NCBI GenBank assembly: GCA_023511995.1
Contig: JAIMAL010000010.1
Location: 1 to 64,000 of the forward strand
DNA length: 64,000 bases
Origin: Burkholderiales bacterium
Lineage (GTDB): Bacteria > Pseudomonadota > Gammaproteobacteria > Burkholderiales > Thiobacteraceae
Direction: 5' to 3'
Shown here: positions 1 to 64,000 of the stretch, one piece after another
Layout: each line of letters begins with the position of its first letter
Position numbering within the stretch: position 1 is the first letter of the stretch
Position numbers and translations under genes: made by a program
The notes under the pieces: generated by a model
Database searches by the model: none
What the model was told of the DNA's origin: nothing
Seen by the model: only the letters and a program-made list of their open reading frames with translations

Positions 1-729
1 GTAATGGTGACCGGGCCGGAGAGCCTTGTATCTCAGGTGGCCAGGGTGGCAGTGACCGTCAAACTGCTGGATGCCAAATCGACCATCAGCCAGAGTTTCG
101 CGCCGACCCCGATTGGGACGGACGGAAACGAGGTGAAGGGGGTTACAGTTGTGCCCCAGATGGTCTTGGTTGAGCTTCCTATCGAGCAGCAGCTGAGCTA
201 TAAGACCGTGGCCGTGACGCCACGAATAGTTGGTTCGGTTGCTCTTGGCTATCAACTAGTGGGAGTGATGGTCGAACCAACGGCCGTGACGGTCGTCGGT
301 GACCCAAATGCCTTGCGCGATCTCAATTTCGTCTCGACTCAACCAGTCAATGTCAATGGCGCCGTCGCCGATCTCACCGTAAACACCGATCTTGACCTGC
401 CACCGTCGGTGTCAGTCGTTCGGCAGCAGGGAATCGTCGTCCGAGCGTACGTCAGCGCGGCTGAAGGGAGCCAGACAATGCGCATCGCTCCAGTGATAGT
501 CGGCCTGCCCAGCGATCTGAGTGCTACCTTGCAACCTGGAACGGTTCAGGTGACAGTGACCGGCCCGATGCCGATACTTGGCACCCTGAAGGCTAAGGAC
601 GTGCGGGTCGAAATTGACGGTAGCAAACTGGAGCCAGGCACTCACTTGGTGACTCCCACGGTCACCATTCCCGAAGTTCTCCAACTGGTTAGCGTTGATC
701 CAGAGAAGATCAGTGTCACGGTCAAATGA
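1..729 (+). CDS. YbbR/CdaR-like repeat protein, 5'-truncated by window edge
   Basis: The frame is open from the first base, so the gene probably begins outside the window. The protein is made of repeated beta-rich units of the YbbR type, with recurring V-x-V-x-GP elements (VMVTGPES, VTVVGDPN, VQVTVTGPM) spaced about 80 to 90 residues apart. YbbR/CdaR proteins regulate the diadenylate cyclase CdaA in Firmicutes and also occur in Chloroflexi and Actinobacteria; I do not expect one just before der in a betaproteobacterium, where bamB is usual. Third positions are visibly more A/T-rich (ACT, GTT, CAA, AAT) than everything after about 810. I infer that this segment comes from a different genome. 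Family call moderately sure, function unknown. Confidence 0.6.
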   Translation, partial: VMVTGPESLVSQVARVAVTVKLLDAKSTISQSFAPTPIGTDGNEVKGVTVVPQMVLVELPIEQQLSYKTVAVTPRIVGSVALGYQLVGVMVEPTAVTVVGDPNALRDLNFVSTQPVNVNGAVADLTVNTDLDLPPSVSVVRQQGIVVRAYVSAAEGSQTMRIAPVIVGLPSDLSATLQPGTVQVTVTGPMPILGTLKAKDVRVEIDGSKLEPGTHLVTPTVTIPEVLQLVSVDPEKISVTVK

Positions 730-753
730 TGTGGTCGAATCCGGAGGTGGCAG

Positions 754-1641
754 ATGCCTAAGCCGCTGGTTGCCATCGTAGGGCGTCCCAACGTTGGCAA
801 ATCCACCCTGGTCAACAGTCTGCTGGGGGAAGAACGGGTGATCGCCTTCGATGAGCCCGGTACCACGCGCGACAGCATCTACGTGGATTTCACCCGCGAC
901 GGCCACCGCTACACCCTGATCGACACCGCGGGAGTGCGGCGCAAGGGCAGGGTGTTCGAGGCCATCGAGAAATTCTCGGTCATCAAGACGCTGAAGGCCA
1001 TCGAGGATGCCAATGTGGTGGTGCTCGTACTCGATGCTAAGCAGGATATCTCGGAACAGGATGCGCATCTTGCGGGCTTCGTCCTCGAAGCGGGCAAGGC
1101 AATGGTGGTGGCGGTGAACAAATGGGATGGGCTCGATGCCTACCACCGGGAAATGGTGAAACGTACCGTCGCCCACCGGCTGGCTTTTCTCTCCTTTGCC
1201 CGCGTGCACTACATCTCCGCCCTCGAGGGTAGCGGCCTGGGCCCCCTCTTCAAATCCATCGATGAAGCCTATGCCGCGGCGATGGCCAAACTCCCCACTC
1301 CCCAGGTCACCCGCGTGCTGCAGGAAGCGGTGCTCGCCCATGCCCCACCCCGGGCCGGGCAATTCCGACCCAAACTGCGCTACGCCCACCAGGGGGGGCG
1401 CAACCCGCCGGTGATCGTCATCCACGGCACCAACGTCAACAACCTGCCGGAGGCCTACCGGCGTTATCTGGAAAACACTTTCCGGGAGGCGTTCCGGTTG
1501 CGGGGCACGCCCCTCCGGGTGGAATTCCGCCAGGGGCACAACCCCTTCGCGGAAAAGAAACCGGCGCCCTTGACCAAGCGACAGGAAGCAAAAAAACGCC
1601 GTCATCGGCGCTATCTCAAGAAAAAATACGGCCGCAGCTAG
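754..1641 (+). CDS. der: Der (EngA) ribosome-assembly GTPase lacking one G domain; probable chimera
   Basis: Der is a 50S-assembly GTPase normally of about 440 to 490 residues with two G domains and a KH-like C-terminus. This product has 295 residues. The first few residues ([19 protein letters not shown]) look like a Der N-terminus, but from the P-loop onward the protein is the second G domain ([21 protein letters not shown], then [13 protein letters not shown]) followed by the KH domain and a basic tail. The first G domain and linker are missing. The break falls inside the G1 motif that both domains share (about 769-811), as expected for homologous recombination or an assembly collapse between repeats. 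A ribosome binding site (GGAGGTGG) precedes the ATG. The C-terminal two thirds are securely Der. Confidence 0.85.
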
Positions 1642-1862
1642 AGGTCATCCCCTGCTTGCGAGGGGGAACTTGCAGCACGCGGCGGCCCTCAAAGCTAAAA
1701 CTTTTGCACCGGTTGAAGGGGGCCGGGGTGCCCAAATGTTGGGCAAAGTCCGGTTTTGTGATCTATCATTGGCATGACCCCGGGGGTGCCGGCCCGGCGC
1801 CGGATGATGGGTTGACCGGTGGGCCGGAAGAACAAACCAACCTGAAAAGCAATGGAGAAGCC

Positions 1863-2099
1863 ATGAGCGGCAAAGGGCAATTGTTACAAGACCCGTTTTT
1901 GAACACTTTACGCAAAGAGCATATCCCCGTTTCCATCTATCTCGTGAACGGCATCAAATTGCAGGGCCAGATCGAATCCTTCGATCAGTACGTGGTCCTG
2001 CTGAAGAACACCGTCACCCAGATGGTCTACAAGCACGCCATTTCCACCGTCGTTCCCACCCGCCCGGTGCACATCTCCCACGATGCCCCCGAAGCCTGA
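1863..2099 (+). CDS. hfq: RNA chaperone Hfq
   Basis: Hfq forms a hexameric Sm ring that pairs small RNAs with mRNAs. The 78-residue product has the Sm1 region ([25 protein letters not shown] in pieces), Sm2 motif YKHAIST at residues 56 to 62, and a short tail, as in betaproteobacteria. I chose the ATG at 1863 because GGAGAA lies just upstream and the product then starts [14 protein letters not shown], the canonical N-terminus; an open frame extends further upstream but encodes nothing Hfq-like. The der-hfq-hflX order is the usual betaproteobacterial one. The 221-base gap after der has no other gene and may hold an hfq promoter, though I see no convincing one. Confidence 0.97.
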
Positions 2100-3231
2100 G
2101 GGGAGTGTGAGCGTTCCCGCGCGCCCCACCTTTGCCCACCGCGCGGTGCTGGTCAGCATCGACTTCGGGGAGCCCGACGAAGCCGAGAGTGTCGAGGAAC
2201 TGCGCCGCCTGACGGAAAGCGCCAACGCCCTGCCGCTGGCCGTGGTGACCGGGCGGCGCGCCCGCCCCGATGCCGCGCTTTTCGCCGGGGTGGGGAAGGT
2301 GGAGGAAATCGCCGGCCGGGTGGCGGAAACCCAGGCGGACGTGGTGATCTTCAACCACGAGCTCACCCCCAGCCAGCAGCGCAATCTCGAAGGCCGCCTC
2401 CAATGCCGGGTCATCGACCGCACCAGTCTCATCCTGGACATCTTCGCCCAGCGGGCCCAGTCCCATGAAGGCAAGCTGCAGGTGGAGCTCGCCCAACTGG
2501 AACACCTCTCCACCCGGCTCGTGCGCGGCTGGACTCACCTGGAGAGGCAGAAGGGCGGCATCGGCCTGCGTGGTCCCGGTGAAACCCAGCTGGAAACCGA
2601 CCGTCGTCTCATCGCGCGCCGGATGAAGCTTTTGCGGGAGCGCCTGGCGCGTCTTTCCCGTCAGCGGCAGACCCAGCGTCGCGCGCGGGACCGGCGGGAG
2701 GTCTTCTCCGTTTCCCTGGTGGGTTATACGAACGCGGGAAAATCCACCCTTTTCAATCGCCTCACCCACGCCCAGACTTACGCCGCTGACCAGTTGTTCG
2801 CCACCTTGGACACCACCTCGCGCCGGGTGTTTTTGCCGGAGGCGGGCCAGATCGTGCTCTCCGACACCGTGGGGTTCATCAAGCGCCTGCCCCACAGCCT
2901 GATCGAGGCCTTTCGCGCCACCCTGGAGGAGGCGGCACAGGCCGACCTGCTGCTGCATGTGGTGGATGCGGCCAGTCCCGTGCGGGAGGAGCAGATCGAG
3001 CAGGTCAACGCCGTCCTGGCGGAAATCGGTGCCCGGCACATCCCGCAAATCCTCGTCTACAACAAGATCGACCAGCGGGGTCTTACCGCAGGCTTCGAAC
3101 GGGATGACTGTGGTAACATTGCGCGCGTTTGGCTCAGCGCCCAGACCGGCGAAGGGCTGGGTGGACTGAGGCTCGCCCTCGGCGAGGCCGCCGCCCGGCG
3201 GAAGGAAGTCCCCACCGAAGCGGTCTGCTGA
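2083..3231 (+). CDS. hflX: GTPase HflX
   Basis: HflX is a ribosome-associated GTPase that splits stalled ribosomes. The 382-residue product has the HflX N-terminal domain, a coiled basic linker (about 175 to 208), and a G domain with P-loop GYTNAGKST at 214 to 222, DTVGF as G3 and NKID as G4. The [13 protein letters not shown] signature of the family is at about 159 to 171. The ATG at 2083 overlaps the end of hfq by 17 bases but has no clear ribosome binding site; a GTG at 2107 preceded by GAGGGGA is a good alternative start. Translational coupling to hfq is likely. Confidence 0.95.
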
Positions 3232-3298
3232 CCGACGCAGCCGCGTTGCGCAGCAAGGCGCCTGGGTCTCCCTCATCGGCAATTGCACTGGAACCCGC

Positions 3299-4471
3299 AT
3301 GGCATGGAACGAGCCCGACTGGGGCAGAAGATCGAGTGGCGGTCCGCCGGACCTGGATGAGCTTTGGCGCAACTTCAACGCCAAATTGAGCCGCATGTTC
3401 GGTGGCAAGGGCGGCCCGCAACCCCCCGCTGGCAGCAGCGGGTCCGGTTTCAACGGCGGCGTTTTCCTCATCGGGCTTGTCCTCCTCATCTGGCTCGGCA
3501 GCGGCTTTTACATCGTCAATGCCCGTGAGCGGGGCGTGGTGCTGCGTTTCGGCAAATTCGTCGAGCTCACCATGCCCGGGCCCCGCTGGCATCTGCCTTA
3601 TCCCATCGAGACCGTGGAAATCGTCGATGTCGAAGGCAATCGCATCACGGAGATCGGTTACCGGCAAAACGTGCAGAACAAACAGCCCCACGAGGCCACC
3701 ATGCTCACCGGCGACAAGAGCATCGTCAACGTCATGTTCGCCGTGCAGTACCGGGTGACCGATCCGCAACTCTTTCTCTTCCGCAACTACATCGGCGATG
3801 ACCAGGCCTATGTGCGGCAGATCGCCGAAAGCGCCATGCGCGAGGTGGTGGGCAAGACCAAAATCGATTCCGTCCTCTACGAGAGCACCCAGGTGGCAAA
3901 CAAGGCCGGCGAGCTCATTCAGCAGATGCTGGACCGCTACCAGTCCGGCATCACGGTGCAGAACGTCACCATCAGCCAGGTGCAGCCGCCGGAGCAGGTC
4001 CAGGCGGCGTTCGACGATGCGAATCGGGCCGATCAGGATCGCAAACGCATGCGCAGCGAGGGCGAGGCCTACGCCAACGACGTCATTCCCAAGGCCAAGG
4101 GAACGGCGGCCCGCCTGTTGCAGGAGGCGGAGGGCTACCGGCAGAGCGTGATCGCCAAGGCGGAAGGCGATGCGGCGCGCTTCCGGGCGCTGGTTGCCGA
4201 ATACAACAAGGCGCCGGCCGTGACCCGGGACCGTCTCTATCTCGAGGCCATGCAGCAGATTTTCAGCAACACCACCAAGGTGGTGGTGGACCAGCGCAGC
4301 GGCGGCAGCCTGCTTTATCTGCCCCTGGACAAGCTGATCCAGGGCAATGCGCCCGATGTGAGCAGCGCGCCTGCTACCAAGCCGCCGGTGGCGGAAGCCA
4401 CACCCAAGCGTGAGCCGGAGGACAACCGCATGCGGGAGCTCCTGCGCAACCGGGAGGGGCGGCAGCCATGA
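3299..4471 (+). CDS. hflK: HflK, FtsH-modulating membrane protein
   Basis: HflK and HflC form the large periplasmic cage around the FtsH protease at the inner membrane. The 390-residue protein has a short Gly/Pro-rich cytoplasmic N-terminus, one transmembrane segment (GVFLIGLVLLIWLGSGFYIV, about 54 to 73), then a band-7/SPFH domain (NARERGVVLRFGKF) and a long coiled region rich in Ala, Glu and Lys (about 240 to 290). The stop overlaps the start of hflC by four bases (ATGA), showing translational coupling. Standard neighbour order. Confidence 0.96.
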   Translation: MAWNEPDWGRRSSGGPPDLDELWRNFNAKLSRMFGGKGGPQPPAGSSGSGFNGGVFLIGLVLLIWLGSGFYIVNARERGVVLRFGKFVELTMPGPRWHLPYPIETVEIVDVEGNRITEIGYRQNVQNKQPHEATMLTGDKSIVNVMFAVQYRVTDPQLFLFRNYIGDDQAYVRQIAESAMREVVGKTKIDSVLYESTQVANKAGELIQQMLDRYQSGITVQNVTISQVQPPEQVQAAFDDANRADQDRKRMRSEGEAYANDVIPKAKGTAARLLQEAEGYRQSVIAKAEGDAARFRALVAEYNKAPAVTRDRLYLEAMQQIFSNTTKVVVDQRSGGSLLYLPLDKLIQGNAPDVSSAPATKPPVAEATPKREPEDNRMRELLRNREGRQP

Positions 4472-5346
4472 AGCGCAATTTCGCCTCCTTCGTCGTCGTC
4501 GCCCTCGTCCTGCTGGTGGTGGCGAGTCTCGCCATGTTCACCGTGGACCAGCGCCAATCCGCCATCGTCCTGCAGTTGGGCGAGATCGTTTCCGTGAAGA
4601 CACAGCCCGGCCTTTACGTGAAGACGCCGCTGGTGCAGAACGTCATCTACGTGGATCGGCGCGTGCGCACTCTGGATACGCCGGATGCCGATCTCATCAT
4701 CACCGCGGAAAAGATCAACATGCTGGTGGATTCCTTCGTCAAATGGCGGGTGGCGGATCCCCGGCAGTACTACGTTTCCGTGCGCGCCGATGAGAAGAAT
4801 GCCGAGGCGCGTCTGCTGCAGTTGGTGCGGGACGGTCTGCGTGCCGAGTTCAACAAACGCACCGTGGACGACGTGGTCTCCGGCCAGCGGGATCAGGTCA
4901 TGGAAAGCCTGCGCGCCAATGTGGATCGGGAAGCGCGGGCGCTGGGCATCCAAGTGGTGGATGTGCGCCTCAAGCGCGTCGACTATTCGGAAAAGGTCGC
5001 CGACTCGGTGTACGAGCAGATGCGCCAGGAACGCGTGCGCGTGGCCAACGAACGCCGCTCCACCGGTGCGGCGGAGCGGGAGCAGATTCAGGCCGACGCC
5101 GACAAGCAGCGGCAGATCATCATCTCCGAGGCCTACCGCGATGCACAGCGCATCAAGGGCGAGGGCGATGCCAAGGCGGCAGCCATCTATGCCCAGGCCT
5201 ATTCGCTGAATCCGGAGTTCTACGCGTTCTACCGCAGTCTCGACGCCTACAAGGAGAGCTTCCGCAACCGCAGCGACGTCCTCGTGCTGGACCCCAATTC
5301 CGAGTTCTTCAAGTACTTCAGGAACCCCGGCCGGGGCACGAAGTAG
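4468..5346 (+). CDS. hflC: HflC, FtsH-modulating membrane protein
   Basis: Partner of HflK in the membrane complex that restrains FtsH. The 292-residue product has one N-terminal transmembrane helix (about 5 to 25), an SPFH domain starting at VDQRQSAIVLQLGE, and a coiled segment (REQIQADADKQRQIIISEA, about 206 to 225). The C-terminus LDPNSEFFKYFRNP is typical of HflC. It overlaps hflK by four bases and is followed three bases later by a DUF2065 gene. Confidence 0.96.
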   Translation: MKRNFASFVVVALVLLVVASLAMFTVDQRQSAIVLQLGEIVSVKTQPGLYVKTPLVQNVIYVDRRVRTLDTPDADLIITAEKINMLVDSFVKWRVADPRQYYVSVRADEKNAEARLLQLVRDGLRAEFNKRTVDDVVSGQRDQVMESLRANVDREARALGIQVVDVRLKRVDYSEKVADSVYEQMRQERVRVANERRSTGAAEREQIQADADKQRQIIISEAYRDAQRIKGEGDAKAAAIYAQAYSLNPEFYAFYRSLDAYKESFRNRSDVLVLDPNSEFFKYFRNPGRGTK

Positions 5347-5349
5347 TGT

Positions 5350-5535
5350 ATGGGAGTGAGCCTGCTCATGGCCGTGGGCTTGATGCTGGTGCTGGAAGGG
5401 ATCGTCCCCTTCGCTGCGCCTGCCCTGTGGCGTGATGCCTTCCGCCGGCTCATCGCCCTGCGCGATGGGCAGTTGCGCTTCATGGGGCTCATGTCCATGT
5501 TGATCGGTCTGCTTCTCCTCTGGCTTGCCGCCTGA
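5350..5535 (+). CDS. DUF2065 (YjeT-like) small membrane protein
   Basis: A 61-residue protein made almost wholly of two hydrophobic helices (about 3 to 24 and 44 to 60) separated by WRDAFRRLIALRDGQLR. It matches the YjeT/DUF2065 family, which sits between hflC and hisZ in many betaproteobacteria. No function is established. The start is three bases after the hflC stop and the stop is three bases before hisZ, so it is part of the same operon. Confidence 0.85.
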   Translation: MGVSLLMAVGLMLVLEGIVPFAAPALWRDAFRRLIALRDGQLRFMGLMSMLIGLLLLWLAA

Positions 5536-5538
5536 CCC

Positions 5539-6705
5539 ATGCACACCTGGTTGCTGCCCGAGAACATCGAGGACGTTCTGCCGCCCGCCGCCTGGCAACT
5601 GGAGCAGGCGCGCCGTGTTGCCCTCGACCTCTTCGCCAGTCACGGCTATGAGCTCGTGCAGCCGCCGCTCATCGAATTCCTGGAGTCGCTCCTCACCGGT
5701 ACCGGGCGCGACATGCGCCTTGCCACCTTCACTTTGGTGGACCAGCTCTCCGGCCGGCCCATGGGCCTGCGCGCCGATATCACGCCGCAGGCAGCACGCA
5801 TCGACGCCCATCTCCTCAATCGTCAGGGCATCACCCGCCTGTGCTATGCAGGCAGCGTCCTGCACACCCGGCCGGCTTCGGTGGACGCAAGCCGCGAGCC
5901 CTTCCAGGTGGGGGCGGAGCTTTTCGGCCATGGCGGGCTGGAGGCGGACGTGGAAATCCAGCGCCTCATGCTTACTCTGCTGAAGCGCTTGGGGCTTACG
6001 GACGTGCTCCTCGCCCTGGGCCATGTGGGCATCTTCCGCGCCCTGGCGCGCCGCGCCGCCCTGGAGGAGGAACAGGAGGCGGATCTGTTCGAGGCCCTGC
6101 AGCACAAGGACGTCCCCACGCTGCGGGAGCTTTCCGCGGGCTGCGCCCGGGAAATCCGCGAGGCGCTGCTGTTGCTGCCCGATCTCTACGGCCCGGGTGC
6201 GGTGCTCGCGGAGGCGGCGCGGCGTCTGCCGCCCTATCCGGAAATCGGTGCGGCGCTGGATGCACTGCAGACGCTCGCCGATGTGCTGCAGGAAGAGGGC
6301 GCATCTTTGCACTTCGATCTTGCGGAGTTGCGCGGCTACCACTACCACAGCGGAGTCGTGTTCGCCGCCTACGTGGAGGGCTGTGCCCGCGCCGTGGCCC
6401 AGGGGGGGCGCTACGACGGCGCCGGCAAGGTGTTCGGCCGGGCGCGCAGCGCCACCGGGTTTTCCACCGACCTGCGCACCCTGCTGCCGCATCTGGCGCC
6501 AGCAGTGAGGCGTCCGGGCATTCTCGCCCCCTGGGGTGAAGACCCGGCGCTGCGGGCGCAGATCGAAGCCTTGCGCGCCGCCGGCGAGGTGGTGGTGGTG
6601 GAGCTGCCGGGACAGGAGGCCCATCGTGGCGAATCGGGCTGTGATCGCCGGTTGGTGTATCGGGAGGGCGGCTGGCAGGTGGAACCGCTGCCGGCCGGAG
6701 CATGA
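5539..6705 (+). CDS. hisZ: ATP phosphoribosyltransferase regulatory subunit HisZ
   Basis: HisZ is a class-II aminoacyl-tRNA synthetase-like subunit that, with a short-form HisG, catalyses and feedback-regulates the first step of histidine synthesis. The 388-residue product starts with WLLPENIEDVLPPAAWQLE and contains the HisRS-like motifs RADITPQAARID and GGRYDG but lacks a tRNA-binding domain, as expected of HisZ. It implies that a short HisG lies elsewhere in the genome. It sits in the hflKC-hisZ-purA order typical of betaproteobacteria. Confidence 0.94.
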   Translation: MHTWLLPENIEDVLPPAAWQLEQARRVALDLFASHGYELVQPPLIEFLESLLTGTGRDMRLATFTLVDQLSGRPMGLRADITPQAARIDAHLLNRQGITRLCYAGSVLHTRPASVDASREPFQVGAELFGHGGLEADVEIQRLMLTLLKRLGLTDVLLALGHVGIFRALARRAALEEEQEADLFEALQHKDVPTLRELSAGCAREIREALLLLPDLYGPGAVLAEAARRLPPYPEIGAALDALQTLADVLQEEGASLHFDLAELRGYHYHSGVVFAAYVEGCARAVAQGGRYDGAGKVFGRARSATGFSTDLRTLLPHLAPAVRRPGILAPWGEDPALRAQIEALRAAGEVVVVELPGQEAHRGESGCDRRLVYREGGWQVEPLPAGA

Positions 6706-6727
6706 CAGTGAAGAAAGGGAAGCGTGA

Positions 6728-8023
<1,296 letters not shown>

Positions 8024-8030
8024 AGCCGCG

Positions 8031-9401
8031 TCACTGGAACATGAAGGTCTCGTACTCGATGCGGTCCAGCTTGCGATCGAGAAAGACGAGGCCGAGGGCC
8101 ACCGTCAACAACAGGGCAACGGTGAAGCCATAGCCATAGAAAGGCGCGCCAAGCTTGAGCGTAATGGCGGTGAAGAGGGTGTTGGCGAGCAGGAAGATCG
8201 TCGTCAATCCCACCACGATGCGCCGGCGGTCGAGATAGAAGAGCACATTGAGAACGGCAAGGAGCATCACCTGCAGGCTTGCCCCCACCACCTGCACCTG
8301 CAAAAGGGGCAAATAGAGCGCGGAAATCCCCAGCGCGGCAAGGAGGGTGGGGCCGGCGACGAAGGTTGCCAGCACGGCGATGGACTGGATTTTCGCGATC
8401 TCCCCCAATCCCTGGCGCACGGCATAAACCATTTCGTCGTGCATGTCCTGGATGAATTCGAGGGAAGCGCCCTCCCGCACCGCATTGAAAAACCTCTCGT
8501 AGTACTCGGCAAAGTCGGTCTCGATGCGCACCAGGAACACCGCCATGCCGGGCACGATGGAAAGATAGGCGAGGAAGACGGGCAGGTCATAGATGATGGA
8601 GCCGCGCAGGGGCCCGATGACCGGCTCGGAGGTGACGGGATTGACCCAGAAAAGAAACTTGTCCGCCCACACGGCGAGGTTGTAGAGGCTGCCGGCGACA
8701 AGCAGGCTGGGATAGAAGGTGCGCCGGTGCAGCCAGTGGTAGCTCACGCTGCGGTGGCTGGGATAGGTTTGCGCCACCACCACCCACATGCCGCCAAGAA
8801 GCACGAGCTGGCCGGTGACGAAGGCGGCGAGCAGCCCCTCCAGGCCGAAGCGGGCCAGGGGATAGGCGAGTGCCACCACCAAGCCGTAGCCGACGGCAAA
8901 AAGCAGAACGATGGCCTTGTAGCGTTTGAGGCCAGACAGCAACACGGCCAGCACCCACACGCCACAGAGGGTGGTGAAGGCCGCCACCACCAAAAGCCGG
9001 TAGCCGAAGCTCACCTGCTCGAAGAAAAAAGCCATCGCCAGGGTGGCAAGCGCCGCCGCGGCACCCAGCACCACGCCCAGCACGCCGTGCAGGTTGGGCA
9101 GCACCAGCTCGTCCCGTTTTTCGAACAGGCGGTCCGATACGTAACGGGTGAAGGCGAGCTGCAGGCCGCCGGTGAGGATGAGGCTTGAGGCGATGAGGTA
9201 GGTGACCGTGGTCTGGAACTGGGTGACGAGGCTCGGCGGCACGACGATGCCACTGGCCAAAAGCCCCACCAGCAGGATGCCGATGATGGACAGCACCCAG
9301 GGCCCCGAGCCAATCATGCCGGCATAGGCGTAGGCGGTGAGGGTACCGCCCAGGGTATTGCGCGAAAGCAGCCGGCGCAGCTCGAAACCGATCCCCGCCA
9401 T
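8031..9401 (-). CDS. pelG: PelG, inner-membrane Pel polysaccharide exporter
   Basis: PelG is a polytopic membrane protein that, with PelD, PelE and PelF, forms the synthase/export complex for the Pel polysaccharide. The 456-residue product begins MAGIGFELRRLLS, the characteristic PelG N-terminus, and has about 12 hydrophobic segments with a polar stretch (about 260 to 320) containing RIETDFAEYYERF. I chose the ATG at 9401, which shares one base with the pelF stop (TGATG), although an open frame extends far upstream within pelF. It is the last gene of pelABCDEFG. Confidence 0.95.
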   Translation of the reverse strand: MAGIGFELRRLLSRNTLGGTLTAYAYAGMIGSGPWVLSIIGILLVGLLASGIVVPPSLVTQFQTTVTYLIASSLILTGGLQLAFTRYVSDRLFEKRDELVLPNLHGVLGVVLGAAAALATLAMAFFFEQVSFGYRLLVVAAFTTLCGVWVLAVLLSGLKRYKAIVLLFAVGYGLVVALAYPLARFGLEGLLAAFVTGQLVLLGGMWVVVAQTYPSHRSVSYHWLHRRTFYPSLLVAGSLYNLAVWADKFLFWVNPVTSEPVIGPLRGSIIYDLPVFLAYLSIVPGMAVFLVRIETDFAEYYERFFNAVREGASLEFIQDMHDEMVYAVRQGLGEIAKIQSIAVLATFVAGPTLLAALGISALYLPLLQVQVVGASLQVMLLAVLNVLFYLDRRRIVVGLTTIFLLANTLFTAITLKLGAPFYGYGFTVALLLTVALGLVFLDRKLDRIEYETFMFQ

Positions 9402-10900
9402 CAGTGTTTCTCCATCGCCGCCCCATACACCTCGCGATAGGCGGCGAACATCATCTCGTCGGTGTAGAAGCGCTCGACGCGGGCGATGGCCGCTGCCGAG
9501 GCGGCACGCCAGCGTGCCTCGTCGGTCAGCAGCGCCACTGCCGCATCGGCAAGCGCCAGGGGATCGGCGATGCCGACGATGGCGCCCGCCGTCCCCAGGG
9601 CGCGGTCCTCGCCCGGCAACCCTTCGACGAGCTGCCGGCAGGACCCCACATCGGTGGCCACTGTGGGCACGCCGGCGGCGAAGCCTTCGAGGATCACCAG
9701 GGGCAGGGCCTCGCTGATGGAGGAGAGGATGGTGAGCCCCACCCGCGGCAAAAGCGCGTCCACCTTCTGGAAGCCCAGGAAGCGCACCTTGCCCGCGAGT
9801 CCCAGGCTTTCCACCAGATTGCGGCATTCCTCGGCGTAGCCGGGATCCTCGTCCTCCGGCCCGGCGATCCACCCTTCCGCCTCGGGCAGCACGTTTACCA
9901 CCCGCCGCATGGCGCGGATGAAGGTCTTCACGTCCTTGATGGGCACCACCCGGCCGATCAGGCACAGCACCGGCGGTACCCGCGCCGGCCGCTGGCTGCG
10001 GAGCGGGCGGAAGCGGGCGAGGTCCACCCCGTTGGGGATCAGCCGTGTGCGCGCGGCATCGGCGCCATCCTGGATCTGGCGCTGCCGGTTGGCCTCATAG
10101 AGGGCGATGATGGGATCGGCCGCCTGGTAGCAGGTGCGCCCCAGCCACTCGAAAAAGCGGATCCACAGGGCGCGGAAGTAGGACACCTCGGTGGGATCCC
10201 GCTGGAAGACATTGCGATTGTCCCGGATCCATTCCGCCTTGAGCAGATCAATCTTGCGCTCCTTCGTATAAATCCCATGCTCGGAAAGGATCAGGGGACG
10301 CCCGTCGCGCCAGTGCAAAAGCGCGCCGAGGAAGCCCGCGTAGCCGGTGGAAATGGTGTGATAGACGCGGGCCTTGGGCAGGCTGCGGGCGATGGCGGAA
10401 AGCTTCCACAACGGCGCGTGCATGATGCGCACCGTCCAGAAATAATCGACGAAGGAAGGATCGGTGCAAAAGCGTCGGTAGCGGCTGCAGATGGATTCCC
10501 AGGCGGCGCGGGAACGCAGGAAGTGCTCCCGGCGCAAAGCCTCCCCGGAAAGCAGCACGGGAAACAGGCCCACAAGGCGTGTCATCGCCTCCTCCACCGG
10601 CACTCCGGCAAGGAAAGCCTCGTGCACGGCTTCCACCTGTCCCATCACCTGTGGCGAAGGCTCCGGCGCCTTCAGCGGGGGTGGTGCCTCTGGCTCGAAA
10701 AGATAATGGATTTCCAGCCCCACCACGTTGGGCGGCAGTTCGTAGCGCATGCCGGCGTAGTCCTCCCGGCGGCTGCCGAGAAAGACGAGGTGGAAGCGCC
10801 ACTCAGGAAAGGCGCGGATAATCTGGTGTACCCAGCTCGACACCCCGCCGCTCACGAAGGGATAGGTGCCCTCGAGAAGCAGCGCAATGTCGGCCTTCAT
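9401..10900 (-). CDS. pelF: PelF glycosyltransferase
   Basis: PelF is the cytosolic GT4-family glycosyltransferase of Pel synthesis and uses UDP-sugars. The 499-residue product starts with the family hallmark DIALLLEGTYPFVSGGVSSW (about 4 to 23), has HGIYTKERKIDL near the middle (about 224 to 235), PNGVD, and the C-terminal donor-site element SSISEALPLVILEGFAAGVP with its E-x7-E pair. Length matches the family (about 500). The start overlaps the pelE stop (ATGA), so the two are coupled. Confidence 0.97.
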   Translation of the reverse strand: MKADIALLLEGTYPFVSGGVSSWVHQIIRAFPEWRFHLVFLGSRREDYAGMRYELPPNVVGLEIHYLFEPEAPPPLKAPEPSPQVMGQVEAVHEAFLAGVPVEEAMTRLVGLFPVLLSGEALRREHFLRSRAAWESICSRYRRFCTDPSFVDYFWTVRIMHAPLWKLSAIARSLPKARVYHTISTGYAGFLGALLHWRDGRPLILSEHGIYTKERKIDLLKAEWIRDNRNVFQRDPTEVSYFRALWIRFFEWLGRTCYQAADPIIALYEANRQRQIQDGADAARTRLIPNGVDLARFRPLRSQRPARVPPVLCLIGRVVPIKDVKTFIRAMRRVVNVLPEAEGWIAGPEDEDPGYAEECRNLVESLGLAGKVRFLGFQKVDALLPRVGLTILSSISEALPLVILEGFAAGVPTVATDVGSCRQLVEGLPGEDRALGTAGAIVGIADPLALADAAVALLTDEARWRAASAAAIARVERFYTDEMMFAAYREVYGAAMEKH

Positions 10901-11868
10901 GCCGCCCTCCAGTAGCGCAGCACCGCGGCAAGCTGGTGCAGGGAGGCATCCGGGGTGAGGCGCGAGAGCAGCGCCCCCATGGTGGCATAGTCGCCCTGGT
11001 CATAGGCGAGTTCGGCGGCGTAGGGCAGCACGCGGCTTGGCGGAAGACCCCTCAAGGCCGCATAGACCTCGGCGGCCTCGGCAAGCCTTCCCAGGGCGTG
11101 CAGTGCCCGGGCGCGATAGAGGGCCATTTCTGACCGCCCGGCGGCCAAGGCCTCCTCGGCATAGGCGAGGCAGCGTTCCAGCGCATGGCGGCGCACATCC
11201 CCCACCGCCAGGCCGTGGTAAACCAGCTCCCAGTAAAGCTGGGCGAGCTGCGCGGCAGCGTCGCCTCTGTCCGGGCCGGCCGCCCGATGACGGGTGAGGG
11301 CGGCGTGGATGGCCTCGTTGAGGCGTTTTTCCCGCGCATCCAGCAGGCCGTAGGCGAGCAGCCGCACATCCTCGTTGCTGCAGGTGAGCACACTGCGCAG
11401 CAAAGGGGTCGCCACACGGCCCGACATGCGCGACAGGGCGAGCAGCGCCCCCACCCGGGTATCCACCGGCACCCGCGGATTGGCCAGGATCCCGGCGGCG
11501 CCTGCGAAGCGGAAAGGGAGGCGGCCACCGAGGTGGACATCGAAGGGGGGCACCTCCACCTGGCCGAAGGGCGCCCGGTGGGCACGGGCGCGCATCCGAC
11601 GCAGGCTCAAAAGCCACGCCGGCACGAGCACCACCCCGACCCCCGGTAGGGAGAAGAGCAGGGCGAAGCACAAGGGAAGCAAGGCGAGTCTTGCGCGGCG
11701 CGCCCCCGGCGCAAGCCAAGCGGCAGCCGCCAGCGCGAAAAGCACCGCCGCGGCCCCATGCAGGAGCATGAAGCTTAAGAAAGCCGTGCCGCTGTCTTGG
11801 GCGAGCAGCGCGCCACCCCAGGCGGCCCCCTCCAGGGCGGTAGCGTAGGCGAAAAGCTTAGTCTGCAC
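10897..11868 (-). CDS. pelE: PelE, membrane TPR protein of Pel synthesis
   Basis: PelE is a small inner-membrane protein with tetratricopeptide-like helices that belongs to the PelDEFG synthase complex. The 323-residue product has two N-terminal hydrophobic hairpin segments (about 27 to 52 and 60 to 87), then a soluble helical region with TPR-like repeats (ARALHALGRLAEAAEVYAAL, about 254 to 273). Sequence conservation is low in this family, so the call leans on its place between pelD and pelF, which it overlaps by 11 and 4 bases. Confidence 0.88.
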   Translation of the reverse strand: MQTKLFAYATALEGAAWGGALLAQDSGTAFLSFMLLHGAAAVLFALAAAAWLAPGARRARLALLPLCFALLFSLPGVGVVLVPAWLLSLRRMRARAHRAPFGQVEVPPFDVHLGGRLPFRFAGAAGILANPRVPVDTRVGALLALSRMSGRVATPLLRSVLTCSNEDVRLLAYGLLDAREKRLNEAIHAALTRHRAAGPDRGDAAAQLAQLYWELVYHGLAVGDVRRHALERCLAYAEEALAAGRSEMALYRARALHALGRLAEAAEVYAALRGLPPSRVLPYAAELAYDQGDYATMGALLSRLTPDASLHQLAAVLRYWRAA

Positions 11869-13150
11869 CGCCTTCCTCCAGCGCGCGCGCCAAGAGGACG
11901 AGGGGCGGCTCGTCGAGGCTCAGGCGGCGCAGGCGCACCCCTGCCTCCTCCGGCCGTCCGCGGCCATGTTCGACAAACCAGCGCTCGATACGGCGGGTGT
12001 AGCCTTCCGCGCCCGCCTCGCCGGCGAGGGGCAGGATGACGAGGAGCCGCGCCGAAGGCTCCACGAACCATTCCAGATCCAGCCCCCGCGACAGCCGGGA
12101 GAGGGCGCGGGGGAGCTCGGCGGCGATGGCTTCCGGCGTGAAATGGAAAACCACGAGGCTTGAGGCGAGGCGGTTTTCCCTCCAAAGGCGGGCAAGGCGC
12201 ATGAGCTCCAGGGCAAAGGCGGGCGGGCAGTCCGGATAGTGGGCAAGCAGGGGGGCGGCCAGCCGTTCCATGGCCAGCCCGTCCGCGTAATAGGCAAGGA
12301 GGAGGTCCAGACTCTGCAGGGTCTCCTCGTGCAGGGCGAGGAAGGGCAGCCGCTCCACCACCAGCAGGAGACTAGCCGCCTCCCCCTTGGCGGCGGCCGG
12401 GGCCACCACGCGGTAGCGGCTGCTGGCATGATCCAGCACATCCCGCACATGGGCGAGCCGCCCGTGGTCCAGCGCATGGCGCACGAGGGGGTCCAAGGGG
12501 TCGAGGGGGAAGGGCTCCCCCAGCACCGCCACCGGTTCCAGGGAGAGCACGCCGTCGCGAATGGGATAGAGCGCCGCCCGCTCCAGTTGGGCATATTGGG
12601 CCAGCAGATCGAGCAGGGTGCGCGCGCTGTCCGCAAGCGGCACACCCCCGGTGAGACGCCCCAGGGCATCGCGCAGGGTGAGGGGACGGGTGAGGAGTTC
12701 CTGCTCCAGGCGGTCGTGGGACAGGCGCAGCAGATAGTACTGTTCGGTGAGGCGCTCCAGCCGCTCGTCCAGATAGGCGTGCAGGGTTTCCGCGCGGCGG
12801 GCGCGGCCCATCCACAGGCTGGTGAACTCACCGGTGAGCATCACCAGCATGAAACCGCCGAGGAAATAGTGGCGGGGAAAGGGCGAAAGCGGCCAGCCGC
12901 CGGCGGAAAGTGCAAACCACGCGAGCACCAGCACGCCGCTCGCGGCCACTCCGGCGAGGGACCCATAGCGCAGGCTCACCAGCACCGGGGCAAGCCAGGC
13001 CCAGGGGAAGCCACTTTTCACCCAGAAGGGATCGAGGGGCGAAAGCCAAAGCCCAAGCCCCACCGCCAGCAGGGGGACGGCCAGGGTTTCCCCGGCGGCG
13101 GCGGGCTGGGCGGCGAGCGTCGCCCAACGCCTCCTGATGGACTCCGTCAT
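11858..13150 (-). CDS. pelD: PelD, c-di-GMP receptor of Pel synthesis
   Basis: PelD is the inner-membrane c-di-GMP receptor that switches on Pel polymerisation. The 430-residue product has about four N-terminal transmembrane segments (about 24 to 112), a coiled linker, a GAF domain (about 170 to 295) and a degenerate GGDEF domain (about 305 to 425). The catalytic GGDEF is absent, but an I-site-type RxxD motif is visible as R355-G-L-D358, followed by an arginine at R368; in Pseudomonas aeruginosa the equivalent RxxD binds c-di-GMP. I infer that Pel output here is c-di-GMP controlled. No diguanylate cyclase is encoded within the operon. Confidence 0.94.
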   Translation of the reverse strand: MTESIRRRWATLAAQPAAAGETLAVPLLAVGLGLWLSPLDPFWVKSGFPWAWLAPVLVSLRYGSLAGVAASGVLVLAWFALSAGGWPLSPFPRHYFLGGFMLVMLTGEFTSLWMGRARRAETLHAYLDERLERLTEQYYLLRLSHDRLEQELLTRPLTLRDALGRLTGGVPLADSARTLLDLLAQYAQLERAALYPIRDGVLSLEPVAVLGEPFPLDPLDPLVRHALDHGRLAHVRDVLDHASSRYRVVAPAAAKGEAASLLLVVERLPFLALHEETLQSLDLLLAYYADGLAMERLAAPLLAHYPDCPPAFALELMRLARLWRENRLASSLVVFHFTPEAIAAELPRALSRLSRGLDLEWFVEPSARLLVILPLAGEAGAEGYTRRIERWFVEHGRGRPEEAGVRLRRLSLDEPPLVLLARALEEGGAD

Positions 13151-13154
13151 GGGT

Positions 13155-13688
13155 TCAGCGGGCGGAAGCCAATGGAGCCAAGAGCTCGGCCAAAAGCTTC
13201 TGCGCCACGGCGGAGAGGGCTTCCCGCGAGTAGCCGCTTCTTCCCCCCACCGCGCTGTAGAGGCGGCTGCCCGTGGTGACGTCGTGGACGGTCACGGCAA
13301 GGCCCACCGCCGGTTCGCCATCCACGCCCACCTTGTAGCGCCATTCCGTCACCTGGCCGGTGACGAGATAGCGGGCGCCCTGGCTTTTCGCCCATTGCAG
13401 AAGTTCCTGTTCGCTGCGCGACCGTGCCTTTTCCAAAAGCCCCTCCTCCAGCCAATCCGCCGGCGGCAGCACGATGCGGGGGGAGAGGCGGGCGGCGATC
13501 CACTGGCTGGCAATGCTCTGCGCGCGGCCCCCCGCCAGCGGCGTCTCCGTCTGGTTGGTGAAGGGCGCCACTGCCCACACCGCCTGCGTCTCCAAAGTGG
13601 GCGCGGCGGCACGTTCCACGGTGGCACAGCCGGCAAGCCAGCCGGTGAAAAGCAGGACAAAGAGCCAGGTTTTGCGCTTCGACGTCAT
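13155..13688 (-). CDS. pelC: PelC, outer-membrane lipoprotein
   Basis: PelC is a lipoprotein that forms a dodecameric ring at the outer membrane under the PelB pore. The 177-residue product has a signal peptide with lipobox LAGC (Cys about 21) and a CsgG/TolB-like fold region (APFTNQTETPLAG). I chose the ATG at 13688 (MTSKRKTWLFVLLF) because it gives a proper lipoprotein signal and has a GAGGAA-like ribosome binding site; an open frame runs a further 36 codons upstream into pelB and is unlikely to be translated. Confidence 0.92.
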   Translation of the reverse strand: MTSKRKTWLFVLLFTGWLAGCATVERAAAPTLETQAVWAVAPFTNQTETPLAGGRAQSIASQWIAARLSPRIVLPPADWLEEGLLEKARSRSEQELLQWAKSQGARYLVTGQVTEWRYKVGVDGEPAVGLAVTVHDVTTGSRLYSAVGGRSGYSREALSAVAQKLLAELLAPLASAR

Positions 13689-13704
13689 GGTTTCCTCTTC
13701 TTGT

Positions 13705-16700
13705 TCAAAAGTCGTGGCGGTAGTGGAAAAAAACACGGCGGGTGCTGCCCGGCTGCGTGCCCTGGGCGCGCGCCCATTCGACGCCGAATCCGGCATGATC
13801 GGCGCCGACGAGGCTTCCCCCTACCCCCAAAAGTGCATCGTAACCGAAACCCTCCTCGCTGTGCCGGCTTAACGTCAAGGCCCAGAAGGGCTTGAGCCCA
13901 CGGCTGTCGGTTTCCTCAAGGGCGGTGCGGCTTGACAGGGTGAGGCCCCACAGGGTGAAGGAGGGAGGCAGGAAAAAATCGGAAGCGAAAGCCGTGGCGC
14001 CGGCAGGCAGCAGGGGTGTCAGCCGCCCATCGTTCACCTCCCGCGCCTCGAAGCGATGCCGCGCGACGAAGAGATCGACAAGGAGGTCCGGGTCCTCCTG
14101 GCGCAGGGCGGTGGTGGCGTGGGCTGTGAGACTCGTGCCGCGACCTAAGGGGGTGCCCGTCTGGCTGCGGTAATGGTGCCTTGCGGCCTCAAGGGAAAAG
14201 GCAAAAGGCCGCACCGGGGCCAAGCTCAGTTTCAGGGCCAGGATGTCCTTTTCCCCCGCCACACGCAGGGGCAGGGAGTCCTCGGCGGGCTGCGCCCGCG
14301 CCATTTCCACCTCCCACTCGAGTCCTCCCCGGCTGCGGCGGAAGAACACCGCCGCGGGCGTGCGGGGCGCAAATCCCTCGCGGTGGGCGAGGCTCACCTC
14401 CCAGCGGCCCCGTTCTGCGTCGCCCGTGGCGGCGCGAAGCAGCGCCCGCCGTTCGTTGACCGCCTGCCCCAGGGCCTGGGAATCGCGCAGGTGTCGGGTG
14501 AGGGAGGTGAGTTCCAGGGCAAGCCGAAGCCGGGGCAGCGCCGCCCCCTCCACGGTGAGGCTGTTGCGGGTTTCATCGAGGCCACCAAGACGCAGGCTTT
14601 GGCTGGCAAGACCCACTCGGGCTGCCCCTTCCCGGAGCAAGGGAGCGAGCTGGGCCTGAAGGTCGTCATCGCTTCCCAGCGCCTCCTGATGGGCAAAAGC
14701 GAGATTCGTAGCCAGCGGCGGATCGAGACGGCGCGTGGCTTCCACGGCATCCCGGCGGGGCAGCCCGGCGGGGTCTTCCAGAAGCACGCCCAAGCGTTCT
14801 CGATCATCCTCCGCCAGGGCCACGGCGAGCTCGGCCCAGCGAGGGCGGGCGGCTTCCCGGGCGAGGCGGCCGTACATCCAGGCGCGGGCCCAGGAATATT
14901 CCCCCGCCGTGATCCAGTGGGAGAGCAGAAGGCTTGCGGCCTCGTCGGGGTTTTCCGCTACCGCGGCGCGGAGCGCGGCAAGCGCCGCATCCCCCGGTGC
15001 GAGGCTCGCCGCGAGCCTCGCCCGCGCCACCGCCAGGCCATCCCGCGGGCGCGCCCGCACGAGGCTCAATGCCCGGCGGCGAAGCTGCCAGGCCTCCTCG
15101 TGCCGGTCGAGGGTTTCCAAGAGGTCCGCCGCCATGATAAGCCAGAGGGGGTCGTTCCGGTGGCGGGGAAGTTCCGCCGCAGCCAGGCGCCAAGCCAGGT
15201 GCGGCTCGCCGAGAGTGGTGTGGGCGGCGATGACCCCATCCAGGCGACGCTGGCGGACAAGGTTTGCCCCGTGGCGGGCAAGGACCTCGCGCAGCGCTCT
15301 GCTCTCGCCCGCCTCCAGCGCAAACCACAGCGCGGCTTCCGCGACGTCTAGGTCTTCCGGGGCGAGCCGTTGGGCGCGGGCGAGAAGCCGCCGGGCTTCG
15401 GCGAGTCTACCGCGCTGCCAGGCCTGACGGGCGGCAAGGAGGCAATAGCGGGGCGAGGCTTCGAGGCGGTGGCGGGTTTCGGCATCGAGACCGGCGAAGA
15501 TCGTCTGCGCCTCGTCGAAGCGGGCCTGCGCCTGATAGGCGGAAAGGGCCCGCAGCAGCGCCTCTTGGTCACGGAAACGTTGCCAGGCCAAAAGCGCCAC
15601 GCGGGCGGCCTCCATGGGTTCATCGGCAAGGAGCGCCTCCAGGGTGGCGAGATCGTCCGCCAGGACTTCGCTGCTGGCGGCAAGGGCCGCCAAAGCGCGC
15701 CGGGCGCCCGGCCGGTCGCCCATCTCTACGGCAAGCTCCGCCAGCATGCGCAACACTGCCGGCGTGCGCTTTTCGGGGGGGAGCTTTTCCAGCGTGCGGC
15801 GGGCGGCATCACGGTCGCCCCGCAGCACTTCCAGGGTGGCAATCCGCAACGCCGTTTCCGCGCCCGGTTCGGTGGCAAGGCGCTGCCACCACGTGAGGGC
15901 GGCGTCGAGATCCCCCAGCCGTTCCGCGAGCTCCGCCGCGGCCTGGGCGAGGGGGGCGGCGTGGCTTTGCTTCCAGCCGGCCTCCAGGGTGGCGAGCGCT
16001 GTTTCCGGCCGGCCCTGCCTTTCCTGGGTCTGGGCAAGCGCCAGCACCAGCGCCGCATCGAAACCCCGGGCCAGGCGGTGTCTCAGCCAGGCTTCGTAGG
16101 CATCGTCGCGCAAAAGCCCGAGGCTTAAGCGGCGCACCGCTTCCCAGGCATCGGCTTCCCCCGAGCGGCGGGCGATGAACAGCCACTGCTCCAGGGCCTC
16201 GTCGGGACGGTTCCACCACTCGGCCACCTGGGCGAGGCGCCGCCGCCAGAGGAGATTGTCCGGCGCCTGACGCACGGCGGAGGCCGCCACGCGGTAGGCG
16301 TCGGCAATCTTGCGGTTTTCCAGGAAGACGGTATAGGCGAGCTCATAGACCTTGGGGTCGAAGGGCAGGGCCGGCCCCTCCCCGGCCACCGCCCGCAGGG
16401 TGGCGGAAAGGCCGTTGGCGAGCCGGTTCCAGTGTTCCAAGAGACTCATGCGCAACAGGCGTCGCACGTAATGCTCGGCGCGGTCCGGCCGCTGCGCGGC
16501 GCGGGCGAGCCGCACCAGCTCCAGCAGGACGGCGCGGTCATCGGCCAATTCCATCAGTTCGCGCTCGGCCAGGGCCAGCGCCGCATCGGGGCGGTTGCCG
16601 CTTTCCAGGTCCCGCAGGGCGGCGAGGAAATATTTCCGCCGCTCGATGGGCGTCGTGGCGTGGCGCCGCGCCGCCATGTGGATTTCCGCTGCCGCGGCAT

Positions 16701-17304
16701 AATCTCCCCGGGCCAGGGCCTGGGCGCCAGCCTGTTCCAGATGGGTGAGGAGGCTGCCGGGATTGCGCCGCTCCAGTTCCCGGAAGATGGCGAGGGCGGT
16801 TTGGCCTTCCCCCAGGGCGAGGAGCTGTCCGGCGAGCTGGGCCAGTCTCCGGGGGTCCGACTCCAGGGCGATGAGCTCGAGGGTCAACGCCTTCTGGCGC
16901 AACTCCCGCTGATGGCGGACCGCGGGCGGCGCTTCGCGTTGGCGCTCCCCTTCCGCCTGCCACAGCAGCCAGAGCGCCTCGCGGCGCAGGGCCGGGTCCG
17001 CTGCTTCGAGGGCAGGGCGCAGGGTGGCTTCCAGTTCGTCGAGGCGGCCTGCGCGCAGGAGGTTGCCGGCGACCAGCAGACGCAGCCGGGGGTTGTCCGG
17101 CTCGGTCTTGATGAGCGCCCGCAGGTAGGCGGCGGACAGCGGCCCTTCCGGGTTGGCGGCCAGACGCAGCACCAGATCCTCCCGGGGAAAGAGGAGGACC
17201 AGGATGGCGGCCATGCCCAGGGTGAGGGCCAGGATGAGGAGTGGTGGCGCAAGCCGCGGTCGCTCAGGGAGTGGGGCAGCGGACTGTGAGCGTGAGCGCA
17301 GCAT
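13705..17304 (-). CDS. pelB: PelB, TPR scaffold and outer-membrane beta-barrel
   Basis: PelB exports Pel across the outer membrane: a membrane anchor, a long periplasmic TPR superhelix that binds PelA, and a C-terminal 16-strand porin. The 1199-residue product has one N-terminal transmembrane segment, many TPR-like helices rich in Ala, Leu and Arg (about 60 to 860), and a C-terminal beta region ending in RRVFFHYRHDF with a terminal phenylalanine, typical of outer-membrane barrels. Length is close to P. aeruginosa PelB. I chose the ATG at 17304, preceded by AGGAG; a longer frame begins at 17343. The gene overlaps pelA by 41 bases. Confidence 0.93.
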   Translation of the reverse strand: MLRSRSQSAAPLPERPRLAPPLLILALTLGMAAILVLLFPREDLVLRLAANPEGPLSAAYLRALIKTEPDNPRLRLLVAGNLLRAGRLDELEATLRPALEAADPALRREALWLLWQAEGERQREAPPAVRHQRELRQKALTLELIALESDPRRLAQLAGQLLALGEGQTALAIFRELERRNPGSLLTHLEQAGAQALARGDYAAAAEIHMAARRHATTPIERRKYFLAALRDLESGNRPDAALALAERELMELADDRAVLLELVRLARAAQRPDRAEHYVRRLLRMSLLEHWNRLANGLSATLRAVAGEGPALPFDPKVYELAYTVFLENRKIADAYRVAASAVRQAPDNLLWRRRLAQVAEWWNRPDEALEQWLFIARRSGEADAWEAVRRLSLGLLRDDAYEAWLRHRLARGFDAALVLALAQTQERQGRPETALATLEAGWKQSHAAPLAQAAAELAERLGDLDAALTWWQRLATEPGAETALRIATLEVLRGDRDAARRTLEKLPPEKRTPAVLRMLAELAVEMGDRPGARRALAALAASSEVLADDLATLEALLADEPMEAARVALLAWQRFRDQEALLRALSAYQAQARFDEAQTIFAGLDAETRHRLEASPRYCLLAARQAWQRGRLAEARRLLARAQRLAPEDLDVAEAALWFALEAGESRALREVLARHGANLVRQRRLDGVIAAHTTLGEPHLAWRLAAAELPRHRNDPLWLIMAADLLETLDRHEEAWQLRRRALSLVRARPRDGLAVARARLAASLAPGDAALAALRAAVAENPDEAASLLLSHWITAGEYSWARAWMYGRLAREAARPRWAELAVALAEDDRERLGVLLEDPAGLPRRDAVEATRRLDPPLATNLAFAHQEALGSDDDLQAQLAPLLREGAARVGLASQSLRLGGLDETRNSLTVEGAALPRLRLALELTSLTRHLRDSQALGQAVNERRALLRAATGDAERGRWEVSLAHREGFAPRTPAAVFFRRSRGGLEWEVEMARAQPAEDSLPLRVAGEKDILALKLSLAPVRPFAFSLEAARHHYRSQTGTPLGRGTSLTAHATTALRQEDPDLLVDLFVARHRFEAREVNDGRLTPLLPAGATAFASDFFLPPSFTLWGLTLSSRTALEETDSRGLKPFWALTLSRHSEEGFGYDALLGVGGSLVGADHAGFGVEWARAQGTQPGSTRRVFFHYRHDF

Positions 17305-19942
17305 GCTCGCTCCTGAAGACAACTTGATCGCCGCTGCGGCCAAGCCGCGCCTTGGGATCCGCCTCCACCGTGCAGGCAGTAGGGACGGCGAGACGGCCTT
17401 CCAGGGGGACGTGGCCGCGCAGGGTGAAGACGGTGCGGGAGGGCTGATGGGAAAACGCCGTCAGTCTCCCGTTGGCCTCCACGAGATGGGGCGGCGCGGC
17501 GGGGGGTGTCGCGGTCAGCCTGAGCCGGGCTTCGGCGCCGGAAAGATGCACATAGGTGGCGCCGGCGGCGGTGCGGTAGCCCGCCACCCCCGCGCTTCGC
17601 CCAAGGTCGGGGAACGTGCCTTTCGGGAGCCGCACCGTGCGCACAAACCCCCGACCCTTGAGCAGCCATGTCTCCCCTTCGCGGGCAATGGCGTAGTCGA
17701 AGAAATCCTCCACCTTCTCTATGTACTCGCTGATGAAGACCGGATGCAGGGGTTGCGCCTGCGCCCAGGCATAGACCGTTTCCAGGGCCGCCAACGCCGC
17801 GGGCTTGGTGGCCGAGTAGAAGTGGTAGTAGATGCCCACGGGCTTCAGCCGGCGCGGGGTTTCGGTGCGCTCGAAGGTTTCGATGACGCGTCGGTAGCCC
17901 CAGAAGGGACCGCTCCAGAGATTCGTGTACAGGTTTTCGTTGGCCACCGGCGCATAGATTTGCCGCTCATCGCCGATGGCAAGCCCATAGGGGGCGACAC
18001 AGGTGAGGCTCGAGCAGCTTTTGGAAATCACCGTATCGCCGCCGTTGATGTTGAGTAGGCCCGCCTCCCGCACCAGCGTGAGCTGCGAGGCCAGAGGGGC
18101 GCAATCCCCCGTCCAGAAGAAAAGCGCCACCGACTTGCCGCGGGGGAGCAGCCCGGCGACGAAATCCCGGCTGCCCAAAATTTCCCGCCGGGGGTCGAAG
18201 CGGTAGCCGGGAATCGGCAGGGTGTAGCCGCCTTCGCCCTGACCGGCCGCCTCGCTCCAGCGGAAGGGGTGGCTGAAGCTGTGGCTTGCTGCCTCCACCC
18301 AGGGGAGGGCAAAAATCCGGCGCGCGATGTCCATGAGTTCCGCGCTGTGCTGGGGGTAGAGGCCGTCGGGTCCGATCTCGCCTTCGATCACCGAGATGCC
18401 ATGGGGGAGCCGATGCTTCTGCAAAAAGGCAAGCAACGCAGCACCGCCCCAGGGGCGGCCAGGCAGCTCGGCGCGGGAGGCGAAGCCGTCGCCATCCACA
18501 TGGAGGGTCAGGAGCCGGCGGCCGTTTTCCGTGGTGACGTCGGGGACGGGAAAAAGGGGCAGCTTGAGCCCCTCCGCCAACAGCCGGAAGGGGTCGAGGC
18601 GCCAGCGGAACTGGTCCACGCCTGGCACGGCTTCAATGAGGGCGGGGGCAAGCGCAAACCCGCCCCAGGGGGCAAGCCCCGCCAGCACGCCTTCCCCCGC
18701 CCGGACCCAGGGGATGAGGCGCTCCCCCGTCAGGGCCTCGGTGGCGGTGATAAGCCGGGGTGGCAGTGGCGCCTCGAAGGGCTCGAGGACGCTCTGCAAC
18801 GGAATCTCCCCCTTCAGCCTCATGCGCTGCACCCCCCACTCCTCTCCCAGCTCAACGGGATCCAAGGGCAGGGTGTTGAGGAAGAGAACGGGGATGCCCT
18901 CCCGGCGCCGCGCAACGAGGTAGTCGCGCAGCGCCTGCGGCCGGGGCGAATCCCCCACCCCCCAAACGATGACTCCCGCCACGCGGCCGGCGTGGGGGGC
19001 CGTGGGGAGCAGCCCGTTCATGTCCAGATAACGGAAGCGGTAGCCCAGGTATTGCGCCGGCAGCTCCAGGAAGCGATGCGCCTGCAGTTCGTGAAGCCCG
19101 GGCGCCTCCCGTCCGTCGTAGAGGATGATCAGGGTGCGCGGCAGGGCCTCCCGAACCCCCACCCCGAGGCTTGCCAGCTCACCGTCGCTCACCCATGGGA
19201 TGAAGCCTTCGGCGGCGATGCGCCGGGCCAGGTGTCGCGCTTCCTCCCGTTGCGCCGGCGGCAGGTAGTCGATCACCACCACCGGCAGGCCGTAGCGGTC
19301 CTGCACTTCCTTGAGGCGCGCCAAAAGCCAGCGACGATCCTCCTCCGGCACTTCGCCATAGGTTTTCGTCGCCGCGTCATAGCGGGAAAAAAGGGACTCG
19401 GCCACCACCCCTTCCACCAGGGAGGCGATCTCCGGCAGGAGTTCAAACCCGCGGTTGAGGAAAAGCCGCGCGCTCGGATAGCGGGCCTTGATTTCCCGGA
19501 TGAGCTCGATCAGTCCCGCCTGGTGCGCTTTTTCTTCCGCCTTGGGAATGAGGCGGTAGCTGTCCAGGGTATCGAGAAAGAATCCCCGCCAGCCCGCCTG
19601 CCAGAGGGGTTGGAAGACCGCACGAAGCCAATGCGCGCGGCAATCCGGTCGCGATTGGTCGATCAGGCTCCCCCCCCAGGCGGGGTTGATGCCCACAAGG
19701 CAGGTCGCCGGCATGCCGGGACGTGCCGGGTGATCCGCCGCAAGCTCCCCCACACTCACGTAGGCGAAGGGCTCGAAGCCGGGACGACGCAGGCGTGCGG
19801 GATCGAAGCCATGGCGCGCTTCCACCACCGCGATGTCGAAGGCGGCGAGTTCCGGCAGCGGGTCGCGGCCGTAATAGAAGGCCACGCTCAGGGCGTGGGC
19901 TACCTGCGGCAGCCAGGCGAGGACAAGCAAAAGACGCAACAC
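17264..19942 (-). CDS. pelA: PelA, Pel glycoside hydrolase and deacetylase
   Basis: PelA is a periplasmic bifunctional enzyme that cleaves and partially deacetylates Pel. The 892-residue product has a signal peptide (1 to about 17), a TIM-barrel hydrolase domain (about 18 to 260) with AESLFSRY where E182 is the likely catalytic acid, a reductase-like middle region, and a carbohydrate-esterase-4-like deacetylase with HVDGDGF (481 to 487) and the metal-binding H-x3-H of SHSFSHPF (553 to 560). The start at 19942 is a GTG with no strong ribosome binding site. It is the first gene of the seven-gene pel operon. Confidence 0.94.
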   Translation of the reverse strand: MLRLLLVLAWLPQVAHALSVAFYYGRDPLPELAAFDIAVVEARHGFDPARLRRPGFEPFAYVSVGELAADHPARPGMPATCLVGINPAWGGSLIDQSRPDCRAHWLRAVFQPLWQAGWRGFFLDTLDSYRLIPKAEEKAHQAGLIELIREIKARYPSARLFLNRGFELLPEIASLVEGVVAESLFSRYDAATKTYGEVPEEDRRWLLARLKEVQDRYGLPVVVIDYLPPAQREEARHLARRIAAEGFIPWVSDGELASLGVGVREALPRTLIILYDGREAPGLHELQAHRFLELPAQYLGYRFRYLDMNGLLPTAPHAGRVAGVIVWGVGDSPRPQALRDYLVARRREGIPVLFLNTLPLDPVELGEEWGVQRMRLKGEIPLQSVLEPFEAPLPPRLITATEALTGERLIPWVRAGEGVLAGLAPWGGFALAPALIEAVPGVDQFRWRLDPFRLLAEGLKLPLFPVPDVTTENGRRLLTLHVDGDGFASRAELPGRPWGGAALLAFLQKHRLPHGISVIEGEIGPDGLYPQHSAELMDIARRIFALPWVEAASHSFSHPFRWSEAAGQGEGGYTLPIPGYRFDPRREILGSRDFVAGLLPRGKSVALFFWTGDCAPLASQLTLVREAGLLNINGGDTVISKSCSSLTCVAPYGLAIGDERQIYAPVANENLYTNLWSGPFWGYRRVIETFERTETPRRLKPVGIYYHFYSATKPAALAALETVYAWAQAQPLHPVFISEYIEKVEDFFDYAIAREGETWLLKGRGFVRTVRLPKGTFPDLGRSAGVAGYRTAAGATYVHLSGAEARLRLTATPPAAPPHLVEANGRLTAFSHQPSRTVFTLRGHVPLEGRLAVPTACTVEADPKARLGRSGDQVVFRSEHAALTLTVRCPTP

Positions 19943-19982
19943 GGCGGGGCCAGGGACAAACTAACCGAATGGTAACGTGAAA

Positions 19983-19998
19983 GCCCCTCCCGCGGGGC
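19983..19998 (-). terminator. Weak hairpin between the thioredoxin gene and pelA
   Basis: GCCCC and GGGGC pair around a six-base loop. On the minus strand the stem is followed only by TTTC, so it is a poor intrinsic terminator at best. It lies between the pelA start and the upstream genes. Confidence 0.3.
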
Positions 19999-20002
19999 GG
20001 TC

Positions 20003-20131
20003 TCAATGCTTCCCGAGGCGTTTTTCCACCCGTTGCAGGAACTCTGCCCCGTTGTTCCGGTGGACTACCAGGGTGCGCGGGATGGGGATGCGGTGGCGTG
20101 CCAGCAATTCCGCCAGATAGACCTTGCCCGT
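20003..20131 (-). pseudogene. Remnant resembling a RimK-like ATP-grasp ligase
   Basis: A 42-codon open stretch follows the thioredoxin gene in another frame and has no start codon of its own. The peptide includes GKVYLAELLARHRIPIPRT and LVVHRNN, which resemble the region before the ATP-binding core of RimK-like ATP-grasp ligases (K-V-Y-L-A-E-L-L then I-P-x-P-R-T-L-x-V-H). It stops after EKRLGKH, about where the conserved LPxVLK would follow. I infer a decayed fragment. The resemblance is from memory of the family, so it could be chance. Confidence 0.4.
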
Positions 20132-21195
20132 CAGCGAGGCGCCGGCGGCTCGTCGGCAAAGCGCCAGATGTCCACGTCGCGCCCCTGCTCCCGCAGGCGT
20201 TCGGCGCGGGCGGAAAGGTAGCGCTGGAAGCTGGGCTCCTTGCGGTAGGCGCCGCTTGTCGCATAATCGAACATGCCCTGGGTGTGGAAGACCTTGAAGA
20301 AGGCTTCCGAACGGATGATCTCCCGGCCTTTGGCATCCATGATGACGATGGTGGGCGCGTATTTGACGTCCAGTTCCCGGGCCCAGTCGCGGGCGGTGGT
20401 CTTGCGCCCGTCGGGCAGAACCACCGGGGTGTCGGACCACATGTCGAGCTGGATGTTGTGTGCCCTGCGCACAATCTGGCGCGTCTCCGCATCGGGCAGC
20501 ACCTTCTCATGGAGGAGGTCACAGGCGGGGCAGTCCTTCTGCTCGAAAAAGACGGCGATGGGTTTCTTCACCCGGCGCAGGTCGTGGGGCGGCGGCGCGA
20601 AAAAGTCCTCGGCCTTGAGCGTGCCGGAGGCAGGCGGCGGCTCGTGGCGGGCCATGTAGTCGCGGAAACTGAGCTCTTTCTCCTTGCGCCCGGCCACATA
20701 CTCCAGGGCCAGCTTGAAGCGTTGCGGCGGCAGGTAGCCATTGAGGCGCAGGATCACCTCTCCCTTCTCGTCGAAGAAGAGCAGGGTGGGGGTGAACTGC
20801 ACCTTGAGGGCGGCGGCAAACTGTTTTTCCGTGAGCGTCCTGCCGGAAAAGTCCGTCACTTCCCGGTCCCCCCACATGTTGATGGCGACCGTCTCGAAAC
20901 GGGACTGCATGAGCTCGACGATGTCCTTCTGCGACAGGTTGCGCTCCACGAGGAGGTTGCAATAGGGGCAGTTGTCCTGGTGGAAGACGAGGAGCACGCG
21001 TTTGTTCGCCGCGGCCGCTTCGGCGATGTCCTCGCGCAGATTAAGAAAGCTTTCCTTGAACCACGCGGGATATTCCGTGGGCTTGGCGCCAAAATAGCGG
21101 CCCTTCTTTTCCGCGGCCCAGGCGGTGGGGCTCAAGCCCAAGGCGATGGCAAAAAGCAGGAGAACGAGGGGAAGGTGGAGACGGGAACGGTGCAT
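20131..21195 (-). CDS. Exported protein with two thioredoxin-like domains
   Basis: The 354-residue product has a signal peptide (hydrophobic 9 to 22, AWA-A cleavage near 27) and two thioredoxin-like domains. The first has C76-P-Y-C79 and cis-Pro in FTPTLLFFDEKGE; the second has C222-P-A-C225 and APTIVIMDAKGRE. Such SoxW/thioredoxin_2-type proteins act as periplasmic thiol reductases or isomerases, often in sulfur-oxidising bacteria; a role in sulfur compound handling is inference. GGAGG lies five bases before the ATG. It is divergent from the NarX-like gene and upstream of, but separate from, the pel operon. Confidence 0.85.
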   Translation of the reverse strand: MHRSRLHLPLVLLLFAIALGLSPTAWAAEKKGRYFGAKPTEYPAWFKESFLNLREDIAEAAAANKRVLLVFHQDNCPYCNLLVERNLSQKDIVELMQSRFETVAINMWGDREVTDFSGRTLTEKQFAAALKVQFTPTLLFFDEKGEVILRLNGYLPPQRFKLALEYVAGRKEKELSFRDYMARHEPPPASGTLKAEDFFAPPPHDLRRVKKPIAVFFEQKDCPACDLLHEKVLPDAETRQIVRRAHNIQLDMWSDTPVVLPDGRKTTARDWARELDVKYAPTIVIMDAKGREIIRSEAFFKVFHTQGMFDYATSGAYRKEPSFQRYLSARAERLREQGRDVDIWRFADEPPAPR

Positions 21196-21332
21196 GGCAT
21201 CCTCCGCTCAAAAGCAAAGCAAGATGATACCGCGACCGGGCTTTTCGCGGGCTTTCCCTCGAGGCTCATGGCAATCGCCATGATGCCGACCTAACTATTT
21301 GTTGGAAAAGCCGAAATCCGCGGGCCGGCGGT

Positions 21333-21360
21333 TTGCATTCCCCCCGGCCGGTGCTAGAAT
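21333..21360 (+). promoter_or_regulatory. Sigma70-type promoter for the NarX/NarL-like pair
   Basis: TTGCAT at 21333-21338 and TAGAAT at 21355-21360 are separated by 16 bases. Transcription would start near 21367, about 20 bases before the chosen start codon. The element resembles the candidate dsr promoter (TTGCAA, 16 bases, TAGAGT). Confidence 0.6.
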
Positions 21361-21386
21361 CGCCGGGCTTGCCCCATTGGCACGAG

Positions 21387-22598
21387 ATGGTCATGACCCA
21401 CGCAAAAAAGCCGGCGCGCCCCGTGGAGCCCGAAGAGGAACGGGCGGGCTACAAGCTGCCTGCGCTGCGTGTCTATTCAGAGATTGCCACCAGTCTGTCC
21501 AGTGACGCGGACCTGGAGCAGCTTCTGGAGCGTTTCCTGCAGACCATGATCCGCCTGGCGGGGGCCACTGGGGGGGCGGTGCGGGTGGTTTCCTCCGATG
21601 GTCAGCACATGCGCCTGGTGGGGGCCATCGGCCTGCCGCAGGAGGTCATCGACCGGGAATACCTGGTTCCCATCGGCTGCGGGGTGTGCGGGCAGGCGGC
21701 GCAGCACTTCGCCATCCAGCGCGGCGATGCGGCGGGCTGCTGCCACGAGGTCACCCACCTGGATTATTTCGGTGAAGGCTGCAAGAACGTGATCGCCGTC
21801 CCCCTGCGTCACAAGGGTAAGACCATGGGGGTGTACAACCTCTTCATGCCCTGCGACCGCAGCATTCCCGAAGAGGTGTCGCTGCTTTTCCTTTCCATCA
21901 GCGAACACCTGGGCATGGCCCTGGAGAACGCGCGACTGACGCGGGAGAATCTGCGCATCACCCTCATGGACGAGCGGCAGATGCTGGCCGCGGAAATCCA
22001 CGACTCCCTGGCGCAGACCCTGGCTTACATGAAGATGCGGCTGGCGATGCTCCGGGAAGCGGTGCGCGAGGGGGATGAGGTGGCGACTGAACGCTACCTG
22101 GGGGAAGTGGACGATGCGCTGGAATCGGCCTATTCGGGGCTAAGGGAACTGCTCACCCAGTTCCGGCAGAAAATGGACCCGCGGGGCCTGCTGCCCGCCC
22201 TGGAAGACCTCATGCACAATTTCTGCCAGCGCACCGGTATCAAGGTGGATTTCGTCAACCGCGCCCCTGACGTCAACCTCACCCCGGATCAGGAGGTGCA
22301 GGTGTTCCATATCGTGCAGGAGGCGCTCAACAACATCAGCAAGCATTCCGCTGCTCGGCATGTGCAGCTCACCATCGAATTCATCGGTGACCGTTACGCC
22401 GTCACCGTCACCGACGATGGCATCGGGCTCAAGGCCCAAGGCAATGGCGGACCGAGCATGCATCTGGGAATGAGCATTATGAAGGAACGGGCGCAGCGCT
22501 TGAACGGTGAGGTGACCGTGGACAGCCGTCCCGGCGAAGGGACGCGGGTGCATCTTGAGTTTCCTGCGCCGCGGCCGCGCAAGGTGGGGGCACGATGA
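21387..22598 (+). CDS. Soluble NarX-like sensor histidine kinase with cysteine-rich GAF domain
   Basis: The 403-residue product has no transmembrane segment, a GAF domain (about 25 to 180), a HisKA_3 box with the phospho-acceptor in AAEIHDSLAQTL (H205) and a HATPase_c domain (VQEALNNISKHS, then DDGIGL). It is of the NarX/NarQ/NreB class. The GAF domain holds five clustered cysteines (C98-x2-C101, C118-C119, C132), suggesting a redox or Fe-S ligand site; that is inference. I placed the start at 21387 because the candidate promoter occupies 21333-21360, which rules out the longer frame; ATG 21393 is also possible. It overlaps the response regulator by four bases. Confidence 0.88.
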   Translation: MVMTHAKKPARPVEPEEERAGYKLPALRVYSEIATSLSSDADLEQLLERFLQTMIRLAGATGGAVRVVSSDGQHMRLVGAIGLPQEVIDREYLVPIGCGVCGQAAQHFAIQRGDAAGCCHEVTHLDYFGEGCKNVIAVPLRHKGKTMGVYNLFMPCDRSIPEEVSLLFLSISEHLGMALENARLTRENLRITLMDERQMLAAEIHDSLAQTLAYMKMRLAMLREAVREGDEVATERYLGEVDDALESAYSGLRELLTQFRQKMDPRGLLPALEDLMHNFCQRTGIKVDFVNRAPDVNLTPDQEVQVFHIVQEALNNISKHSAARHVQLTIEFIGDRYAVTVTDDGIGLKAQGNGGPSMHLGMSIMKERAQRLNGEVTVDSRPGEGTRVHLEFPAPRPRKVGAR

Positions 22599-23263
22599 GC
22601 GAGCCGATCCGCGTCATTCTGGTGGATGATCACACCCTGTTCCGCAAGGGATTGGCGGAACTCATCGAACGTCACGGCCGCATCAAGGTGGTGGCCATGA
22701 CGGGCAATCCCGCGGAAGCCCGGGAACTCATCAAAACCCATCAACCGGATGTGGCCGTCTTTGATCTCAACATGCCTGGGGTGGACGGCATCACCCTCAT
22801 CGGTGAGCTGCGGCAGGAGGGCTGCACGGTGCCCATCGTGGTGCTCACCGTGAGCGACGCCCAGGAGGACCTGGCCGCTGCGTTGCGGGTGGGGGCACGC
22901 GGCTATCTGCTCAAGGACATGGAGCCCGACGACGTGGAAGACCTGCTGCAGCGGGCAGCGCGGGGCGAGACGGTGGTGGCGCCGAAGATGACGGCCAAGC
23001 TGGTCAACCTTCTGGACCAGAAACGAGGCACGCCGGATTCCCTGCTCGCCCAGCTCACCCAGCGGGAGCGTCAGATCCTCATGCACCTGTCCCGCGGCGA
23101 GTCCAACAAAGCCATCGCACGGGCGCTCGACATCAGCCACGATACCGTCAAGCTGCACGTGCGCCACATTCTGGCCAAACTCAATCTCTCCTCGCGGGTG
23201 GAGGCGGCGGTGTTTGCCGTGGAACACCGCCTCACCTCCCCCCGTTCCGTTGACGGCAACTGA
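22595..23263 (+). CDS. NarL-family response regulator
   Basis: The 222-residue product has a receiver domain with the acidic pair in VDDH, the phospho-acceptor Asp in VFDLNMPGVDG (about D52 to D55) and the K of LLKDME, then a LuxR/NarL helix-turn-helix (LTQRERQILMHLSRGESNKA, about 153 to 172, and SHDTVKLHVRHILAKL). It is translationally coupled to the soluble kinase. Its regulon is unknown; the neighbouring dsr and thioredoxin genes are candidates by position only. Confidence 0.92.
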   Translation: MSEPIRVILVDDHTLFRKGLAELIERHGRIKVVAMTGNPAEARELIKTHQPDVAVFDLNMPGVDGITLIGELRQEGCTVPIVVLTVSDAQEDLAAALRVGARGYLLKDMEPDDVEDLLQRAARGETVVAPKMTAKLVNLLDQKRGTPDSLLAQLTQRERQILMHLSRGESNKAIARALDISHDTVKLHVRHILAKLNLSSRVEAAVFAVEHRLTSPRSVDGN

Positions 23264-23313
23264 ACCCCCTGGCCGGCGGAAAAAGGGGCTTGACAGCGCT
23301 GGAGTCCCAAGGC

Positions 23314-24753
23314 TCAGGCGGCCTGGGTGTGTTCCGGTGTCGCTTCGCTGAGGCCGTCGCGGGAATCGCGGGGGTTGAACCACTTGAGCTTGTCGTGCAG
23401 GGTCACCACGCTGCCGACGATGATGAGGGTCGGTGCCTTGAGCTGCGCTGCCTCCGCGAGGACCGGCAGGGTGGCGAGGGTGCCGGTGACCACGCGCTGT
23501 TTCGAGGTGGTGCCCTGCTGGACGATGGCCGCGGGGGTCTCGGCGGGCAGCCCGTGCTCGATGAGTTTTGCGCAGAGCACAGGCAGCCCGTGCAGCCCCA
23601 TGTAGATGACGATGGTCTGATGGGGACGGGCGAGCATGTCCCAGTCGAGATTCATGCTGCCGTCCTTGAGGTGACCGGTGACGAAGACGCAGGCCTGGGC
23701 GTGGTCGCGGTGGGTTAAGGGAATACCGGCATAGGAGGCCACGCCGGAGGCGGCGGTGATGCCGGGGACCACCTGGAAGGGGATTTTGTTTTCCGCCAGG
23801 GTCTCGATCTCTTCGCCGCCGCGGCCGAAAATGAAGGGATCGCCCCCTTTCAGGCGCAGCACGCGTTTGCCTTGCTTCGCCAGGCGCACCAAGAGCTCAT
23901 TGATCTCCTCCTGGGGCAGGGCGTGGTTGGCCCGCCGTTTGCCCACATAGATGCGCTCCGCATCGCGCCGCACCATGTCGAGCACCGCCGGTGAGACCAG
24001 ATTGTCATAGACGACCACGTCCGCCTGTTGCATGAGGCGCAGGGCACGGAAAGTGAGCAGGTCCGGATTGCCCGGCCCACCGCCCACCAGATAGACCTCG
24101 CCGATGGCGGCATCCGGTTCCATTTCGCCGTCGATCATGGCCTGCAGCGTGGCGGCGGCGGCCTCGTCCTGGCCGGAGAACATCATTTCCGCCACCGGTC
24201 CCTGGAACACTTTCTCCCAGAAGCGGCGGCGGTTCTCCGGGCGCTTGAATTTCGCCTTGACCTGGTCGCGGAAGCGGGCGGCCAGGGCGGACAGACGACC
24301 GTAAGCGGTGGGGATCATCGATTCCAGGCGCGCGCGCAGCAGCCGCGCCAGCACCGGAGAGGCGCCGCCGGAACCGACGGCGATGAGGATGGGGGAGCGG
24401 TCAATGATGGACGGCATGACGAAGCTGCAAAGCTGCGGCGTGTCCACCACGTTGACCGGCAGGTGTTTGGCCTGGGCCGCCTCCGACACCACCCTAGCCT
24501 GGGCTTCGTCCTCCAGCGCGCAGACGACGATGTCCACATCATCCAGGAGTGCCGGGGTGAATTCCGCCGCCAGATGGCGGAGTCGTTCGGGATGTTCCAG
24601 TTGGGCAAAGGCTTCGGCGAGCCGTGGCGCCACCACGGTCACCCGGGCACCGGCGTTGAGGAGCAGCGCCGCCTTGCGCGCGGCCACTTCGCTGCCGCCG
24701 ACGACGAGACCGTGTTTGCCGCGGAGGTTCAGGAATATGGGCAGGAAATCCAT
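23314..24753 (-). CDS. cysG: Siroheme synthase CysG
   Basis: CysG methylates uroporphyrinogen III, dehydrogenates precorrin-2 and inserts iron to make siroheme. The 479-residue product starts [20 protein letters not shown] (the canonical N-terminus with NAD-binding [10 protein letters not shown]), has a dehydrogenase/ferrochelatase half (about 1 to 200) and a SAM-dependent methyltransferase half with [15 protein letters not shown] and [10 protein letters not shown]. Siroheme is the DsrAB cofactor, so its place at the end of the dsr cluster makes functional sense. A six-codon longer frame exists upstream, but the canonical start is at 24753. Confidence 0.95.
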
Positions 24754-24790
24754 GGGACGGTTTCTTTGCAAAAGACGCCCGGAGGCGGTT

Positions 24791-26260
24791 TCAGGAATGG
24801 CGGGCCGTGGCCTTCTTGCGCAGGGGACGGAAGATACCGGGACGGAAGACTTCCTTCGCCGAACGGGTGAAGGCCGAGGTGCAGGGTTCGATGGCGGTCT
24901 CGAATTCCTCGCACCAGGAGGGGTGGCTGTAGGACAGCTCCTTGAAGAACCACAGACCCTGTTCCGACTGGCAGGCGGCGGTCATCATCTGGATTTGCTC
25001 GCCGGCCTCGGGACCGACGATGCAGCCCCCTAGAAGCTGGCCGGTTTCCGCATCGTGCACCACCTCGATGAAGCCTTCCGTGTCGTGATAGGCGCGCGCC
25101 TTGCCCGAACCCAGGAAGCTCGTGCGGGCGGCTTCCGGTTCGAACCCCGCCGCTTCCGCCTGAGCTTCGGTGAGACCCACGGCGGCGATCTCCATGGCCG
25201 AATGGAGGACCGTGGGCACCATGAAATAGTTGAAAGTGAGGCTGTTGCCGTTGAGGGCGTTGGTGGCGGCGATCTTGGCATCGTGTAGGGCGGCATTGGC
25301 CGTCATCGGGCCGGGTTTGACATCGCCGATGGCGTAGACCCCGGGCACATTGGTTTCCAGGTAGCTGGAGGTGACGATGAAGCCCTCCTCGTTGACCTCG
25401 ATGCCTGCTTTGTCCAGATCGAGCCCGCGGGTCAGCGGCTGCCGCCCCACCGCCACCAGCACCTTGTCGAAGCGCGCCTCGCTGCCGTCGTCGAAGACCA
25501 CGGACACGCCATCGTCCTCCACCTTGCAATGGGCGACAGTGGTCCGGGTACGAAACGCGAGACCAATGCGGTGGAATTTGCGCACCAGGGTGTTGACGGC
25601 GTGTTCGGGAATGCGCGCATTGGGCAGCAGCGCCGGCGCCTGTTCGACGATGAGCACACGGCTGCCGAACTGATGCATGAGATAGGCCAGTTCCACATTG
25701 GCCATGCCGCCGCCCACGAAGAGCATGGAGCGGGGCAGGTCATCCTGCATGGTCATGAAATCCCGGGTGTTGAGGATATGCTGGCCGTCGGTGGGACACT
25801 GGGCAAGCGGCCGGGGTTCAGAACCTGTGGCAACGATGATGCGGGGGGCGCTCAGGGTGCGCACGGGGCTTGCCTCTCGCGTGTTGACGGCATCCACCGC
25901 CACTTCGTGGGGGCCGATGAAGCGCGCCCTTCCCTGGATCACCACCACCCCCAGCCGGCGCAGCCAGACGGGAAAGTTGTTGCGGATGCCCGCCACCACC
26001 TCGTCCTTGTGGCGCATGGCGGCGCGGAAGTCGCCCCGGATCTCCCCCGTGAGCCCACGGCCGTTGAGGTGCTGGACATCTTCGATCATGGAGGCGAGAT
26101 GGAGCAGGGTTTTCTTGGGGATGCAGCCCAGGTTCAGGCAGTTGCCCCCGGGCAACCCTTTTTCCACCAGGGCCACCTTGGCGCCAAGCTGGGCGGCGGT
26201 GAGGGCGGCTTTGTAGCCGCCGGGACCGCTGCCGATGACGATGACGTCGAACTTGTCCAT
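24791..26260 (-). CDS. Dihydrolipoamide dehydrogenase-like flavoprotein
   Basis: The 489-residue product is a pyridine-nucleotide disulfide oxidoreductase: FAD motif [10 protein letters not shown] (about 10 to 19), redox pair in [13 protein letters not shown] (about C43 and C48), NAD-binding [13 protein letters not shown] motif GVYAIGDV, and a C-terminal HPS with downstream Glu replacing the usual HPT active-site pair. It therefore oxidises a dithiol, normally dihydrolipoyl. No E2 or lipoyl-carrier gene is adjacent. It lies after dsrR at the end of the dsr cluster; involvement in sulfur metabolism is inferred from position. Confidence 0.88.
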
Positions 26261-26360
26261 GTCCTTAGCTGCAATACCGTGAAGGGCGCGGGCCCACGGC
26301 GTAAGACGCCTGCCCCGGCGCGAAAATCACCGTTTCCACTCCCGCGCCCATTCCCATGGT

Positions 26361-26702
26361 CTAGCCACAGCCACAGTTTCCGCTCCCGCAGCCGCCACCG
26401 GGGGGTGTAGGTTCCGGCTGCGGGGGAAGGAAAACGAAGCCGAACTTGCCCGGCGCAAGCTCCGCGTAATCCATGGTGGCCCCTTTAAGCAGGGGCCAGC
26501 TTTTCGGCCCGATGACCACGTTGACGCCGGCAGGGCAGACGATCTCCATGTCTTCCACGCGCGCCTCGTCAAAGCCCAGGCCGAACTCGATATCCCCTTC
26601 CGGTGTGCGCTTGGCGGCAATGCGCAAGGCCAGGCCCACGGCGCCGCTTTCCTCGGCGGCCTTGGCGATCTGAATCGCGGCTTGTCGGGTGACGGTGAAC
26701 AT
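26361..26702 (-). CDS. dsrR: DsrR, A-type iron-sulfur-carrier-like protein
   Basis: The 113-residue protein has the IscA/HesB fold signature (FTVTRQAAIQIAKA ... GLALRIAAKRT ... FGLGFDEARVEDMEIVC). In Allochromatium vinosum DsrR is an IscA-like Dsr protein affecting dsr expression, and lacks the usual cluster cysteines. Here one Cys is in the core and three are in a Gly-rich tail (CGSGNCGCG), so cluster binding cannot be excluded. I chose the ATG at 26702 because AAGGAG precedes it; an upstream frame has no family similarity. It follows dsrN directly. Confidence 0.85.
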   Translation of the reverse strand: MFTVTRQAAIQIAKAAEESGAVGLALRIAAKRTPEGDIEFGLGFDEARVEDMEIVCPAGVNVVIGPKSWPLLKGATMDYAELAPGKFGFVFLPPQPEPTPPGGGCGSGNCGCG

Positions 26703-26731
26703 ACGAAGCTCCTTGGTGAAGTCGCCTGTCC

Positions 26732-28132
26732 CTAGGGAGCGGACAGGCGACGGGGGGAAGGATGGGCCTGGCAGCGCCTCACCCATTCCATGAAGCGCGC
26801 CGGCCAGTCGAAGCGGCGCGTCCCCCGCAAATGGGTATAGGACGCCAGCAGATTTTTGTAGACGAAGCCATCGTGCCTGCCGTCGATGCCGTGGCCGCGC
26901 TTCACCTCGTAGGCGTAGGTGAGGCCGGCGGGCAGGTTTTCCAGGCTCGAGTAATGGAATTCATGGGCCCAGATTTCCGGCAGGTCTTGCGGCCCCCGCG
27001 CCCAGGGGGAGGCGGCGGTCTGCTTGAGCCGGACATAGCCGCGGCCCACGGGCTTCGCGTGCATGACCACATCTCCCGGCACGATGCCCACCATCTCGTG
27101 GCGGATGCCGTCCGTGGTGAGGCTGCGTGCCAGGTACATGAGGCCGCCACATTCCACGTAGGCGGGCAGACCGGCTTCGATGGCGTCGCGGATGTCCCGG
27201 CGCAGACTCCGATTGGCGGAAAGTTCCCGGGCGAAACTCTCCGGGAAGCCGCCGCCGATGAAAAGGGCATCGGTTTCCGGCAGATGGGGATCGTGCAGGG
27301 TGTCGAAGGGGACGAGCTCGGCTCCCGCCGCCTGCAGGGCTTCCAGATCGTCCGGATAGTAGAAGCCGAAGGCCTTATCGCGGGCGATGGCCACGCGAAG
27401 GCGGCCGCTCACCGCAGGGGGACGGGCTGGCAGCGGGGCCACCAGGGGTGGGGCGGCTGCCGCCACGGCCAGCAGACGATCGAGATCCACCTGGCGGGCG
27501 ATGCGCTCAGCGAGGGCCTGAATGTGGGCCTGGGCTTCCGCTTCCTCATTGGCGGGGATGAGGCCGAGATGGCGTTCCAGAATCGTAAGCCCGGCATCGT
27601 GATGCACGGCGCCCAGCACCGGGATGTCGGTGTAATGCTCGATGACGGCGCGCAGCTTGGCTTCGTGACGGCTGCCGCCCACCTTGTTGAGGATGACGCC
27701 GGCGATGTACACCCCCCGGTCGAAGGCCTGATAGCCGAGGAGGAGGGGGGCCACGCCGCGGATGACGCCGGTGGTGTCCAGCACCAGCACCACGGGCAGG
27801 GCAAGGAGCTTCGCCAGGGCGGCATTGCTGTTGCTGCCATCCAGGTCCAGCCCGTCGTAGAGGCCCTTGTTGCCCTCCACCAGGGCGAGGTCGGCATGGG
27901 CGCTGCGGGCGATGAATTCGCCGAGGATCTCCTCCCGCCCTTGGACGTAGAAATCCAGGTTGTAGCAAGGCCGGCCGGCGGCCTGCGCCAGCCACATGGG
28001 ATCGATGTAGTCCGGCCCTTTCTTGAAGGGTTGCACCGTCAGCCCCCGCGCGCGCAATGCGGCACACAGACCGATGCTGACCGTGGTCTTACCGGAGGAC
28101 TTGTGCGCAGCGGAGATGAGGAGGCGGCCCAT
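26732..28132 (-). CDS. dsrN: DsrN, cobyrinate a,c-diamide synthase-like amidase
   Basis: DsrN amidates siroheme to the siroamide found in some DsrAB enzymes. The 466-residue product has a P-loop-like N-terminal domain (SAAHKSSGKTTVSIGL), ALVEGNKGLYDG, and a C-terminal glutamine-amidotransferase domain with FIGGGFPESFA and catalytic Cys in YVECGGLMYL. It is a CobB/CbiA-type protein of normal length. Because it sits between dsrP and dsrR, siroheme amidation is a better assignment than cobalamin synthesis. Confidence 0.93.
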   Translation of the reverse strand: MGRLLISAAHKSSGKTTVSIGLCAALRARGLTVQPFKKGPDYIDPMWLAQAAGRPCYNLDFYVQGREEILGEFIARSAHADLALVEGNKGLYDGLDLDGSNSNAALAKLLALPVVLVLDTTGVIRGVAPLLLGYQAFDRGVYIAGVILNKVGGSRHEAKLRAVIEHYTDIPVLGAVHHDAGLTILERHLGLIPANEEAEAQAHIQALAERIARQVDLDRLLAVAAAAPPLVAPLPARPPAVSGRLRVAIARDKAFGFYYPDDLEALQAAGAELVPFDTLHDPHLPETDALFIGGGFPESFARELSANRSLRRDIRDAIEAGLPAYVECGGLMYLARSLTTDGIRHEMVGIVPGDVVMHAKPVGRGYVRLKQTAASPWARGPQDLPEIWAHEFHYSSLENLPAGLTYAYEVKRGHGIDGRHDGFVYKNLLASYTHLRGTRRFDWPARFMEWVRRCQAHPSPRRLSAP

Positions 28133-28251
28133 GGTGCCAGTCCTGGCCGGCTAGGCGCCGAGCCCCTCCGCGGGCGGGGGGGAGGATGGGGGCGGCAGGC
28201 GCCGATGGGCGCAGAATGGATGCAACATGCCTCCTCCTCCGGGAAGTGGAG

Positions 28252-29457
28252 CTATCCCGCGGCGTGGGGGTCCACGTCCGCGTCGGCCAGGCTCTCCGGC
28301 AGAAAGCGCAGCACCTTGACCCCGATGGTCACGATGGCCAGGGCGACCGCGACCCCGCCCAGCCCCAGCAGGAACTCGGGCAGGGAGGGATGATAGGGAT
28401 GCACGACACCGTCAAAGAAGCTGCTGCGCTCCTCCCAGCCGGGGAAGATGTCCAGCGGATAGGCCTGGCCACCGATGATGGTGACGTACATCTGCGCCAG
28501 GCCGCCGAGCACCACCAGCAGACAGGCGGTCACCAGCAGGCCGCGCGAGGCGCGCAGCTTGCCGTTGAAGAGGATGAGCATGGGCACCACCGAACCCAGG
28601 AGAACCTGACCGATCCAGAACATCTGGGTGTAGATGCCCCCCTCGACGAGGATGAACCGCTCGACGCCGTGGTACTTGGTGAAATAGAGGTTGGTCATGT
28701 GGAAGACCACGACGAAATAGAGCGCGGCGGCGACGAACCAGCCGAGGAGCCGGCCGAGGCGATGCAGGATGGCATCCCCCAGCGGCCGCCCCGTCCAGGC
28801 ATAGGCGGCGATCAGGATGAGCAGATAGACCGCCATGCCGTAGGAAAAGGAGAAAATGATGAACATGGGGGCAAGCAGCGCGGAGCTGTAGGCTTCGCGA
28901 GCGACGAGAAAGCCAAAGATGGAGCCGGTACCGGTGGTGAGGATGAGGCGCCAGATGAAGGCGGCAAAGCCTGCGTATTTGCCGTAGGCAGCCACCGAGT
29001 TGTCCATCATGGTCCACAGATAGAGGGCGACGAAGGTGAAAAAGCCCGTGTAGAGGAAGACGTTCCAGGCAAACACGGATTTGAAGTTGTAATAGGTGGC
29101 GGCGACGATGACCCGGTCAGGCCGCCCCAGATCCAGCATCAGCACCATGAGACCCCCGGCCAGCAGCGCCACGGCCACCAGACCCGACAGACGGGCGAGG
29201 GGCTTGTAGGCGCTCTTGCCGAAGACGCTGGCAATGGAAGCGGCGTTGAGGGCACCGGAAGCGGCGACGATGAGGAAGACGGCGAACACGTGGGGCATGC
29301 CCCAGACGATCTGATTGGTCATGCCGGTCACGATGTGGCCGTGATGCTCCATGTAATAGGCCGCGCCCAGACCGAGCAGGGCGATGAGCCCGATGATGCC
29401 GAGCAATGCCCAGTAGCGGGGGCTGCGTCCTTCGACCTCACGATAGGCGATTTGCAT
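28252..29457 (-). CDS. dsrP: DsrP, NrfD-type quinone-interacting membrane subunit
   Basis: DsrP is the polytopic membrane subunit of DsrMKJOP and exchanges electrons with the quinone pool. The 401-residue product has about ten hydrophobic segments and the NrfD/PsrC-like features MLDLGRPDRV (about 108 to 117) and WNVFLYTGFF. I chose the ATG at 29457 (MQIAYREVEGRSPRY); a TTG two codons upstream is less likely. It lies three bases after dsrO. Confidence 0.94.
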   Translation of the reverse strand: MQIAYREVEGRSPRYWALLGIIGLIALLGLGAAYYMEHHGHIVTGMTNQIVWGMPHVFAVFLIVAASGALNAASIASVFGKSAYKPLARLSGLVAVALLAGGLMVLMLDLGRPDRVIVAATYYNFKSVFAWNVFLYTGFFTFVALYLWTMMDNSVAAYGKYAGFAAFIWRLILTTGTGSIFGFLVAREAYSSALLAPMFIIFSFSYGMAVYLLILIAAYAWTGRPLGDAILHRLGRLLGWFVAAALYFVVVFHMTNLYFTKYHGVERFILVEGGIYTQMFWIGQVLLGSVVPMLILFNGKLRASRGLLVTACLLVVLGGLAQMYVTIIGGQAYPLDIFPGWEERSSFFDGVVHPYHPSLPEFLLGLGGVAVALAIVTIGVKVLRFLPESLADADVDPHAAG

Positions 29458-29459
29458 GC

Positions 29460-30206
29460 TCAAAACCCTTGATAACGGACACCGAGATTCAGTTTCAGGT
29501 CAGCGCGCAGCTCCATGGTGGAGTATTGCGCGATGCGCTTGGCGATCTCGCTGTTGGGGTCGTTCAGGTTGCCGAAGAGGATGGCGCCGTGGCCCGCCCT
29601 GGCGCAGGCTTCCACGCACGCCGGCTGCTGGTCGCGATCGACGCGGTGGACACACATGGTGCAGGATTCCACACAGCCGATGCCCCGCGGCACGTCCGGG
29701 TTCTGATCGGTGATGCGCTCGTGGACGAAGGACCGCGCCTTGTAGGGGCAGGCCATCATGCAGTAGCGGCAGCCAATGCAGATGTGGCGATCCACCAAGA
29801 CAATGCCATCCGGCCGCTTGAAGGAGGCGCCGGTGGGGCAGACATCGACACAAGGCGGCTCGGCGCAATGCTGGCACATGACCGGCAGCGACTTGGTGCG
29901 TCCAGTGCGCATGTCCCTGAGCTCCACCTTGCGGATCCACTGGGAATCGGTTTCCCGCGTGCCGTGGCCGAAGCCATTTTCCTCTCCGCAGGCTTTGACG
30001 CACTCGTCACAGCCTTCCTGGCACTGATTGGTGTCGATCAGCATCCCCCAGCGCACGGCATGGCTGGCCGGCTCATCGGCGGGCTTGCCATGGGCGATTT
30101 CATACAGGACCACACCTGGGGCGACGGCCACGCCGGCCATGGCGGCGGATGCGGTCAGGAACCGGCGCCGCCCTTCATCGACAGGGGTCGTCTTGTTGTC
30201 AGTCAT
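29460..30206 (-). CDS. dsrO: DsrO, periplasmic ferredoxin-like Fe-S subunit
   Basis: The 248-residue product has a Tat signal (RRRFLTASAA, about 13 to 22) and four cysteine clusters for [4Fe-4S] centres (CQEGCDECVKAC; CQHCAEPPCVDVCPTG; CIGCRYCMMACPYKA; CVESCTMCVHRV). It passes electrons between DsrJ and DsrP on the outer face of the membrane. Its ATG overlaps the dsrJ stop by four bases, so the two genes are coupled. Confidence 0.95.
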   Translation of the reverse strand: MTDNKTTPVDEGRRRFLTASAAMAGVAVAPGVVLYEIAHGKPADEPASHAVRWGMLIDTNQCQEGCDECVKACGEENGFGHGTRETDSQWIRKVELRDMRTGRTKSLPVMCQHCAEPPCVDVCPTGASFKRPDGIVLVDRHICIGCRYCMMACPYKARSFVHERITDQNPDVPRGIGCVESCTMCVHRVDRDQQPACVEACARAGHGAILFGNLNDPNSEIAKRIAQYSTMELRADLKLNLGVRYQGF

Positions 30207-30676
30207 TGCTTGCCTCCGGCAGAAACAGGCGCCTTAGCCACGGCCGCAGCCGCCGTGGCGGCCTGCTGCTTGGGTTTGCTGCTGTGGCAATCCCAGCAAT
30301 CCAGCTTCACTGCGGCATAGGTGTGGCAGCTCTGGCAGAAATTCTCATCACTGCCCAGCACGCTGTTGTTCTTGCTGCTGGCATGGCAGTTGATGCAGTT
30401 CTGCAGGCTGTGCTTCTCGGTCCGGATGCCCTTGTGCACGGTGTCATCCCGATGGTGCAGCAGAAGCTTCATGTGGTTGCGGCGCATGTAGGCGGTGTCC
30501 TCGACACACCGCTCACCCTTCTCGATGACGAGAACGGGCTTCGGCGTCCGACCCGCGGCGGTGCCGGCGCGTTCACCGCTTGCCGCGGCGAACGCACCCA
30601 GGGTGGCCAGGAGCAGGGCGGCGAGCGCCGCCCAGATTCCGGCGGCGCGCCGACCGAGTTTGGCGGCCCCGCTCAT
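30203..30676 (-). CDS. dsrJ: DsrJ, triheme cytochrome c
   Basis: The 157-residue product has an N-terminal signal anchor (hydrophobic about 13 to 33) and three heme c motifs: CINCH, CQSCH and CWDCH. A further cysteine in GERCVEDTAY (C57) matches the unusual axial Cys ligand reported for A. vinosum DsrJ. The start at 30676 is an ATG; a GTG at 30682 overlaps the dsrL stop and is an alternative. Part of the DsrMKJOP complex. Confidence 0.93.
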   Translation of the reverse strand: MSGAAKLGRRAAGIWAALAALLLATLGAFAAASGERAGTAAGRTPKPVLVIEKGERCVEDTAYMRRNHMKLLLHHRDDTVHKGIRTEKHSLQNCINCHASSKNNSVLGSDENFCQSCHTYAAVKLDCWDCHSSKPKQQAATAAAAVAKAPVSAGGKQ

Positions 30677-30678
30677 CT

Positions 30679-32628
30679 TCACTCACCCATGCCCATCTTG
30701 ATGTAGCCGGTCGGGCAGACATCGGCGCAGATGTGGCAACCGATGCACTTGGTGTAGTCGGTGTCCACATAGCGGCCCGTGGTGGGGTTGTCCTTCTTCG
30801 GCACCTTGTAGACGGCCGTCTGCGGGCAGTAGATGACGCAGTTGTCGCACTCGAAGCACAGACCACAGGACATGCAGCGCTTCGCCTCGGCGATGGTCTC
30901 CTGCTCGGAAAGGGGCAGGAGACGCTCCTGGAAATTGCCCAGAGCCTGTTCCGCCGTGAGCACGATTTCCTTGCGCTTGTTGCGCGGCGTGTAGGGGAAG
31001 TGCCCGAGGAACAGCTCGTTGGACGGGATGATGTATTTGTGGGAGCGGTCCTCGAAGTTGTGCAGCACGCCCTTGTCGAAGGAGGTCCCGGCGTAGTAGC
31101 CGTGGATTTCCTTGTATTCGTGGCCGCTTTCGATCCACTTGCGCACCTCGTCGAAGTGGCGCACGTCCACCTTCGGCCGCTGTTCCAGTTCCTCGCCACG
31201 CAGGTAGGCGTCGATACCGTCCACCGCGATGGCGGCATGACCGATGGCCGTGGTCAGCAGGTGGGGACGCAGCACGTCACCGCCGACGAACCATTTTTCC
31301 TTGCCCGGCACCCGGTAGAATTTGTCGGCGCTCATCAGGCCCTTGCCATTGTTGAGGACTTCGAGGCCGGTGAAATCCACGGCCTGACCGATGGCGGAGA
31401 CGATCAGGTCGGCAGGAATGTCGGTCTCGGTGCCCGGCTTGATCTTCATCTCCTTGCCCACCATCTCGAATTCCGCCACCCGCAGGTGAGTGGCACGGCC
31501 ATCCGGCCCCTTGATCACTTCCACCGGGGTCACGCCGCCGCGAATCTCGATGCCTTCGGCGAGGGCATGTTCCACCTCGGCCTTGTTGGCGTTCATCTTG
31601 TCGATGGTGGCGCGGGAGATGAGGATCACCTCGGCGCCTTCGCGGGCGGAGACGGCGGCCACGTCATGGGCCACATGGCCCTGCAGCACGTATTCAGGCC
31701 GATCGCTTTCGTTGATCTTGGTGATGTTGCCCAGGCGGCGTGCCACCGTGGCGACGTCGATGGAGGTGTCGCCACCCCCGACCACCACCACGCGCTTGCC
31801 CACCGACTGCAGGCGGCCTTCGTTGAAGGCGCGCAGGAAGGCCATGGCGGTCACGCAGTTGGGAGCGTCGGCGCCGGGGACGGGCAGGGCACGGCCGGAC
31901 TGGGCCCCCATGGCGAAGAAGATGGCGTCGTAGTCCTTGTCCAGTTGTTCCAGGGTGACGTCGCGACCGACGCGGGTGTTGAGGCGCACCTCCACGCCCA
32001 TGTCGAGGATGCGTTTGATCTCGCCGTCCAGCACCTCCCGCGGAGTGCGGAAACCGGGGATGCCGTAGCGCATCATGCCACCCAGTTCGGCGTGTTCGTC
32101 GAAGATGGTGACGGCATGACCCTTGCGGCGCAGCTGGTAGGCCGCCGCCAGACCGGCCGGGCCACCGCCGACGATGGCCACCTTCTTGCCGGTGTCGGGG
32201 CCGGGCTCACCGAAGCCCAGCTTGTGCTCCAGCGCCCAGTTGCCGATGAAGTGCTCCACGGCGTTGATGCCCACGTGGTCTTCCACCTGATTGCGGTTGC
32301 AGCCCTTTTCGCAGGGGGCGGGACAGACACGCCCCATGACCGCGGGGAAGGGGTTGGCATCGGTGATGCGACGGAAGGCGTATTCCTGCCAGCTCATGCC
32401 ACCGGTGGGCTTTTCGATGCCGCGCACGATGTTGAGCCAGCCCCGGATGTCCTCACCGGAGGGACAGCTGCCCTGGCAGGGCGGGGTGGAGAGCACGTAT
32501 TCAGGACATTTGTGCGACTCGTCGCCCTGGAAAATCCACTGGTTCAGGCGACGGTCGGCGTGGCTTTGGCCGTCTTTGAAGCGGCGGAACGTCAGGCCTT
32601 CGGTTTTCGGTTGGTTCGGGGCTGCCAT
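30679..32628 (-). CDS. dsrL: DsrL, Fe-S flavoprotein NAD(P)H:acceptor oxidoreductase
   Basis: DsrL is the electron acceptor of DsrAB in oxidative sulfur metabolism, passing electrons to NAD(P). The 649-residue product is GltD-like: N-terminal Fe-S region (CQGSCPSGEDIRGW), FAD-binding GGGPAGLAAAYQLRR, NAD(P)-binding VVVGGGDTSIDVATVARR, and a C-terminal double ferredoxin region (CMSCGLCFECDNC and CIGCHICADVCPTG). Its presence supports the oxidative direction of this rDsr system. I chose the ATG at 32628, preceded by AAGGAGAA. Confidence 0.96.
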   Translation of the reverse strand: MAAPNQPKTEGLTFRRFKDGQSHADRRLNQWIFQGDESHKCPEYVLSTPPCQGSCPSGEDIRGWLNIVRGIEKPTGGMSWQEYAFRRITDANPFPAVMGRVCPAPCEKGCNRNQVEDHVGINAVEHFIGNWALEHKLGFGEPGPDTGKKVAIVGGGPAGLAAAYQLRRKGHAVTIFDEHAELGGMMRYGIPGFRTPREVLDGEIKRILDMGVEVRLNTRVGRDVTLEQLDKDYDAIFFAMGAQSGRALPVPGADAPNCVTAMAFLRAFNEGRLQSVGKRVVVVGGGDTSIDVATVARRLGNITKINESDRPEYVLQGHVAHDVAAVSAREGAEVILISRATIDKMNANKAEVEHALAEGIEIRGGVTPVEVIKGPDGRATHLRVAEFEMVGKEMKIKPGTETDIPADLIVSAIGQAVDFTGLEVLNNGKGLMSADKFYRVPGKEKWFVGGDVLRPHLLTTAIGHAAIAVDGIDAYLRGEELEQRPKVDVRHFDEVRKWIESGHEYKEIHGYYAGTSFDKGVLHNFEDRSHKYIIPSNELFLGHFPYTPRNKRKEIVLTAEQALGNFQERLLPLSEQETIAEAKRCMSCGLCFECDNCVIYCPQTAVYKVPKKDNPTTGRYVDTDYTKCIGCHICADVCPTGYIKMGMGE

Positions 32629-32668
32629 CTGACTTCTCCTTACGTCGTGATCGTCTGATTTCCGGGTT

Positions 32669-34210
32669 TTATTCGTTCGTGCCCAACTGGATGGCCGTGC
32701 TGACCAGTTGATGCACGCCCCCAACCATGCTCATGGGGAAGCCGTAGTAGGGGAGAACCTTGGTGAACTGCGCCTTGCAAATGGCACAGATGGTGGCCAT
32801 GAAGTTGACCTTCTTCTCGTCCACCACCTGTTTCAGGGCCTGCATGCGGGGGAGGGCGCCTTTGACCCGCACTTCCATGAGGTCGTCGGTGAGCAAGCCG
32901 CCGCCACCACCGCAGCAGTAGGTGCCTTCGTAGATGGTCTCCGGCGCCATGTCGTAAAAATGATTGCAGCAGGCCTTGATGATCTCCCGCGGGATGATGA
33001 ACTGCCCCCCCGGGATGTCGCCCATGCGGGAAGCGCGGGCGACGTTGCAGGAATCGTGGAAGGTGACGATGCGGTGGTCGTTTGCCGACTTGTCCAGCTT
33101 GATCGCCCCCTTCTGGATCAGGTCCCAGGTGACTTCGCAGATGTGGGAGGGCTGCTTGTAGCGGTGATCCAGTTGTTGCTGCAGCATCTTGCCGAAGGGA
33201 TCCTCGGCGCCCGCGCCCACCCCGGTGAGGGTGTTCCAGAAGCTGTAGGCCACCCGCCAGGCATGGCCGCACTCGCCCACCACGACGCGCTTGACGCCAA
33301 GTTCCAGCGCCGCTTCGCGGATGCGCAGCGCCGCCTTGCGCATGTTTTCATAGCTGCCAATGAAAAGGCCGAAGTTGCCCGCCTCGGAAGCCGTGGAGGA
33401 GAGCGTCCAACTGATCCCTGCGGCGTGGAAGACCTTGGCGTAGCCGATCAGGCTTTCCACATGGGGCTCGGAGAAGAAATCGGCCGAGGGGGTGACCAGC
33501 AGCACCTCGGCGCCTTTCTGATCGATGGGCAGACGCACCGGCACCCCGGTGTCGGCGAGGATGTCCTCCTCCAGGCCGGCGAGGGTATCCTCCAGGGCCG
33601 GGCCGGGCAGACCGAGGTTGTTGCCGATGCGATGGAGCTTACCCAGGATTTCGTTGGAATACTTTTGCCCGCGGCCGACGGAGTCCATGATTTCCCGCGC
33701 GGCCATGGTGATTTCCGCGGTGTCGATGCCATAGGGGCAATACACCGAGCAGCGGCGGCATTCCGAGCACTGATAGAAATAGCTGTACCACTGGTCGAGC
33801 ACTTCCTCGGTGAGGTCGATGGCGCCCACCAGTTTGGGGAAGTATTTGCCAGCGAAGGTGAAATAGCGGCGGTAAACCTTGCGCAGGAGTTCCTGGCGGG
33901 CGACGGGCATGTTGTTGGGGTCTGCCGTGCCCAGGTAGTAGTGGCACTTGTCGGTGCAGGCACCGCAGTGCACGCAGGCGTCGAGGAAGACCTGCAGGCC
34001 CCGGTATTTCTGCAACAGCTCCCCCATGCGCTCGATGGCGCGCTCCTTCCAGTTGGGAAGCAGTTCGCCCGGGTAACCCAGTTGCTCCTGGATTTTGTCG
34101 CCGGCGATGAACGACTGCACCCCCTGCATCGCCCCCGGCTTGATGGGGGGGATGGGCAGGGTGGCGGTATCGTTGAGGAGCTTCGGTGTTTCGAAGGTCG
34201 ATGCAGCCAT
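32669..34210 (-). CDS. dsrK: DsrK, HdrD-like catalytic Fe-S subunit
   Basis: DsrK is the cytoplasmic catalytic subunit of DsrMKJOP and acts on the DsrC trisulfide or disulfide. The 513-residue product has two ferredoxin-like motifs (CVHCGACTDKCHYY and CSECRRCSVYCPYG) and CCG-type cysteine clusters in the C-terminal half (CGHAW, HDSCNVAR, YCCGGGGG). The ATG at 34210 gives the expected N-terminus; the longer frame upstream overlaps dsrM and has no similarity. Confidence 0.95.
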   Translation of the reverse strand: MAASTFETPKLLNDTATLPIPPIKPGAMQGVQSFIAGDKIQEQLGYPGELLPNWKERAIERMGELLQKYRGLQVFLDACVHCGACTDKCHYYLGTADPNNMPVARQELLRKVYRRYFTFAGKYFPKLVGAIDLTEEVLDQWYSYFYQCSECRRCSVYCPYGIDTAEITMAAREIMDSVGRGQKYSNEILGKLHRIGNNLGLPGPALEDTLAGLEEDILADTGVPVRLPIDQKGAEVLLVTPSADFFSEPHVESLIGYAKVFHAAGISWTLSSTASEAGNFGLFIGSYENMRKAALRIREAALELGVKRVVVGECGHAWRVAYSFWNTLTGVGAGAEDPFGKMLQQQLDHRYKQPSHICEVTWDLIQKGAIKLDKSANDHRIVTFHDSCNVARASRMGDIPGGQFIIPREIIKACCNHFYDMAPETIYEGTYCCGGGGGLLTDDLMEVRVKGALPRMQALKQVVDEKKVNFMATICAICKAQFTKVLPYYGFPMSMVGGVHQLVSTAIQLGTNE

Positions 34211-34229
34211 GGGGTCCCCTAAACCGTAA

Positions 34230-34964
34230 TCACTTTTCCAGTTCCGCCGCCCAGGGCGCGAGGTGGCGATGTTCCCGCGGGTCGTCCACCTGGTTGCGCG
34301 TGGGGCTGAAGAAGACACCGGGCGCATGGAGCAGTTTGCTGATGGGGAAGACGATCATCAGCGTTGCCACCAGGGCGAGATGTGCCATGAGGAGGGGGTC
34401 CTCCGGTAGCGGATTGATTTCAAAGCGCATCAGTCCCAGCATGAAAGCCTTGAGGCCGACGATGTCGGTATGGCTGACGAAGGTCATGCTCATCCCGGTG
34501 ATGCCGATACCGATGAGCAGCAGGAGGATGAGGTGGTCGGACAGAGTGGTGATGTAGCGCACACGATCCACAAGGAAACGCCGCGCCCAAAGCCCGATCA
34601 GACCGGCCACCATGGCGAAGGAGGCGTATTTGCCCGCCGCCTGGACGAGTTCGAGGGAGACGATGTCCCAGACCGGATATTGGAAATAGCGCAGATGACG
34701 GAAGAGGACGACGGCCAGGCCGACATGGAAAAGCCAGCCAAACAGCCAAATCCACTTGTTGGACTTGAACAGACTTTCGAACAGAATCACTTCGCGCGCC
34801 ATGCGCAGCACCACGCCGGTTTTCGTCGTCGGGGCCGGTGTGGTGGGAATCTTCAGGGGCGCCGGCGTGCTGGCGTACTGATAGATCTTGCGCGCCAGAC
34901 CCAGCACCAGAATCGCGGTGGCCACGTAAAACAGGGCCGCAAAAAATACCGTTGTTGTCGTCAT
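34230..34964 (-). CDS. dsrM: DsrM, diheme cytochrome b membrane subunit
   Basis: DsrM is a NarI-like membrane cytochrome b that links DsrK to quinone. The 244-residue product has about five transmembrane helices and conserved histidines in them (for example VGLAVVLFRHLRYF and HLALVATLMIVFPISKLLHA). The ATG at 34964 is chosen because GAGG lies six bases upstream; a GTG at 34967 is adjacent. Separated from dsrC by a GC-rich hairpin. Confidence 0.94.
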   Translation of the reverse strand: MTTTTVFFAALFYVATAILVLGLARKIYQYASTPAPLKIPTTPAPTTKTGVVLRMAREVILFESLFKSNKWIWLFGWLFHVGLAVVLFRHLRYFQYPVWDIVSLELVQAAGKYASFAMVAGLIGLWARRFLVDRVRYITTLSDHLILLLLIGIGITGMSMTFVSHTDIVGLKAFMLGLMRFEINPLPEDPLLMAHLALVATLMIVFPISKLLHAPGVFFSPTRNQVDDPREHRHLAPWAAELEK

Positions 34965-34997
34965 CACCCGCCTCGGATCCGCTACGAAGGTTCGGCA

Positions 34998-35020
34998 CGC
35001 CGCGCCGGCCGGGCGCGGCG
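34998..35020 (-). terminator. Strong intercistronic hairpin between dsrC and dsrM
   Basis: A perfect nine-base stem, CGCCGCGCC pairing with GGCGCGGCG around a five-base loop, lies between the dsrC stop and dsrM. No T-run follows on the minus strand, so it is more likely an mRNA stabiliser, processing site or attenuator than a full terminator. It would favour higher dsrC than dsrM expression. Confidence 0.55.
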
Positions 35021-35036
35021 GCCGATCAACACCCTT

Positions 35037-35369
35037 TTAGATGCAGCCGGTCGGCTTGGGCAGACCGGCGATCTTGCACGCCTGCTTGGCCGGACCGTAG
35101 GGGAACAGCTCGTAGAGGTACTTGCTGTTGCCTTTTTCCGGCCCCAGCTTCTTGCCGATCGCCTTGGTCAGCACGCGGATGGCCGGCGCGATCTGATAGT
35201 CGTTGTAGTACTCACGCAGGAAGTTGATCACTTCCCAGTGGGCGTCGGTCAGCTCGATTTTTTCCTCGGCTGCCAGATGCTTGGCGACTTCCTCGTTCCA
35301 GTCCGACAGGTTGACCAGGTAACCTTCCTCGTCGGTCTCGTACACTTTGCCGTTGATTTCAAAGCTCAT
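35037..35369 (-). CDS. dsrC: DsrC, redox sulfur-carrier protein
   Basis: DsrC accepts sulfur from DsrE/TusA-type carriers and forms the trisulfide substrate of DsrAB and DsrMKJOP. The 110-residue product has the complete C-terminal arm with both conserved cysteines, C98 (CysB, in KQACKIAGLPKP) and C109 (CysA, penultimate), so it is a true DsrC and not TusE. A second DsrC-family gene without cysteines is encoded at 40262-40594. AGGAGAGGC-like sequence precedes the ATG. Confidence 0.98.
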   Translation of the reverse strand: MSFEINGKVYETDEEGYLVNLSDWNEEVAKHLAAEEKIELTDAHWEVINFLREYYNDYQIAPAIRVLTKAIGKKLGPEKGNSKYLYELFPYGPAKQACKIAGLPKPTGCI

Positions 35370-35399
35370 TTGCCTCTCCTTACGTAGAAAAATGAAGCA

Positions 35400-35705
35400 T
35401 TACAACCAGGATTGGTTGTTGCGATGCTCCGCCACCAGATCCACAAAACCGCCGTAATCGACGAGCTTGATGCCATCGATCACCCGGTCTTGCATGCCGC
35501 GTGCCTCCAGGTCCGGCCAGAGGGCATAGATCTTGATCTTGCCCATGACCCCCTTCAGCAGGTTTTCCGCGATGTTGCCCTTGGTCGCCGCATAGACGGC
35601 GTCCTCGATGAGGAGCAGGGCCGCCCCGTCTTCATGGGTGATGACGCGCAGGCAGTTTTCCAGCGTCCGGTTTTCGTACGGGGACTTGTTCACAATGTGC
35701 AGCAT
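35400..35705 (-). CDS. dsrH: DsrH, sulfurtransferase subunit
   Basis: DsrH is part of the DsrE2F2H2 hexamer that relays sulfur to DsrC, related to TusBCD. The 101-residue product starts MLHIVNKSPYENRTLENCLRV with the conserved cysteine at C18, and ends EHRNNQSWL as in TusB/DsrH. It follows dsrF by 12 bases. Confidence 0.95.
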   Translation of the reverse strand: MLHIVNKSPYENRTLENCLRVITHEDGAALLLIEDAVYAATKGNIAENLLKGVMGKIKIYALWPDLEARGMQDRVIDGIKLVDYGGFVDLVAEHRNNQSWL

Positions 35706-35717
35706 TCGCTTTCCCCC

Positions 35718-36125
35718 TCAGAAGCTCAACACGACGTCCTGTTCGGCCATCAGCCTAGCCATGCCTGCGGCGTCGAGCACCTCCACGTCCACCAGCAGGT
35801 CATCCACGGTAAGCCCACGCTCTTCCAGGGACTCCTTCAGCACATAGAGCTTTTCGATGTCGTAGCCTTCCAACGCCCGATAGGTGGGGGAGAAGTTTTT
35901 GACGTCGATGGCCTTGGTGTGCTGGCCCTTGACGATCTGATAAACCCCATCGTCGAGGAAGACCAGGCTCACGTCCTGATCGAACGCGGCGCTGATCAGC
36001 ACCACTTCCAACCCTTCCAGGGCGTAGATGGTGCCATAGGGCGCCTTGCGGTTGACGAACATGAATTTTTTGACGACCCCGGCGGATTCTTCCTCGAAGT
36101 CGATGCCACCCGTTGCTTCGGTCAT
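35718..36125 (-). CDS. dsrF: DsrF, sulfurtransferase subunit
   Basis: The 135-residue product is a DsrE-fold protein of the TusC/DsrF type (KKFMFVNRKAPYGTIYALEG, then FLDDGVYQ and LVDVEVLD). It lacks the active cysteine of DsrE, as expected for DsrF. I chose the ATG at 36125 with GGAGAA upstream; an in-frame ATG four codons earlier overlaps the dsrE stop and is less likely. Confidence 0.95.
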   Translation of the reverse strand: MTEATGGIDFEEESAGVVKKFMFVNRKAPYGTIYALEGLEVVLISAAFDQDVSLVFLDDGVYQIVKGQHTKAIDVKNFSPTYRALEGYDIEKLYVLKESLEERGLTVDDLLVDVEVLDAAGMARLMAEQDVVLSF

Positions 36126-36136
36126 GTCTTCTCCCA

Positions 36137-36496
36137 TCAGTCGCCAAACACCACCAGACGGTCGGCCTGGATGCCCACCTCCACCAGCTGGCCGAGACCG
36201 GAAATCCGGAAGCCTTCCGCCAGGTTCTCATCCTTGATGCCGCGACGCAGCGCGGCAGCCACGCAGACCACCAGGTCGATGTTGTGCTCCTTGGCGAGCT
36301 TCTGCCAGCGTTGGACGATGTTGCGGTCGTCCTGCGGCGGCTCAGTCAGGCGGCTCGAGTTGTAAACCCCGTCGTGATAGAAAAACACACGGGGCACTTG
36401 GTGGCCTTTCTCGATTGCAGCCTTGGCAAACTGATAAGCGGTATCGCTTGCCTGGTGCTGGTAAAGACCCTCATTCACCAGAATGCCAAACTTCAT
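36137..36496 (-). CDS. dsrE: DsrE, sulfurtransferase active subunit
   Basis: DsrE binds persulfide sulfur on a conserved cysteine, seen here as C78 in DLVVCVAAALRRG, and passes it to DsrC. The 119-residue product has the full DsrE/TusD fold (MKFGILVNEGLYQHQASDTA, FFYHDGVYNSS, GLGQLVEVGIQADRLVVFG). It is separated from dsrB by a 78-base gap with a long hairpin. Confidence 0.96.
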   Translation of the reverse strand: MKFGILVNEGLYQHQASDTAYQFAKAAIEKGHQVPRVFFYHDGVYNSSRLTEPPQDDRNIVQRWQKLAKEHNIDLVVCVAAALRRGIKDENLAEGFRISGLGQLVEVGIQADRLVVFGD

Positions 36497-36531
36497 TCAA
36501 AACCCCTGATCTTTGTAGTGTTTTTGAATGG

Positions 36532-36566
36532 CATCACCCCCGCACCCGTTTGGATGCAGGGGGATG
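36532..36566 (-). terminator. Intercistronic hairpin between dsrB and dsrE
   Basis: The transcript would form a stem of about 13 pairs (CATCCCCCTGCATCC against GGGTGCGGGGGTGATG, loop AAAC) with one bulge and two mismatches. No long U-run follows on the minus strand, although CAAAAAC occurs downstream. It probably sets stability or partial attenuation between dsrAB and dsrEFHC. Confidence 0.5.
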
Positions 36567-36574
36567 ACTACGAT

Positions 36575-37645
36575 TTAGAAGCGGATGTGCGCCGAAGCGT
36601 TGAACGTGACGCGGTGACCCTTCCAATCGTCGATGTGGTACTTGGTGAAGGGCAGACCGGTCTTCTCGAAGAAGCGCGGCCAGCCGATGCGGTCGATCCA
36701 GTCACGCATACGCTCCCAGGGACGGGCATCCGCCTTGTACACCGAGAGGATCTTCTTCACCACGGCGCTGACCTCGGGCCAACGCGGCGGGTTGTTGGGC
36801 AGGCCCGCAGCCACCAGCTTGTGGAAGGTGGGACGGGAACGGGCATTGGAGTTCTTGCCCCCCACCCAGATGGCGATCTTCGAGTGCTCGGGGTCGTTGA
36901 TCTGCATCGGCGGGCAGGGAGGATAGCAGGCGCCGCAGCAGATACATTTCTTCTCGTCCACTTCCAGCGAGGGTTTGCCGTTCACCAGTGCGGGACGAAT
37001 GGCCGCCACCGGGCAGCGCGCCACCACCGCCGGCCGCTCGCAGACGTTGGCCACCAGATCGTGGTTGATCTTGGGCGGCTTGGTGTGCTGGACGATGACG
37101 GCGATGTCGGCCTGGCCGCCGCAGTTGATTTCGCAGCAGGAGGTGGACAGTTTCACCCGGTTGGGCATTTCGCATTTGACAAACTCGTCGTAGAGCTCGT
37201 CCATCAGGGCCTTGACGACGCCGGAAGCGTCGGTGCCCGGGATGTCGCAATGCAGCCAGCCTTGGGTATGGGCCACCATGGACACCGAGTTGGCGGTGCC
37301 ACCGACGGGGAAGCCGGCTTCGGTGAGGGCCTTGATCAGCGGCTCGACTTTCTTTTCGTCCGCCACCATGTATTCGATGTTGGAACGTGTGGTGAAGCGC
37401 ACGTAGCCATCACCGTATTTGTCGGCGATCTCGGCCAGCTTGCGGATGGTGTAGGTGTCCATCTGGCGCTGGGTGCCGGCCTTGACGGTCCAGATCTCAT
37501 CCCCGCTTTCGGCGCGATGGTAGAGCACACCGGGCCGCGGATGGGAATGGAACACCCACTTCCCGTAGTTCTTGACCATCACCGGGTGCATGTAGGGTTT
37601 GGGATCCGGCGCCCCGGATTCGATCGGTTGGCGAAGTTCTGCCAT
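36575..37645 (-). CDS. dsrB: DsrB, dissimilatory sulfite reductase beta subunit
   Basis: DsrB with DsrA forms the siroheme enzyme that oxidises DsrC-bound sulfur to sulfite. The 356-residue product has the siroheme/[4Fe-4S] region with C133 and C170-C171-x3-C175 (TSCCEINCGGQAD) and an inserted ferredoxin domain (CICCGACYPPCPPM). I chose the ATG at 37645 (MAELRQPIESG), preceded by AGAGGA. It follows dsrA by 73 bases. Confidence 0.97.
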   Translation of the reverse strand: MAELRQPIESGAPDPKPYMHPVMVKNYGKWVFHSHPRPGVLYHRAESGDEIWTVKAGTQRQMDTYTIRKLAEIADKYGDGYVRFTTRSNIEYMVADEKKVEPLIKALTEAGFPVGGTANSVSMVAHTQGWLHCDIPGTDASGVVKALMDELYDEFVKCEMPNRVKLSTSCCEINCGGQADIAVIVQHTKPPKINHDLVANVCERPAVVARCPVAAIRPALVNGKPSLEVDEKKCICCGACYPPCPPMQINDPEHSKIAIWVGGKNSNARSRPTFHKLVAAGLPNNPPRWPEVSAVVKKILSVYKADARPWERMRDWIDRIGWPRFFEKTGLPFTKYHIDDWKGHRVTFNASAHIRF

Positions 37646-37718
37646 AGGGTTTCCTCTCAATTGTTATGCCTGGGTTTGTGCGCCCACCCTCGCGGGCGGG
37701 CGCTTGGACCGTGACGCT

Positions 37719-39023
37719 TCAGCCGGCCTTGGCCGCCGCCTTGCGCTCGTTCCACTTGGCGACTTCCTCGTCCCAGCCGTCGGTGCGGACATAGGGGTTG
37801 GAGCGCGGCTCGAGGATCATGTTGGGATCCACGTCGATGCCGATGCCCTCGAGGAAGTTCACCAGGCCGATGCGGTCGATCATCTCACCGGTGCGCTCAT
37901 GCTCCAGCGCGTTCTCGGCGAAGAAGTCGAGGACGTTGCGGGCCAGCTCGTTGAGTTTTTCGAAGTCCTCGTCGGACTCGAGCTTCATGAAGGGGATGAT
38001 CACGGTGCCCATGGTGGCGCCAATCTTCAGCACGCCCTTGCCGCCGATGAGGATGGTCACCCCCTTGTCCTTGCCGGGCAGCAGGCCGCCGGGAATGACG
38101 TTCAGGCAGTGCATGCACCGCACGCAGTTGTGGTTGTCGATCTCCATGCAGTCCTGGGCATCCACCGCCGCCACCGAGTAGCCGTCACCCTGGGCCACCT
38201 TGTCCTTGGGCACCAGGCGGATGGCCTTGGTCGGGCACATGTTGATGACCTGGTTGACGAGTTCGGTCTTGCCATGCTTGGCCACCCAGTCCTGGATGAG
38301 CTGCTCGTTGACCTGGATGTTGTCGCGCCAGGTGCCGATGGTGGCGAAGTCGGAGCGCTGGATAGCGTTCACGCAGTCGTTCGGGCAGCCGGAGAACTTG
38401 AACTTGAATTTGTAGGGCAGCGCCGGACGGTGCATGTCGTCCAGGTTGTTGTTGATGACGGTGCGCAGGGCGCGGGCCTCGTCATAGCAGGACATTTCGC
38501 AGCGGGCAGCACCCACGCAGGACATGGAGGTGCGCAGGGCCGGACCGGCACCCCCCAGGTCGAAGCCTTTTTCGTTCAGCTCGTCGAAAGCGGGCTGCAC
38601 ATTTTCGGTCTTGATGCCCTGGAACATGATGTCGCCGGACTGGCCATGGAAGGCGATCAGGCCGGAGCCGTATTTGTCCCAGGTGTCGCACAGGCTGCGC
38701 AGCAGGTCGGAGGTGTAATGCATGCCCGCGGGCGGCTGCACACGCAGGGTGTGGAACTCGGCTGCGTCGGGGAACAGGGGCTGATCGTTTTCGTCCTTCA
38801 GCTCGGTGAAGCGGGGGATGACGCCGGCACCATAGCCATACACGCCCACCGTGCCCCCTTTCCAGTAACCCTTGCGGGTTTCATAGGACGTTTCCAGCTG
38901 ACCCAGCAGGTCGGCCATCATGTCCTTTTCTTTCGCCAGGCGCTTGAGCCCGGTCACGAAGCTGGGCCAGGGGCCGCTTTCCAGCTGGTCAAGCATCGGC
39001 GTTGCAGGAATTTGTTTTGCCAT
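37719..39023 (-). CDS. dsrA: DsrA, dissimilatory sulfite reductase alpha subunit
   Basis: Catalytic alpha subunit of rDsr. The 434-residue product has the siroheme-[4Fe-4S] ligand set C169-x5-C175 and C213-x3-C217 (SGCPNDC), and a ferredoxin domain (CMEIDNHNCVRCMHC, about 310 to 325). The start MAKQIPATPMLDQLESGPWP is typical of oxidative-type DsrA and has GGAGAG seven bases upstream; a longer open frame reaches 39218 but lies in the leader. Together with dsrL and dsrEFH this marks a sulfur oxidiser rather than a sulfate reducer. Confidence 0.97.
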   Translation of the reverse strand: MAKQIPATPMLDQLESGPWPSFVTGLKRLAKEKDMMADLLGQLETSYETRKGYWKGGTVGVYGYGAGVIPRFTELKDENDQPLFPDAAEFHTLRVQPPAGMHYTSDLLRSLCDTWDKYGSGLIAFHGQSGDIMFQGIKTENVQPAFDELNEKGFDLGGAGPALRTSMSCVGAARCEMSCYDEARALRTVINNNLDDMHRPALPYKFKFKFSGCPNDCVNAIQRSDFATIGTWRDNIQVNEQLIQDWVAKHGKTELVNQVINMCPTKAIRLVPKDKVAQGDGYSVAAVDAQDCMEIDNHNCVRCMHCLNVIPGGLLPGKDKGVTILIGGKGVLKIGATMGTVIIPFMKLESDEDFEKLNELARNVLDFFAENALEHERTGEMIDRIGLVNFLEGIGIDVDPNMILEPRSNPYVRTDGWDEEVAKWNERKAAAKAG

Positions 39024-39182
39024 GGCGTTCTCTCCACAAAAAACGTTGAACTGACAACCCAAGGACACTGCACGGCTGCCGCCTGACTGCCGGGCAACAG
39101 ACGCCTCACCTGGGACCCCGGCGGGGCCGAAGCCGTACCCGCCCTTACGTGGCCAAAATGTTATGCCCCGTGTTCCGGGGGC

Positions 39183-39200
39183 ACTATTCACCTGAGTAGT
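39183..39200. promoter_or_regulatory. Operator-like palindrome in the dsr leader
   Basis: ACTATTCACCTGAGTAGT reads as an 18-base near-palindrome, with seven of nine pairs perfect (TCAssTGA core flanked by ACTA and TAGT). It is a candidate binding site for a dimeric regulator. No regulator is identified. It partly overlaps the TGCCCC/GGGGCA hairpin by one base. Confidence 0.4.
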
Positions 39201-39275
39201 TAGCTCGGACCTACCCAAAAGGAGTATCCGGGCTCCCCAAGTTTGGCTAGAAGGCGGCCAAACGGCGCGGGCGCG

Positions 39276-39295
39276 CTTGATAAAGTTGAATCAAG
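39276..39295. promoter_or_regulatory. Inverted repeat CTTGAT-N8-ATCAAG
   Basis: Perfect six-base arms, CTTGAT and ATCAAG, are eight bases apart and lie just downstream of the candidate dsr transcription start. The half-sites resemble FNR/CRP half-sites (TTGAT/ATCAA), but the spacing is eight rather than four, so I do not call it an FNR box. Confidence 0.35.
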
Positions 39296-39320
39296 CCATT
39301 ACCTTATCGCCGAACCTGAA

Positions 39321-39348
39321 ACTCTAGCACAGGCGGCGGATTTTGCAA
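39321..39348 (-). promoter_or_regulatory. Candidate sigma70 promoter of the dsr operon
   Basis: On the minus strand TTGCAA (39348-39343) and TAGAGT (39326-39321) are 16 bases apart. The layout is almost the same as the promoter before the NarX-like gene. The -35 element overlaps the start codon of the divergent 73-residue gene. Confidence 0.45.
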
Positions 39349-39564
39349 TCGGAGCGCATCACCAGTCTGGAAAAGTTCCTCTGTCAGCCCTTCCGCCAGG
39401 AGGTGGAGCTGCAGCAGGTGGAGCACCCGGCGGGCTATACCACCCTCCGGTTGCGCATCCGGGAGGGCAAGCGCTTCACCGTCTTCGACATCGACGCGGC
39501 GACGGCGGCCCGTTGGGGGAATGCCCTCACCGACTGGGCGCGCCGCCAAGGAGAGCAAAAATAG
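39343..39564 (+). CDS. Small conserved-looking protein beside dsr (DUF6967-like)
   Basis: A 73-residue product: short helical start (ERITSLEKFLCQPFRQEVEL), then a compact beta region (TTLRLRIREGKRFTVFDIDA) and a helix ending in ARRQG. It reads as a real folded protein rather than a shadow and resembles small DUF6967-type proteins that I recall from sulfur and nitrogen bacteria; that family label is tentative. The start is a TTG with AGGCGG six bases upstream. It is directly upstream of the Cas6-like gene, probably in one transcript. Function unknown. Confidence 0.6.
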   Translation: MQSERITSLEKFLCQPFRQEVELQQVEHPAGYTTLRLRIREGKRFTVFDIDAATAARWGNALTDWARRQGEQK

Positions 39565-39599
39565 GCTGGCTTGCAGACGAAGGCTTCGTCGCCCCCAAG

Positions 39600-40202
39600 G
39601 TGGACGAAGCGGCGGTGACCGATGTTCAGTTCGAGCTGAAGGGGGAGGGCCTGCCCCAGGATCACGGCCTCCTCCTCTACCGCGCCCTGCGTGCCCTGGC
39701 TCCCTGGATGGAGGAAGAGCCGTTGCTGGCCATCCACCCCATCCAGGGTGCGGACGTGGGCGGCGGCCGACTCATGCTCAACCGCCGCGCCAAGCTGGTC
39801 ATCCGCGTGCCACGCCACCGGGTGGAGGAGGTGCTCAAGCTCTCCGGGCAGCGGTTCGAACTGGCCGGGGCGGCTTTTGCCATCGGTGCCGGCAAGCTGC
39901 GGCCGCTTTCTCTGCACACGCCGCTCTACGCGCACCTGGTGACGACGGGTAGCGCCGATGAAAAGGCTTTTGCCCAGGACGTCATCCGGATGTTGGACGA
40001 GCTTAAGATCGACACCCGCTTCATCTGTGGCCGCCGCCAGGCCCTGACCACGGAGCGGGGCACCGAGTATGGCTACAGCGTCCTGCTCCACGGCCTGCCT
40101 GTGGAGCATGCCCTCCTCATCCAGCAGCAGGGTCTGGGGACGAACCGCAAGCTGGGTTGCGGCGTGTTCATCCCCCACAAATCGATTACGCCGGTTGCCT
40201 GA
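39600..40202 (+). CDS. Orphan Cas6/Cmx6-like endoribonuclease
   Basis: The 200-residue product resembles the MYXAN-type Cas6 (Cmx6) family of CRISPR RNA-processing nucleases. Visible features are FELKGEGLPQDHGLLLYRAL with H22 as the probable catalytic histidine, LLAIHPIQG, and the C-terminal Gly-rich loop G178-LG-TNRKL-GCG188, which fits GhGxxxxxGhG. No other cas gene and no CRISPR array is in the window. The start is uncertain: GTG 39600 or GTG 39615 are canonical, while the best ribosome binding site (AAGGAG) lies seven bases before an ATA at 39561 that overlaps the upstream stop. Role near dsr is unknown. Confidence 0.72.
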   Translation: MDEAAVTDVQFELKGEGLPQDHGLLLYRALRALAPWMEEEPLLAIHPIQGADVGGGRLMLNRRAKLVIRVPRHRVEEVLKLSGQRFELAGAAFAIGAGKLRPLSLHTPLYAHLVTTGSADEKAFAQDVIRMLDELKIDTRFICGRRQALTTERGTEYGYSVLLHGLPVEHALLIQQQGLGTNRKLGCGVFIPHKSITPVA

Positions 40203-40261
40203 CGGCGTGCCGGTCGGCTTCCCTAACTTGGCTTTTGTTTGACAGAAGAAGGAGTTGACAG

Positions 40262-40594
40262 ATGGGCTATGTGATCGATGGTGTCGAGTACGAGTACGAT
40301 GATGAGAAGTTCCTCCTCGAGCCGATCATGACCGAGGAAGCGGCCAAGGTGATCGCCGCCGCGGAAGGCATCGAGCTCACCGATGAACACTGGATGGTCA
40401 TCGAACACCTGCGCAACGAATACCGGGAAAAGGGCCACACGCCGAATTTCCGCAACCTGGTCAAGGAAATGGAGGAGCTGCAACCGGGCATCGACTGGAA
40501 AAAGCGGCTCTATGAACTCTTCCCCATGCAGCCGGCGCGGCAGGCGGTGCGGATTGCCGGTTTGCCCAAACCGTTTGGCAAGGGCGGCTACTGA
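40262..40594 (+). CDS. DsrC-family protein without cysteines (RspA type)
   Basis: The 110-residue product aligns along its length with DsrC/TusE (LTDEHWMVIEHLRNEY, KKRLYELFPMQPARQAVRIAGLPKP). It contains no cysteine at all: CysB is replaced by Val in RQAVRIAG, and the C-terminus is FGKGGY rather than TGC-I. DsrC homologues lacking both cysteines have been grouped as RspA and proposed to be regulatory. It therefore cannot carry sulfur by the DsrC mechanism. AGGAG lies eight bases before the ATG, and a strong terminator follows. The true DsrC is at 35037-35369. Confidence 0.9.
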   Translation: MGYVIDGVEYEYDDEKFLLEPIMTEEAAKVIAAAEGIELTDEHWMVIEHLRNEYREKGHTPNFRNLVKEMEELQPGIDWKKRLYELFPMQPARQAVRIAGLPKPFGKGGY

Positions 40595-40614
40595 AGCCGG
40601 CCGCAGGTTGGGCC

Positions 40615-40640
40615 AAGGCCGGCCGGTGCCGGCCTTTTTA
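40615..40640 (+). terminator. Rho-independent terminator after the RspA-type gene
   Basis: AAGGCCGGC and GCCGGCCTT pair perfectly around CGGT and run into TTTTT. It separates the small gene/cas6-like/rspA-like unit from the sulfurtransferase gene. Confidence 0.85.
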
Positions 40641-40653
40641 TATGGGGCAGCGG

Positions 40654-41502
40654 ATGGCTTATACCACTTTGATTGATACGGAGACCCTGGCCTCCCACCT
40701 GGACGATCCCGATTGGGTGATCGTGGACTGCCGCTTCACCCTGAGCGATACCGAAGCCGGCCGCCGTGCCTACGCCGCCGGGCATCTGCCGGGGGCGCGC
40801 TATGCCCATCTGGATGAAGACCTGTCGGGCCCGCGCACCGGACGCAATGGCCGGCATCCCTTGCCCGATCCGGCGGAGTTTGCCCGCACCCTGGGCCGGT
40901 GGGGCATCGACGGGAACAAACAGGTGGTCGTCTATGACGACAGTTTCGGCTCCATGGCGGTGCGGCTGTGGTGGCTAATGCGCTGGATGGGCCACGATGG
41001 GGTGGCCCTCTTGGATGGGGGGCTGCCCAAATGGCAGCGGGAGAAACGGCCCCTCACCACCCAGCCGCCCCGGATCACCCCGACCGTGTTTGTACCCCAC
41101 CTGAGGGACGAGTTGCGGGTGGATGCGGAAACCGTCCTCGAGGCCAGCCGCAGCGGCAGCCGGCTGATTCTGGACGCGCGGCCGGAAATGCGCTTCACCG
41201 GCGAGATGGAACCCATCGACCCCGTGGCCGGTCATGTGCCGGGCGCAATCAACGTTCCCTTCGACGACAACCTGGATGTCTCCGGCACTTTTCTGCCAGC
41301 GGAGGCGTTGCGCGCCCATTACGAGGCCCTGCTCGCCGGGCGCAGGCCGGAGGAGGTGATCGTCATGTGCGGCTCCGGCGTGACCGCCTGCCACGATCTT
41401 CTGGCCATGGAAGTGGCGGGCCTCACCGGGGCGAAACTCTACCCGGGCTCGTGGAGTGAGTGGATCACCGACCCACGCCGCCCCGTGGCGAGAGGAGAAT
41501 AG
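40654..41502 (+). CDS. Two-domain rhodanese, thiosulfate/3-mercaptopyruvate sulfurtransferase
   Basis: The 282-residue product has an N-terminal inactive rhodanese domain (WVIVDCRF ... YAAGHLPGARYAHLDEDLSG) and a C-terminal active one with the catalytic loop CGSGVTAC, whose first Cys takes up sulfane sulfur. CGSGVT loops are common in SseA-like 3-mercaptopyruvate sulfurtransferases, so the substrate is uncertain. The ATG at 40654 is preferred; ATG 40642 lies in the terminator tail. It is followed two bases later by the 190-residue unknown gene. Confidence 0.9.
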   Translation: MAYTTLIDTETLASHLDDPDWVIVDCRFTLSDTEAGRRAYAAGHLPGARYAHLDEDLSGPRTGRNGRHPLPDPAEFARTLGRWGIDGNKQVVVYDDSFGSMAVRLWWLMRWMGHDGVALLDGGLPKWQREKRPLTTQPPRITPTVFVPHLRDELRVDAETVLEASRSGSRLILDARPEMRFTGEMEPIDPVAGHVPGAINVPFDDNLDVSGTFLPAEALRAHYEALLAGRRPEEVIVMCGSGVTACHDLLAMEVAGLTGAKLYPGSWSEWITDPRRPVARGE

Positions 41503-41504
41503 CG

Positions 41505-42077
41505 ATGGCCATACGGGTCAAAACCACCTGGTTCAAAAAGGATGCCGCGCGCGCCAGTGACGAGACCGCCAGCGTGCTTGCCCTCAACATGTGGAAGCAG
41601 GCCTCGAAGGCGGTGGACGACATCTCCAAGGCGGAGTACGACATCATCCACCTGGGCCGGGGCTTCGGCATCATCGCCGAAATGTGTGCCTTCATGCTCC
41701 ACATCGCCGATCGCCTGCTCTACGGGCGGGTGGACGAGGAGCGGCGCGCCAGTCTCATCGCTGCCACCGGCGCCCGACTGGCCGATTACGTGGACCAGAA
41801 CATCCGCGATCTGGCGCCGGACGAAGTGCACACCCGGGATTACGCGGCGGAGTTCCTCGATTTCCTCAACCGGCGGGGCGCGGACTATGCCACCTTCGAT
41901 TTCCCGCCGGAAGAGCCCAGTTTCGCCGTCAAGCGCTATCTCGCCAACATGATCCGTGAGCGTATGGAAAGCCAGGATCAGGTCTGGATCATCGACCAGA
42001 TCATCGAATTCCAGGCGCCGGAAGCGATCGAAACGGTGAAGAAGCTCATCAACGGTTTTTTCCCCAAGCGTGACTGA
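41505..42077 (+). CDS. Conserved-looking protein of unknown function
   Basis: The 190-residue product is predicted soluble and mostly helical, with no signal peptide or transmembrane segment. Notable stretches are TTWFKKDAARASDETASVLA, LGRGFGIIAEMCAFMLHIAD and a C-terminal KKLINGFFPKRD. I do not recognise the family. AGGAG precedes the ATG; the gene lies two bases after the sulfurtransferase and shares one base with the TauD-family gene (TGATG), so the three form one operon. Confidence 0.8.
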   Translation: MAIRVKTTWFKKDAARASDETASVLALNMWKQASKAVDDISKAEYDIIHLGRGFGIIAEMCAFMLHIADRLLYGRVDEERRASLIAATGARLADYVDQNIRDLAPDEVHTRDYAAEFLDFLNRRGADYATFDFPPEEPSFAVKRYLANMIRERMESQDQVWIIDQIIEFQAPEAIETVKKLINGFFPKRD

Positions 42078-42985
42078 TGGGCTGCCCCTTCCATCTCGAG
42101 GACGAAGCGAGTTACCGCGCTTGGCGGGATGAGAAGCTTGCGGCCTATCCCCGCTCCTTCGACGAGCTGGTGGTGGAGGTGGCCGACCCCCGGCGGCTCA
42201 CCCCGGCGGAGCAGGAGGCGATCCTGGCGCGCTGCCGCCGGGCCAACATGGCCATCTACGCCAGCCGTCACGTGGAAGCCGACAAAGACCTGCCGCGCAA
42301 ACTGGGGGAGCAGTTCGGGCTCGTGCGCCTCGACCGCAATCTGCTCGCCGATGAGGATGCCATCAGCACCCTGACCGTCGCCGAGGAGCAGGAGGGGATG
42401 CGCGGCGATTTCATCCCCTACACCAACCGGCCCATCCGCTGGCACACCGACGGCTACTACAACCCCCCGGCGCAGCGCATTCTGGGGATGATCCTGCACT
42501 GTGTGCAAAGCGCCGAGACTGGCGGTGAAAACCGTCTGCTGGATCACGAGATCGCCTACATCCTGCTGCGCGAGCGCGATCCCGAACATGTGCGCGCCCT
42601 CAGTGAGCCGGATGTGATGACGATTCCCCCCCGCCTCGATGAAAACGGGGTGGCCAGGCCCGCCCAGAGCGGCCCCGTGTTTTCCCTGCTCCCCTGCGGT
42701 GCCCTGCACATGCGCTACACCGCGCGCACCCGCAGCATTGAGTGGAAGGACACGCCATCGGTGCGGGCGGCGGTGGCGGCGCTGGAGGCCATCCTCGGCG
42801 AAGACTCGCCCTTCATCCTGCGCGGCCGGCTGGAGCCGGGCATGGGGCTCATCTGCAACAACGTCCTCCACGACCGCAGCGGCTTCACCGACAGCCCCGC
42901 GCGCCGGCGCATGATCTACCGGGGGCGTTACCTGGATCGCATCCGCGGCACCGGCATGGCGGCCTGCGCCGGTGGTGTGGCCTGA
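42077..42985 (+). CDS. TauD/TfdA-family Fe(II)/2-oxoglutarate dioxygenase
   Basis: The 302-residue product has the facial triad HxD in RWHTDGYYN (about H122 and D124) and a distal His in [10 protein letters not shown] (about H263), followed by an Arg-rich segment ([11 protein letters not shown]) for 2-oxoglutarate binding. TauD itself desulfonates taurine; other members act on many substrates. The operon with a sulfurtransferase suggests an organosulfur or sulfonate substrate, but this is inference only. Confidence 0.85.
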
Positions 42986-43002
42986 ACGCTGCGCCCGGCG
43001 GG

Positions 43003-43032
43003 TTGGCTGCGGCGCAGGCTTTCCGTTATAAT
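43003..43032 (+). promoter_or_regulatory. Promoter of tRNA-Pro
   Basis: TTGGCT at 43003-43008 and a consensus TATAAT at 43027-43032, 18 bases apart, lie just upstream of the tRNA gene. Confidence 0.7.
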
Positions 43033-43041
43033 GCGCGGATT

Positions 43042-43118
<77 letters not shown>

Positions 43119-43161
43119 GATTCACGGGCCAATCCGTCTGCCGCTGGACCATTCCTCTCCC

Positions 43162-43905
43162 ATGCGCATCCTGCTCAGCAATGACGACGGATACTTCGCC
43201 CCTGGCCTGTCCGCCCTCGCTCACGCGCTTGCTGCCATTGCCGAGGTCATCGTCGTCGCCCCGGAGCGGGATCGCAGCGGCGCAAGCAACTCCCTCACCC
43301 TCGACCGGCCATTGAGCCTGCGCCGTTCCCACAACGGCTTTTATTACGTCAATGGCACGCCCACCGACTGCGTGCATCTGGCCGTCACCGGCTGGCTGGA
43401 GACACCGCCGGACATGGTGATCTCCGGCATCAATCACGGCGCCAACATGGGGGATGACACCATTTACTCCGGCACCGTCGCCGCAGCGACGGAAGGGTTC
43501 CTGCTGGGCATTCCTGCCATGGCCATCTCCCTGGCGAGCCAGGGCCACGGCCATTATTCCACCGCCGCCCGGGTGGCCGTGGAGCTCGTCGAACGCATGC
43601 GCAACCGGCCACTGCCGCCGCCGTGCCTGCTCAACGTGAACGTGCCCGATCTGCCCTACGAGGCGCTGAAGGGCACTGAGGTGACCCGGCTGGGCAAACG
43701 GCACAAGGCGGAGCCGGTGGTGAAAACCCAGAGTCCGCGCGGGGAGACGGTGTATTGGGTGGGGGCGGCCGGCAGCGCCCAGGATGCGGGGCCGGGCACC
43801 GATTTCCACGCCGTGGCTCAAGGCTGCGTTTCGGTGACGCCCCTGCAGATGGATCTCACCCATTTCGCGCAGCTCGATGAGGTGCGCGCCTGGCTTGGCA
43901 ACTGA
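43162..43905 (+). CDS. surE: SurE 5'/3'-nucleotidase
   Basis: SurE is a metal-dependent nucleoside monophosphate phosphatase linked to stationary-phase survival. The 247-residue product starts [16 protein letters not shown] with the Asp pair that binds metal, and contains [15 protein letters not shown] and [20 protein letters not shown]. The start at 43162 gives the canonical N-terminus. The surE-pcm-nlpD-rpoS order is typical of Proteobacteria. Confidence 0.96.
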
Positions 43906-43912
43906 GGGGCCG

Positions 43913-44569
43913 GTGAGCAGCAGATTTTCCGGCATCGGCATGACCTCCCAGCGCACTCGGGCGCGCATGGTGGAGCGTCTGAGGGGGCAGGGGATCGCCG
44001 ACGAGGTGGTGCTGGCGGCCATCGGTGCCGTGCCACGGCACATCTTCGTCGAAGAGGCCCTGGCGAGCCGCGCCTACGACGACGTGGCGTTGCCCATCGG
44101 CTTCGGCCAGACCATCTCCCAACCCTATACGGTGGCGCGCATGACGGAATTGGCGCGCAACGGGCGCAGTCTGAAGCGGGTGCTGGAAATCGGCACCGGC
44201 TGCGGCTATCAGGCGGCCATTCTGGCGAAGCTCGCCCAGGAGGTGATCACCATCGAGCGCATTGCGCCGCTCATTGCCCGGGCGCGCAGGAATCTCAGGG
44301 AACTGCGCCTGTTCAACGTCAAGGTCAAATACGCCGATGGCAGCCAGGGGCTGCCCGAGCTCGCCCCCTTCGATGCCATCGTCATGACCGCCGCCGCCAC
44401 TCACATCTCCGAGAAGCTCCTCGCCCAGCTCGCCCCCGGCGGCCGCCTGGTCCTCCCCCTGGGCACGGACACACAGCGGCTCACCGTCGTCGAGCGATCG
44501 GCGCTGGGCTTTCAACAGCTCGAACTGGAAGAGGTCAAATTCGTGCCGCTTTTGCCGGGGATGGCCTGA
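43913..44569 (+). CDS. pcm: Protein-L-isoaspartate O-methyltransferase
   Basis: Repairs isoaspartyl damage in proteins with SAM. The 218-residue product has [13 protein letters not shown], the SAM motif [16 protein letters not shown] and [13 protein letters not shown] chose the GTG at 43913 because GAGGGG precedes it and the start fits the distance to the surE stop (eight bases); the ATG at 43940 ([10 protein letters not shown]) is an alternative. Normal length. Confidence 0.95.
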
Positions 44570-44600
44570 TCCGGCGCACAGCGGCCGTGAGGGAAACGCC

Positions 44601-45548
44601 ATGTCCGGCAAAATTCTGCTGATTGTCCTCATCCCCATGCTGCTTGCCGCCTGTGGGGGCAGCCCCAAACGGGCACCGGTGATTGACCGTCTGCCGGCGG
44701 AGACGGCGAAAACCCCGCCGGCCAAACCGGCGGGAAGGCCCGCGCCCGAAGCGGACTGGCGGCCTGCCACCTACACGGTGAAAAAGGGTGACACCCTCTA
44801 TGGGCTCGCCCTGGAATTCGGCCTCGATTACCGGGAGCTTGCCGAATGGAACGGCATCGGCGAGCCCTACCTCATCCGCGTCGGCCAGGTCTTGCGGCTG
44901 ACTCCGCCCAATGGCGAGGGGGTGCAACCCCTGCGCACCGCCCCCCTGGCCGAGGCCAAGCCCCTGCCCTCCGCCACGGGCAATGTGAAGTCAGAGCCCA
45001 AGGCGCTGCGGCTGCCCTATTCCGAGCAGGCATTGGCCAGGCTGGAAAAGCCCGCAACGCCGGCGCCCCGCACAGAGGCACCTGCTGCGCCGGCAGCCGG
45101 CCCGGCGCCGGAAAAACCGGCCGAAAAGCCCGCCGAAAAGGATGCGCCGCAAGGGGAGGAGGACGATCCGGAGCGGGTCGAATGGGTCTGGCCGGCGAGC
45201 GGCAAAATCATCGCCACCTTCGGCGAGGGGGGAAACAAAGGGGTGGACATTGCGGGCAGCGCCGGCCAGCCGGTGAACGCTGCTGCCGCGGGCAAGGTGG
45301 TGCACACCGGCACCACCTTGCGCGGCTATGGCAAACTCATCATCATTAAGCACAACAAGAGCTACTTCAGCGTCTATGCCCACAACAGCCAGATCCTGGT
45401 GAAGGAAGGTCAGTCGGTGGTGCGTGGGCAGAAGATCGCGGAGATGGGGGACACCGACGCCGACCGCGTGAAGCTCCATTTCGAAATCCGCCGCCTCGGC
45501 AAACCCGTGGACCCGCTCAAATACCTGCCCAACGACAGGAGCTCATGA
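44601..45548 (+). CDS. nlpD: NlpD-like lipoprotein, amidase activator
   Basis: NlpD activates the cell-division amidase AmiC at the septum. The 315-residue product has a lipoprotein signal with LLAAC (C18), a LysM domain (about 56 to 100, [17 protein letters not shown]), a Pro/Ala/Lys-rich linker, and an M23/LytM domain (about 205 to 305). The LytM zinc ligands are degenerate (NKGVDI in place of HxGxDI, KLHFEI in place of HLHFEI), which fits a non-catalytic activator. It overlaps rpoS by four bases. Confidence 0.93.
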
Positions 45549-46501
45549 TTTCCGGATTCGACCCCCAGGACGCCCCCGAGGAAAACGAGCTGCCCCCGGA
45601 AGTGGCCGGCGCGCCCGAGGGGGTGGCCGAACCGGCCACGGAAACGGCGGAAGGCGAGTTCCTGTCCGATCTCAACGCCGACGTCACCCAGATTTATCTC
45701 AACGAAATCGGGCACAATGCCCTGCTTTCGGCGGAAGAGGAGCTGGAACTTACGCGGCGCGTGGTCCAGGGGGATTTCATGGCACGCCAGCGCATGATCG
45801 AGTGCAATCTGCGACTGGTGGTCAACATCGCCAAGCACTACGTGAACCGGGGTCTGCCGCTTCTGGACCTGATCGAGGAGGGGAATCTCGGTCTCATTCA
45901 CGCCCTGGAGAAATTCGACCCGGAGCGGGGCTTCCGCTTTTCCACCTACGCCACCTGGTGGATCAGGCAGAACATCGAGCGCGCCATCATGAATCAGTCG
46001 CGCACCATTCGCCTGCCGGTGCACATCATCAAGGAGCTCAACACCTATCTGCGCGCGCAGCGGCACCTGGAGGCCCACGGCAAACCCGATCCCACGGCGG
46101 AGGATGTGGCCCATCTGCTGGGGCGTGACGTGGAGGAGGTGCGTTACATCCTGAGCCTGAACGAGCGCATGGCCTCCCTCGATGCGCCCCTGGACATCGA
46201 CCCCAATCTTTCCATCGGCGAGGCGATTCCCGACGAGCAGGGGGTGTTGCCGGAAGTGTGGCTGCAACAGGCGGAAATGGAACGCTATGTGCAGGAGTGG
46301 CTGGAGCAGCTCCCCGACAAACAGCGTTCGGTGATCGAACGCCGCTTCGGTCTCAATGGCTACGAGGTGAGCACCCTGGAGGAGGTGGCGGCCGCCCACG
46401 GGATCACCCGGGAGCGGGTGCGCCAGATCCAGATGGAGGCCCTGCAGTCCCTGCGGCGGATTCTCCGCCGTGCCGGGGTGTCCAAGGATTCCCTGCTCTA
46501 G
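45545..46501 (+). CDS. rpoS: Stationary-phase sigma factor RpoS
   Basis: The 318-residue product has sigma70 regions 1.2 to 4.2: [20 protein letters not shown], region 2 with [20 protein letters not shown] and [15 protein letters not shown], region 3, and region 4 with the helix-turn-helix [20 protein letters not shown]. Region 1.1 is absent, and QTIRLPVHI-like [10 protein letters not shown] is present, as in RpoS. Position directly after nlpD confirms the call. Translationally coupled to nlpD through ATGA. Confidence 0.96.
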
Positions 46502-46504
46502 CCG

Positions 46505-47158
46505 ATGCTCGACTGGCAGACCATCGACACCGTCCTTGTGGACATGGACGGTACCCTCGTCGACCTCCACTACGACAACCATTTCTGGCTCGCCCACGTG
46601 CCGCAGCGCTATGCGGAAAAGCACAGCCTTCCCTTGGCTACGGCACGGCAGGCGCTGCTGTCCCGTTATGCCCGGGTGGCCGGGACGATGGAGTGGTATT
46701 GCGTCGACTACTGGAGCCGGGAGCTGGGACTCGACATCGCGCGCTTAAAGCGCGAGGTGGCCCACCTGATCGCCGTCCATCCCCACGTGGAGCCTTTCCT
46801 CAGCCGCGTGCGGGAGCGGGGAAAGCGCGTCGTGCTGGTGACCAATGCGCACCAGGTGAGTCTGACCCTCAAGCTGGAACGCACGGAGCTTGACCGCTAT
46901 TTCGATGCCATCGTCTGCGCCCATGAATGCGGGCGGCCCAAGGAACACCCGGAGTTCTGGCCCTGGCTTGCCGCGCGCGAATCCTTCGCGCCCGGACGCA
47001 CCCTGCTCATCGACGACAGTCTGCCGGTGCTGCGTGCGGCCCGGGCCTATGGCATCCGGCATCTCCTCGCCGTGGCGCGGCCGGATTCCCAGGCACCGGC
47101 GCGGGAAGCTCAGGAGTTTCCCCTGCTTCTCAGTTTCGCCGACATTCTTCCTCCCTGA
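46505..47158 (+). CDS. yrfG: YrfG-like HAD GMP/IMP nucleotidase
   Basis: The 217-residue product is a HAD hydrolase: DMDGTLVDLHYDNHFW (nucleophile Asp in DMDGT), VTNAHQ (motif II), K in CGRPKEHPEFW and LIDDSLPVLRAA (motif IV). The NHFWxxxVPxxYA stretch is typical of YrfG-type nucleotidases. It starts four bases after rpoS stops. Confidence 0.9.
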   Translation: MLDWQTIDTVLVDMDGTLVDLHYDNHFWLAHVPQRYAEKHSLPLATARQALLSRYARVAGTMEWYCVDYWSRELGLDIARLKREVAHLIAVHPHVEPFLSRVRERGKRVVLVTNAHQVSLTLKLERTELDRYFDAIVCAHECGRPKEHPEFWPWLAARESFAPGRTLLIDDSLPVLRAARAYGIRHLLAVARPDSQAPAREAQEFPLLLSFADILPP

Positions 47159-47260
47159 ACGAAGCGCCGAAGCGATCCCCCTTGCGGGGCGGAAGCCACG
47201 CTGTGGGCGGCGGGGTCACCGTGGCCGCTGCCTCGCAGAAGCTCTGGGAGAGGCTTGCCG

Positions 47261-47629
47261 CTAGAGGAGGAGGGCGGCGGCCACCCGCCGGCCTTCGGCG
47301 AGGAGGATGTTGTAGGTGCGGGCGGCGGCGTGGCTGTCCATCACCTCCATGCCGATCCCCCTCGTCGTGAGAGCTTGCAGGAGGGGTGCCGGGGGGAAGC
47401 ACAAGCGCCGCCCGGTGCCGAGGAGGAGGATGTCCGCCGGCAGATCCGCCAGCAGCGCGCTGTCGGCTGCGGTGAGCTCCTCCACGCGCCGCGGCGCCCA
47501 ATCGGCGATGATGCGGTCGGGAAGCACGATCAGGCTGCGCTCGAAGCGCTGCTGGTTGATGAGGACGTAACCTTCGCCGTAACCGGTGAAGGCATTCTGA
47601 TTGCCGAAACGGTCGAGGTGCAGCTTCAT
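47261..47629 (-). CDS. Mth938-like (DUF498) domain protein
   Basis: The 122-residue product has the DUF498/Mth938 pattern: short N-terminal beta region ([20 protein letters not shown]), [20 protein letters not shown], and [24 protein letters not shown]. Function is not established; the mammalian relative NDUFAF3 helps assemble complex I. I chose the ATG at 47629; a very long frame continues upstream antisense to alaC and is spurious. Confidence 0.88.
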
Positions 47630-47707
47630 CGGGGGGCGTCGTTGCGGGGGCCGGAGCGGTTCTGTAACATTATATCTTTTTTGGCTTTTTGGCCATTTCG
47701 CGGAACC

Positions 47708-48892
47708 ATGGATGCATTTCCCCGTATCTCCCGCCTGCCGCCCTATGTCTTCAATATCACGGGGGAGCTGAAGGCGGCCGCCCGGCGGCGGGGCGAGGAC
47801 ATCGTTGACTTCGGCATGGGCAACCCCGACCAGCCCACGCCCCGGCACATCGTGGACAAGCTGATCGAAAGTGCGCAGCGGGGCGACACCCACCGCTATT
47901 CGGTCTCCAAGGGCATTCCCCGCCTGCGCCGGGCCATCAGTCATTGGTACGCCAGCCGTTACGGGGTGGAGATCGATCCCGACACCGAGGCGATCGTCAC
48001 CATCGGCTCCAAGGAGGGCATTGCCCACCTGTGTCTGGCCACGCTGGACAAGGGCGACATCGTGCTGGTACCCAATCCCAGCTATCCCATCCACATTTAC
48101 GGGCCGGTCATCGCCGGGGCGGATATCCAATACATCCCCATGCGTCCGGGCATGGATTTCTTCGAGGCGCTGGAAAAGGCCATCCGCACCTCCTATCCCA
48201 AGCCCAAGATGCTCATCCTTAACTTCCCCAGCAACCCCACCACCCAGTGTGTGGAACTGCCCTTCTTCGAAAAGGTGGTGGCCATGTGCCGGGAGCAGGG
48301 CATCTATGTGGTGCACGACATCGCCTATGCCGACATCGTTTTCGACGGCTACCGGGCGCCGTCCATCATGCAGGTGCCGGGGGCGAAGGAGATCGCGGTG
48401 GAATTCTTCACCCTCTCCAAGAGCTACAACATGCCGGGCTGGCGGGTTGGCTTCATGGTGGGCAACCGGGACCTGGTGGCGGCGCTCGCGCGCATCAAGA
48501 GCTACCACGACTACGGCACCTTCACGCCCATCCAGGTGGCGAGCATCCTCGCCTTGGAGGGGCCCCAGGACTGTGTGCGGGAAATCCGCGATATGTACCA
48601 GCGGCGGCGGGATGCCCTGTGCAAGGGACTGCACGCCATCGGCTGGCCGGTGGAGGTGCCCAAGGCCACCATGTTCGTCTGGGCGCCCATTCCCGAACCC
48701 TATCGGGCCATGGGTTCCCTGGAGTTCGCGAAGAAACTGCTGGCGGAGGCGAAGGTGGCGGTGTCTCCCGGCATCGGCTTTGGCGATTATGGCGATGACC
48801 ACGTGCGTTTTTCCCTCATCGAGAACGAAGCGCGCACCCGTCAGGCGATTCGTGGCATCCGCGAGATGTTCAAGAAAGACGGACTCCTCTAG
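47708..48892 (+). CDS. alaC: Alanine transaminase AlaC-like aminotransferase
   Basis: PLP-dependent class I/II aminotransferase that makes alanine from pyruvate and glutamate. The 394-residue product starts [20 protein letters not shown], has [13 protein letters not shown], the PLP Asp in [13 protein letters not shown], and the PLP lysine in [17 protein letters not shown]. The alaC-hom-thrC order is characteristic of betaproteobacteria. An upstream in-frame extension to 47255 is antisense to the DUF498 gene and not coding. Confidence 0.94.
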
Positions 48893-48978
48893 AGGCGTTA
48901 GCCCTTCCGGCAAGGCGCACCGTCGCTTCCGCCGAGGGGCGGTGCCTGCAGGTAGGCAATCATTTTCAGGGAAAGGCA

Positions 48979-50292
48979 ATGAAACCAATCAACGTCGGTC
49001 TGCTGGGACTGGGAACGGTGGGGGGTGGCACCCTCACCGTCCTGCGCCGCAACGCGGGGGAGATTAGCCGCCGTGCCGGGCGGGAGATTCGCGTGGTGAT
49101 GGCCGCGGTGCGCAACGTGGAGCGGGCGCGCCGTCAATACGGTGGCGAGGGGCTCGCCATCACCGACGATGCGATGGCCGTGGTCAACCATCCGGACATC
49201 GACATCGTGGTGGAACTCATCGGTGGCACCAGCCCCGCCAGGGAACTGGTGATGCAGGCCATCTGCAACGGCAAGCATGTGGTGACCGCGAACAAGGCCC
49301 TGATCGCCAAACATGGCAATGAAATCTTCGCCCTGGCGCAGGAAAAGCAGGTGATGGTCGCCTTCGAGGCGGCGGTGGGCGGCGGCATTCCCATCATCAA
49401 GGCGATCCGCGAGGGTCTGACCGCGAATCACATCGAGTGGGTGGCCGGCATCATCAACGGCACCACCAATTTCATCCTCACCGAGATGCGCAACAAAGGC
49501 CTGCCCTTTGCCGAGGTGCTGGCGGAGGCGCAGCGTCTCGGCTATGCGGAGGCCGATCCCACCTTCGACATCGAAGGCATCGACGCCGCGCACAAGCTCA
49601 CCATTCTCTCCGCCATCGCCTTCGGCATTCCCATGCAGTTTGACAAGGCCTACACCGAAGGCATTTCGCAGCTCACCCGCGAGGACATGCGCTACGCCGA
49701 GGAGCTTGGCTATCGCATCAAACTGCTGGGCATCACCAAACGCACGGAGAAGGGGATCGAGTTGCGGGTACACCCCACCCTGATCCCCGCCCGCCGGCTC
49801 ATCGCCAACGTGGATGGAGTGATGAATGCCATCCTGGTCAAGGGCGATGCGGTGGGGCATACCCTCTATTACGGGCGCGGCGCGGGGGCGGAGCCCACTG
49901 CCTCCGCCGTGGTGGCGGACCTGGTGGATGTGACGCGCATGGCGACGGCGGACCCGGAAAACCGCGTTCCCCATCTCGCCTTCCAACCGGATGCCCTCTC
50001 CGATGAGCCCATTCTGCCCATCGGCGAGGTGCGCACCGCCTACTATCTGCGCATGCGGGCCTACGACCGGCCGGGCGTGCTGGCGGACATCACGCGGATT
50101 CTGGCCGATCTCGGCATCTCCATCGATGCCATGATCCAGAAGGAGCCGGAAGAGGGCGAGGAGCAGGTGGACATCATCATGCTCACCCACGAGACGCTGG
50201 AAAAACACGTGGTGCAGGCCATCAGCCGGATCGAGGCCCTGCCCACCATTTCCGGTGCGGTGATCAAACTGCGACTGGAAACCCTCACCTGA
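48979..50292 (+). CDS. hom: Homoserine dehydrogenase
   Basis: Reduces aspartate semialdehyde to homoserine in threonine and methionine synthesis. The 437-residue product has the NAD(P) motif GLLGLGTVGGGT, catalytic region GIINGTTNFILTEM and AEADPTFDIEGIDAAHKL, and a C-terminal ACT domain (about 350 to 425, YYLRMRAYDRPGVLADITRI) for feedback control. AGGGAAAGG precedes the ATG. A GC-rich imperfect hairpin lies in the 86-base gap after alaC. Confidence 0.97.
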   Translation: MKPINVGLLGLGTVGGGTLTVLRRNAGEISRRAGREIRVVMAAVRNVERARRQYGGEGLAITDDAMAVVNHPDIDIVVELIGGTSPARELVMQAICNGKHVVTANKALIAKHGNEIFALAQEKQVMVAFEAAVGGGIPIIKAIREGLTANHIEWVAGIINGTTNFILTEMRNKGLPFAEVLAEAQRLGYAEADPTFDIEGIDAAHKLTILSAIAFGIPMQFDKAYTEGISQLTREDMRYAEELGYRIKLLGITKRTEKGIELRVHPTLIPARRLIANVDGVMNAILVKGDAVGHTLYYGRGAGAEPTASAVVADLVDVTRMATADPENRVPHLAFQPDALSDEPILPIGEVRTAYYLRMRAYDRPGVLADITRILADLGISIDAMIQKEPEEGEEQVDIIMLTHETLEKHVVQAISRIEALPTISGAVIKLRLETLT

Positions 50293-50321
50293 GGCGGGCC
50301 GGAAAAGTCTGGAAAGTGGCC

Positions 50322-51740
50322 ATGGAATACATCTCCACCCGCGGCGGCGCCGAACCGCAGTCTTTTTTGCAAATCCTCCTCGGCGGTCTGGCACCAGACG
50401 GTGGCCTTTACGTGCCGACGGATTATCCCCGCGTAAGCCTTGCACAGCTCGAAGCGTGGCGCAGTCTGGATTACGCGGAGCTCGCGTTTGCCATTCTTTC
50501 CCGCTTCGCCCCTGACATAGCGGGGGATGACCTGCGGGGGCTCGTGCACCGGACCTATACGCCCGCGGTGTACTGCCACACCCGACCGGGGGAAAATGCC
50601 GCCGACATCACGCCGGTGCGCCGTCTCGAAGATGGCCTGTTCATCCTCGCCCTGTCCAATGGTCCCACGCTGGCCTTCAAGGACATGGCCATGCAGCTTT
50701 TGGGCAACCTTTTCGAATATGTCCTGGCACGCACCGGCGCCACCCTCAACATTCTCGGCGCCACCTCCGGCGACACCGGTTCGGCGGCGGAATACGCCAT
50801 GCGGGGCAAGCGGAGCATCCGCGTCTTCATGCTCTCGCCTTTCGGCGCCATGAGTCCCTTCCAGCGGGCGCAGATGTATTCCCTCATGGACCCGAACATC
50901 CACAACCTTGCCGTGCGCGGATCCTTCGACGACTGCCAGGACATCGTCAAGGCGGTGTCCAATGACCTGGAATTCAAGTCCCGCTACCACATCGGCGCGG
51001 TCAATTCCATCAACTGGGGACGCATCGCCGCCCAGGTGGTCTATTACTTCAAGGCCTACCTGGCGGTGGTGGAGGAGATCGGCCGGCAAGTTTCTTTTGC
51101 CGTGCCTTCCGGCAATTTCGGCAATGTCCTCGCCGGACACATCGCGCGCATGATGGGCCTGCCGATCCGTCGTCTGATCGTGGCCACCAACGAAAACGAC
51201 GTGCTCGACGAGTTTTTCAGGACCGGTCATTACGCGCCACGGGCACGCACCCTGCGCACCTCAAGCCCCTCCATGGACATCTCCAAGGCGTCCAACTTCG
51301 AACGCATGATTTTCGATGCCGTGGGGCGTGATCCGGCGCGCATCCGGCAGCTTTGGTCCCATGTGGACCGCGGCGAAGGTATCACCCTGTCGGCGGAGGA
51401 GTTTGCCCGGGTGAAGGAATTTGGCTTCGTCTCTGGACGCAGTACCCATGCCAACCGTATCGCCACCATCCGCATGGTGTACGAAAAGTACGGACAGATC
51501 ATCGATCCCCACACCGCAGACGGCCTCAAGGTGGGGCTGGAATACCGCGAGCCGGAGGTGCCCCTCATCTGCCTGGAAACCGCGCTGCCCGCCAAATTTG
51601 AGGAAACGATCCGCGAGGCATTGGGGCGGCCGCCGGAGCGGCCGGCGGACCTCCTGGGGCTGGAGGAACGGCCGCAGCGGGTGGAGGTGGTGGAGGCCGA
51701 CGTGGAGCAGGTCAAGCGGTACATTGCCGCCCACGCCTGA
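50322..51740 (+). CDS. thrC: Threonine synthase
   Basis: PLP enzyme converting O-phosphohomoserine to threonine. The 472-residue product starts MEYISTRGGAEPQSFLQILL, has the PLP lysine in TLAFKDMAMQLLG and the phosphate loop LGATSGDTGSAAEYA, and is of the longer, fungal/proteobacterial type. I chose the ATG at 50322 because GGAAAG lies five to six bases upstream; a GTG two codons earlier is possible. It is 29 bases after hom and convergent with nadC, only six bases apart. Confidence 0.96.
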   Translation: MEYISTRGGAEPQSFLQILLGGLAPDGGLYVPTDYPRVSLAQLEAWRSLDYAELAFAILSRFAPDIAGDDLRGLVHRTYTPAVYCHTRPGENAADITPVRRLEDGLFILALSNGPTLAFKDMAMQLLGNLFEYVLARTGATLNILGATSGDTGSAAEYAMRGKRSIRVFMLSPFGAMSPFQRAQMYSLMDPNIHNLAVRGSFDDCQDIVKAVSNDLEFKSRYHIGAVNSINWGRIAAQVVYYFKAYLAVVEEIGRQVSFAVPSGNFGNVLAGHIARMMGLPIRRLIVATNENDVLDEFFRTGHYAPRARTLRTSSPSMDISKASNFERMIFDAVGRDPARIRQLWSHVDRGEGITLSAEEFARVKEFGFVSGRSTHANRIATIRMVYEKYGQIIDPHTADGLKVGLEYREPEVPLICLETALPAKFEETIREALGRPPERPADLLGLEERPQRVEVVEADVEQVKRYIAAHA

Positions 51741-51746
51741 GGCCCT

Positions 51747-52586
51747 TCACAGGGGAATGCGCAGGGAGAAATCCACCGCCTTGATGTGCTTGGTCAGGCT
51801 GCCGACGGAGATACGGTCCACCCCGGTTTCCGCCACCGCGCGCACGTTGCTGAGGTTGATACCGCCGGAGGCCTCGAGCTCGGCGCGCCCCGCTGCAAGC
51901 CGCACCGCTTCCCGCAGCGCAGCCAGGGGGAAATTGTCGAGCAACACCAAAGTCGCGCCCGCCGCCAGCGCCTCTTCGAGCTGCGCCAGGTTTTCCACCT
52001 CGATCTGAATGCTTAAGCCCGGTGCCGCCAGGCGCGCCGCGGCCATCACCTGCGCAATGCCTCCGGCGGCCGCGATGTGGTTTTCCTTGATCAGGATGCC
52101 ATCGAACAGCCCCATGCGCTGATTCACCCCGCCGCCCACGCGCACCGCATATTTCTGCGCAACACGCAGGCCCGGCAGGGTCTTGCGGGTATCCATGATG
52201 CGCGCCCGGGTGCCCGCCACTGCCTCCACGTAACGCCGGGTGACGGTGGCCACCGCGGAAAGCGTCTGCAGGAAATTCAGGGCCGAGCGCTCGGCGGACA
52301 GAAGCGCGCGGGCCTTCCCTTCGATCTCGCACACCTCCATGCCCACCGTGAGTGCCTGCCCCTCGGTTGCCCGCCAGCGGAAGATCACGTCCGGATCCAG
52401 ACGGCGGAAACAGGCCTCGAACCAGGGTTGACCACACAGAATCGCCGCCTCCCGCGTGATGAGGCGGGCGGTTGCGCGTCTTTCGGGGGGAATGAGGGCG
52501 GCGGTGGGATCCCCCGGTCCCAGATCCTCCGCCAGCGCAGCCGTGACGTTGGCCTCGATGGCGCGCCAAAGTTCGCTGTCATTCAT
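51747..52586 (-). CDS. nadC: Nicotinate-nucleotide pyrophosphorylase (quinolinate PRTase)
   Basis: Converts quinolinate and PRPP to nicotinate mononucleotide in NAD synthesis. The 279-residue product has LAEDLGPGDPTAALIP, MDTRKTLPGLRVAQKYAVRVGGG, GILIKENHI and the C-terminal EASGGINLSNVRAVAETGVD. The start at 52586 (MNDSELWRAIEANV) gives the expected length; the longer upstream frame runs into the clpB promoter region. Confidence 0.96.
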   Translation of the reverse strand: MNDSELWRAIEANVTAALAEDLGPGDPTAALIPPERRATARLITREAAILCGQPWFEACFRRLDPDVIFRWRATEGQALTVGMEVCEIEGKARALLSAERSALNFLQTLSAVATVTRRYVEAVAGTRARIMDTRKTLPGLRVAQKYAVRVGGGVNQRMGLFDGILIKENHIAAAGGIAQVMAAARLAAPGLSIQIEVENLAQLEEALAAGATLVLLDNFPLAALREAVRLAAGRAELEASGGINLSNVRAVAETGVDRISVGSLTKHIKAVDFSLRIPL

Positions 52587-52702
52587 GGGCCCGCATTCTA
52601 GCGTGAAACGGCGCACCCCACCGGGGAGGAGGCGGGGGAGAGGCAAGAACGGTCTTTTTTTGGCGCCTCCATACTGTAAGCCTGTAAGCGGCAACCCGGC
52701 CC

Positions 52703-52730
52703 GTTGAAATCCCGCCGTTACCCCCTATAT
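52703..52730 (+). promoter_or_regulatory. Sigma32-type heat-shock promoter of clpB
   Basis: GTTGAAA at 52703-52709 and CCCCCTATAT at 52721-52730 resemble the sigma32 elements CTTGAAA and CCCCATNT with a 12- to 13-base spacer. It lies 35 bases before the clpB start, where a heat-shock promoter is expected. Confidence 0.65.
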
Positions 52731-52764
52731 TGAGAGCAAATCACACCCTTGGGAAAGGATCACG

Positions 52765-55362
52765 ATGCGTTTCGACAAACTGACCACCAAATTCCAGCAG
52801 GCCTTTGCCGATGCGCAGAGCATGGCGGTGGGCAACGACAACCCCTACATCGAGCCCCAGCACCTGCTGCTTGCGCTCCTCAACCAGGAGGACGGCAGTG
52901 TCGCCTCCATCCTGCAGCGGGCCGGGGCCAACGTGCAGGCCCTGCGCACGTCCCTGGAGGCGTCCATCAAACGTCTGCCCAAAGTGGAGGGGCATGGCGG
53001 GGAAATCAACATTTCCCGCGATCTCAACAATCTGCTCAATCTCACCGACCGCGAGGCGCAGAAGCGGGGCGATCAATACATCGCCTCGGAAATGTTCCTG
53101 CTTGCCGCCCTGGAGGATAAGGGCGATACCGGCCGCGCCCTGAAAGATGCAGGGGCGACGCGCGCCGCCATCGAAAAAGCCATCAATGCCATCCGTGGAG
53201 GGGAAACCGTGCAAAATCCGGAAGCCGAGGCCACCCGTGAAGCCCTGAAGAAATACACCATCGACCTCACCGAGCGGGCCCGCGAAGGCAAGCTCGACCC
53301 GGTGATCGGGCGGGATGACGAAATCCGTCGCACCATCCAGATCCTGCAGCGGCGGACGAAGAACAACCCGGTGCTGATCGGCGAGCCCGGCGTCGGCAAG
53401 ACCGCCATCGTCGAGGGGCTCGCCCAGCGTATCGTCAACGGCGAAGTGCCGGAGACGCTGAAAAACAAGCGTGTCCTCTCCCTGGACATGGCGGGGCTTC
53501 TGGCCGGCGCCAAATACCGCGGTGAATTCGAGGAGCGGCTCAAGGCCGTGCTCAAGGAGATCGCCCAGGAGGAAGGGCGCATCATCCTCTTCATCGACGA
53601 AATCCACACCCTGGTGGGGGCGGGAAAGGCCGAAGGCGCCATCGATGCCGGCAATATGCTGAAGCCTGCGCTGGCGCGCGGGGAGCTGCATTGCATCGGC
53701 GCCACCACGTTGGACGAATACCGCAAATACATCGAGAAAGATCCGGCGCTGGAGCGGCGTTTCCAGAAGGTGCTGGTGGAAGAACCGTCGGTGGAGGACA
53801 CCATCGCCATCCTGCGCGGACTGCAGGAGAAATACGAACTGCACCACGGGGTGGAGATCACCGACCCGGCGATCGTGGCCGCGGCGGAGTTGTCCCACCG
53901 CTACATCACCGACCGTTTCCTGCCCGACAAGGCCATCGACCTCATCGATGAGGCGGCGGCGCGGATCAAGATGGAAATCGATTCCAAACCAGAGGCCATG
54001 GACAAGCTGGAGCGGCGCCTGATCCAGCTCAAGATCGAGCGGGAGGCGGTGCGCAAGGAAAAGGACGAGGCTTCGCAAAAACGCCTGGCCCTCCTCGAGG
54101 AGGAGATCGCCCGCCTGGAGAAGGAATACTCCGACCTGGAGGAAATCTGGAAGGCGGAAAAGGCCATGGTCCAGGGCACGCAACACATCAAGGAGGAGAT
54201 CGAACGGCTGCGCGCGGAAATGGCCGAGCTGCAGCGTAAGGGTCAACTGGACAAGGTCGCGGAAATCCAGTACGGCAAGCTGCCTCAGCTCGAGGCCCAG
54301 CTCAAGCAGGCGGAGGCCGCGGGCACGGAAAAGCGCAAGTTCAAGCTGCTGCGGACCCAGGTGGGCGCGGAGGAGATCGCGGAGGTGGTCTCGCGCATGA
54401 CCGGCATTCCCGTGGCCAAGATGCTGCAGGGGGAACGGGAGAAGCTTTTGCACATGGAGGAGGCGCTGCACGAGCGCGTGGTGGGGCAGGACGAGGCGGT
54501 GCGGGCGGTGGCCGATGCCATCCGGCGCTCCCGTGCCGGGCTTGCCGACCCCAACCGGCCCTATGGCTCTTTCCTCTTCCTTGGTCCCACCGGGGTGGGC
54601 AAGACCGAACTGTGCAAGGCGCTGGCTGCCTTCCTCTTCGACTCCGAGGATCACCTGATCCGCATCGACATGTCGGAGTACATGGAGAAGCATTCGGTGG
54701 CCCGCCTGATCGGTGCGCCGCCGGGCTACGTGGGTTATGAGGAGGGGGGCTACCTCACCGAACAGGTGCGGCGCAAGCCCTACAGCGTGATCCTCCTCGA
54801 CGAGGTGGAGAAGGCCCACCCGGACGTGTTCAACGTCCTGCTGCAGGTGCTGGATGATGGCCGGCTGACCGATGGTCAGGGGCGCACCGTGGATTTCCGC
54901 AACACGGTGATCGTCATGACCTCCAACCTGGGCAGCCAGATGATCCAGCAGATGGCGGGTGACGACTACCAGGTCATCAAGCTGGCGGTGCTGGCGGAGG
55001 TGCGCAACTATTTCCGGCCGGAGTTCATCAACCGCATTGACGAAGTGGTGGTGTTCCATCCCCTGGGCGAGGAGCACATCAAGTCCATCGCCAGGATTCA
55101 GTTGGGTTACCTGGCCAAGCGGCTGGCCGCCCACGACATGACCTTGGAGGTCACGGATGCGGCGCTGGCGGAGATCGCCAAGGCCGGCTTCGACCCGGTC
55201 TATGGCGCCCGTCCGCTGAAACGGGCGATCCAGGCGCGGATCGAAAACCCCCTGGCGAAGGAAATCCTCGCCGGCCGCTTCGGTCCCAAGGACGTCATCC
55301 GCGTCGACGCCCGCGGCGGCGAGATCGTCTTCGAGAAGGGCACCCTGGCCCAGGCCGCCTGA
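52765..55362 (+). CDS. clpB: ClpB disaggregase
   Basis: Hsp100 ATPase that rescues aggregated proteins with DnaK. The 865-residue product has the double Clp N domain (about 1 to 145), NBD1 with Walker A GEPGVGKT (about 206 to 213), the coiled-coil M domain that distinguishes ClpB (about 400 to 530), and NBD2 with GPTGVGKT (about 608 to 615). Length is normal for the family. AAGGAT precedes the ATG. Confidence 0.98.
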
Positions 55363-55373
55363 CCGCGTGGCCA

Positions 55374-55407
55374 GGAAACGCGCCCGGCCTCCCCCGGGCG
55401 CGTTTCC
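55374..55407 (+). terminator. Terminator hairpin after clpB
   Basis: A perfect 14-base stem (GGAAACGCGCCCGG with CCGGGCGCGTTTCC, six-base loop) follows the clpB stop by about a dozen bases. The trailing ATTTG is only a weak U-run, but the stem is very stable. Confidence 0.75.
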
Positions 55408-55458
55408 ATTTGTGCCCCTGCTAAACACGCCGCCGTTCCTGCGCAGTACAATGGGCCC

Positions 55459-55878
55459 ATGCGTCAGGCGAGTCATACGGTGAGCATCGCCACCCGCGGC
55501 AAGGGGCTTTATGCCTGTACCGAGCCGGTGGTGGCCTGGGTGCGCAGCACGGGCATCCGCGAAGGGCTGCTCACCCTCTTCATCCGCCATACTTCGGCCA
55601 GCCTCCTCATCCAGGAGAACTACGACCCGGATGTGACGGCGGATCTCGCCCGTTTCTTTGCCCGTCTGGTGCCGGACGGGGACCCGCTGTTTTCCCACGT
55701 GATCGAAGGCCCGGATGACATGCCCGCCCATGTGCGGGCGGCGCTGACCCAGACCAGCCTGTCCATTCCCGTCTCCGGCGGCGCGCCCGTGCTGGGTACC
55801 TGGCAGGGCATCTACGTGTTCGAGCATCGCCACGCGGCCCAACGCCGGCAGGTGACGCTGCATCTGCTGGGAGAATAG
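55459..55878 (+). CDS. yjbQ: YjbQ/UPF0047 family protein
   Basis: The 139-residue product has the UPF0047 pattern: ITLFIRHTSASLLIQEN-type element (seen as LFIRHTSASLLIQENYDP), DPLFSHVIEGPDDMPAHVRAAL and GTWQGIYVFEHR. Family members have weak thiamine-phosphate synthase activity and a bound metal at conserved histidines. The stop at 55878 is one base before the next gene's GTG start. Confidence 0.92.
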   Translation: MRQASHTVSIATRGKGLYACTEPVVAWVRSTGIREGLLTLFIRHTSASLLIQENYDPDVTADLARFFARLVPDGDPLFSHVIEGPDDMPAHVRAALTQTSLSIPVSGGAPVLGTWQGIYVFEHRHAAQRRQVTLHLLGE

Positions 55879-55879
55879 C

Positions 55880-56779
55880 GTGGACACCAAGCTCGCCACC
55901 TATCTGGCCGCAGTGGGGGAGCCTTATCCCCATGCGCTCGATCGTGATTACCCCGCCATACTGGAAAAAATCGCGGACTTGTGGGGCACCGACGCCGGCG
56001 AGGCATACTTTGCCGAACTTTCCATCGCGGATACAGAGCGCAGACAGGGTTTTCCGCCTGATGTAGCAAGGGACATCCTCCGTCTTTCCCTCGCTCACGA
56101 TCGGTGGCGCGCCCTTCCGCAGGAGGAAGACGATCCTTGGGCCGACGAGCCCCCCATGGACGAGAGCGAGCGCGCGGCCTTTCTCGACACCTTGGAAAGA
56201 CGGGGGGAACGTTTCGCACCCGAGACCTTTTTCCAACGGGTGGAGAGGGGTGAGACGCGGGAGGTGCTGCTCTTTCTGCGGGCGGGCATGGACGTGGATA
56301 CCCGGCGGGCGGATGAGTGGACGCCACTTCTGGTGGCGCTTTTCAATGGCCGGGAGGAGACGGCAATGTTGTTGCTGTCCAAGGGGGCCAAAGTGCGCGC
56401 CGCGGACCGCTATGGCTACCAACCCTTGCACTGGGCGGCGCTCAATGGCTACGAGCGGGCCACGCGTTTCATTCTGGACAAGGGCGCCGATCCCAACGCG
56501 ATGACGGTCTATGGCTTCACACCGCTCCTGCAGGCGGCGGCCCGCGGTCACCTCGCCATCGTGCAGATGCTGGTGGAACGTGGTGCCCTGGTGAACCAGG
56601 CGGGGCATGAGGGGTTCACGCCTCTGCACAAAGCCAGTGCCAACGGGCATTTGCAGGTGGTGCGTTTTCTCCTCGCCCGCGGTGCCCAGCGGACGGCCTG
56701 CACCGCGGCTGGCGCTACGCCGGCTGATCTTGCCCGGGCGGGGCGCCATGCCGAGGTTGTCAGACTTCTGGAATCCTGA
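55880..56779 (+). CDS. Ankyrin-repeat protein with unknown N-terminal domain
   Basis: The 299-residue product has an N-terminal region of about 115 residues (YPAILEKIADLWGTDAGEAYFAEL in pieces) with no family that I recognise, then five to six ankyrin repeats (for example DEWTPLLVALFNGREETAML, YGYQPLHWAALNGYERATRF, EGFTPLHKASANGHLQVVRF). No signal peptide, so likely cytosolic and protein-binding. The GTG start is supported by GGGAGAA upstream and by coupling to yjbQ. Confidence 0.88.
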   Translation: MDTKLATYLAAVGEPYPHALDRDYPAILEKIADLWGTDAGEAYFAELSIADTERRQGFPPDVARDILRLSLAHDRWRALPQEEDDPWADEPPMDESERAAFLDTLERRGERFAPETFFQRVERGETREVLLFLRAGMDVDTRRADEWTPLLVALFNGREETAMLLLSKGAKVRAADRYGYQPLHWAALNGYERATRFILDKGADPNAMTVYGFTPLLQAAARGHLAIVQMLVERGALVNQAGHEGFTPLHKASANGHLQVVRFLLARGAQRTACTAAGATPADLARAGRHAEVVRLLES

Positions 56780-56790
56780 AGGAGGAAGCC

Positions 56791-57096
56791 ATGCATGTGA
56801 CCCTCGTTAACGTGCGCGTGAAACCCGAGCATGTGGCCGATTTCATCGCCGCCACCCGGGAGAACCATCTGGGCAGCCGAGCCGAGCCCGGCAACGTGCG
56901 TTTCGACGTGCTGCAGCAGAGCGATGATCCCACCTGTTTCCTGCTCTACGAAGTGTTCCGCGATGCCGAGGCGGCGGCTTACCACAAGACCACGCCCCAT
57001 TATCTGAAATGGCGGGACACCGTCGCGCCGTGGATGGCGGAGCCCCGCCGTGGCGTGACCCACAAGCTGGTGTTCCCGGAAGGGTTGGGGTCATGA
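56791..57096 (+). CDS. LsrG/ABM-family monooxygenase-like protein
   Basis: The 101-residue product is a ferredoxin-like alpha/beta barrel of the antibiotic biosynthesis monooxygenase type (VTLVNVRVKPEHVADFIAAT, EPGNVRFDVLQQSDDPTCF, YEVFRDAEAAAYHKTTPHY). Similar LsrG proteins degrade or isomerise phospho-AI-2, but no lsr genes are present and the substrate is unknown. GGAGGAAGCC precedes the ATG. It overlaps the alcohol dehydrogenase gene by four bases. Confidence 0.85.
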   Translation: MHVTLVNVRVKPEHVADFIAATRENHLGSRAEPGNVRFDVLQQSDDPTCFLLYEVFRDAEAAAYHKTTPHYLKWRDTVAPWMAEPRRGVTHKLVFPEGLGS

Positions 57097-58283
57097 TGGT
57101 GGGGCCTTTCTCCATTTCCCGGCTGCCCCGCATCGAATTCGGCAGCGGGGCCTTCGCCAGGGTGCCGGGGCTCTGTGCCGCGTTGGGGCGCCGTGTGCTG
57201 GTGGTCACCGGTGGCCATTCGCTGGAGGCGGCCGGCCATTGGCAGCGCCTCGTCGAGGGGCTTGCCCAGGCAAAACTGTCGTGGGAACGGCTGAAGGTGG
57301 CGGGGGAACCGTCGCCCCAGCTCGTGGATGAGGCGGTGGCAGCCTTCCGTGATGCTTCCATCGATGTGGTGCTGGGCATTGGCGGTGGCAGTGTGCTGGA
57401 TGCCGCCAAGGCCATTGCGGGTCTGCTCAAGCCCGGCAACTCCGTGCTGGATCACCTCGAAGGGGTGGGGCCGGAAAAACCCTATGTGGGCCCCGCCACC
57501 CCCTTCATCGCCGTGCCCACCACCGCCGGCACCGGCTCCGAGGCCACCAAGAATGCGGTGCTTTCCGTGCGCGGCGAGCAGGGATACAAGAAATCCTTCC
57601 GCGACGAAAAGCTGGTGGCGGAATATGCCGTGGTGGATCCTGACCTGCTCGCCTCCTGTCCGCCGGAACTCATCGCCGCCAATGGCATGGATGCCCTCAC
57701 CCAGCTTCTGGAAAGCTTCGTTTCCACGCGGGCCAATGCCTTCACCGATGCGCTGGCGGTAAGCGGCCTCACCGCCGCCCGCGACGGACTGCTGCAGTGG
57801 TATGAAGGCGGCCCCCGCGCCGCCGAAGGGCGGGCGAAGATGGCCTATGCGGCGCTCATCTCCGGCATCACCCTGGCGCAGGCGGGGCTGGGGTCGGTGC
57901 ATGGTCTGGCCTCACCCCTGGGCGCCTTTTTCCCCATTCCCCATGGTGTGGTCTGCGGCATCCTGGTGGCGGAGGCCACCCGCGCCAACATCGACATCAT
58001 GGAAGAACGCGATCCGGACAATCCGGCCCTCATCAAATATGCCCAGGCGGGGCGACTGTTTCGCAACAAGACCCATCTGGAACCGGTGGGGGCCCGTGTC
58101 TTCCTCGTGCATCGCCTCACCGAACTCACCCGAGCGCTCAACCTACCGCGCCTTTCCGCCTACGGGGTGGGCGAGGCGGCCATCCCCCGCATCGTCGCCC
58201 ACTGTCGGGGTTCCAGCATGAAAACCAATCCTGTGGTCCTCACCGACGGGGAGGTGGCGCAGATTCTGCACCGCTGCCTCTAG
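57093..58283 (+). CDS. Iron-type alcohol dehydrogenase
   Basis: The 396-residue product has the Fe-ADH nucleotide motif GIGGGSVLDAAKA (about 93 to 105), PTTAGTGSEAT and metal-site motifs NGMDALTQLLE, SVHGLASPLGAFF and IPHGVVCG. The usual second metal ligand His in the DALTH motif is Gln here (DALTQ); other members of the superfamily share this. Translational coupling (ATGA) with the LsrG-like gene suggests that they handle the same small carbonyl compound. Substrate unknown. Confidence 0.88.
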   Translation: MMVGPFSISRLPRIEFGSGAFARVPGLCAALGRRVLVVTGGHSLEAAGHWQRLVEGLAQAKLSWERLKVAGEPSPQLVDEAVAAFRDASIDVVLGIGGGSVLDAAKAIAGLLKPGNSVLDHLEGVGPEKPYVGPATPFIAVPTTAGTGSEATKNAVLSVRGEQGYKKSFRDEKLVAEYAVVDPDLLASCPPELIAANGMDALTQLLESFVSTRANAFTDALAVSGLTAARDGLLQWYEGGPRAAEGRAKMAYAALISGITLAQAGLGSVHGLASPLGAFFPIPHGVVCGILVAEATRANIDIMEERDPDNPALIKYAQAGRLFRNKTHLEPVGARVFLVHRLTELTRALNLPRLSAYGVGEAAIPRIVAHCRGSSMKTNPVVLTDGEVAQILHRCL

Positions 58284-58394
58284 GCCGGCGTGCCGACAGA
58301 GGCGTCGGTCCCTCGACGTCCGGGGTTGTGTTGGGGCGGGCGGGGTCTTTCCAACTGCCAGGAAAATCAGCAGGATGTTGGCATAACGGGGTGC

Positions 58395-58410
58395 TGGCAT
58401 GGTGCTTGCT
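58395..58410 (+). promoter_or_regulatory. Sigma54 (RpoN) promoter
   Basis: TGGCATGGTGCTTGCT matches TGGCAYG-N4-TTGCW at every defined base, with GG and GC exactly ten bases apart (58396-58397 and 58408-58409). Transcription would start near 58420, about 25 bases before the ATG at 58446, with GGAGGA in between. A bound enhancer protein would be needed; no obvious enhancer site could be identified. Confidence 0.8.
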
Positions 58411-58445
58411 GCTTCCGTCGGGGCAAACGTCGGAGGAAGCTAACC

Positions 58446-58721
58446 ATGAGCAATCAGAAAACCCTTGCGGAGATGGGCATCACCGTGCGGGAGGATGGGG
58501 AAAACGGCCGCGTCTGTGTCGAGTTCGCTGCCTCCCAGGCCCGGCTCGAACTCACCCCGGAACAGGCGCGCGCCCTTGCCTCGCAACTCATCCAGACGGT
58601 TTATCAGGCGGAGGTGAAAGCGAGCCTCCGGCGCACCCAGGGACGGGACATGCCCCCGGCCGGGCGGCGCGTCATCGAGGGACCCTTCCCCACCCATCGG
58701 CCGCAGCCCGCGCGGCAATGA
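58446..58721 (+). CDS. 91-residue protein of unknown function under sigma54 control
   Basis: The product is small, charged and soluble: LAEMGITVREDGENGRVCVE, then a helix-rich stretch (LTPEQARALASQLIQTVYQA) and a Pro/Arg-rich disordered tail. I do not recognise the family. GGAGGA lies seven bases before the ATG. The perfect sigma54 promoter upstream and its isolation between convergent and unrelated genes make it a single-gene unit. The stop is four bases from the stop of the convergent hybrid kinase. Confidence 0.75.
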   Translation: MSNQKTLAEMGITVREDGENGRVCVEFAASQARLELTPEQARALASQLIQTVYQAEVKASLRRTQGRDMPPAGRRVIEGPFPTHRPQPARQ

Positions 58722-58725
58722 AGGG

Positions 58726-61700
58726 TCAGCTGCCCCCCTCGCCGGCGGGTGAAGCGGGCACGCCCTCGAGCTGATTGACCTGTGCCCAGACCCGGATGAA
58801 GGCCGCTTCCAGGTCCTCGATCCCCTCCCGCACCCCCTGCCAGTCGCCGGCCCGCGCCGCCTGTTCCACGCGGGCGGCCAGGGTCTGCATTTCGGCCGCT
58901 CCCACGTAGGCGGAGGCGCCCTTGATTTCGTGGGCCTTGGCGGCAAGCCGGGTAGCCTCTTCGGCCTGCGCACATTGGGCAAGTTCCGCCAGCAGGGTTT
59001 GCGTCGTGGAAAGATACAGGCCAAGGAGCTCCCCTTCCGCCTGAGCGTCGTGGCGCAACCAGTGGCGAAGCCGGCCGACATCGAAGGCCGGGGCCGAGGT
59101 GCTCTCCGCGGCCGGTGGGGGAGGCGAGGGACGATGCCAGGCCGGCACCCAGGTTTTCAGCGTCTCTTCCAGTTGTTCCAGTTTCACCGGCTTCACCAGG
59201 TAGGCGTCTATGCCCACACCGAGGCAGCGTTCCCGCGCCTCCTCGCGCGCATCCGCCGACATGGCGACAATGGGGGTGCGCCGCGGCGCGGGCAGGGTCA
59301 GCTCCCGGTGGCGGATTTCGATGGTGGCTTCCAGGCCATCCAGCTCCGGCATCTGGCAATCCATGAGCACGAGGTCGTAGGGAACGCGGGCCATGGCTTC
59401 CACGGCCTCGCGGCCGTTGGCCACCACGTCCGCGCGCACCCCCAGCTTGCGCAGCAGATGGGTCACCACTTTCTGGTTGACGGCATTGTCCTCCGCCACC
59501 AGCACCCGCACCGGGGCCGAAGCCGTTGCCACCGGCTCCAGGGGTGCCGGGGCCGGCCGGGCGAGCCCCAGCAGTTCCAACAGCACGGCGCGCAGACGCG
59601 CAGTGCGCACGGGTTTGGGCAGATGGGCGCGCCGCCCCGGCACACGGGGCCAGGTCGCGCGCATGGCCAGGGTGGTGAGCAGAATCTGGCCGGTGGCGGC
59701 GAGCGCGGGATTCTTGTCGATGGTGTCGATGAGCTCCGGGTTTTCCTCCAGCAGGCGTCCATCGAAAAAGGCGATACGGAAAGGTTCCCCCTGCCTTGCA
59801 GCGGCACTGAGTCTGGCGAAGGCTTCGACGCCGCCACTGGCGCATTCCACACGCATGCCCCAGTGGCCAAGCTGGCGGGCCAGGGTTTCCCGCAGCGAAT
59901 CGCTGGCCACGGCAAGGAGCACGGAAACGTTGCGAAGGCCGCTTTCATCTGGCCTCTCCTCCTCCGCCGCGCCGCGCTTGAGGCGGGCGGTGAACCAGAA
60001 GGTGGAGCCCACGCCGGGCGTGCTTTGCGCCCCGATGCTGCCTCCCATGAGCTCGGCAAGCTGACGGGAGATGGCGAGCCCCAGGCCCGTGCCCCCATAC
60101 CGGCGGGTGGTGGAACCATCCGCCTGGGAAAAGGCCTTGAACAGCCGTTTCATGCCCTCCGGGCTGATGCCGATGCCGGCATCCTTCACCTCCATCCGCA
60201 GTTCCACCTCCGCCTCGTCGATGGGGGTGAGCCGCCCGCGCACCACCACTTCACCGTGGTGGGAGAACTTGATGGCGTTGTCCACCAGGTTGATGAGGAT
60301 TTGCCGCAGCCTTCCGGGGTCACCGAGCACTTCCGCCGGCAGTTGCGGCGGCAGGTCGCAGACAAGCTCCAGCCCCTTGGCGTGGGCGCGTTCGCCGAAG
60401 AGTTCCAGGGCCTCCTCCACCGTCTCGCGCAGATCGAAGGGGACGATCTCCAGCTCCATGCGGCCGGCCTCGATCTTGGCGAAATCCAGGATGTCGTTGA
60501 TGATGGTGAGGAGCGATTCGGATGACAGGCGGATGGTTTCCGCGCATTCCCGCTGTTCGGGATCGAGCCGCGAGTCGAGGAGCAGCCCCACCATGCCGAT
60601 GATGCCGTTGAGGGGCGTGCGGATTTCGTGGCTCACATTGGCGACGAACTGGGATTTGATGCGGGAAGCCTCCAGTGCCGCGTCGTAAGCGGCGCGCAGA
60701 CGGGCCTCGTTTTCCTTGCGTTCGGTGATGTCGCGCATGATGGCCTGCACCACCACCTTGTCATCGAGCAGCATGGCGTGGAGGGCGATTTCCACCGGGA
60801 ACAGCCGGCCATCCCGCGCCTTGCCCAGCCATTCGAAGTGGCAGTGTCCCTCGCGTATGGCTTTCTCGATCTGGCGCATGCCATATTCGCCGGAAGGGGT
60901 GCCGTCGGGCTGAGTGGGCGGACCCAGGTCCGCGGGCCGGGTGCGGCAGAAATCCTCCACCGTGTCATAACCGAACATGCTGAGGGTGGCGGGATTGCAG
61001 TCGATGAAACGGCCATCCGCCACCAGCACGATGCCATCCGAGTTGGTGGTGAACAGGGTCTTGTATTTCACCTGTTCCCGCACGATCTGCTGGGTCTGCA
61101 GGCTGATGCGCCGCACCACCCAGCCGGAGACGGCGATGCCCACCAGCACCAGGGTGGTGCCCAGCCCGATCATCAGCCAGACGGTGTGGCGGTAGGCCAG
61201 GGCGGCTTCCTCAGCCGCCTGGCGGCTCCACTGGCGTTGCAAATCCACCATGGCCTCCAGCTCCGCGACCAGCCGCTGCTGGATGGGAATGGCATCCTGG
61301 CGCAGGATGAGCAGGGCCGCTTCCTGCTCATCGTTCATGGCATGTTCGATGCCGCTCACCACCTTCGGTTGGGCCTGGTTGGCGAGGGCGCGGATGCGTT
61401 CCAGGATGATTTTCTCCTGGGGCGTGGAGGCGAGCCGGTCCAGCTTCTGGCGGGCGTTGGTGAACTGGATGCCGAAGTCGTAGAAACGCTGCAGCGCCTC
61501 CTCCCGCTCGAAGGGATCGGGAGCGATGACGATGCTGTGCATGGTAATGATGCGCTGGCGCAGCGCATCCCGCATGGCCGTGGCCAGCTCCACCTTGGTG
61601 TTGTTCTCGTTGACGATGCGCTCGAGATGGTCGTTGATGGTGGCCATCTCGCGCACACTGACCACCGCCAGCGAGACCATGAGCACCAGCACCAGGGCGA

Positions 61701-61755
61701 AGCCGGTGGCCACGCTGAGGGCCATGCGGCGGGAAAAGCGGGGCAGTTTCGCCAT
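58726..61755 (-). CDS. BarA-like hybrid sensor histidine kinase with PAS, two receivers and Hpt
   Basis: The 1009-residue product has transmembrane helices at about 12 to 34 and 192 to 214 flanking a helical sensor region, a PAS domain (about 230 to 345), HisKA with H376 (VSHEIRTPLNG), HATPase_c (about 477 to 592, DNAIKF and GGTGLGLAI), a first receiver (about 608 to 730) lacking the N-terminal acidic pair, a second intact receiver (about 748 to 870, AEDNAVNQ, D799 in LMDCQMP) and an Hpt domain (H942 in AHEIKGAS). The architecture fits a phosphorelay to a separate response regulator; signal unknown. Confidence 0.93.
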   Translation of the reverse strand: MAKLPRFSRRMALSVATGFALVLVLMVSLAVVSVREMATINDHLERIVNENNTKVELATAMRDALRQRIITMHSIVIAPDPFEREEALQRFYDFGIQFTNARQKLDRLASTPQEKIILERIRALANQAQPKVVSGIEHAMNDEQEAALLILRQDAIPIQQRLVAELEAMVDLQRQWSRQAAEEAALAYRHTVWLMIGLGTTLVLVGIAVSGWVVRRISLQTQQIVREQVKYKTLFTTNSDGIVLVADGRFIDCNPATLSMFGYDTVEDFCRTRPADLGPPTQPDGTPSGEYGMRQIEKAIREGHCHFEWLGKARDGRLFPVEIALHAMLLDDKVVVQAIMRDITERKENEARLRAAYDAALEASRIKSQFVANVSHEIRTPLNGIIGMVGLLLDSRLDPEQRECAETIRLSSESLLTIINDILDFAKIEAGRMELEIVPFDLRETVEEALELFGERAHAKGLELVCDLPPQLPAEVLGDPGRLRQILINLVDNAIKFSHHGEVVVRGRLTPIDEAEVELRMEVKDAGIGISPEGMKRLFKAFSQADGSTTRRYGGTGLGLAISRQLAELMGGSIGAQSTPGVGSTFWFTARLKRGAAEEERPDESGLRNVSVLLAVASDSLRETLARQLGHWGMRVECASGGVEAFARLSAAARQGEPFRIAFFDGRLLEENPELIDTIDKNPALAATGQILLTTLAMRATWPRVPGRRAHLPKPVRTARLRAVLLELLGLARPAPAPLEPVATASAPVRVLVAEDNAVNQKVVTHLLRKLGVRADVVANGREAVEAMARVPYDLVLMDCQMPELDGLEATIEIRHRELTLPAPRRTPIVAMSADAREEARERCLGVGIDAYLVKPVKLEQLEETLKTWVPAWHRPSPPPPAAESTSAPAFDVGRLRHWLRHDAQAEGELLGLYLSTTQTLLAELAQCAQAEEATRLAAKAHEIKGASAYVGAAEMQTLAARVEQAARAGDWQGVREGIEDLEAAFIRVWAQVNQLEGVPASPAGEGGS

Positions 61756-61784
61756 AGGGGCCTTCCGGCACGTGCTGTCCGGGA

Positions 61785-62828
61785 TTATCGCTTGAAGGCG
61801 ACGACGTGGTCCACGTCCAGGCGGATGCCGATTTTTTCGCCCAGGGCATGGTCGTGGTGGCTGGGCACGAGGGAGAGGGCGGTACCGCCACTGGGCAGGC
61901 GCAGGGTGTAGAGGATGCTCGCGCCGCGGAAGGCCTTGTGCACCACTTCCGCCAACAGGGGGCTCGTGTCGTCATGGACGATGTCGTCGGGGCGGATGAG
62001 CACGTCCACGGCACAACCCTTGGCGCACTCACTGGGGAAAGAGCCGTTGAGGATGCCGAGCTCGATTTCGATCTGGTGGGAATTGAGCACCGTGCCCGGC
62101 AGAAACACACCCTGGCCGATGAAATCGGCGACGAAACGGTTCGCCGGTTGGTGATAGAGGCGGTAGGCGGTATCCCATTGCTGCAGACGTCCCGCGTGCA
62201 TGACGCCGATCTCGTCGGCCATGGCGAAGGCTTCCTGCTGGTCATGGGTGACGAGGATGGCGGTGATGCCCTCCTGCTTGAGGATTTGCCGCAATTCCAG
62301 GCCGAGGCGCTCCCGCAGTTCCACATCCAGATTGGAGAAGGGTTCGTCGAGCAAAAGCAGTTCCGGTTTCGGTGCCAGCGCCCGCGCCAATGCCACCCGC
62401 TGCTGCTGGCCGCCGGAAAGCTCATGGGGATAGGCGCTTTCGTGGCCTTCCAGCCCCACCAGGGCGAGCAGTTCCCGCACCCGCGCGGCGCGCTCCCGCG
62501 CCGGCCAGCGGTGTAGCCCGAAGGCCACATTGCCTTCCACGGTGAGATGGGGGAAGAGGGCGTAATCCTGGAACACCATGCCCACCCGTCGGCGCTCCGG
62601 CGGCACACTGTGGCCGGGCCGGCTGACCGGCTCGCCGTTTAAGAGAATCTCGCCGGAACTCACCGCCTCGAAGCCGGCGATGAGGCGCAGCACCGTCGTC
62701 TTGCCACAGCCGCTGGGTCCCAGCAGACAACCGATGCTGCCCGGGCCGAGACGGAAGGAGAGGTCCGCCACCACCTCTTTTTCGCCAAAACGTTTGCCGA
62801 CGCTGATCAGTTCCACGTGGGCGGCCAT
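61785..62828 (-). CDS. fbpC: ABC transporter ATPase, FbpC-like (ferric iron type)
   Basis: The 347-residue product has Walker A GPSGCGKTT, signature LSGGQQQRVALARAL, Walker B ELLLLDEPFSNLD, H-loop TH, and a C-terminal TOBE-like regulatory region (VDVLIRPDDIVHDD). The length and C-terminus fit FbpC-type ferric-iron importers rather than sulfate CysA, but thiamine or other cations are possible. I chose the ATG at 62828; its start is one base after the permease stop. Confidence 0.88.
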   Translation of the reverse strand: MAAHVELISVGKRFGEKEVVADLSFRLGPGSIGCLLGPSGCGKTTVLRLIAGFEAVSSGEILLNGEPVSRPGHSVPPERRRVGMVFQDYALFPHLTVEGNVAFGLHRWPARERAARVRELLALVGLEGHESAYPHELSGGQQQRVALARALAPKPELLLLDEPFSNLDVELRERLGLELRQILKQEGITAILVTHDQQEAFAMADEIGVMHAGRLQQWDTAYRLYHQPANRFVADFIGQGVFLPGTVLNSHQIEIELGILNGSFPSECAKGCAVDVLIRPDDIVHDDTSPLLAEVVHKAFRGASILYTLRLPSGGTALSLVPSHHDHALGEKIGIRLDVDHVVAFKR

Positions 62829-62829
62829 G

Positions 62830-64000
62830 TCAGCGTTCCGTCTGGCGGGTGAGCAGGATGACGGGAAAGAGTCCCGCCACAAGCAGCGCCACGGCAGGCA
62901 GGGCGGCGCGCTCCCATTCGCCTTCCGAGGTCATTTCGAAAATCCGCGTGGCCAGGGTATCCCAGCCGAACGGGCGGGTCATGAGGGTGATGGGCATTTC
63001 CTTCATCACGTCCACGAAAACGAGGATCATGGCCGTCACCACGCCCCCTTTGAGCAGCGGCAGATGCACGCGCTGGATCAGCTGGCGGCTGCACAGCCCC
63101 AGGCTGCGCGCCGCCTCGTCCATGCTGGGGGTGATGCGCTGCAGTGCGGCGGCGAGGGGCTCATGGGCCACGGCAAGGAAGCGCACCAGATAGGCGGAAA
63201 GCATCGCCAGCAGCGTGCCCGCCAGAAGCGGCCCGGCTTCGCGTCCGAAGAGCTCGCCCATGAGGCCAATGTAGAGCCGGTCGAACCAGGCAATGGGGAG
63301 GTAGATGCCAATGGCCAGCACCGCGCCCGGCACGGCATAGCCCAAGGTGGCGAAACGGACCATGGCGTCGGTGAGGGCGCCGCGCTGTTGCCGGCGGGCG
63401 TAGGCGAGCAACAGGGCCGTGGCGGTGATGAGGGTGGCGGCCATGCCCGCCAGAAGCAGGGAGCGCCCGAGATAGGCCCAATAGCGGAGATCCAGGTCCT
63501 GGGCCGCCACCCCCAGCGCCCACCACAGGAGTTGGCCCACGGGGACGATGAAGGCTACGGTGAGCACCGCGCCGCAGAAGAGGGGCGCGGCCAGGCGGCC
63601 AAAACCCGTGAGCACCAGGCGTTCCCGCCCGGCGCTGCGGCCGGTGGGCGTGTAACGCATCCCCGCGCGCAGGCGCTGTTCCAAAAAGAGCACGACGAAG
63701 ACGAAGAGGATCAGAAGCGAGGCCAGTTGTGCCGCCGCGGGCAGGGAGAAGAGGCTGTACCACGCCTTGTAGATGCCGGTGGTGAAGGTGTCGTAATTGA
63801 ACACTGCCACCGTCCCGAAATCGGCGAGGGTTTCCATGGCCACGAGGGCCACGCCCCCCGCGATCCAGGGACGCGCCAGGGGCAGGGCGATGCGCAGGAA
63901 ACCCTGGCGGCGGGAAAGACCGAGGCTTTGTCCCACTTCGAGGGCGCGTTTGCCCTGGCTCAGAAAGGCATGGCGGGCGAGCAGATAGACGTAGGGGTAG
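62830..64000 (-). CDS. fbpB: FbpB-like ABC permease, 5' end outside the window
   Basis: At least 390 residues with about nine or more membrane helices and two permease modules, each with an EAA-type loop (ALEVGQSLGLSRRQGFLRIAL in pieces near the window edge; MDEAARSLGLCSRQLIQRVHL in pieces near the C-terminus). METLADFGTVAVFNYDTF is typical of FbpB-type permeases. The reading frame stays open to the last base, so the start and probably an fbpA gene lie beyond the window. Confidence 0.88.
   Translation of the reverse strand, partial: YPYVYLLARHAFLSQGKRALEVGQSLGLSRRQGFLRIALPLARPWIAGGVALVAMETLADFGTVAVFNYDTFTTGIYKAWYSLFSLPAAAQLASLLILFVFVVLFLEQRLRAGMRYTPTGRSAGRERLVLTGFGRLAAPLFCGAVLTVAFIVPVGQLLWWALGVAAQDLDLRYWAYLGRSLLLAGMAATLITATALLLAYARRQQRGALTDAMVRFATLGYAVPGAVLAIGIYLPIAWFDRLYIGLMGELFGREAGPLLAGTLLAMLSAYLVRFLAVAHEPLAAALQRITPSMDEAARSLGLCSRQLIQRVHLPLLKGGVVTAMILVFVDVMKEMPITLMTRPFGWDTLATRIFEMTSEGEWERAALPAVALLVAGLFPVILLTRQTER

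Follow-up and report, generated by a model that had tools for sequence, protein, structure and literature searches.

A Cas6-family gene linked to the dsr sulfur-oxidation genes in Gammaproteobacteria

We describe a Cas6-family protein encoded divergently from dsrA in the window (the whole 64,000-nucleotide stretch of Burkholderiales DNA analysed here) and in many other genomes of its class. Cas6 is the enzyme that processes crRNA; it binds hairpin RNA and cuts it at the base of the hairpin. The dsr-linked protein belongs to this family by profile and by fold, conserves the candidate active site and the glycine-rich loop, evolves under purifying selection, co-occurs almost one-to-one with dsrA, sits divergent to it and shows no association with Cas1. 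We give an even chance to the reading that a Cas6-family RNA-binding endoribonuclease left CRISPR and is now a fixed accessory, acting on RNA, of the reverse dissimilatory sulfite reductase (rDsr) pathway in this class, with most of the doubt falling on cutting and on the identity of the RNA. The association with dsr is strong and new, while the mechanism is unproven. These observations suggest that many sulfur-oxidising bacteria have put an RNA cutter of CRISPR immunity to a so far undescribed use in sulfur oxidation.

The dsr-linked locus and its Cas6 protein

In the window, dsrA (37719-39023, TIGR02064 515.5 bits) lies on the minus strand, followed on the same strand by dsrB (36575-37645) and by further genes down to about position 26361, which we take to be dsr E to R from their order and similarity judged by eye. 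An intergenic region (39024-39342) separates dsrA from the Cas6 unit, which is encoded on the plus strand and runs away from dsrA, so that the two form the divergent pair that the preliminary description had noticed. The first gene of the unit (39343-39564, TTG start) encodes a small DUF6967 protein (PF22295, 96.5 bits), and its stop codon overlaps the start of cas6 (39561-40202). The gene that follows (40262-40594, PF04358 106.4 bits) encodes DsrC2, a DsrC/TusE paralogue with a conserved tail ending in KGGY and, as described before, not a single cysteine. These three genes are in place as first reported, but the unit is longer than three genes. It continues on the plus strand with a rhodanese / mercaptopyruvate sulfurtransferase-like protein (40642-41502, PF00581 109.4 bits in two stretches), whose start, by comparison with a related locus (L038), may be ATG 40654, a 190-residue protein without a Pfam family (hyp190, 41505-42077) and a TauD-type 2-oxoglutarate dioxygenase (42077-42985, PF02668 75.8 bits). 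The strong terminator proposed after the third gene corresponds to a hairpin with a T tail (40615-40636, plus strand, 3' of DsrC2), which is weak evidence of termination as the hairpin scan found three terminator-like sites in the scanned region against 2.7 expected by chance.

The product of 39561-40202 matches PF09559 (203.9 bits, cut-off 26.7), TIGR02807 (160 bits, cut-off 98.85) and the PADLOC Cas6 model (198.7 bits), and it is the only PF09559 gene in the window's genome. Its start is probably ATA 39561, because the family alignment begins with MxWxE and an AAGGAG ribosome site lies at 39548-39553; most relatives open with MxWxE, and the window reads I-G-W at this place, behind the AAGGAG. 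The candidate catalytic histidine, previously numbered H22 by counting from GTG 39600, therefore becomes H35 (codon 39663-39665). An AlphaFold model built with 39 sequences has a mean pLDDT of 88.4, and its residues 16-207 align to solved Cas6 proteins across the double ferredoxin-like RAMP fold. The best match in the PDB is the Cas6 of a type I-B CAST (8fcu, Z 25.6, rmsd 1.5, 192 residues aligned), followed by Pyrococcus Cas6 (Z about 15) and Cse3/Cas6e (Z about 12). All of the sequence and fold tests agree that the gene encodes a genuine Cas6, with no new fold, which bears out the earlier assignment of a Cas6-like protein.

The histidine that follows strand 1 is kept in 117 of the 118 Cas6 sequences compared (117 loci and the window), two arginines are invariant across the whole set, and each of the four loop glycines close to the C terminus is kept in 112-116 sequences. 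The same histidine and glycines occur in all six Cas6/Cmx6 proteins from cyanobacterial plasmids, five of which adjoin cas3 and cas8-type genes. The histidine is not indispensable in the Cas6 family, since CAST Cas6 has asparagine at this position and one relative (L245) has tyrosine. Among 22 close pairs, some of which share a member, dN/dS of cas6 lies between 0.03 and 0.20 in the 18 that were measurable. Mean identity over 80 loci is 42% for Cas6 vs 77% for DsrA, and the identities of the two proteins correlate over these loci (Mantel r 0.466, 0 of 500 permutations as high). By these sequence comparisons cas6 is a fast-changing yet constrained gene. Given this selection and the near-complete retention of the candidate catalytic histidine, the dsr-linked Cas6 probably acts on a cellular RNA.

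Co-occurrence with dsrA and independence from CRISPR

We searched 369 genomes of the window's class, counting as dsrA-positive those with a TIGR02064 match of E below 1e-30, a threshold set on the match listing, in which other sulfite reductases and truncated genes appear among the weaker matches. PF09559 Cas6 was detected in 118 genomes and dsrA in 119; 111 genomes have both, seven have Cas6 only, eight have dsrA only and 243 have neither. A contig end lies close by in 14 of the 15 discordant genomes. Each of the seven Cas6-only genomes runs out of contig no more than 2.7 kb upstream of cas6, one of them (G318) inside a dsrA fragment. Of the eight dsrA-only genomes, seven do so no more than 1.9 kb upstream of dsrA, with tauD still visible before the end in one (L266). 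For the Cas6-only genomes, these ends fit dsr genes missing from the assemblies, which falls short of proof. There are counter-cases: G127 and G317 have Cas6 without dsrA at a rated completeness of 100 and 99%, G299 (also Cas6-only) belongs to a family, f60, whose other two sampled members (L116, L118) carry cas6 away from dsrA, and G211 (locus L269) has dsrA with 13.7 kb upstream of it that hold neither cas6 nor tauD.

The linkage is also seen in the gene order. Besides the window there are 117 loci, of which 86 have the 6 kb of upstream sequence and 109 the 1.4 kb of downstream sequence needed for scoring neighbours. A divergent dsrA or dsrB lies within 6 kb of cas6 at 70 of the 86, neither gene within this distance at the other 16, and a DsrC-like gene follows cas6 at 83 of the 109. 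Together with the 111 genomes that have both genes, this bears out the conservation beside dsr for which the preliminary description had called. Similar proportions hold for the best 80 of at least 573 named relatives in the GTDB collection, a set biased to close relatives of one row (divergent dsrA/B beside cas6 in 40 of 47 eligible loci, DsrC-like gene downstream in 54 of 69); seven eligible loci in this set lack dsrA/B within 6 kb, and four of these belong to Parabeggiatoa, Thioploca, Thiomargarita and Marithrix. Some genomes have a cas6 that is unlinked from dsr and has neighbours resembling rnc or rlmB (named by eye).

The usual order in the class is dsrA (divergent), tauD, a 62-residue protein that we call LSE, a protein of about 220 residues (44 loci), cas6, DsrC2 and a 65-residue protein. 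The window and four genomes of its order have instead DUF6967, cas6, DsrC2, hyp190 and tauD, so that the DUF6967 gene precedes cas6 and hyp190 is part of the unit in all four relatives; elsewhere the DUF6967 gene precedes cas6 in three of 117 other loci (L097, L121, L147). The tauD gene is present in 82 of the 118 loci, and most loci of the class other than the window have it at the head of the unit, adjoining dsrA. The sulfurtransferase gene is inside the unit in the window and in one of the four relatives, and it lies near dsrC2 in 8 of the 118 loci and in L243.

Could the association reflect shared descent alone, cas6 having sat beside an ancestral dsr cluster with no functional tie to sulfur oxidation? 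The genomes are related and kinship is uncorrected in all of the counts above, which are therefore not independent events. However, Cas6 stays in dsrA-bearing genomes even when it is away from dsr (the 16 of 86 eligible loci), only 7 of the 250 genomes without a strong dsrA have it, and five genomes of merely 1.0-1.1 Mb (G039, G142, G255, G287, G351) keep cas6, next to dsr and with no match to Cas1. We regard shared descent alone as the least probable of the explanations, and very improbable.

A remaining role in crRNA production, performed in trans for arrays at other places in these genomes, has in its favour that TIGR02807 is a CRISPR model and that the window's genome carries a CRISPR-Cas locus. 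The preliminary description had seen no CRISPR array in the window, and this part stands, as no direct repeats of at least 22 bases occur within 200 bases of each other in the 64 kb. It did not extend to the genome, where another contig (C6) has a type I-E locus with cas1, cas2, Cas6e, cas5, cas7, cse2, cse1 and cas3. The first 8 kb of this contig contain no CRISPR repeats, and the array is probably beyond its end because cas2 is near it. That locus encodes its own Cas6e. Across the 369 genomes, Cas1 was detected in 51 of the 118 with Cas6 and in 85 of the 251 others (odds ratio 1.49, p 0.08), which is no significant association; 67 of the 118 Cas6-bearing genomes have no match to Cas1, including 8 of the 12 that are single contigs. 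At the dsr locus itself, the neighbours are dsr genes and the Cas6 unit, and not the neighbouring cas genes and repeat array that define type I-MYXAN. The locus is not a CRISPR system, and the resident Cas6e and the independence from Cas1 make it unlikely that the dsr-linked Cas6 serves an array elsewhere in the window's genome; for the class as a whole we consider crRNA production in trans highly improbable. The viral contigs searched contain no relative of the dsr-linked Cas6.

DsrC2, small partner proteins and candidate RNA targets

DsrC2 from the window matches the DsrC family model TIGR03342 (84.1 bits, cut-off 53.5) and contains no cysteine, and thus does not have the conserved C-terminal cysteines that characterise a sulfur-carrying DsrC. 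Among the 91 DsrC-like copies adjacent to cas6, 75 have no cysteine and 16 have one, and 89 have the KGGY end. Counting the window, 89 loci have a DsrC-like gene adjacent to cas6, and in every one of them there is a copy with exactly KGGY at its end; L071 and L072 carry a cysteine-bearing copy in addition. In 14 Cas6-bearing genomes that were hand-picked for having cas6 unlinked from dsr or without an adjacent DsrC2, a KGGY DsrC2 is encoded elsewhere in nine and is absent from five. None of the matches from 30 selected Cas6-negative genomes of the class extends to the last model position (the tails were unread). DsrC2 also occurs without Cas6 in other classes, with strong full-length matches in 4 of 15 chosen dsrA-bearing genomes and a weaker match in a fifth. 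The tie of DsrC2 to rDsr is therefore broader than that of Cas6, and the two are not an obligate pair.

Two small proteins accompany cas6 in many genomes. LSE precedes cas6, in the same orientation, in 97 of the 118 loci; it has no match in Pfam or NCBIfam, and its three-helix model has no significant match in the PDB. The 65-residue protein is encoded in 57 of the 118, always downstream. The partner of about 220 residues gave a match to Cse2 (E 0.019), which we attribute to chance as it came from a 131-residue piece of one locus (L068) and did not recur with the 219-residue form of another (L063).

A rival explanation is that the Cas6 fold is kept as a scaffold that binds RNA or protein without cutting and that, with DsrC2 and the small proteins, assembles, parks, inhibits or helps to make DsrAB. 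The KGGY tail that replaces PTGC(V/I) in a mostly cysteine-free DsrC2, and the company of LSE and the 65-residue protein, both of them unannotated, would fit such a complex. On the other hand, the near-invariant histidine, arginines and glycine loop, of which the histidine and the glycines are as in CRISPR Cas6, are hard to explain if the binding and the cleavage of RNA are both irrelevant. We judge the scaffold rather unlikely, although it is the main rival to an enzyme acting on RNA.

A different target would be tRNA or another housekeeping RNA, for example in a link between sulfur supply and the thiolation of tRNA. TusE is a relative of DsrC2, TauD-type enzymes hydroxylate their substrates, and a TauD-type gene is part of the unit. 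DsrC2 matches the TusE model at 70.4 and 96 bits, below its cut-off of 191 bits, and the genes beside some of the unlinked cas6 copies, noted above, could be read in the same direction. This explanation has to contend with a DsrC2 that in the window, as in 75 of the 91 adjacent copies, has no cysteine with which to pass on sulfur, and with the almost one-to-one co-occurrence of Cas6 and dsrA across the class, and we find it quite improbable.

For a Cas6 that acts on a cellular RNA, we infer that it binds a hairpin and probably cuts at its base. Our guess is that the target would most likely be RNA transcribed from the dsr locus or from the operon of cas6 itself, in which case its action would set the amount or the stability of dsr mRNA. 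We further guess that DsrC2, with an arm unable to carry sulfur, may dock where DsrC docks, and that this docking may couple Cas6 to the state of DsrAB/DsrC. In its full form, this amounts to a hitherto undescribed RNA-level control of sulfur oxidation with a domesticated Cas6 at its core, which would cut a hairpin in an rDsr-tied transcript while the cysteine-dead KGGY DsrC reports the sulfur state of DsrAB; we put it forward tentatively, as a proposal that is more probably wrong than right.

The preliminary description had pointed to a structured dsr leader as the possible substrate. The leader in the window folds in an ordinary way (z -1.29, with 8 of 100 shuffles folding as well), and the two halves of the leader over 80 loci have mean z of -0.28 and -1.00, which speaks against that suggestion. 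By k-mer and energy scans, the leader next to the dsr start codon has no conserved element beyond the ribosome site, an Rfam scan of positions 26000-46000 of the window returned a tRNA alone, and none of the candidates scanned is an RNA hairpin that fits all lineages. A hairpin between dsrC and dsrM is stable at most loci (mean z -2.71 over 64 loci, 67% below -2). We rejected it as a Cas6 substrate since its sequence varies and it is gone from five small-genome loci that keep Cas6 (L117, L123, L130, L141, L145).

Three elements recur with fixed spacing at many dsr promoters of the class, namely the palindrome TATCCC-N4-GGGATA, another inverted motif (ACCCCATNGGTAGGGT) and a TAGACTT box. In 20 genomes chosen by hand, most of them because the palindrome is present, there are 20 sites, about one to a genome, with 17 of them at dsr, against one match for a reversed control pattern. 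The palindrome is missing from the window, including its dsrA-cas6 intergenic region. We rejected it as a Cas6 hairpin on these grounds and because it lies about 84 nt before the likely start of dsr transcription and has an A/T-rich centre and mismatches that, judged by eye, favour neither strand. The palindrome resembles an operator and, being upstream of the likely -10 box, is probably outside the dsr mRNA; the -10 box, the transcription start (placed from the TAGACTT box) and the operator are all predictions from sequence.

Reach and nearest known systems

Outside the class, we searched a phylum sample of 398 genomes with a dsrA threshold of 1e-25. Cas6 was detected in five genomes, each of which belongs to the window's order and has dsrA. 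Of the 53 dsrA-positive genomes, the remaining 48, which come from other classes, do not have Cas6, and it is therefore an addition of one lineage and is not required by the dsr genes. In a quick tree built from 45 selected rows, whose long branches drew a program warning, 34 class loci lie on one side of a branch with support 98 and the cyanobacterial rows on one side of another with support 99; the window's order does not form one clade.

If the reading of a fixed rDsr accessory is right, a CRISPR-independent Cas6 in 118 of 369 genomes of the class is a large-scale case of CRISPR RNA machinery turned metabolic, and rDsr sulfur oxidation, the control of which is to our knowledge poorly understood, gains an unexplained regulator or assembly factor. 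The unit is also a defined set of genes for deletion. For annotation, TIGR02807 will label this gene of sulfur oxidisers as the Cas6 of a type I-MYXAN CRISPR system, although it lies outside such a system.

Among the matches listed from the open-licence PMC literature, including passages of PMC10952691, PMC5728499 and PMC5944118, there is no description of a dsr-linked Cas6. Passages of PMC5944118 cite A. vinosum DsrC as binding DNA upstream of the dsr cluster, and list for Thiodictyon an extra DsrC-like gene, THSYN_22565, that is numbered close to the dsr cluster.

Of the known systems, the nearest in family is the Cas6/Cmx6 of type I-MYXAN (PF09559 / TIGR02807), which has the same fold, candidate catalytic histidine and glycine-rich loop. 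The dsr-linked protein differs from it in that no cas genes or array accompany it at the dsr locus. It also has features that are absent or unconserved in the six cyanobacterial rows, namely the N-terminal MxWxE, an Asn-Gly-Trp segment, Arg88 and Lys219 (locus-alignment numbering), and it occupies a branch separate from cyanobacterial Cas6/Cmx6 in the quick tree. The closest solved structure is the Cas6 of type I-B CAST (PDB 8fcj, 8fcu), with 27-29% identity over about 200 residues; that protein is part of a Cascade-transposon complex and has asparagine where the dsr-linked Cas6 has histidine. DsrC2 belongs to the same family as the relay proteins DsrC, TusE and DsvC, and differs from them in having no C-terminal cysteines and in ending with KGGY where they have PTGC(V/I).

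The cas6 start codon and the encoded partner proteins

The dsr-linked cas6 gene appears to start with the codon ATA (window 39561-39563, forward strand), which overlaps the stop of the preceding gene. We favor this position because the MxWxE start is conserved in the family and a ribosome site is found at 39548-39553, although the ATA itself may be an assembly error.

Upstream of cas6, 97 of 118 loci (117 from relatives, plus the window) encode a 62-amino acid partner protein, here named LSE (MLWLSE...DTPEDWEDRLEAAF; for example, L152:7796-7984, and its relatives). LSE has no match in Pfam or NCBIfam and is predicted to fold into three helices. In 89 loci, the gene following cas6 encodes DsrC2, a DsrC/TusE paralogue, and in all 89 the last four residues of the protein are KGGY (window 40583-40594), a fixed tail without cysteine.

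Recurring elements of the dsr locus

In many relatives, the dsr promoter has a conserved anatomy with fixed spacing, comprising a TATCCC-N4-GGGATA palindrome, the ACCCCATNGGTAGGGT motif and a TAGACTT box (about 250 nt upstream of dsrA in the related locus L049). The palindrome is nearly unique genome-wide, as if dedicated to one local regulator.

A strong hairpin of variable sequence occupies the dsrC-dsrM spacer in most loci, for example L050, and in the window (about 34968-35036). It is absent from five loci of 1.0-1.1 Mb genomes, and is possibly an mRNA stabiliser.

Cas6 proteins in other contexts

The window's own genome encodes a type I-E locus (cas1, cas2, Cas6e, cas5, cas7, cse2, cse1 and cas3; L034, C6:88-8484) that lies close to the end of its contig, C6. 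The Cas6e within it scores 46.6 bits versus a cut-off of 45.2.

In one family with genomes of 1.4-1.6 Mb (L052, L146 and L148), cas6 is no longer located at dsr and is divergent from rnc-era-recO-like genes (names assigned by eye). A Cas6/Cmx6 relative is also encoded on a Gloeobacter morelensis plasmid (L236, 5974-6765), where it clusters with a PAPS-reductase-family gene and a cupin gene, with no other annotated cas genes nearby; this is perhaps another non-CRISPR use of Cas6.
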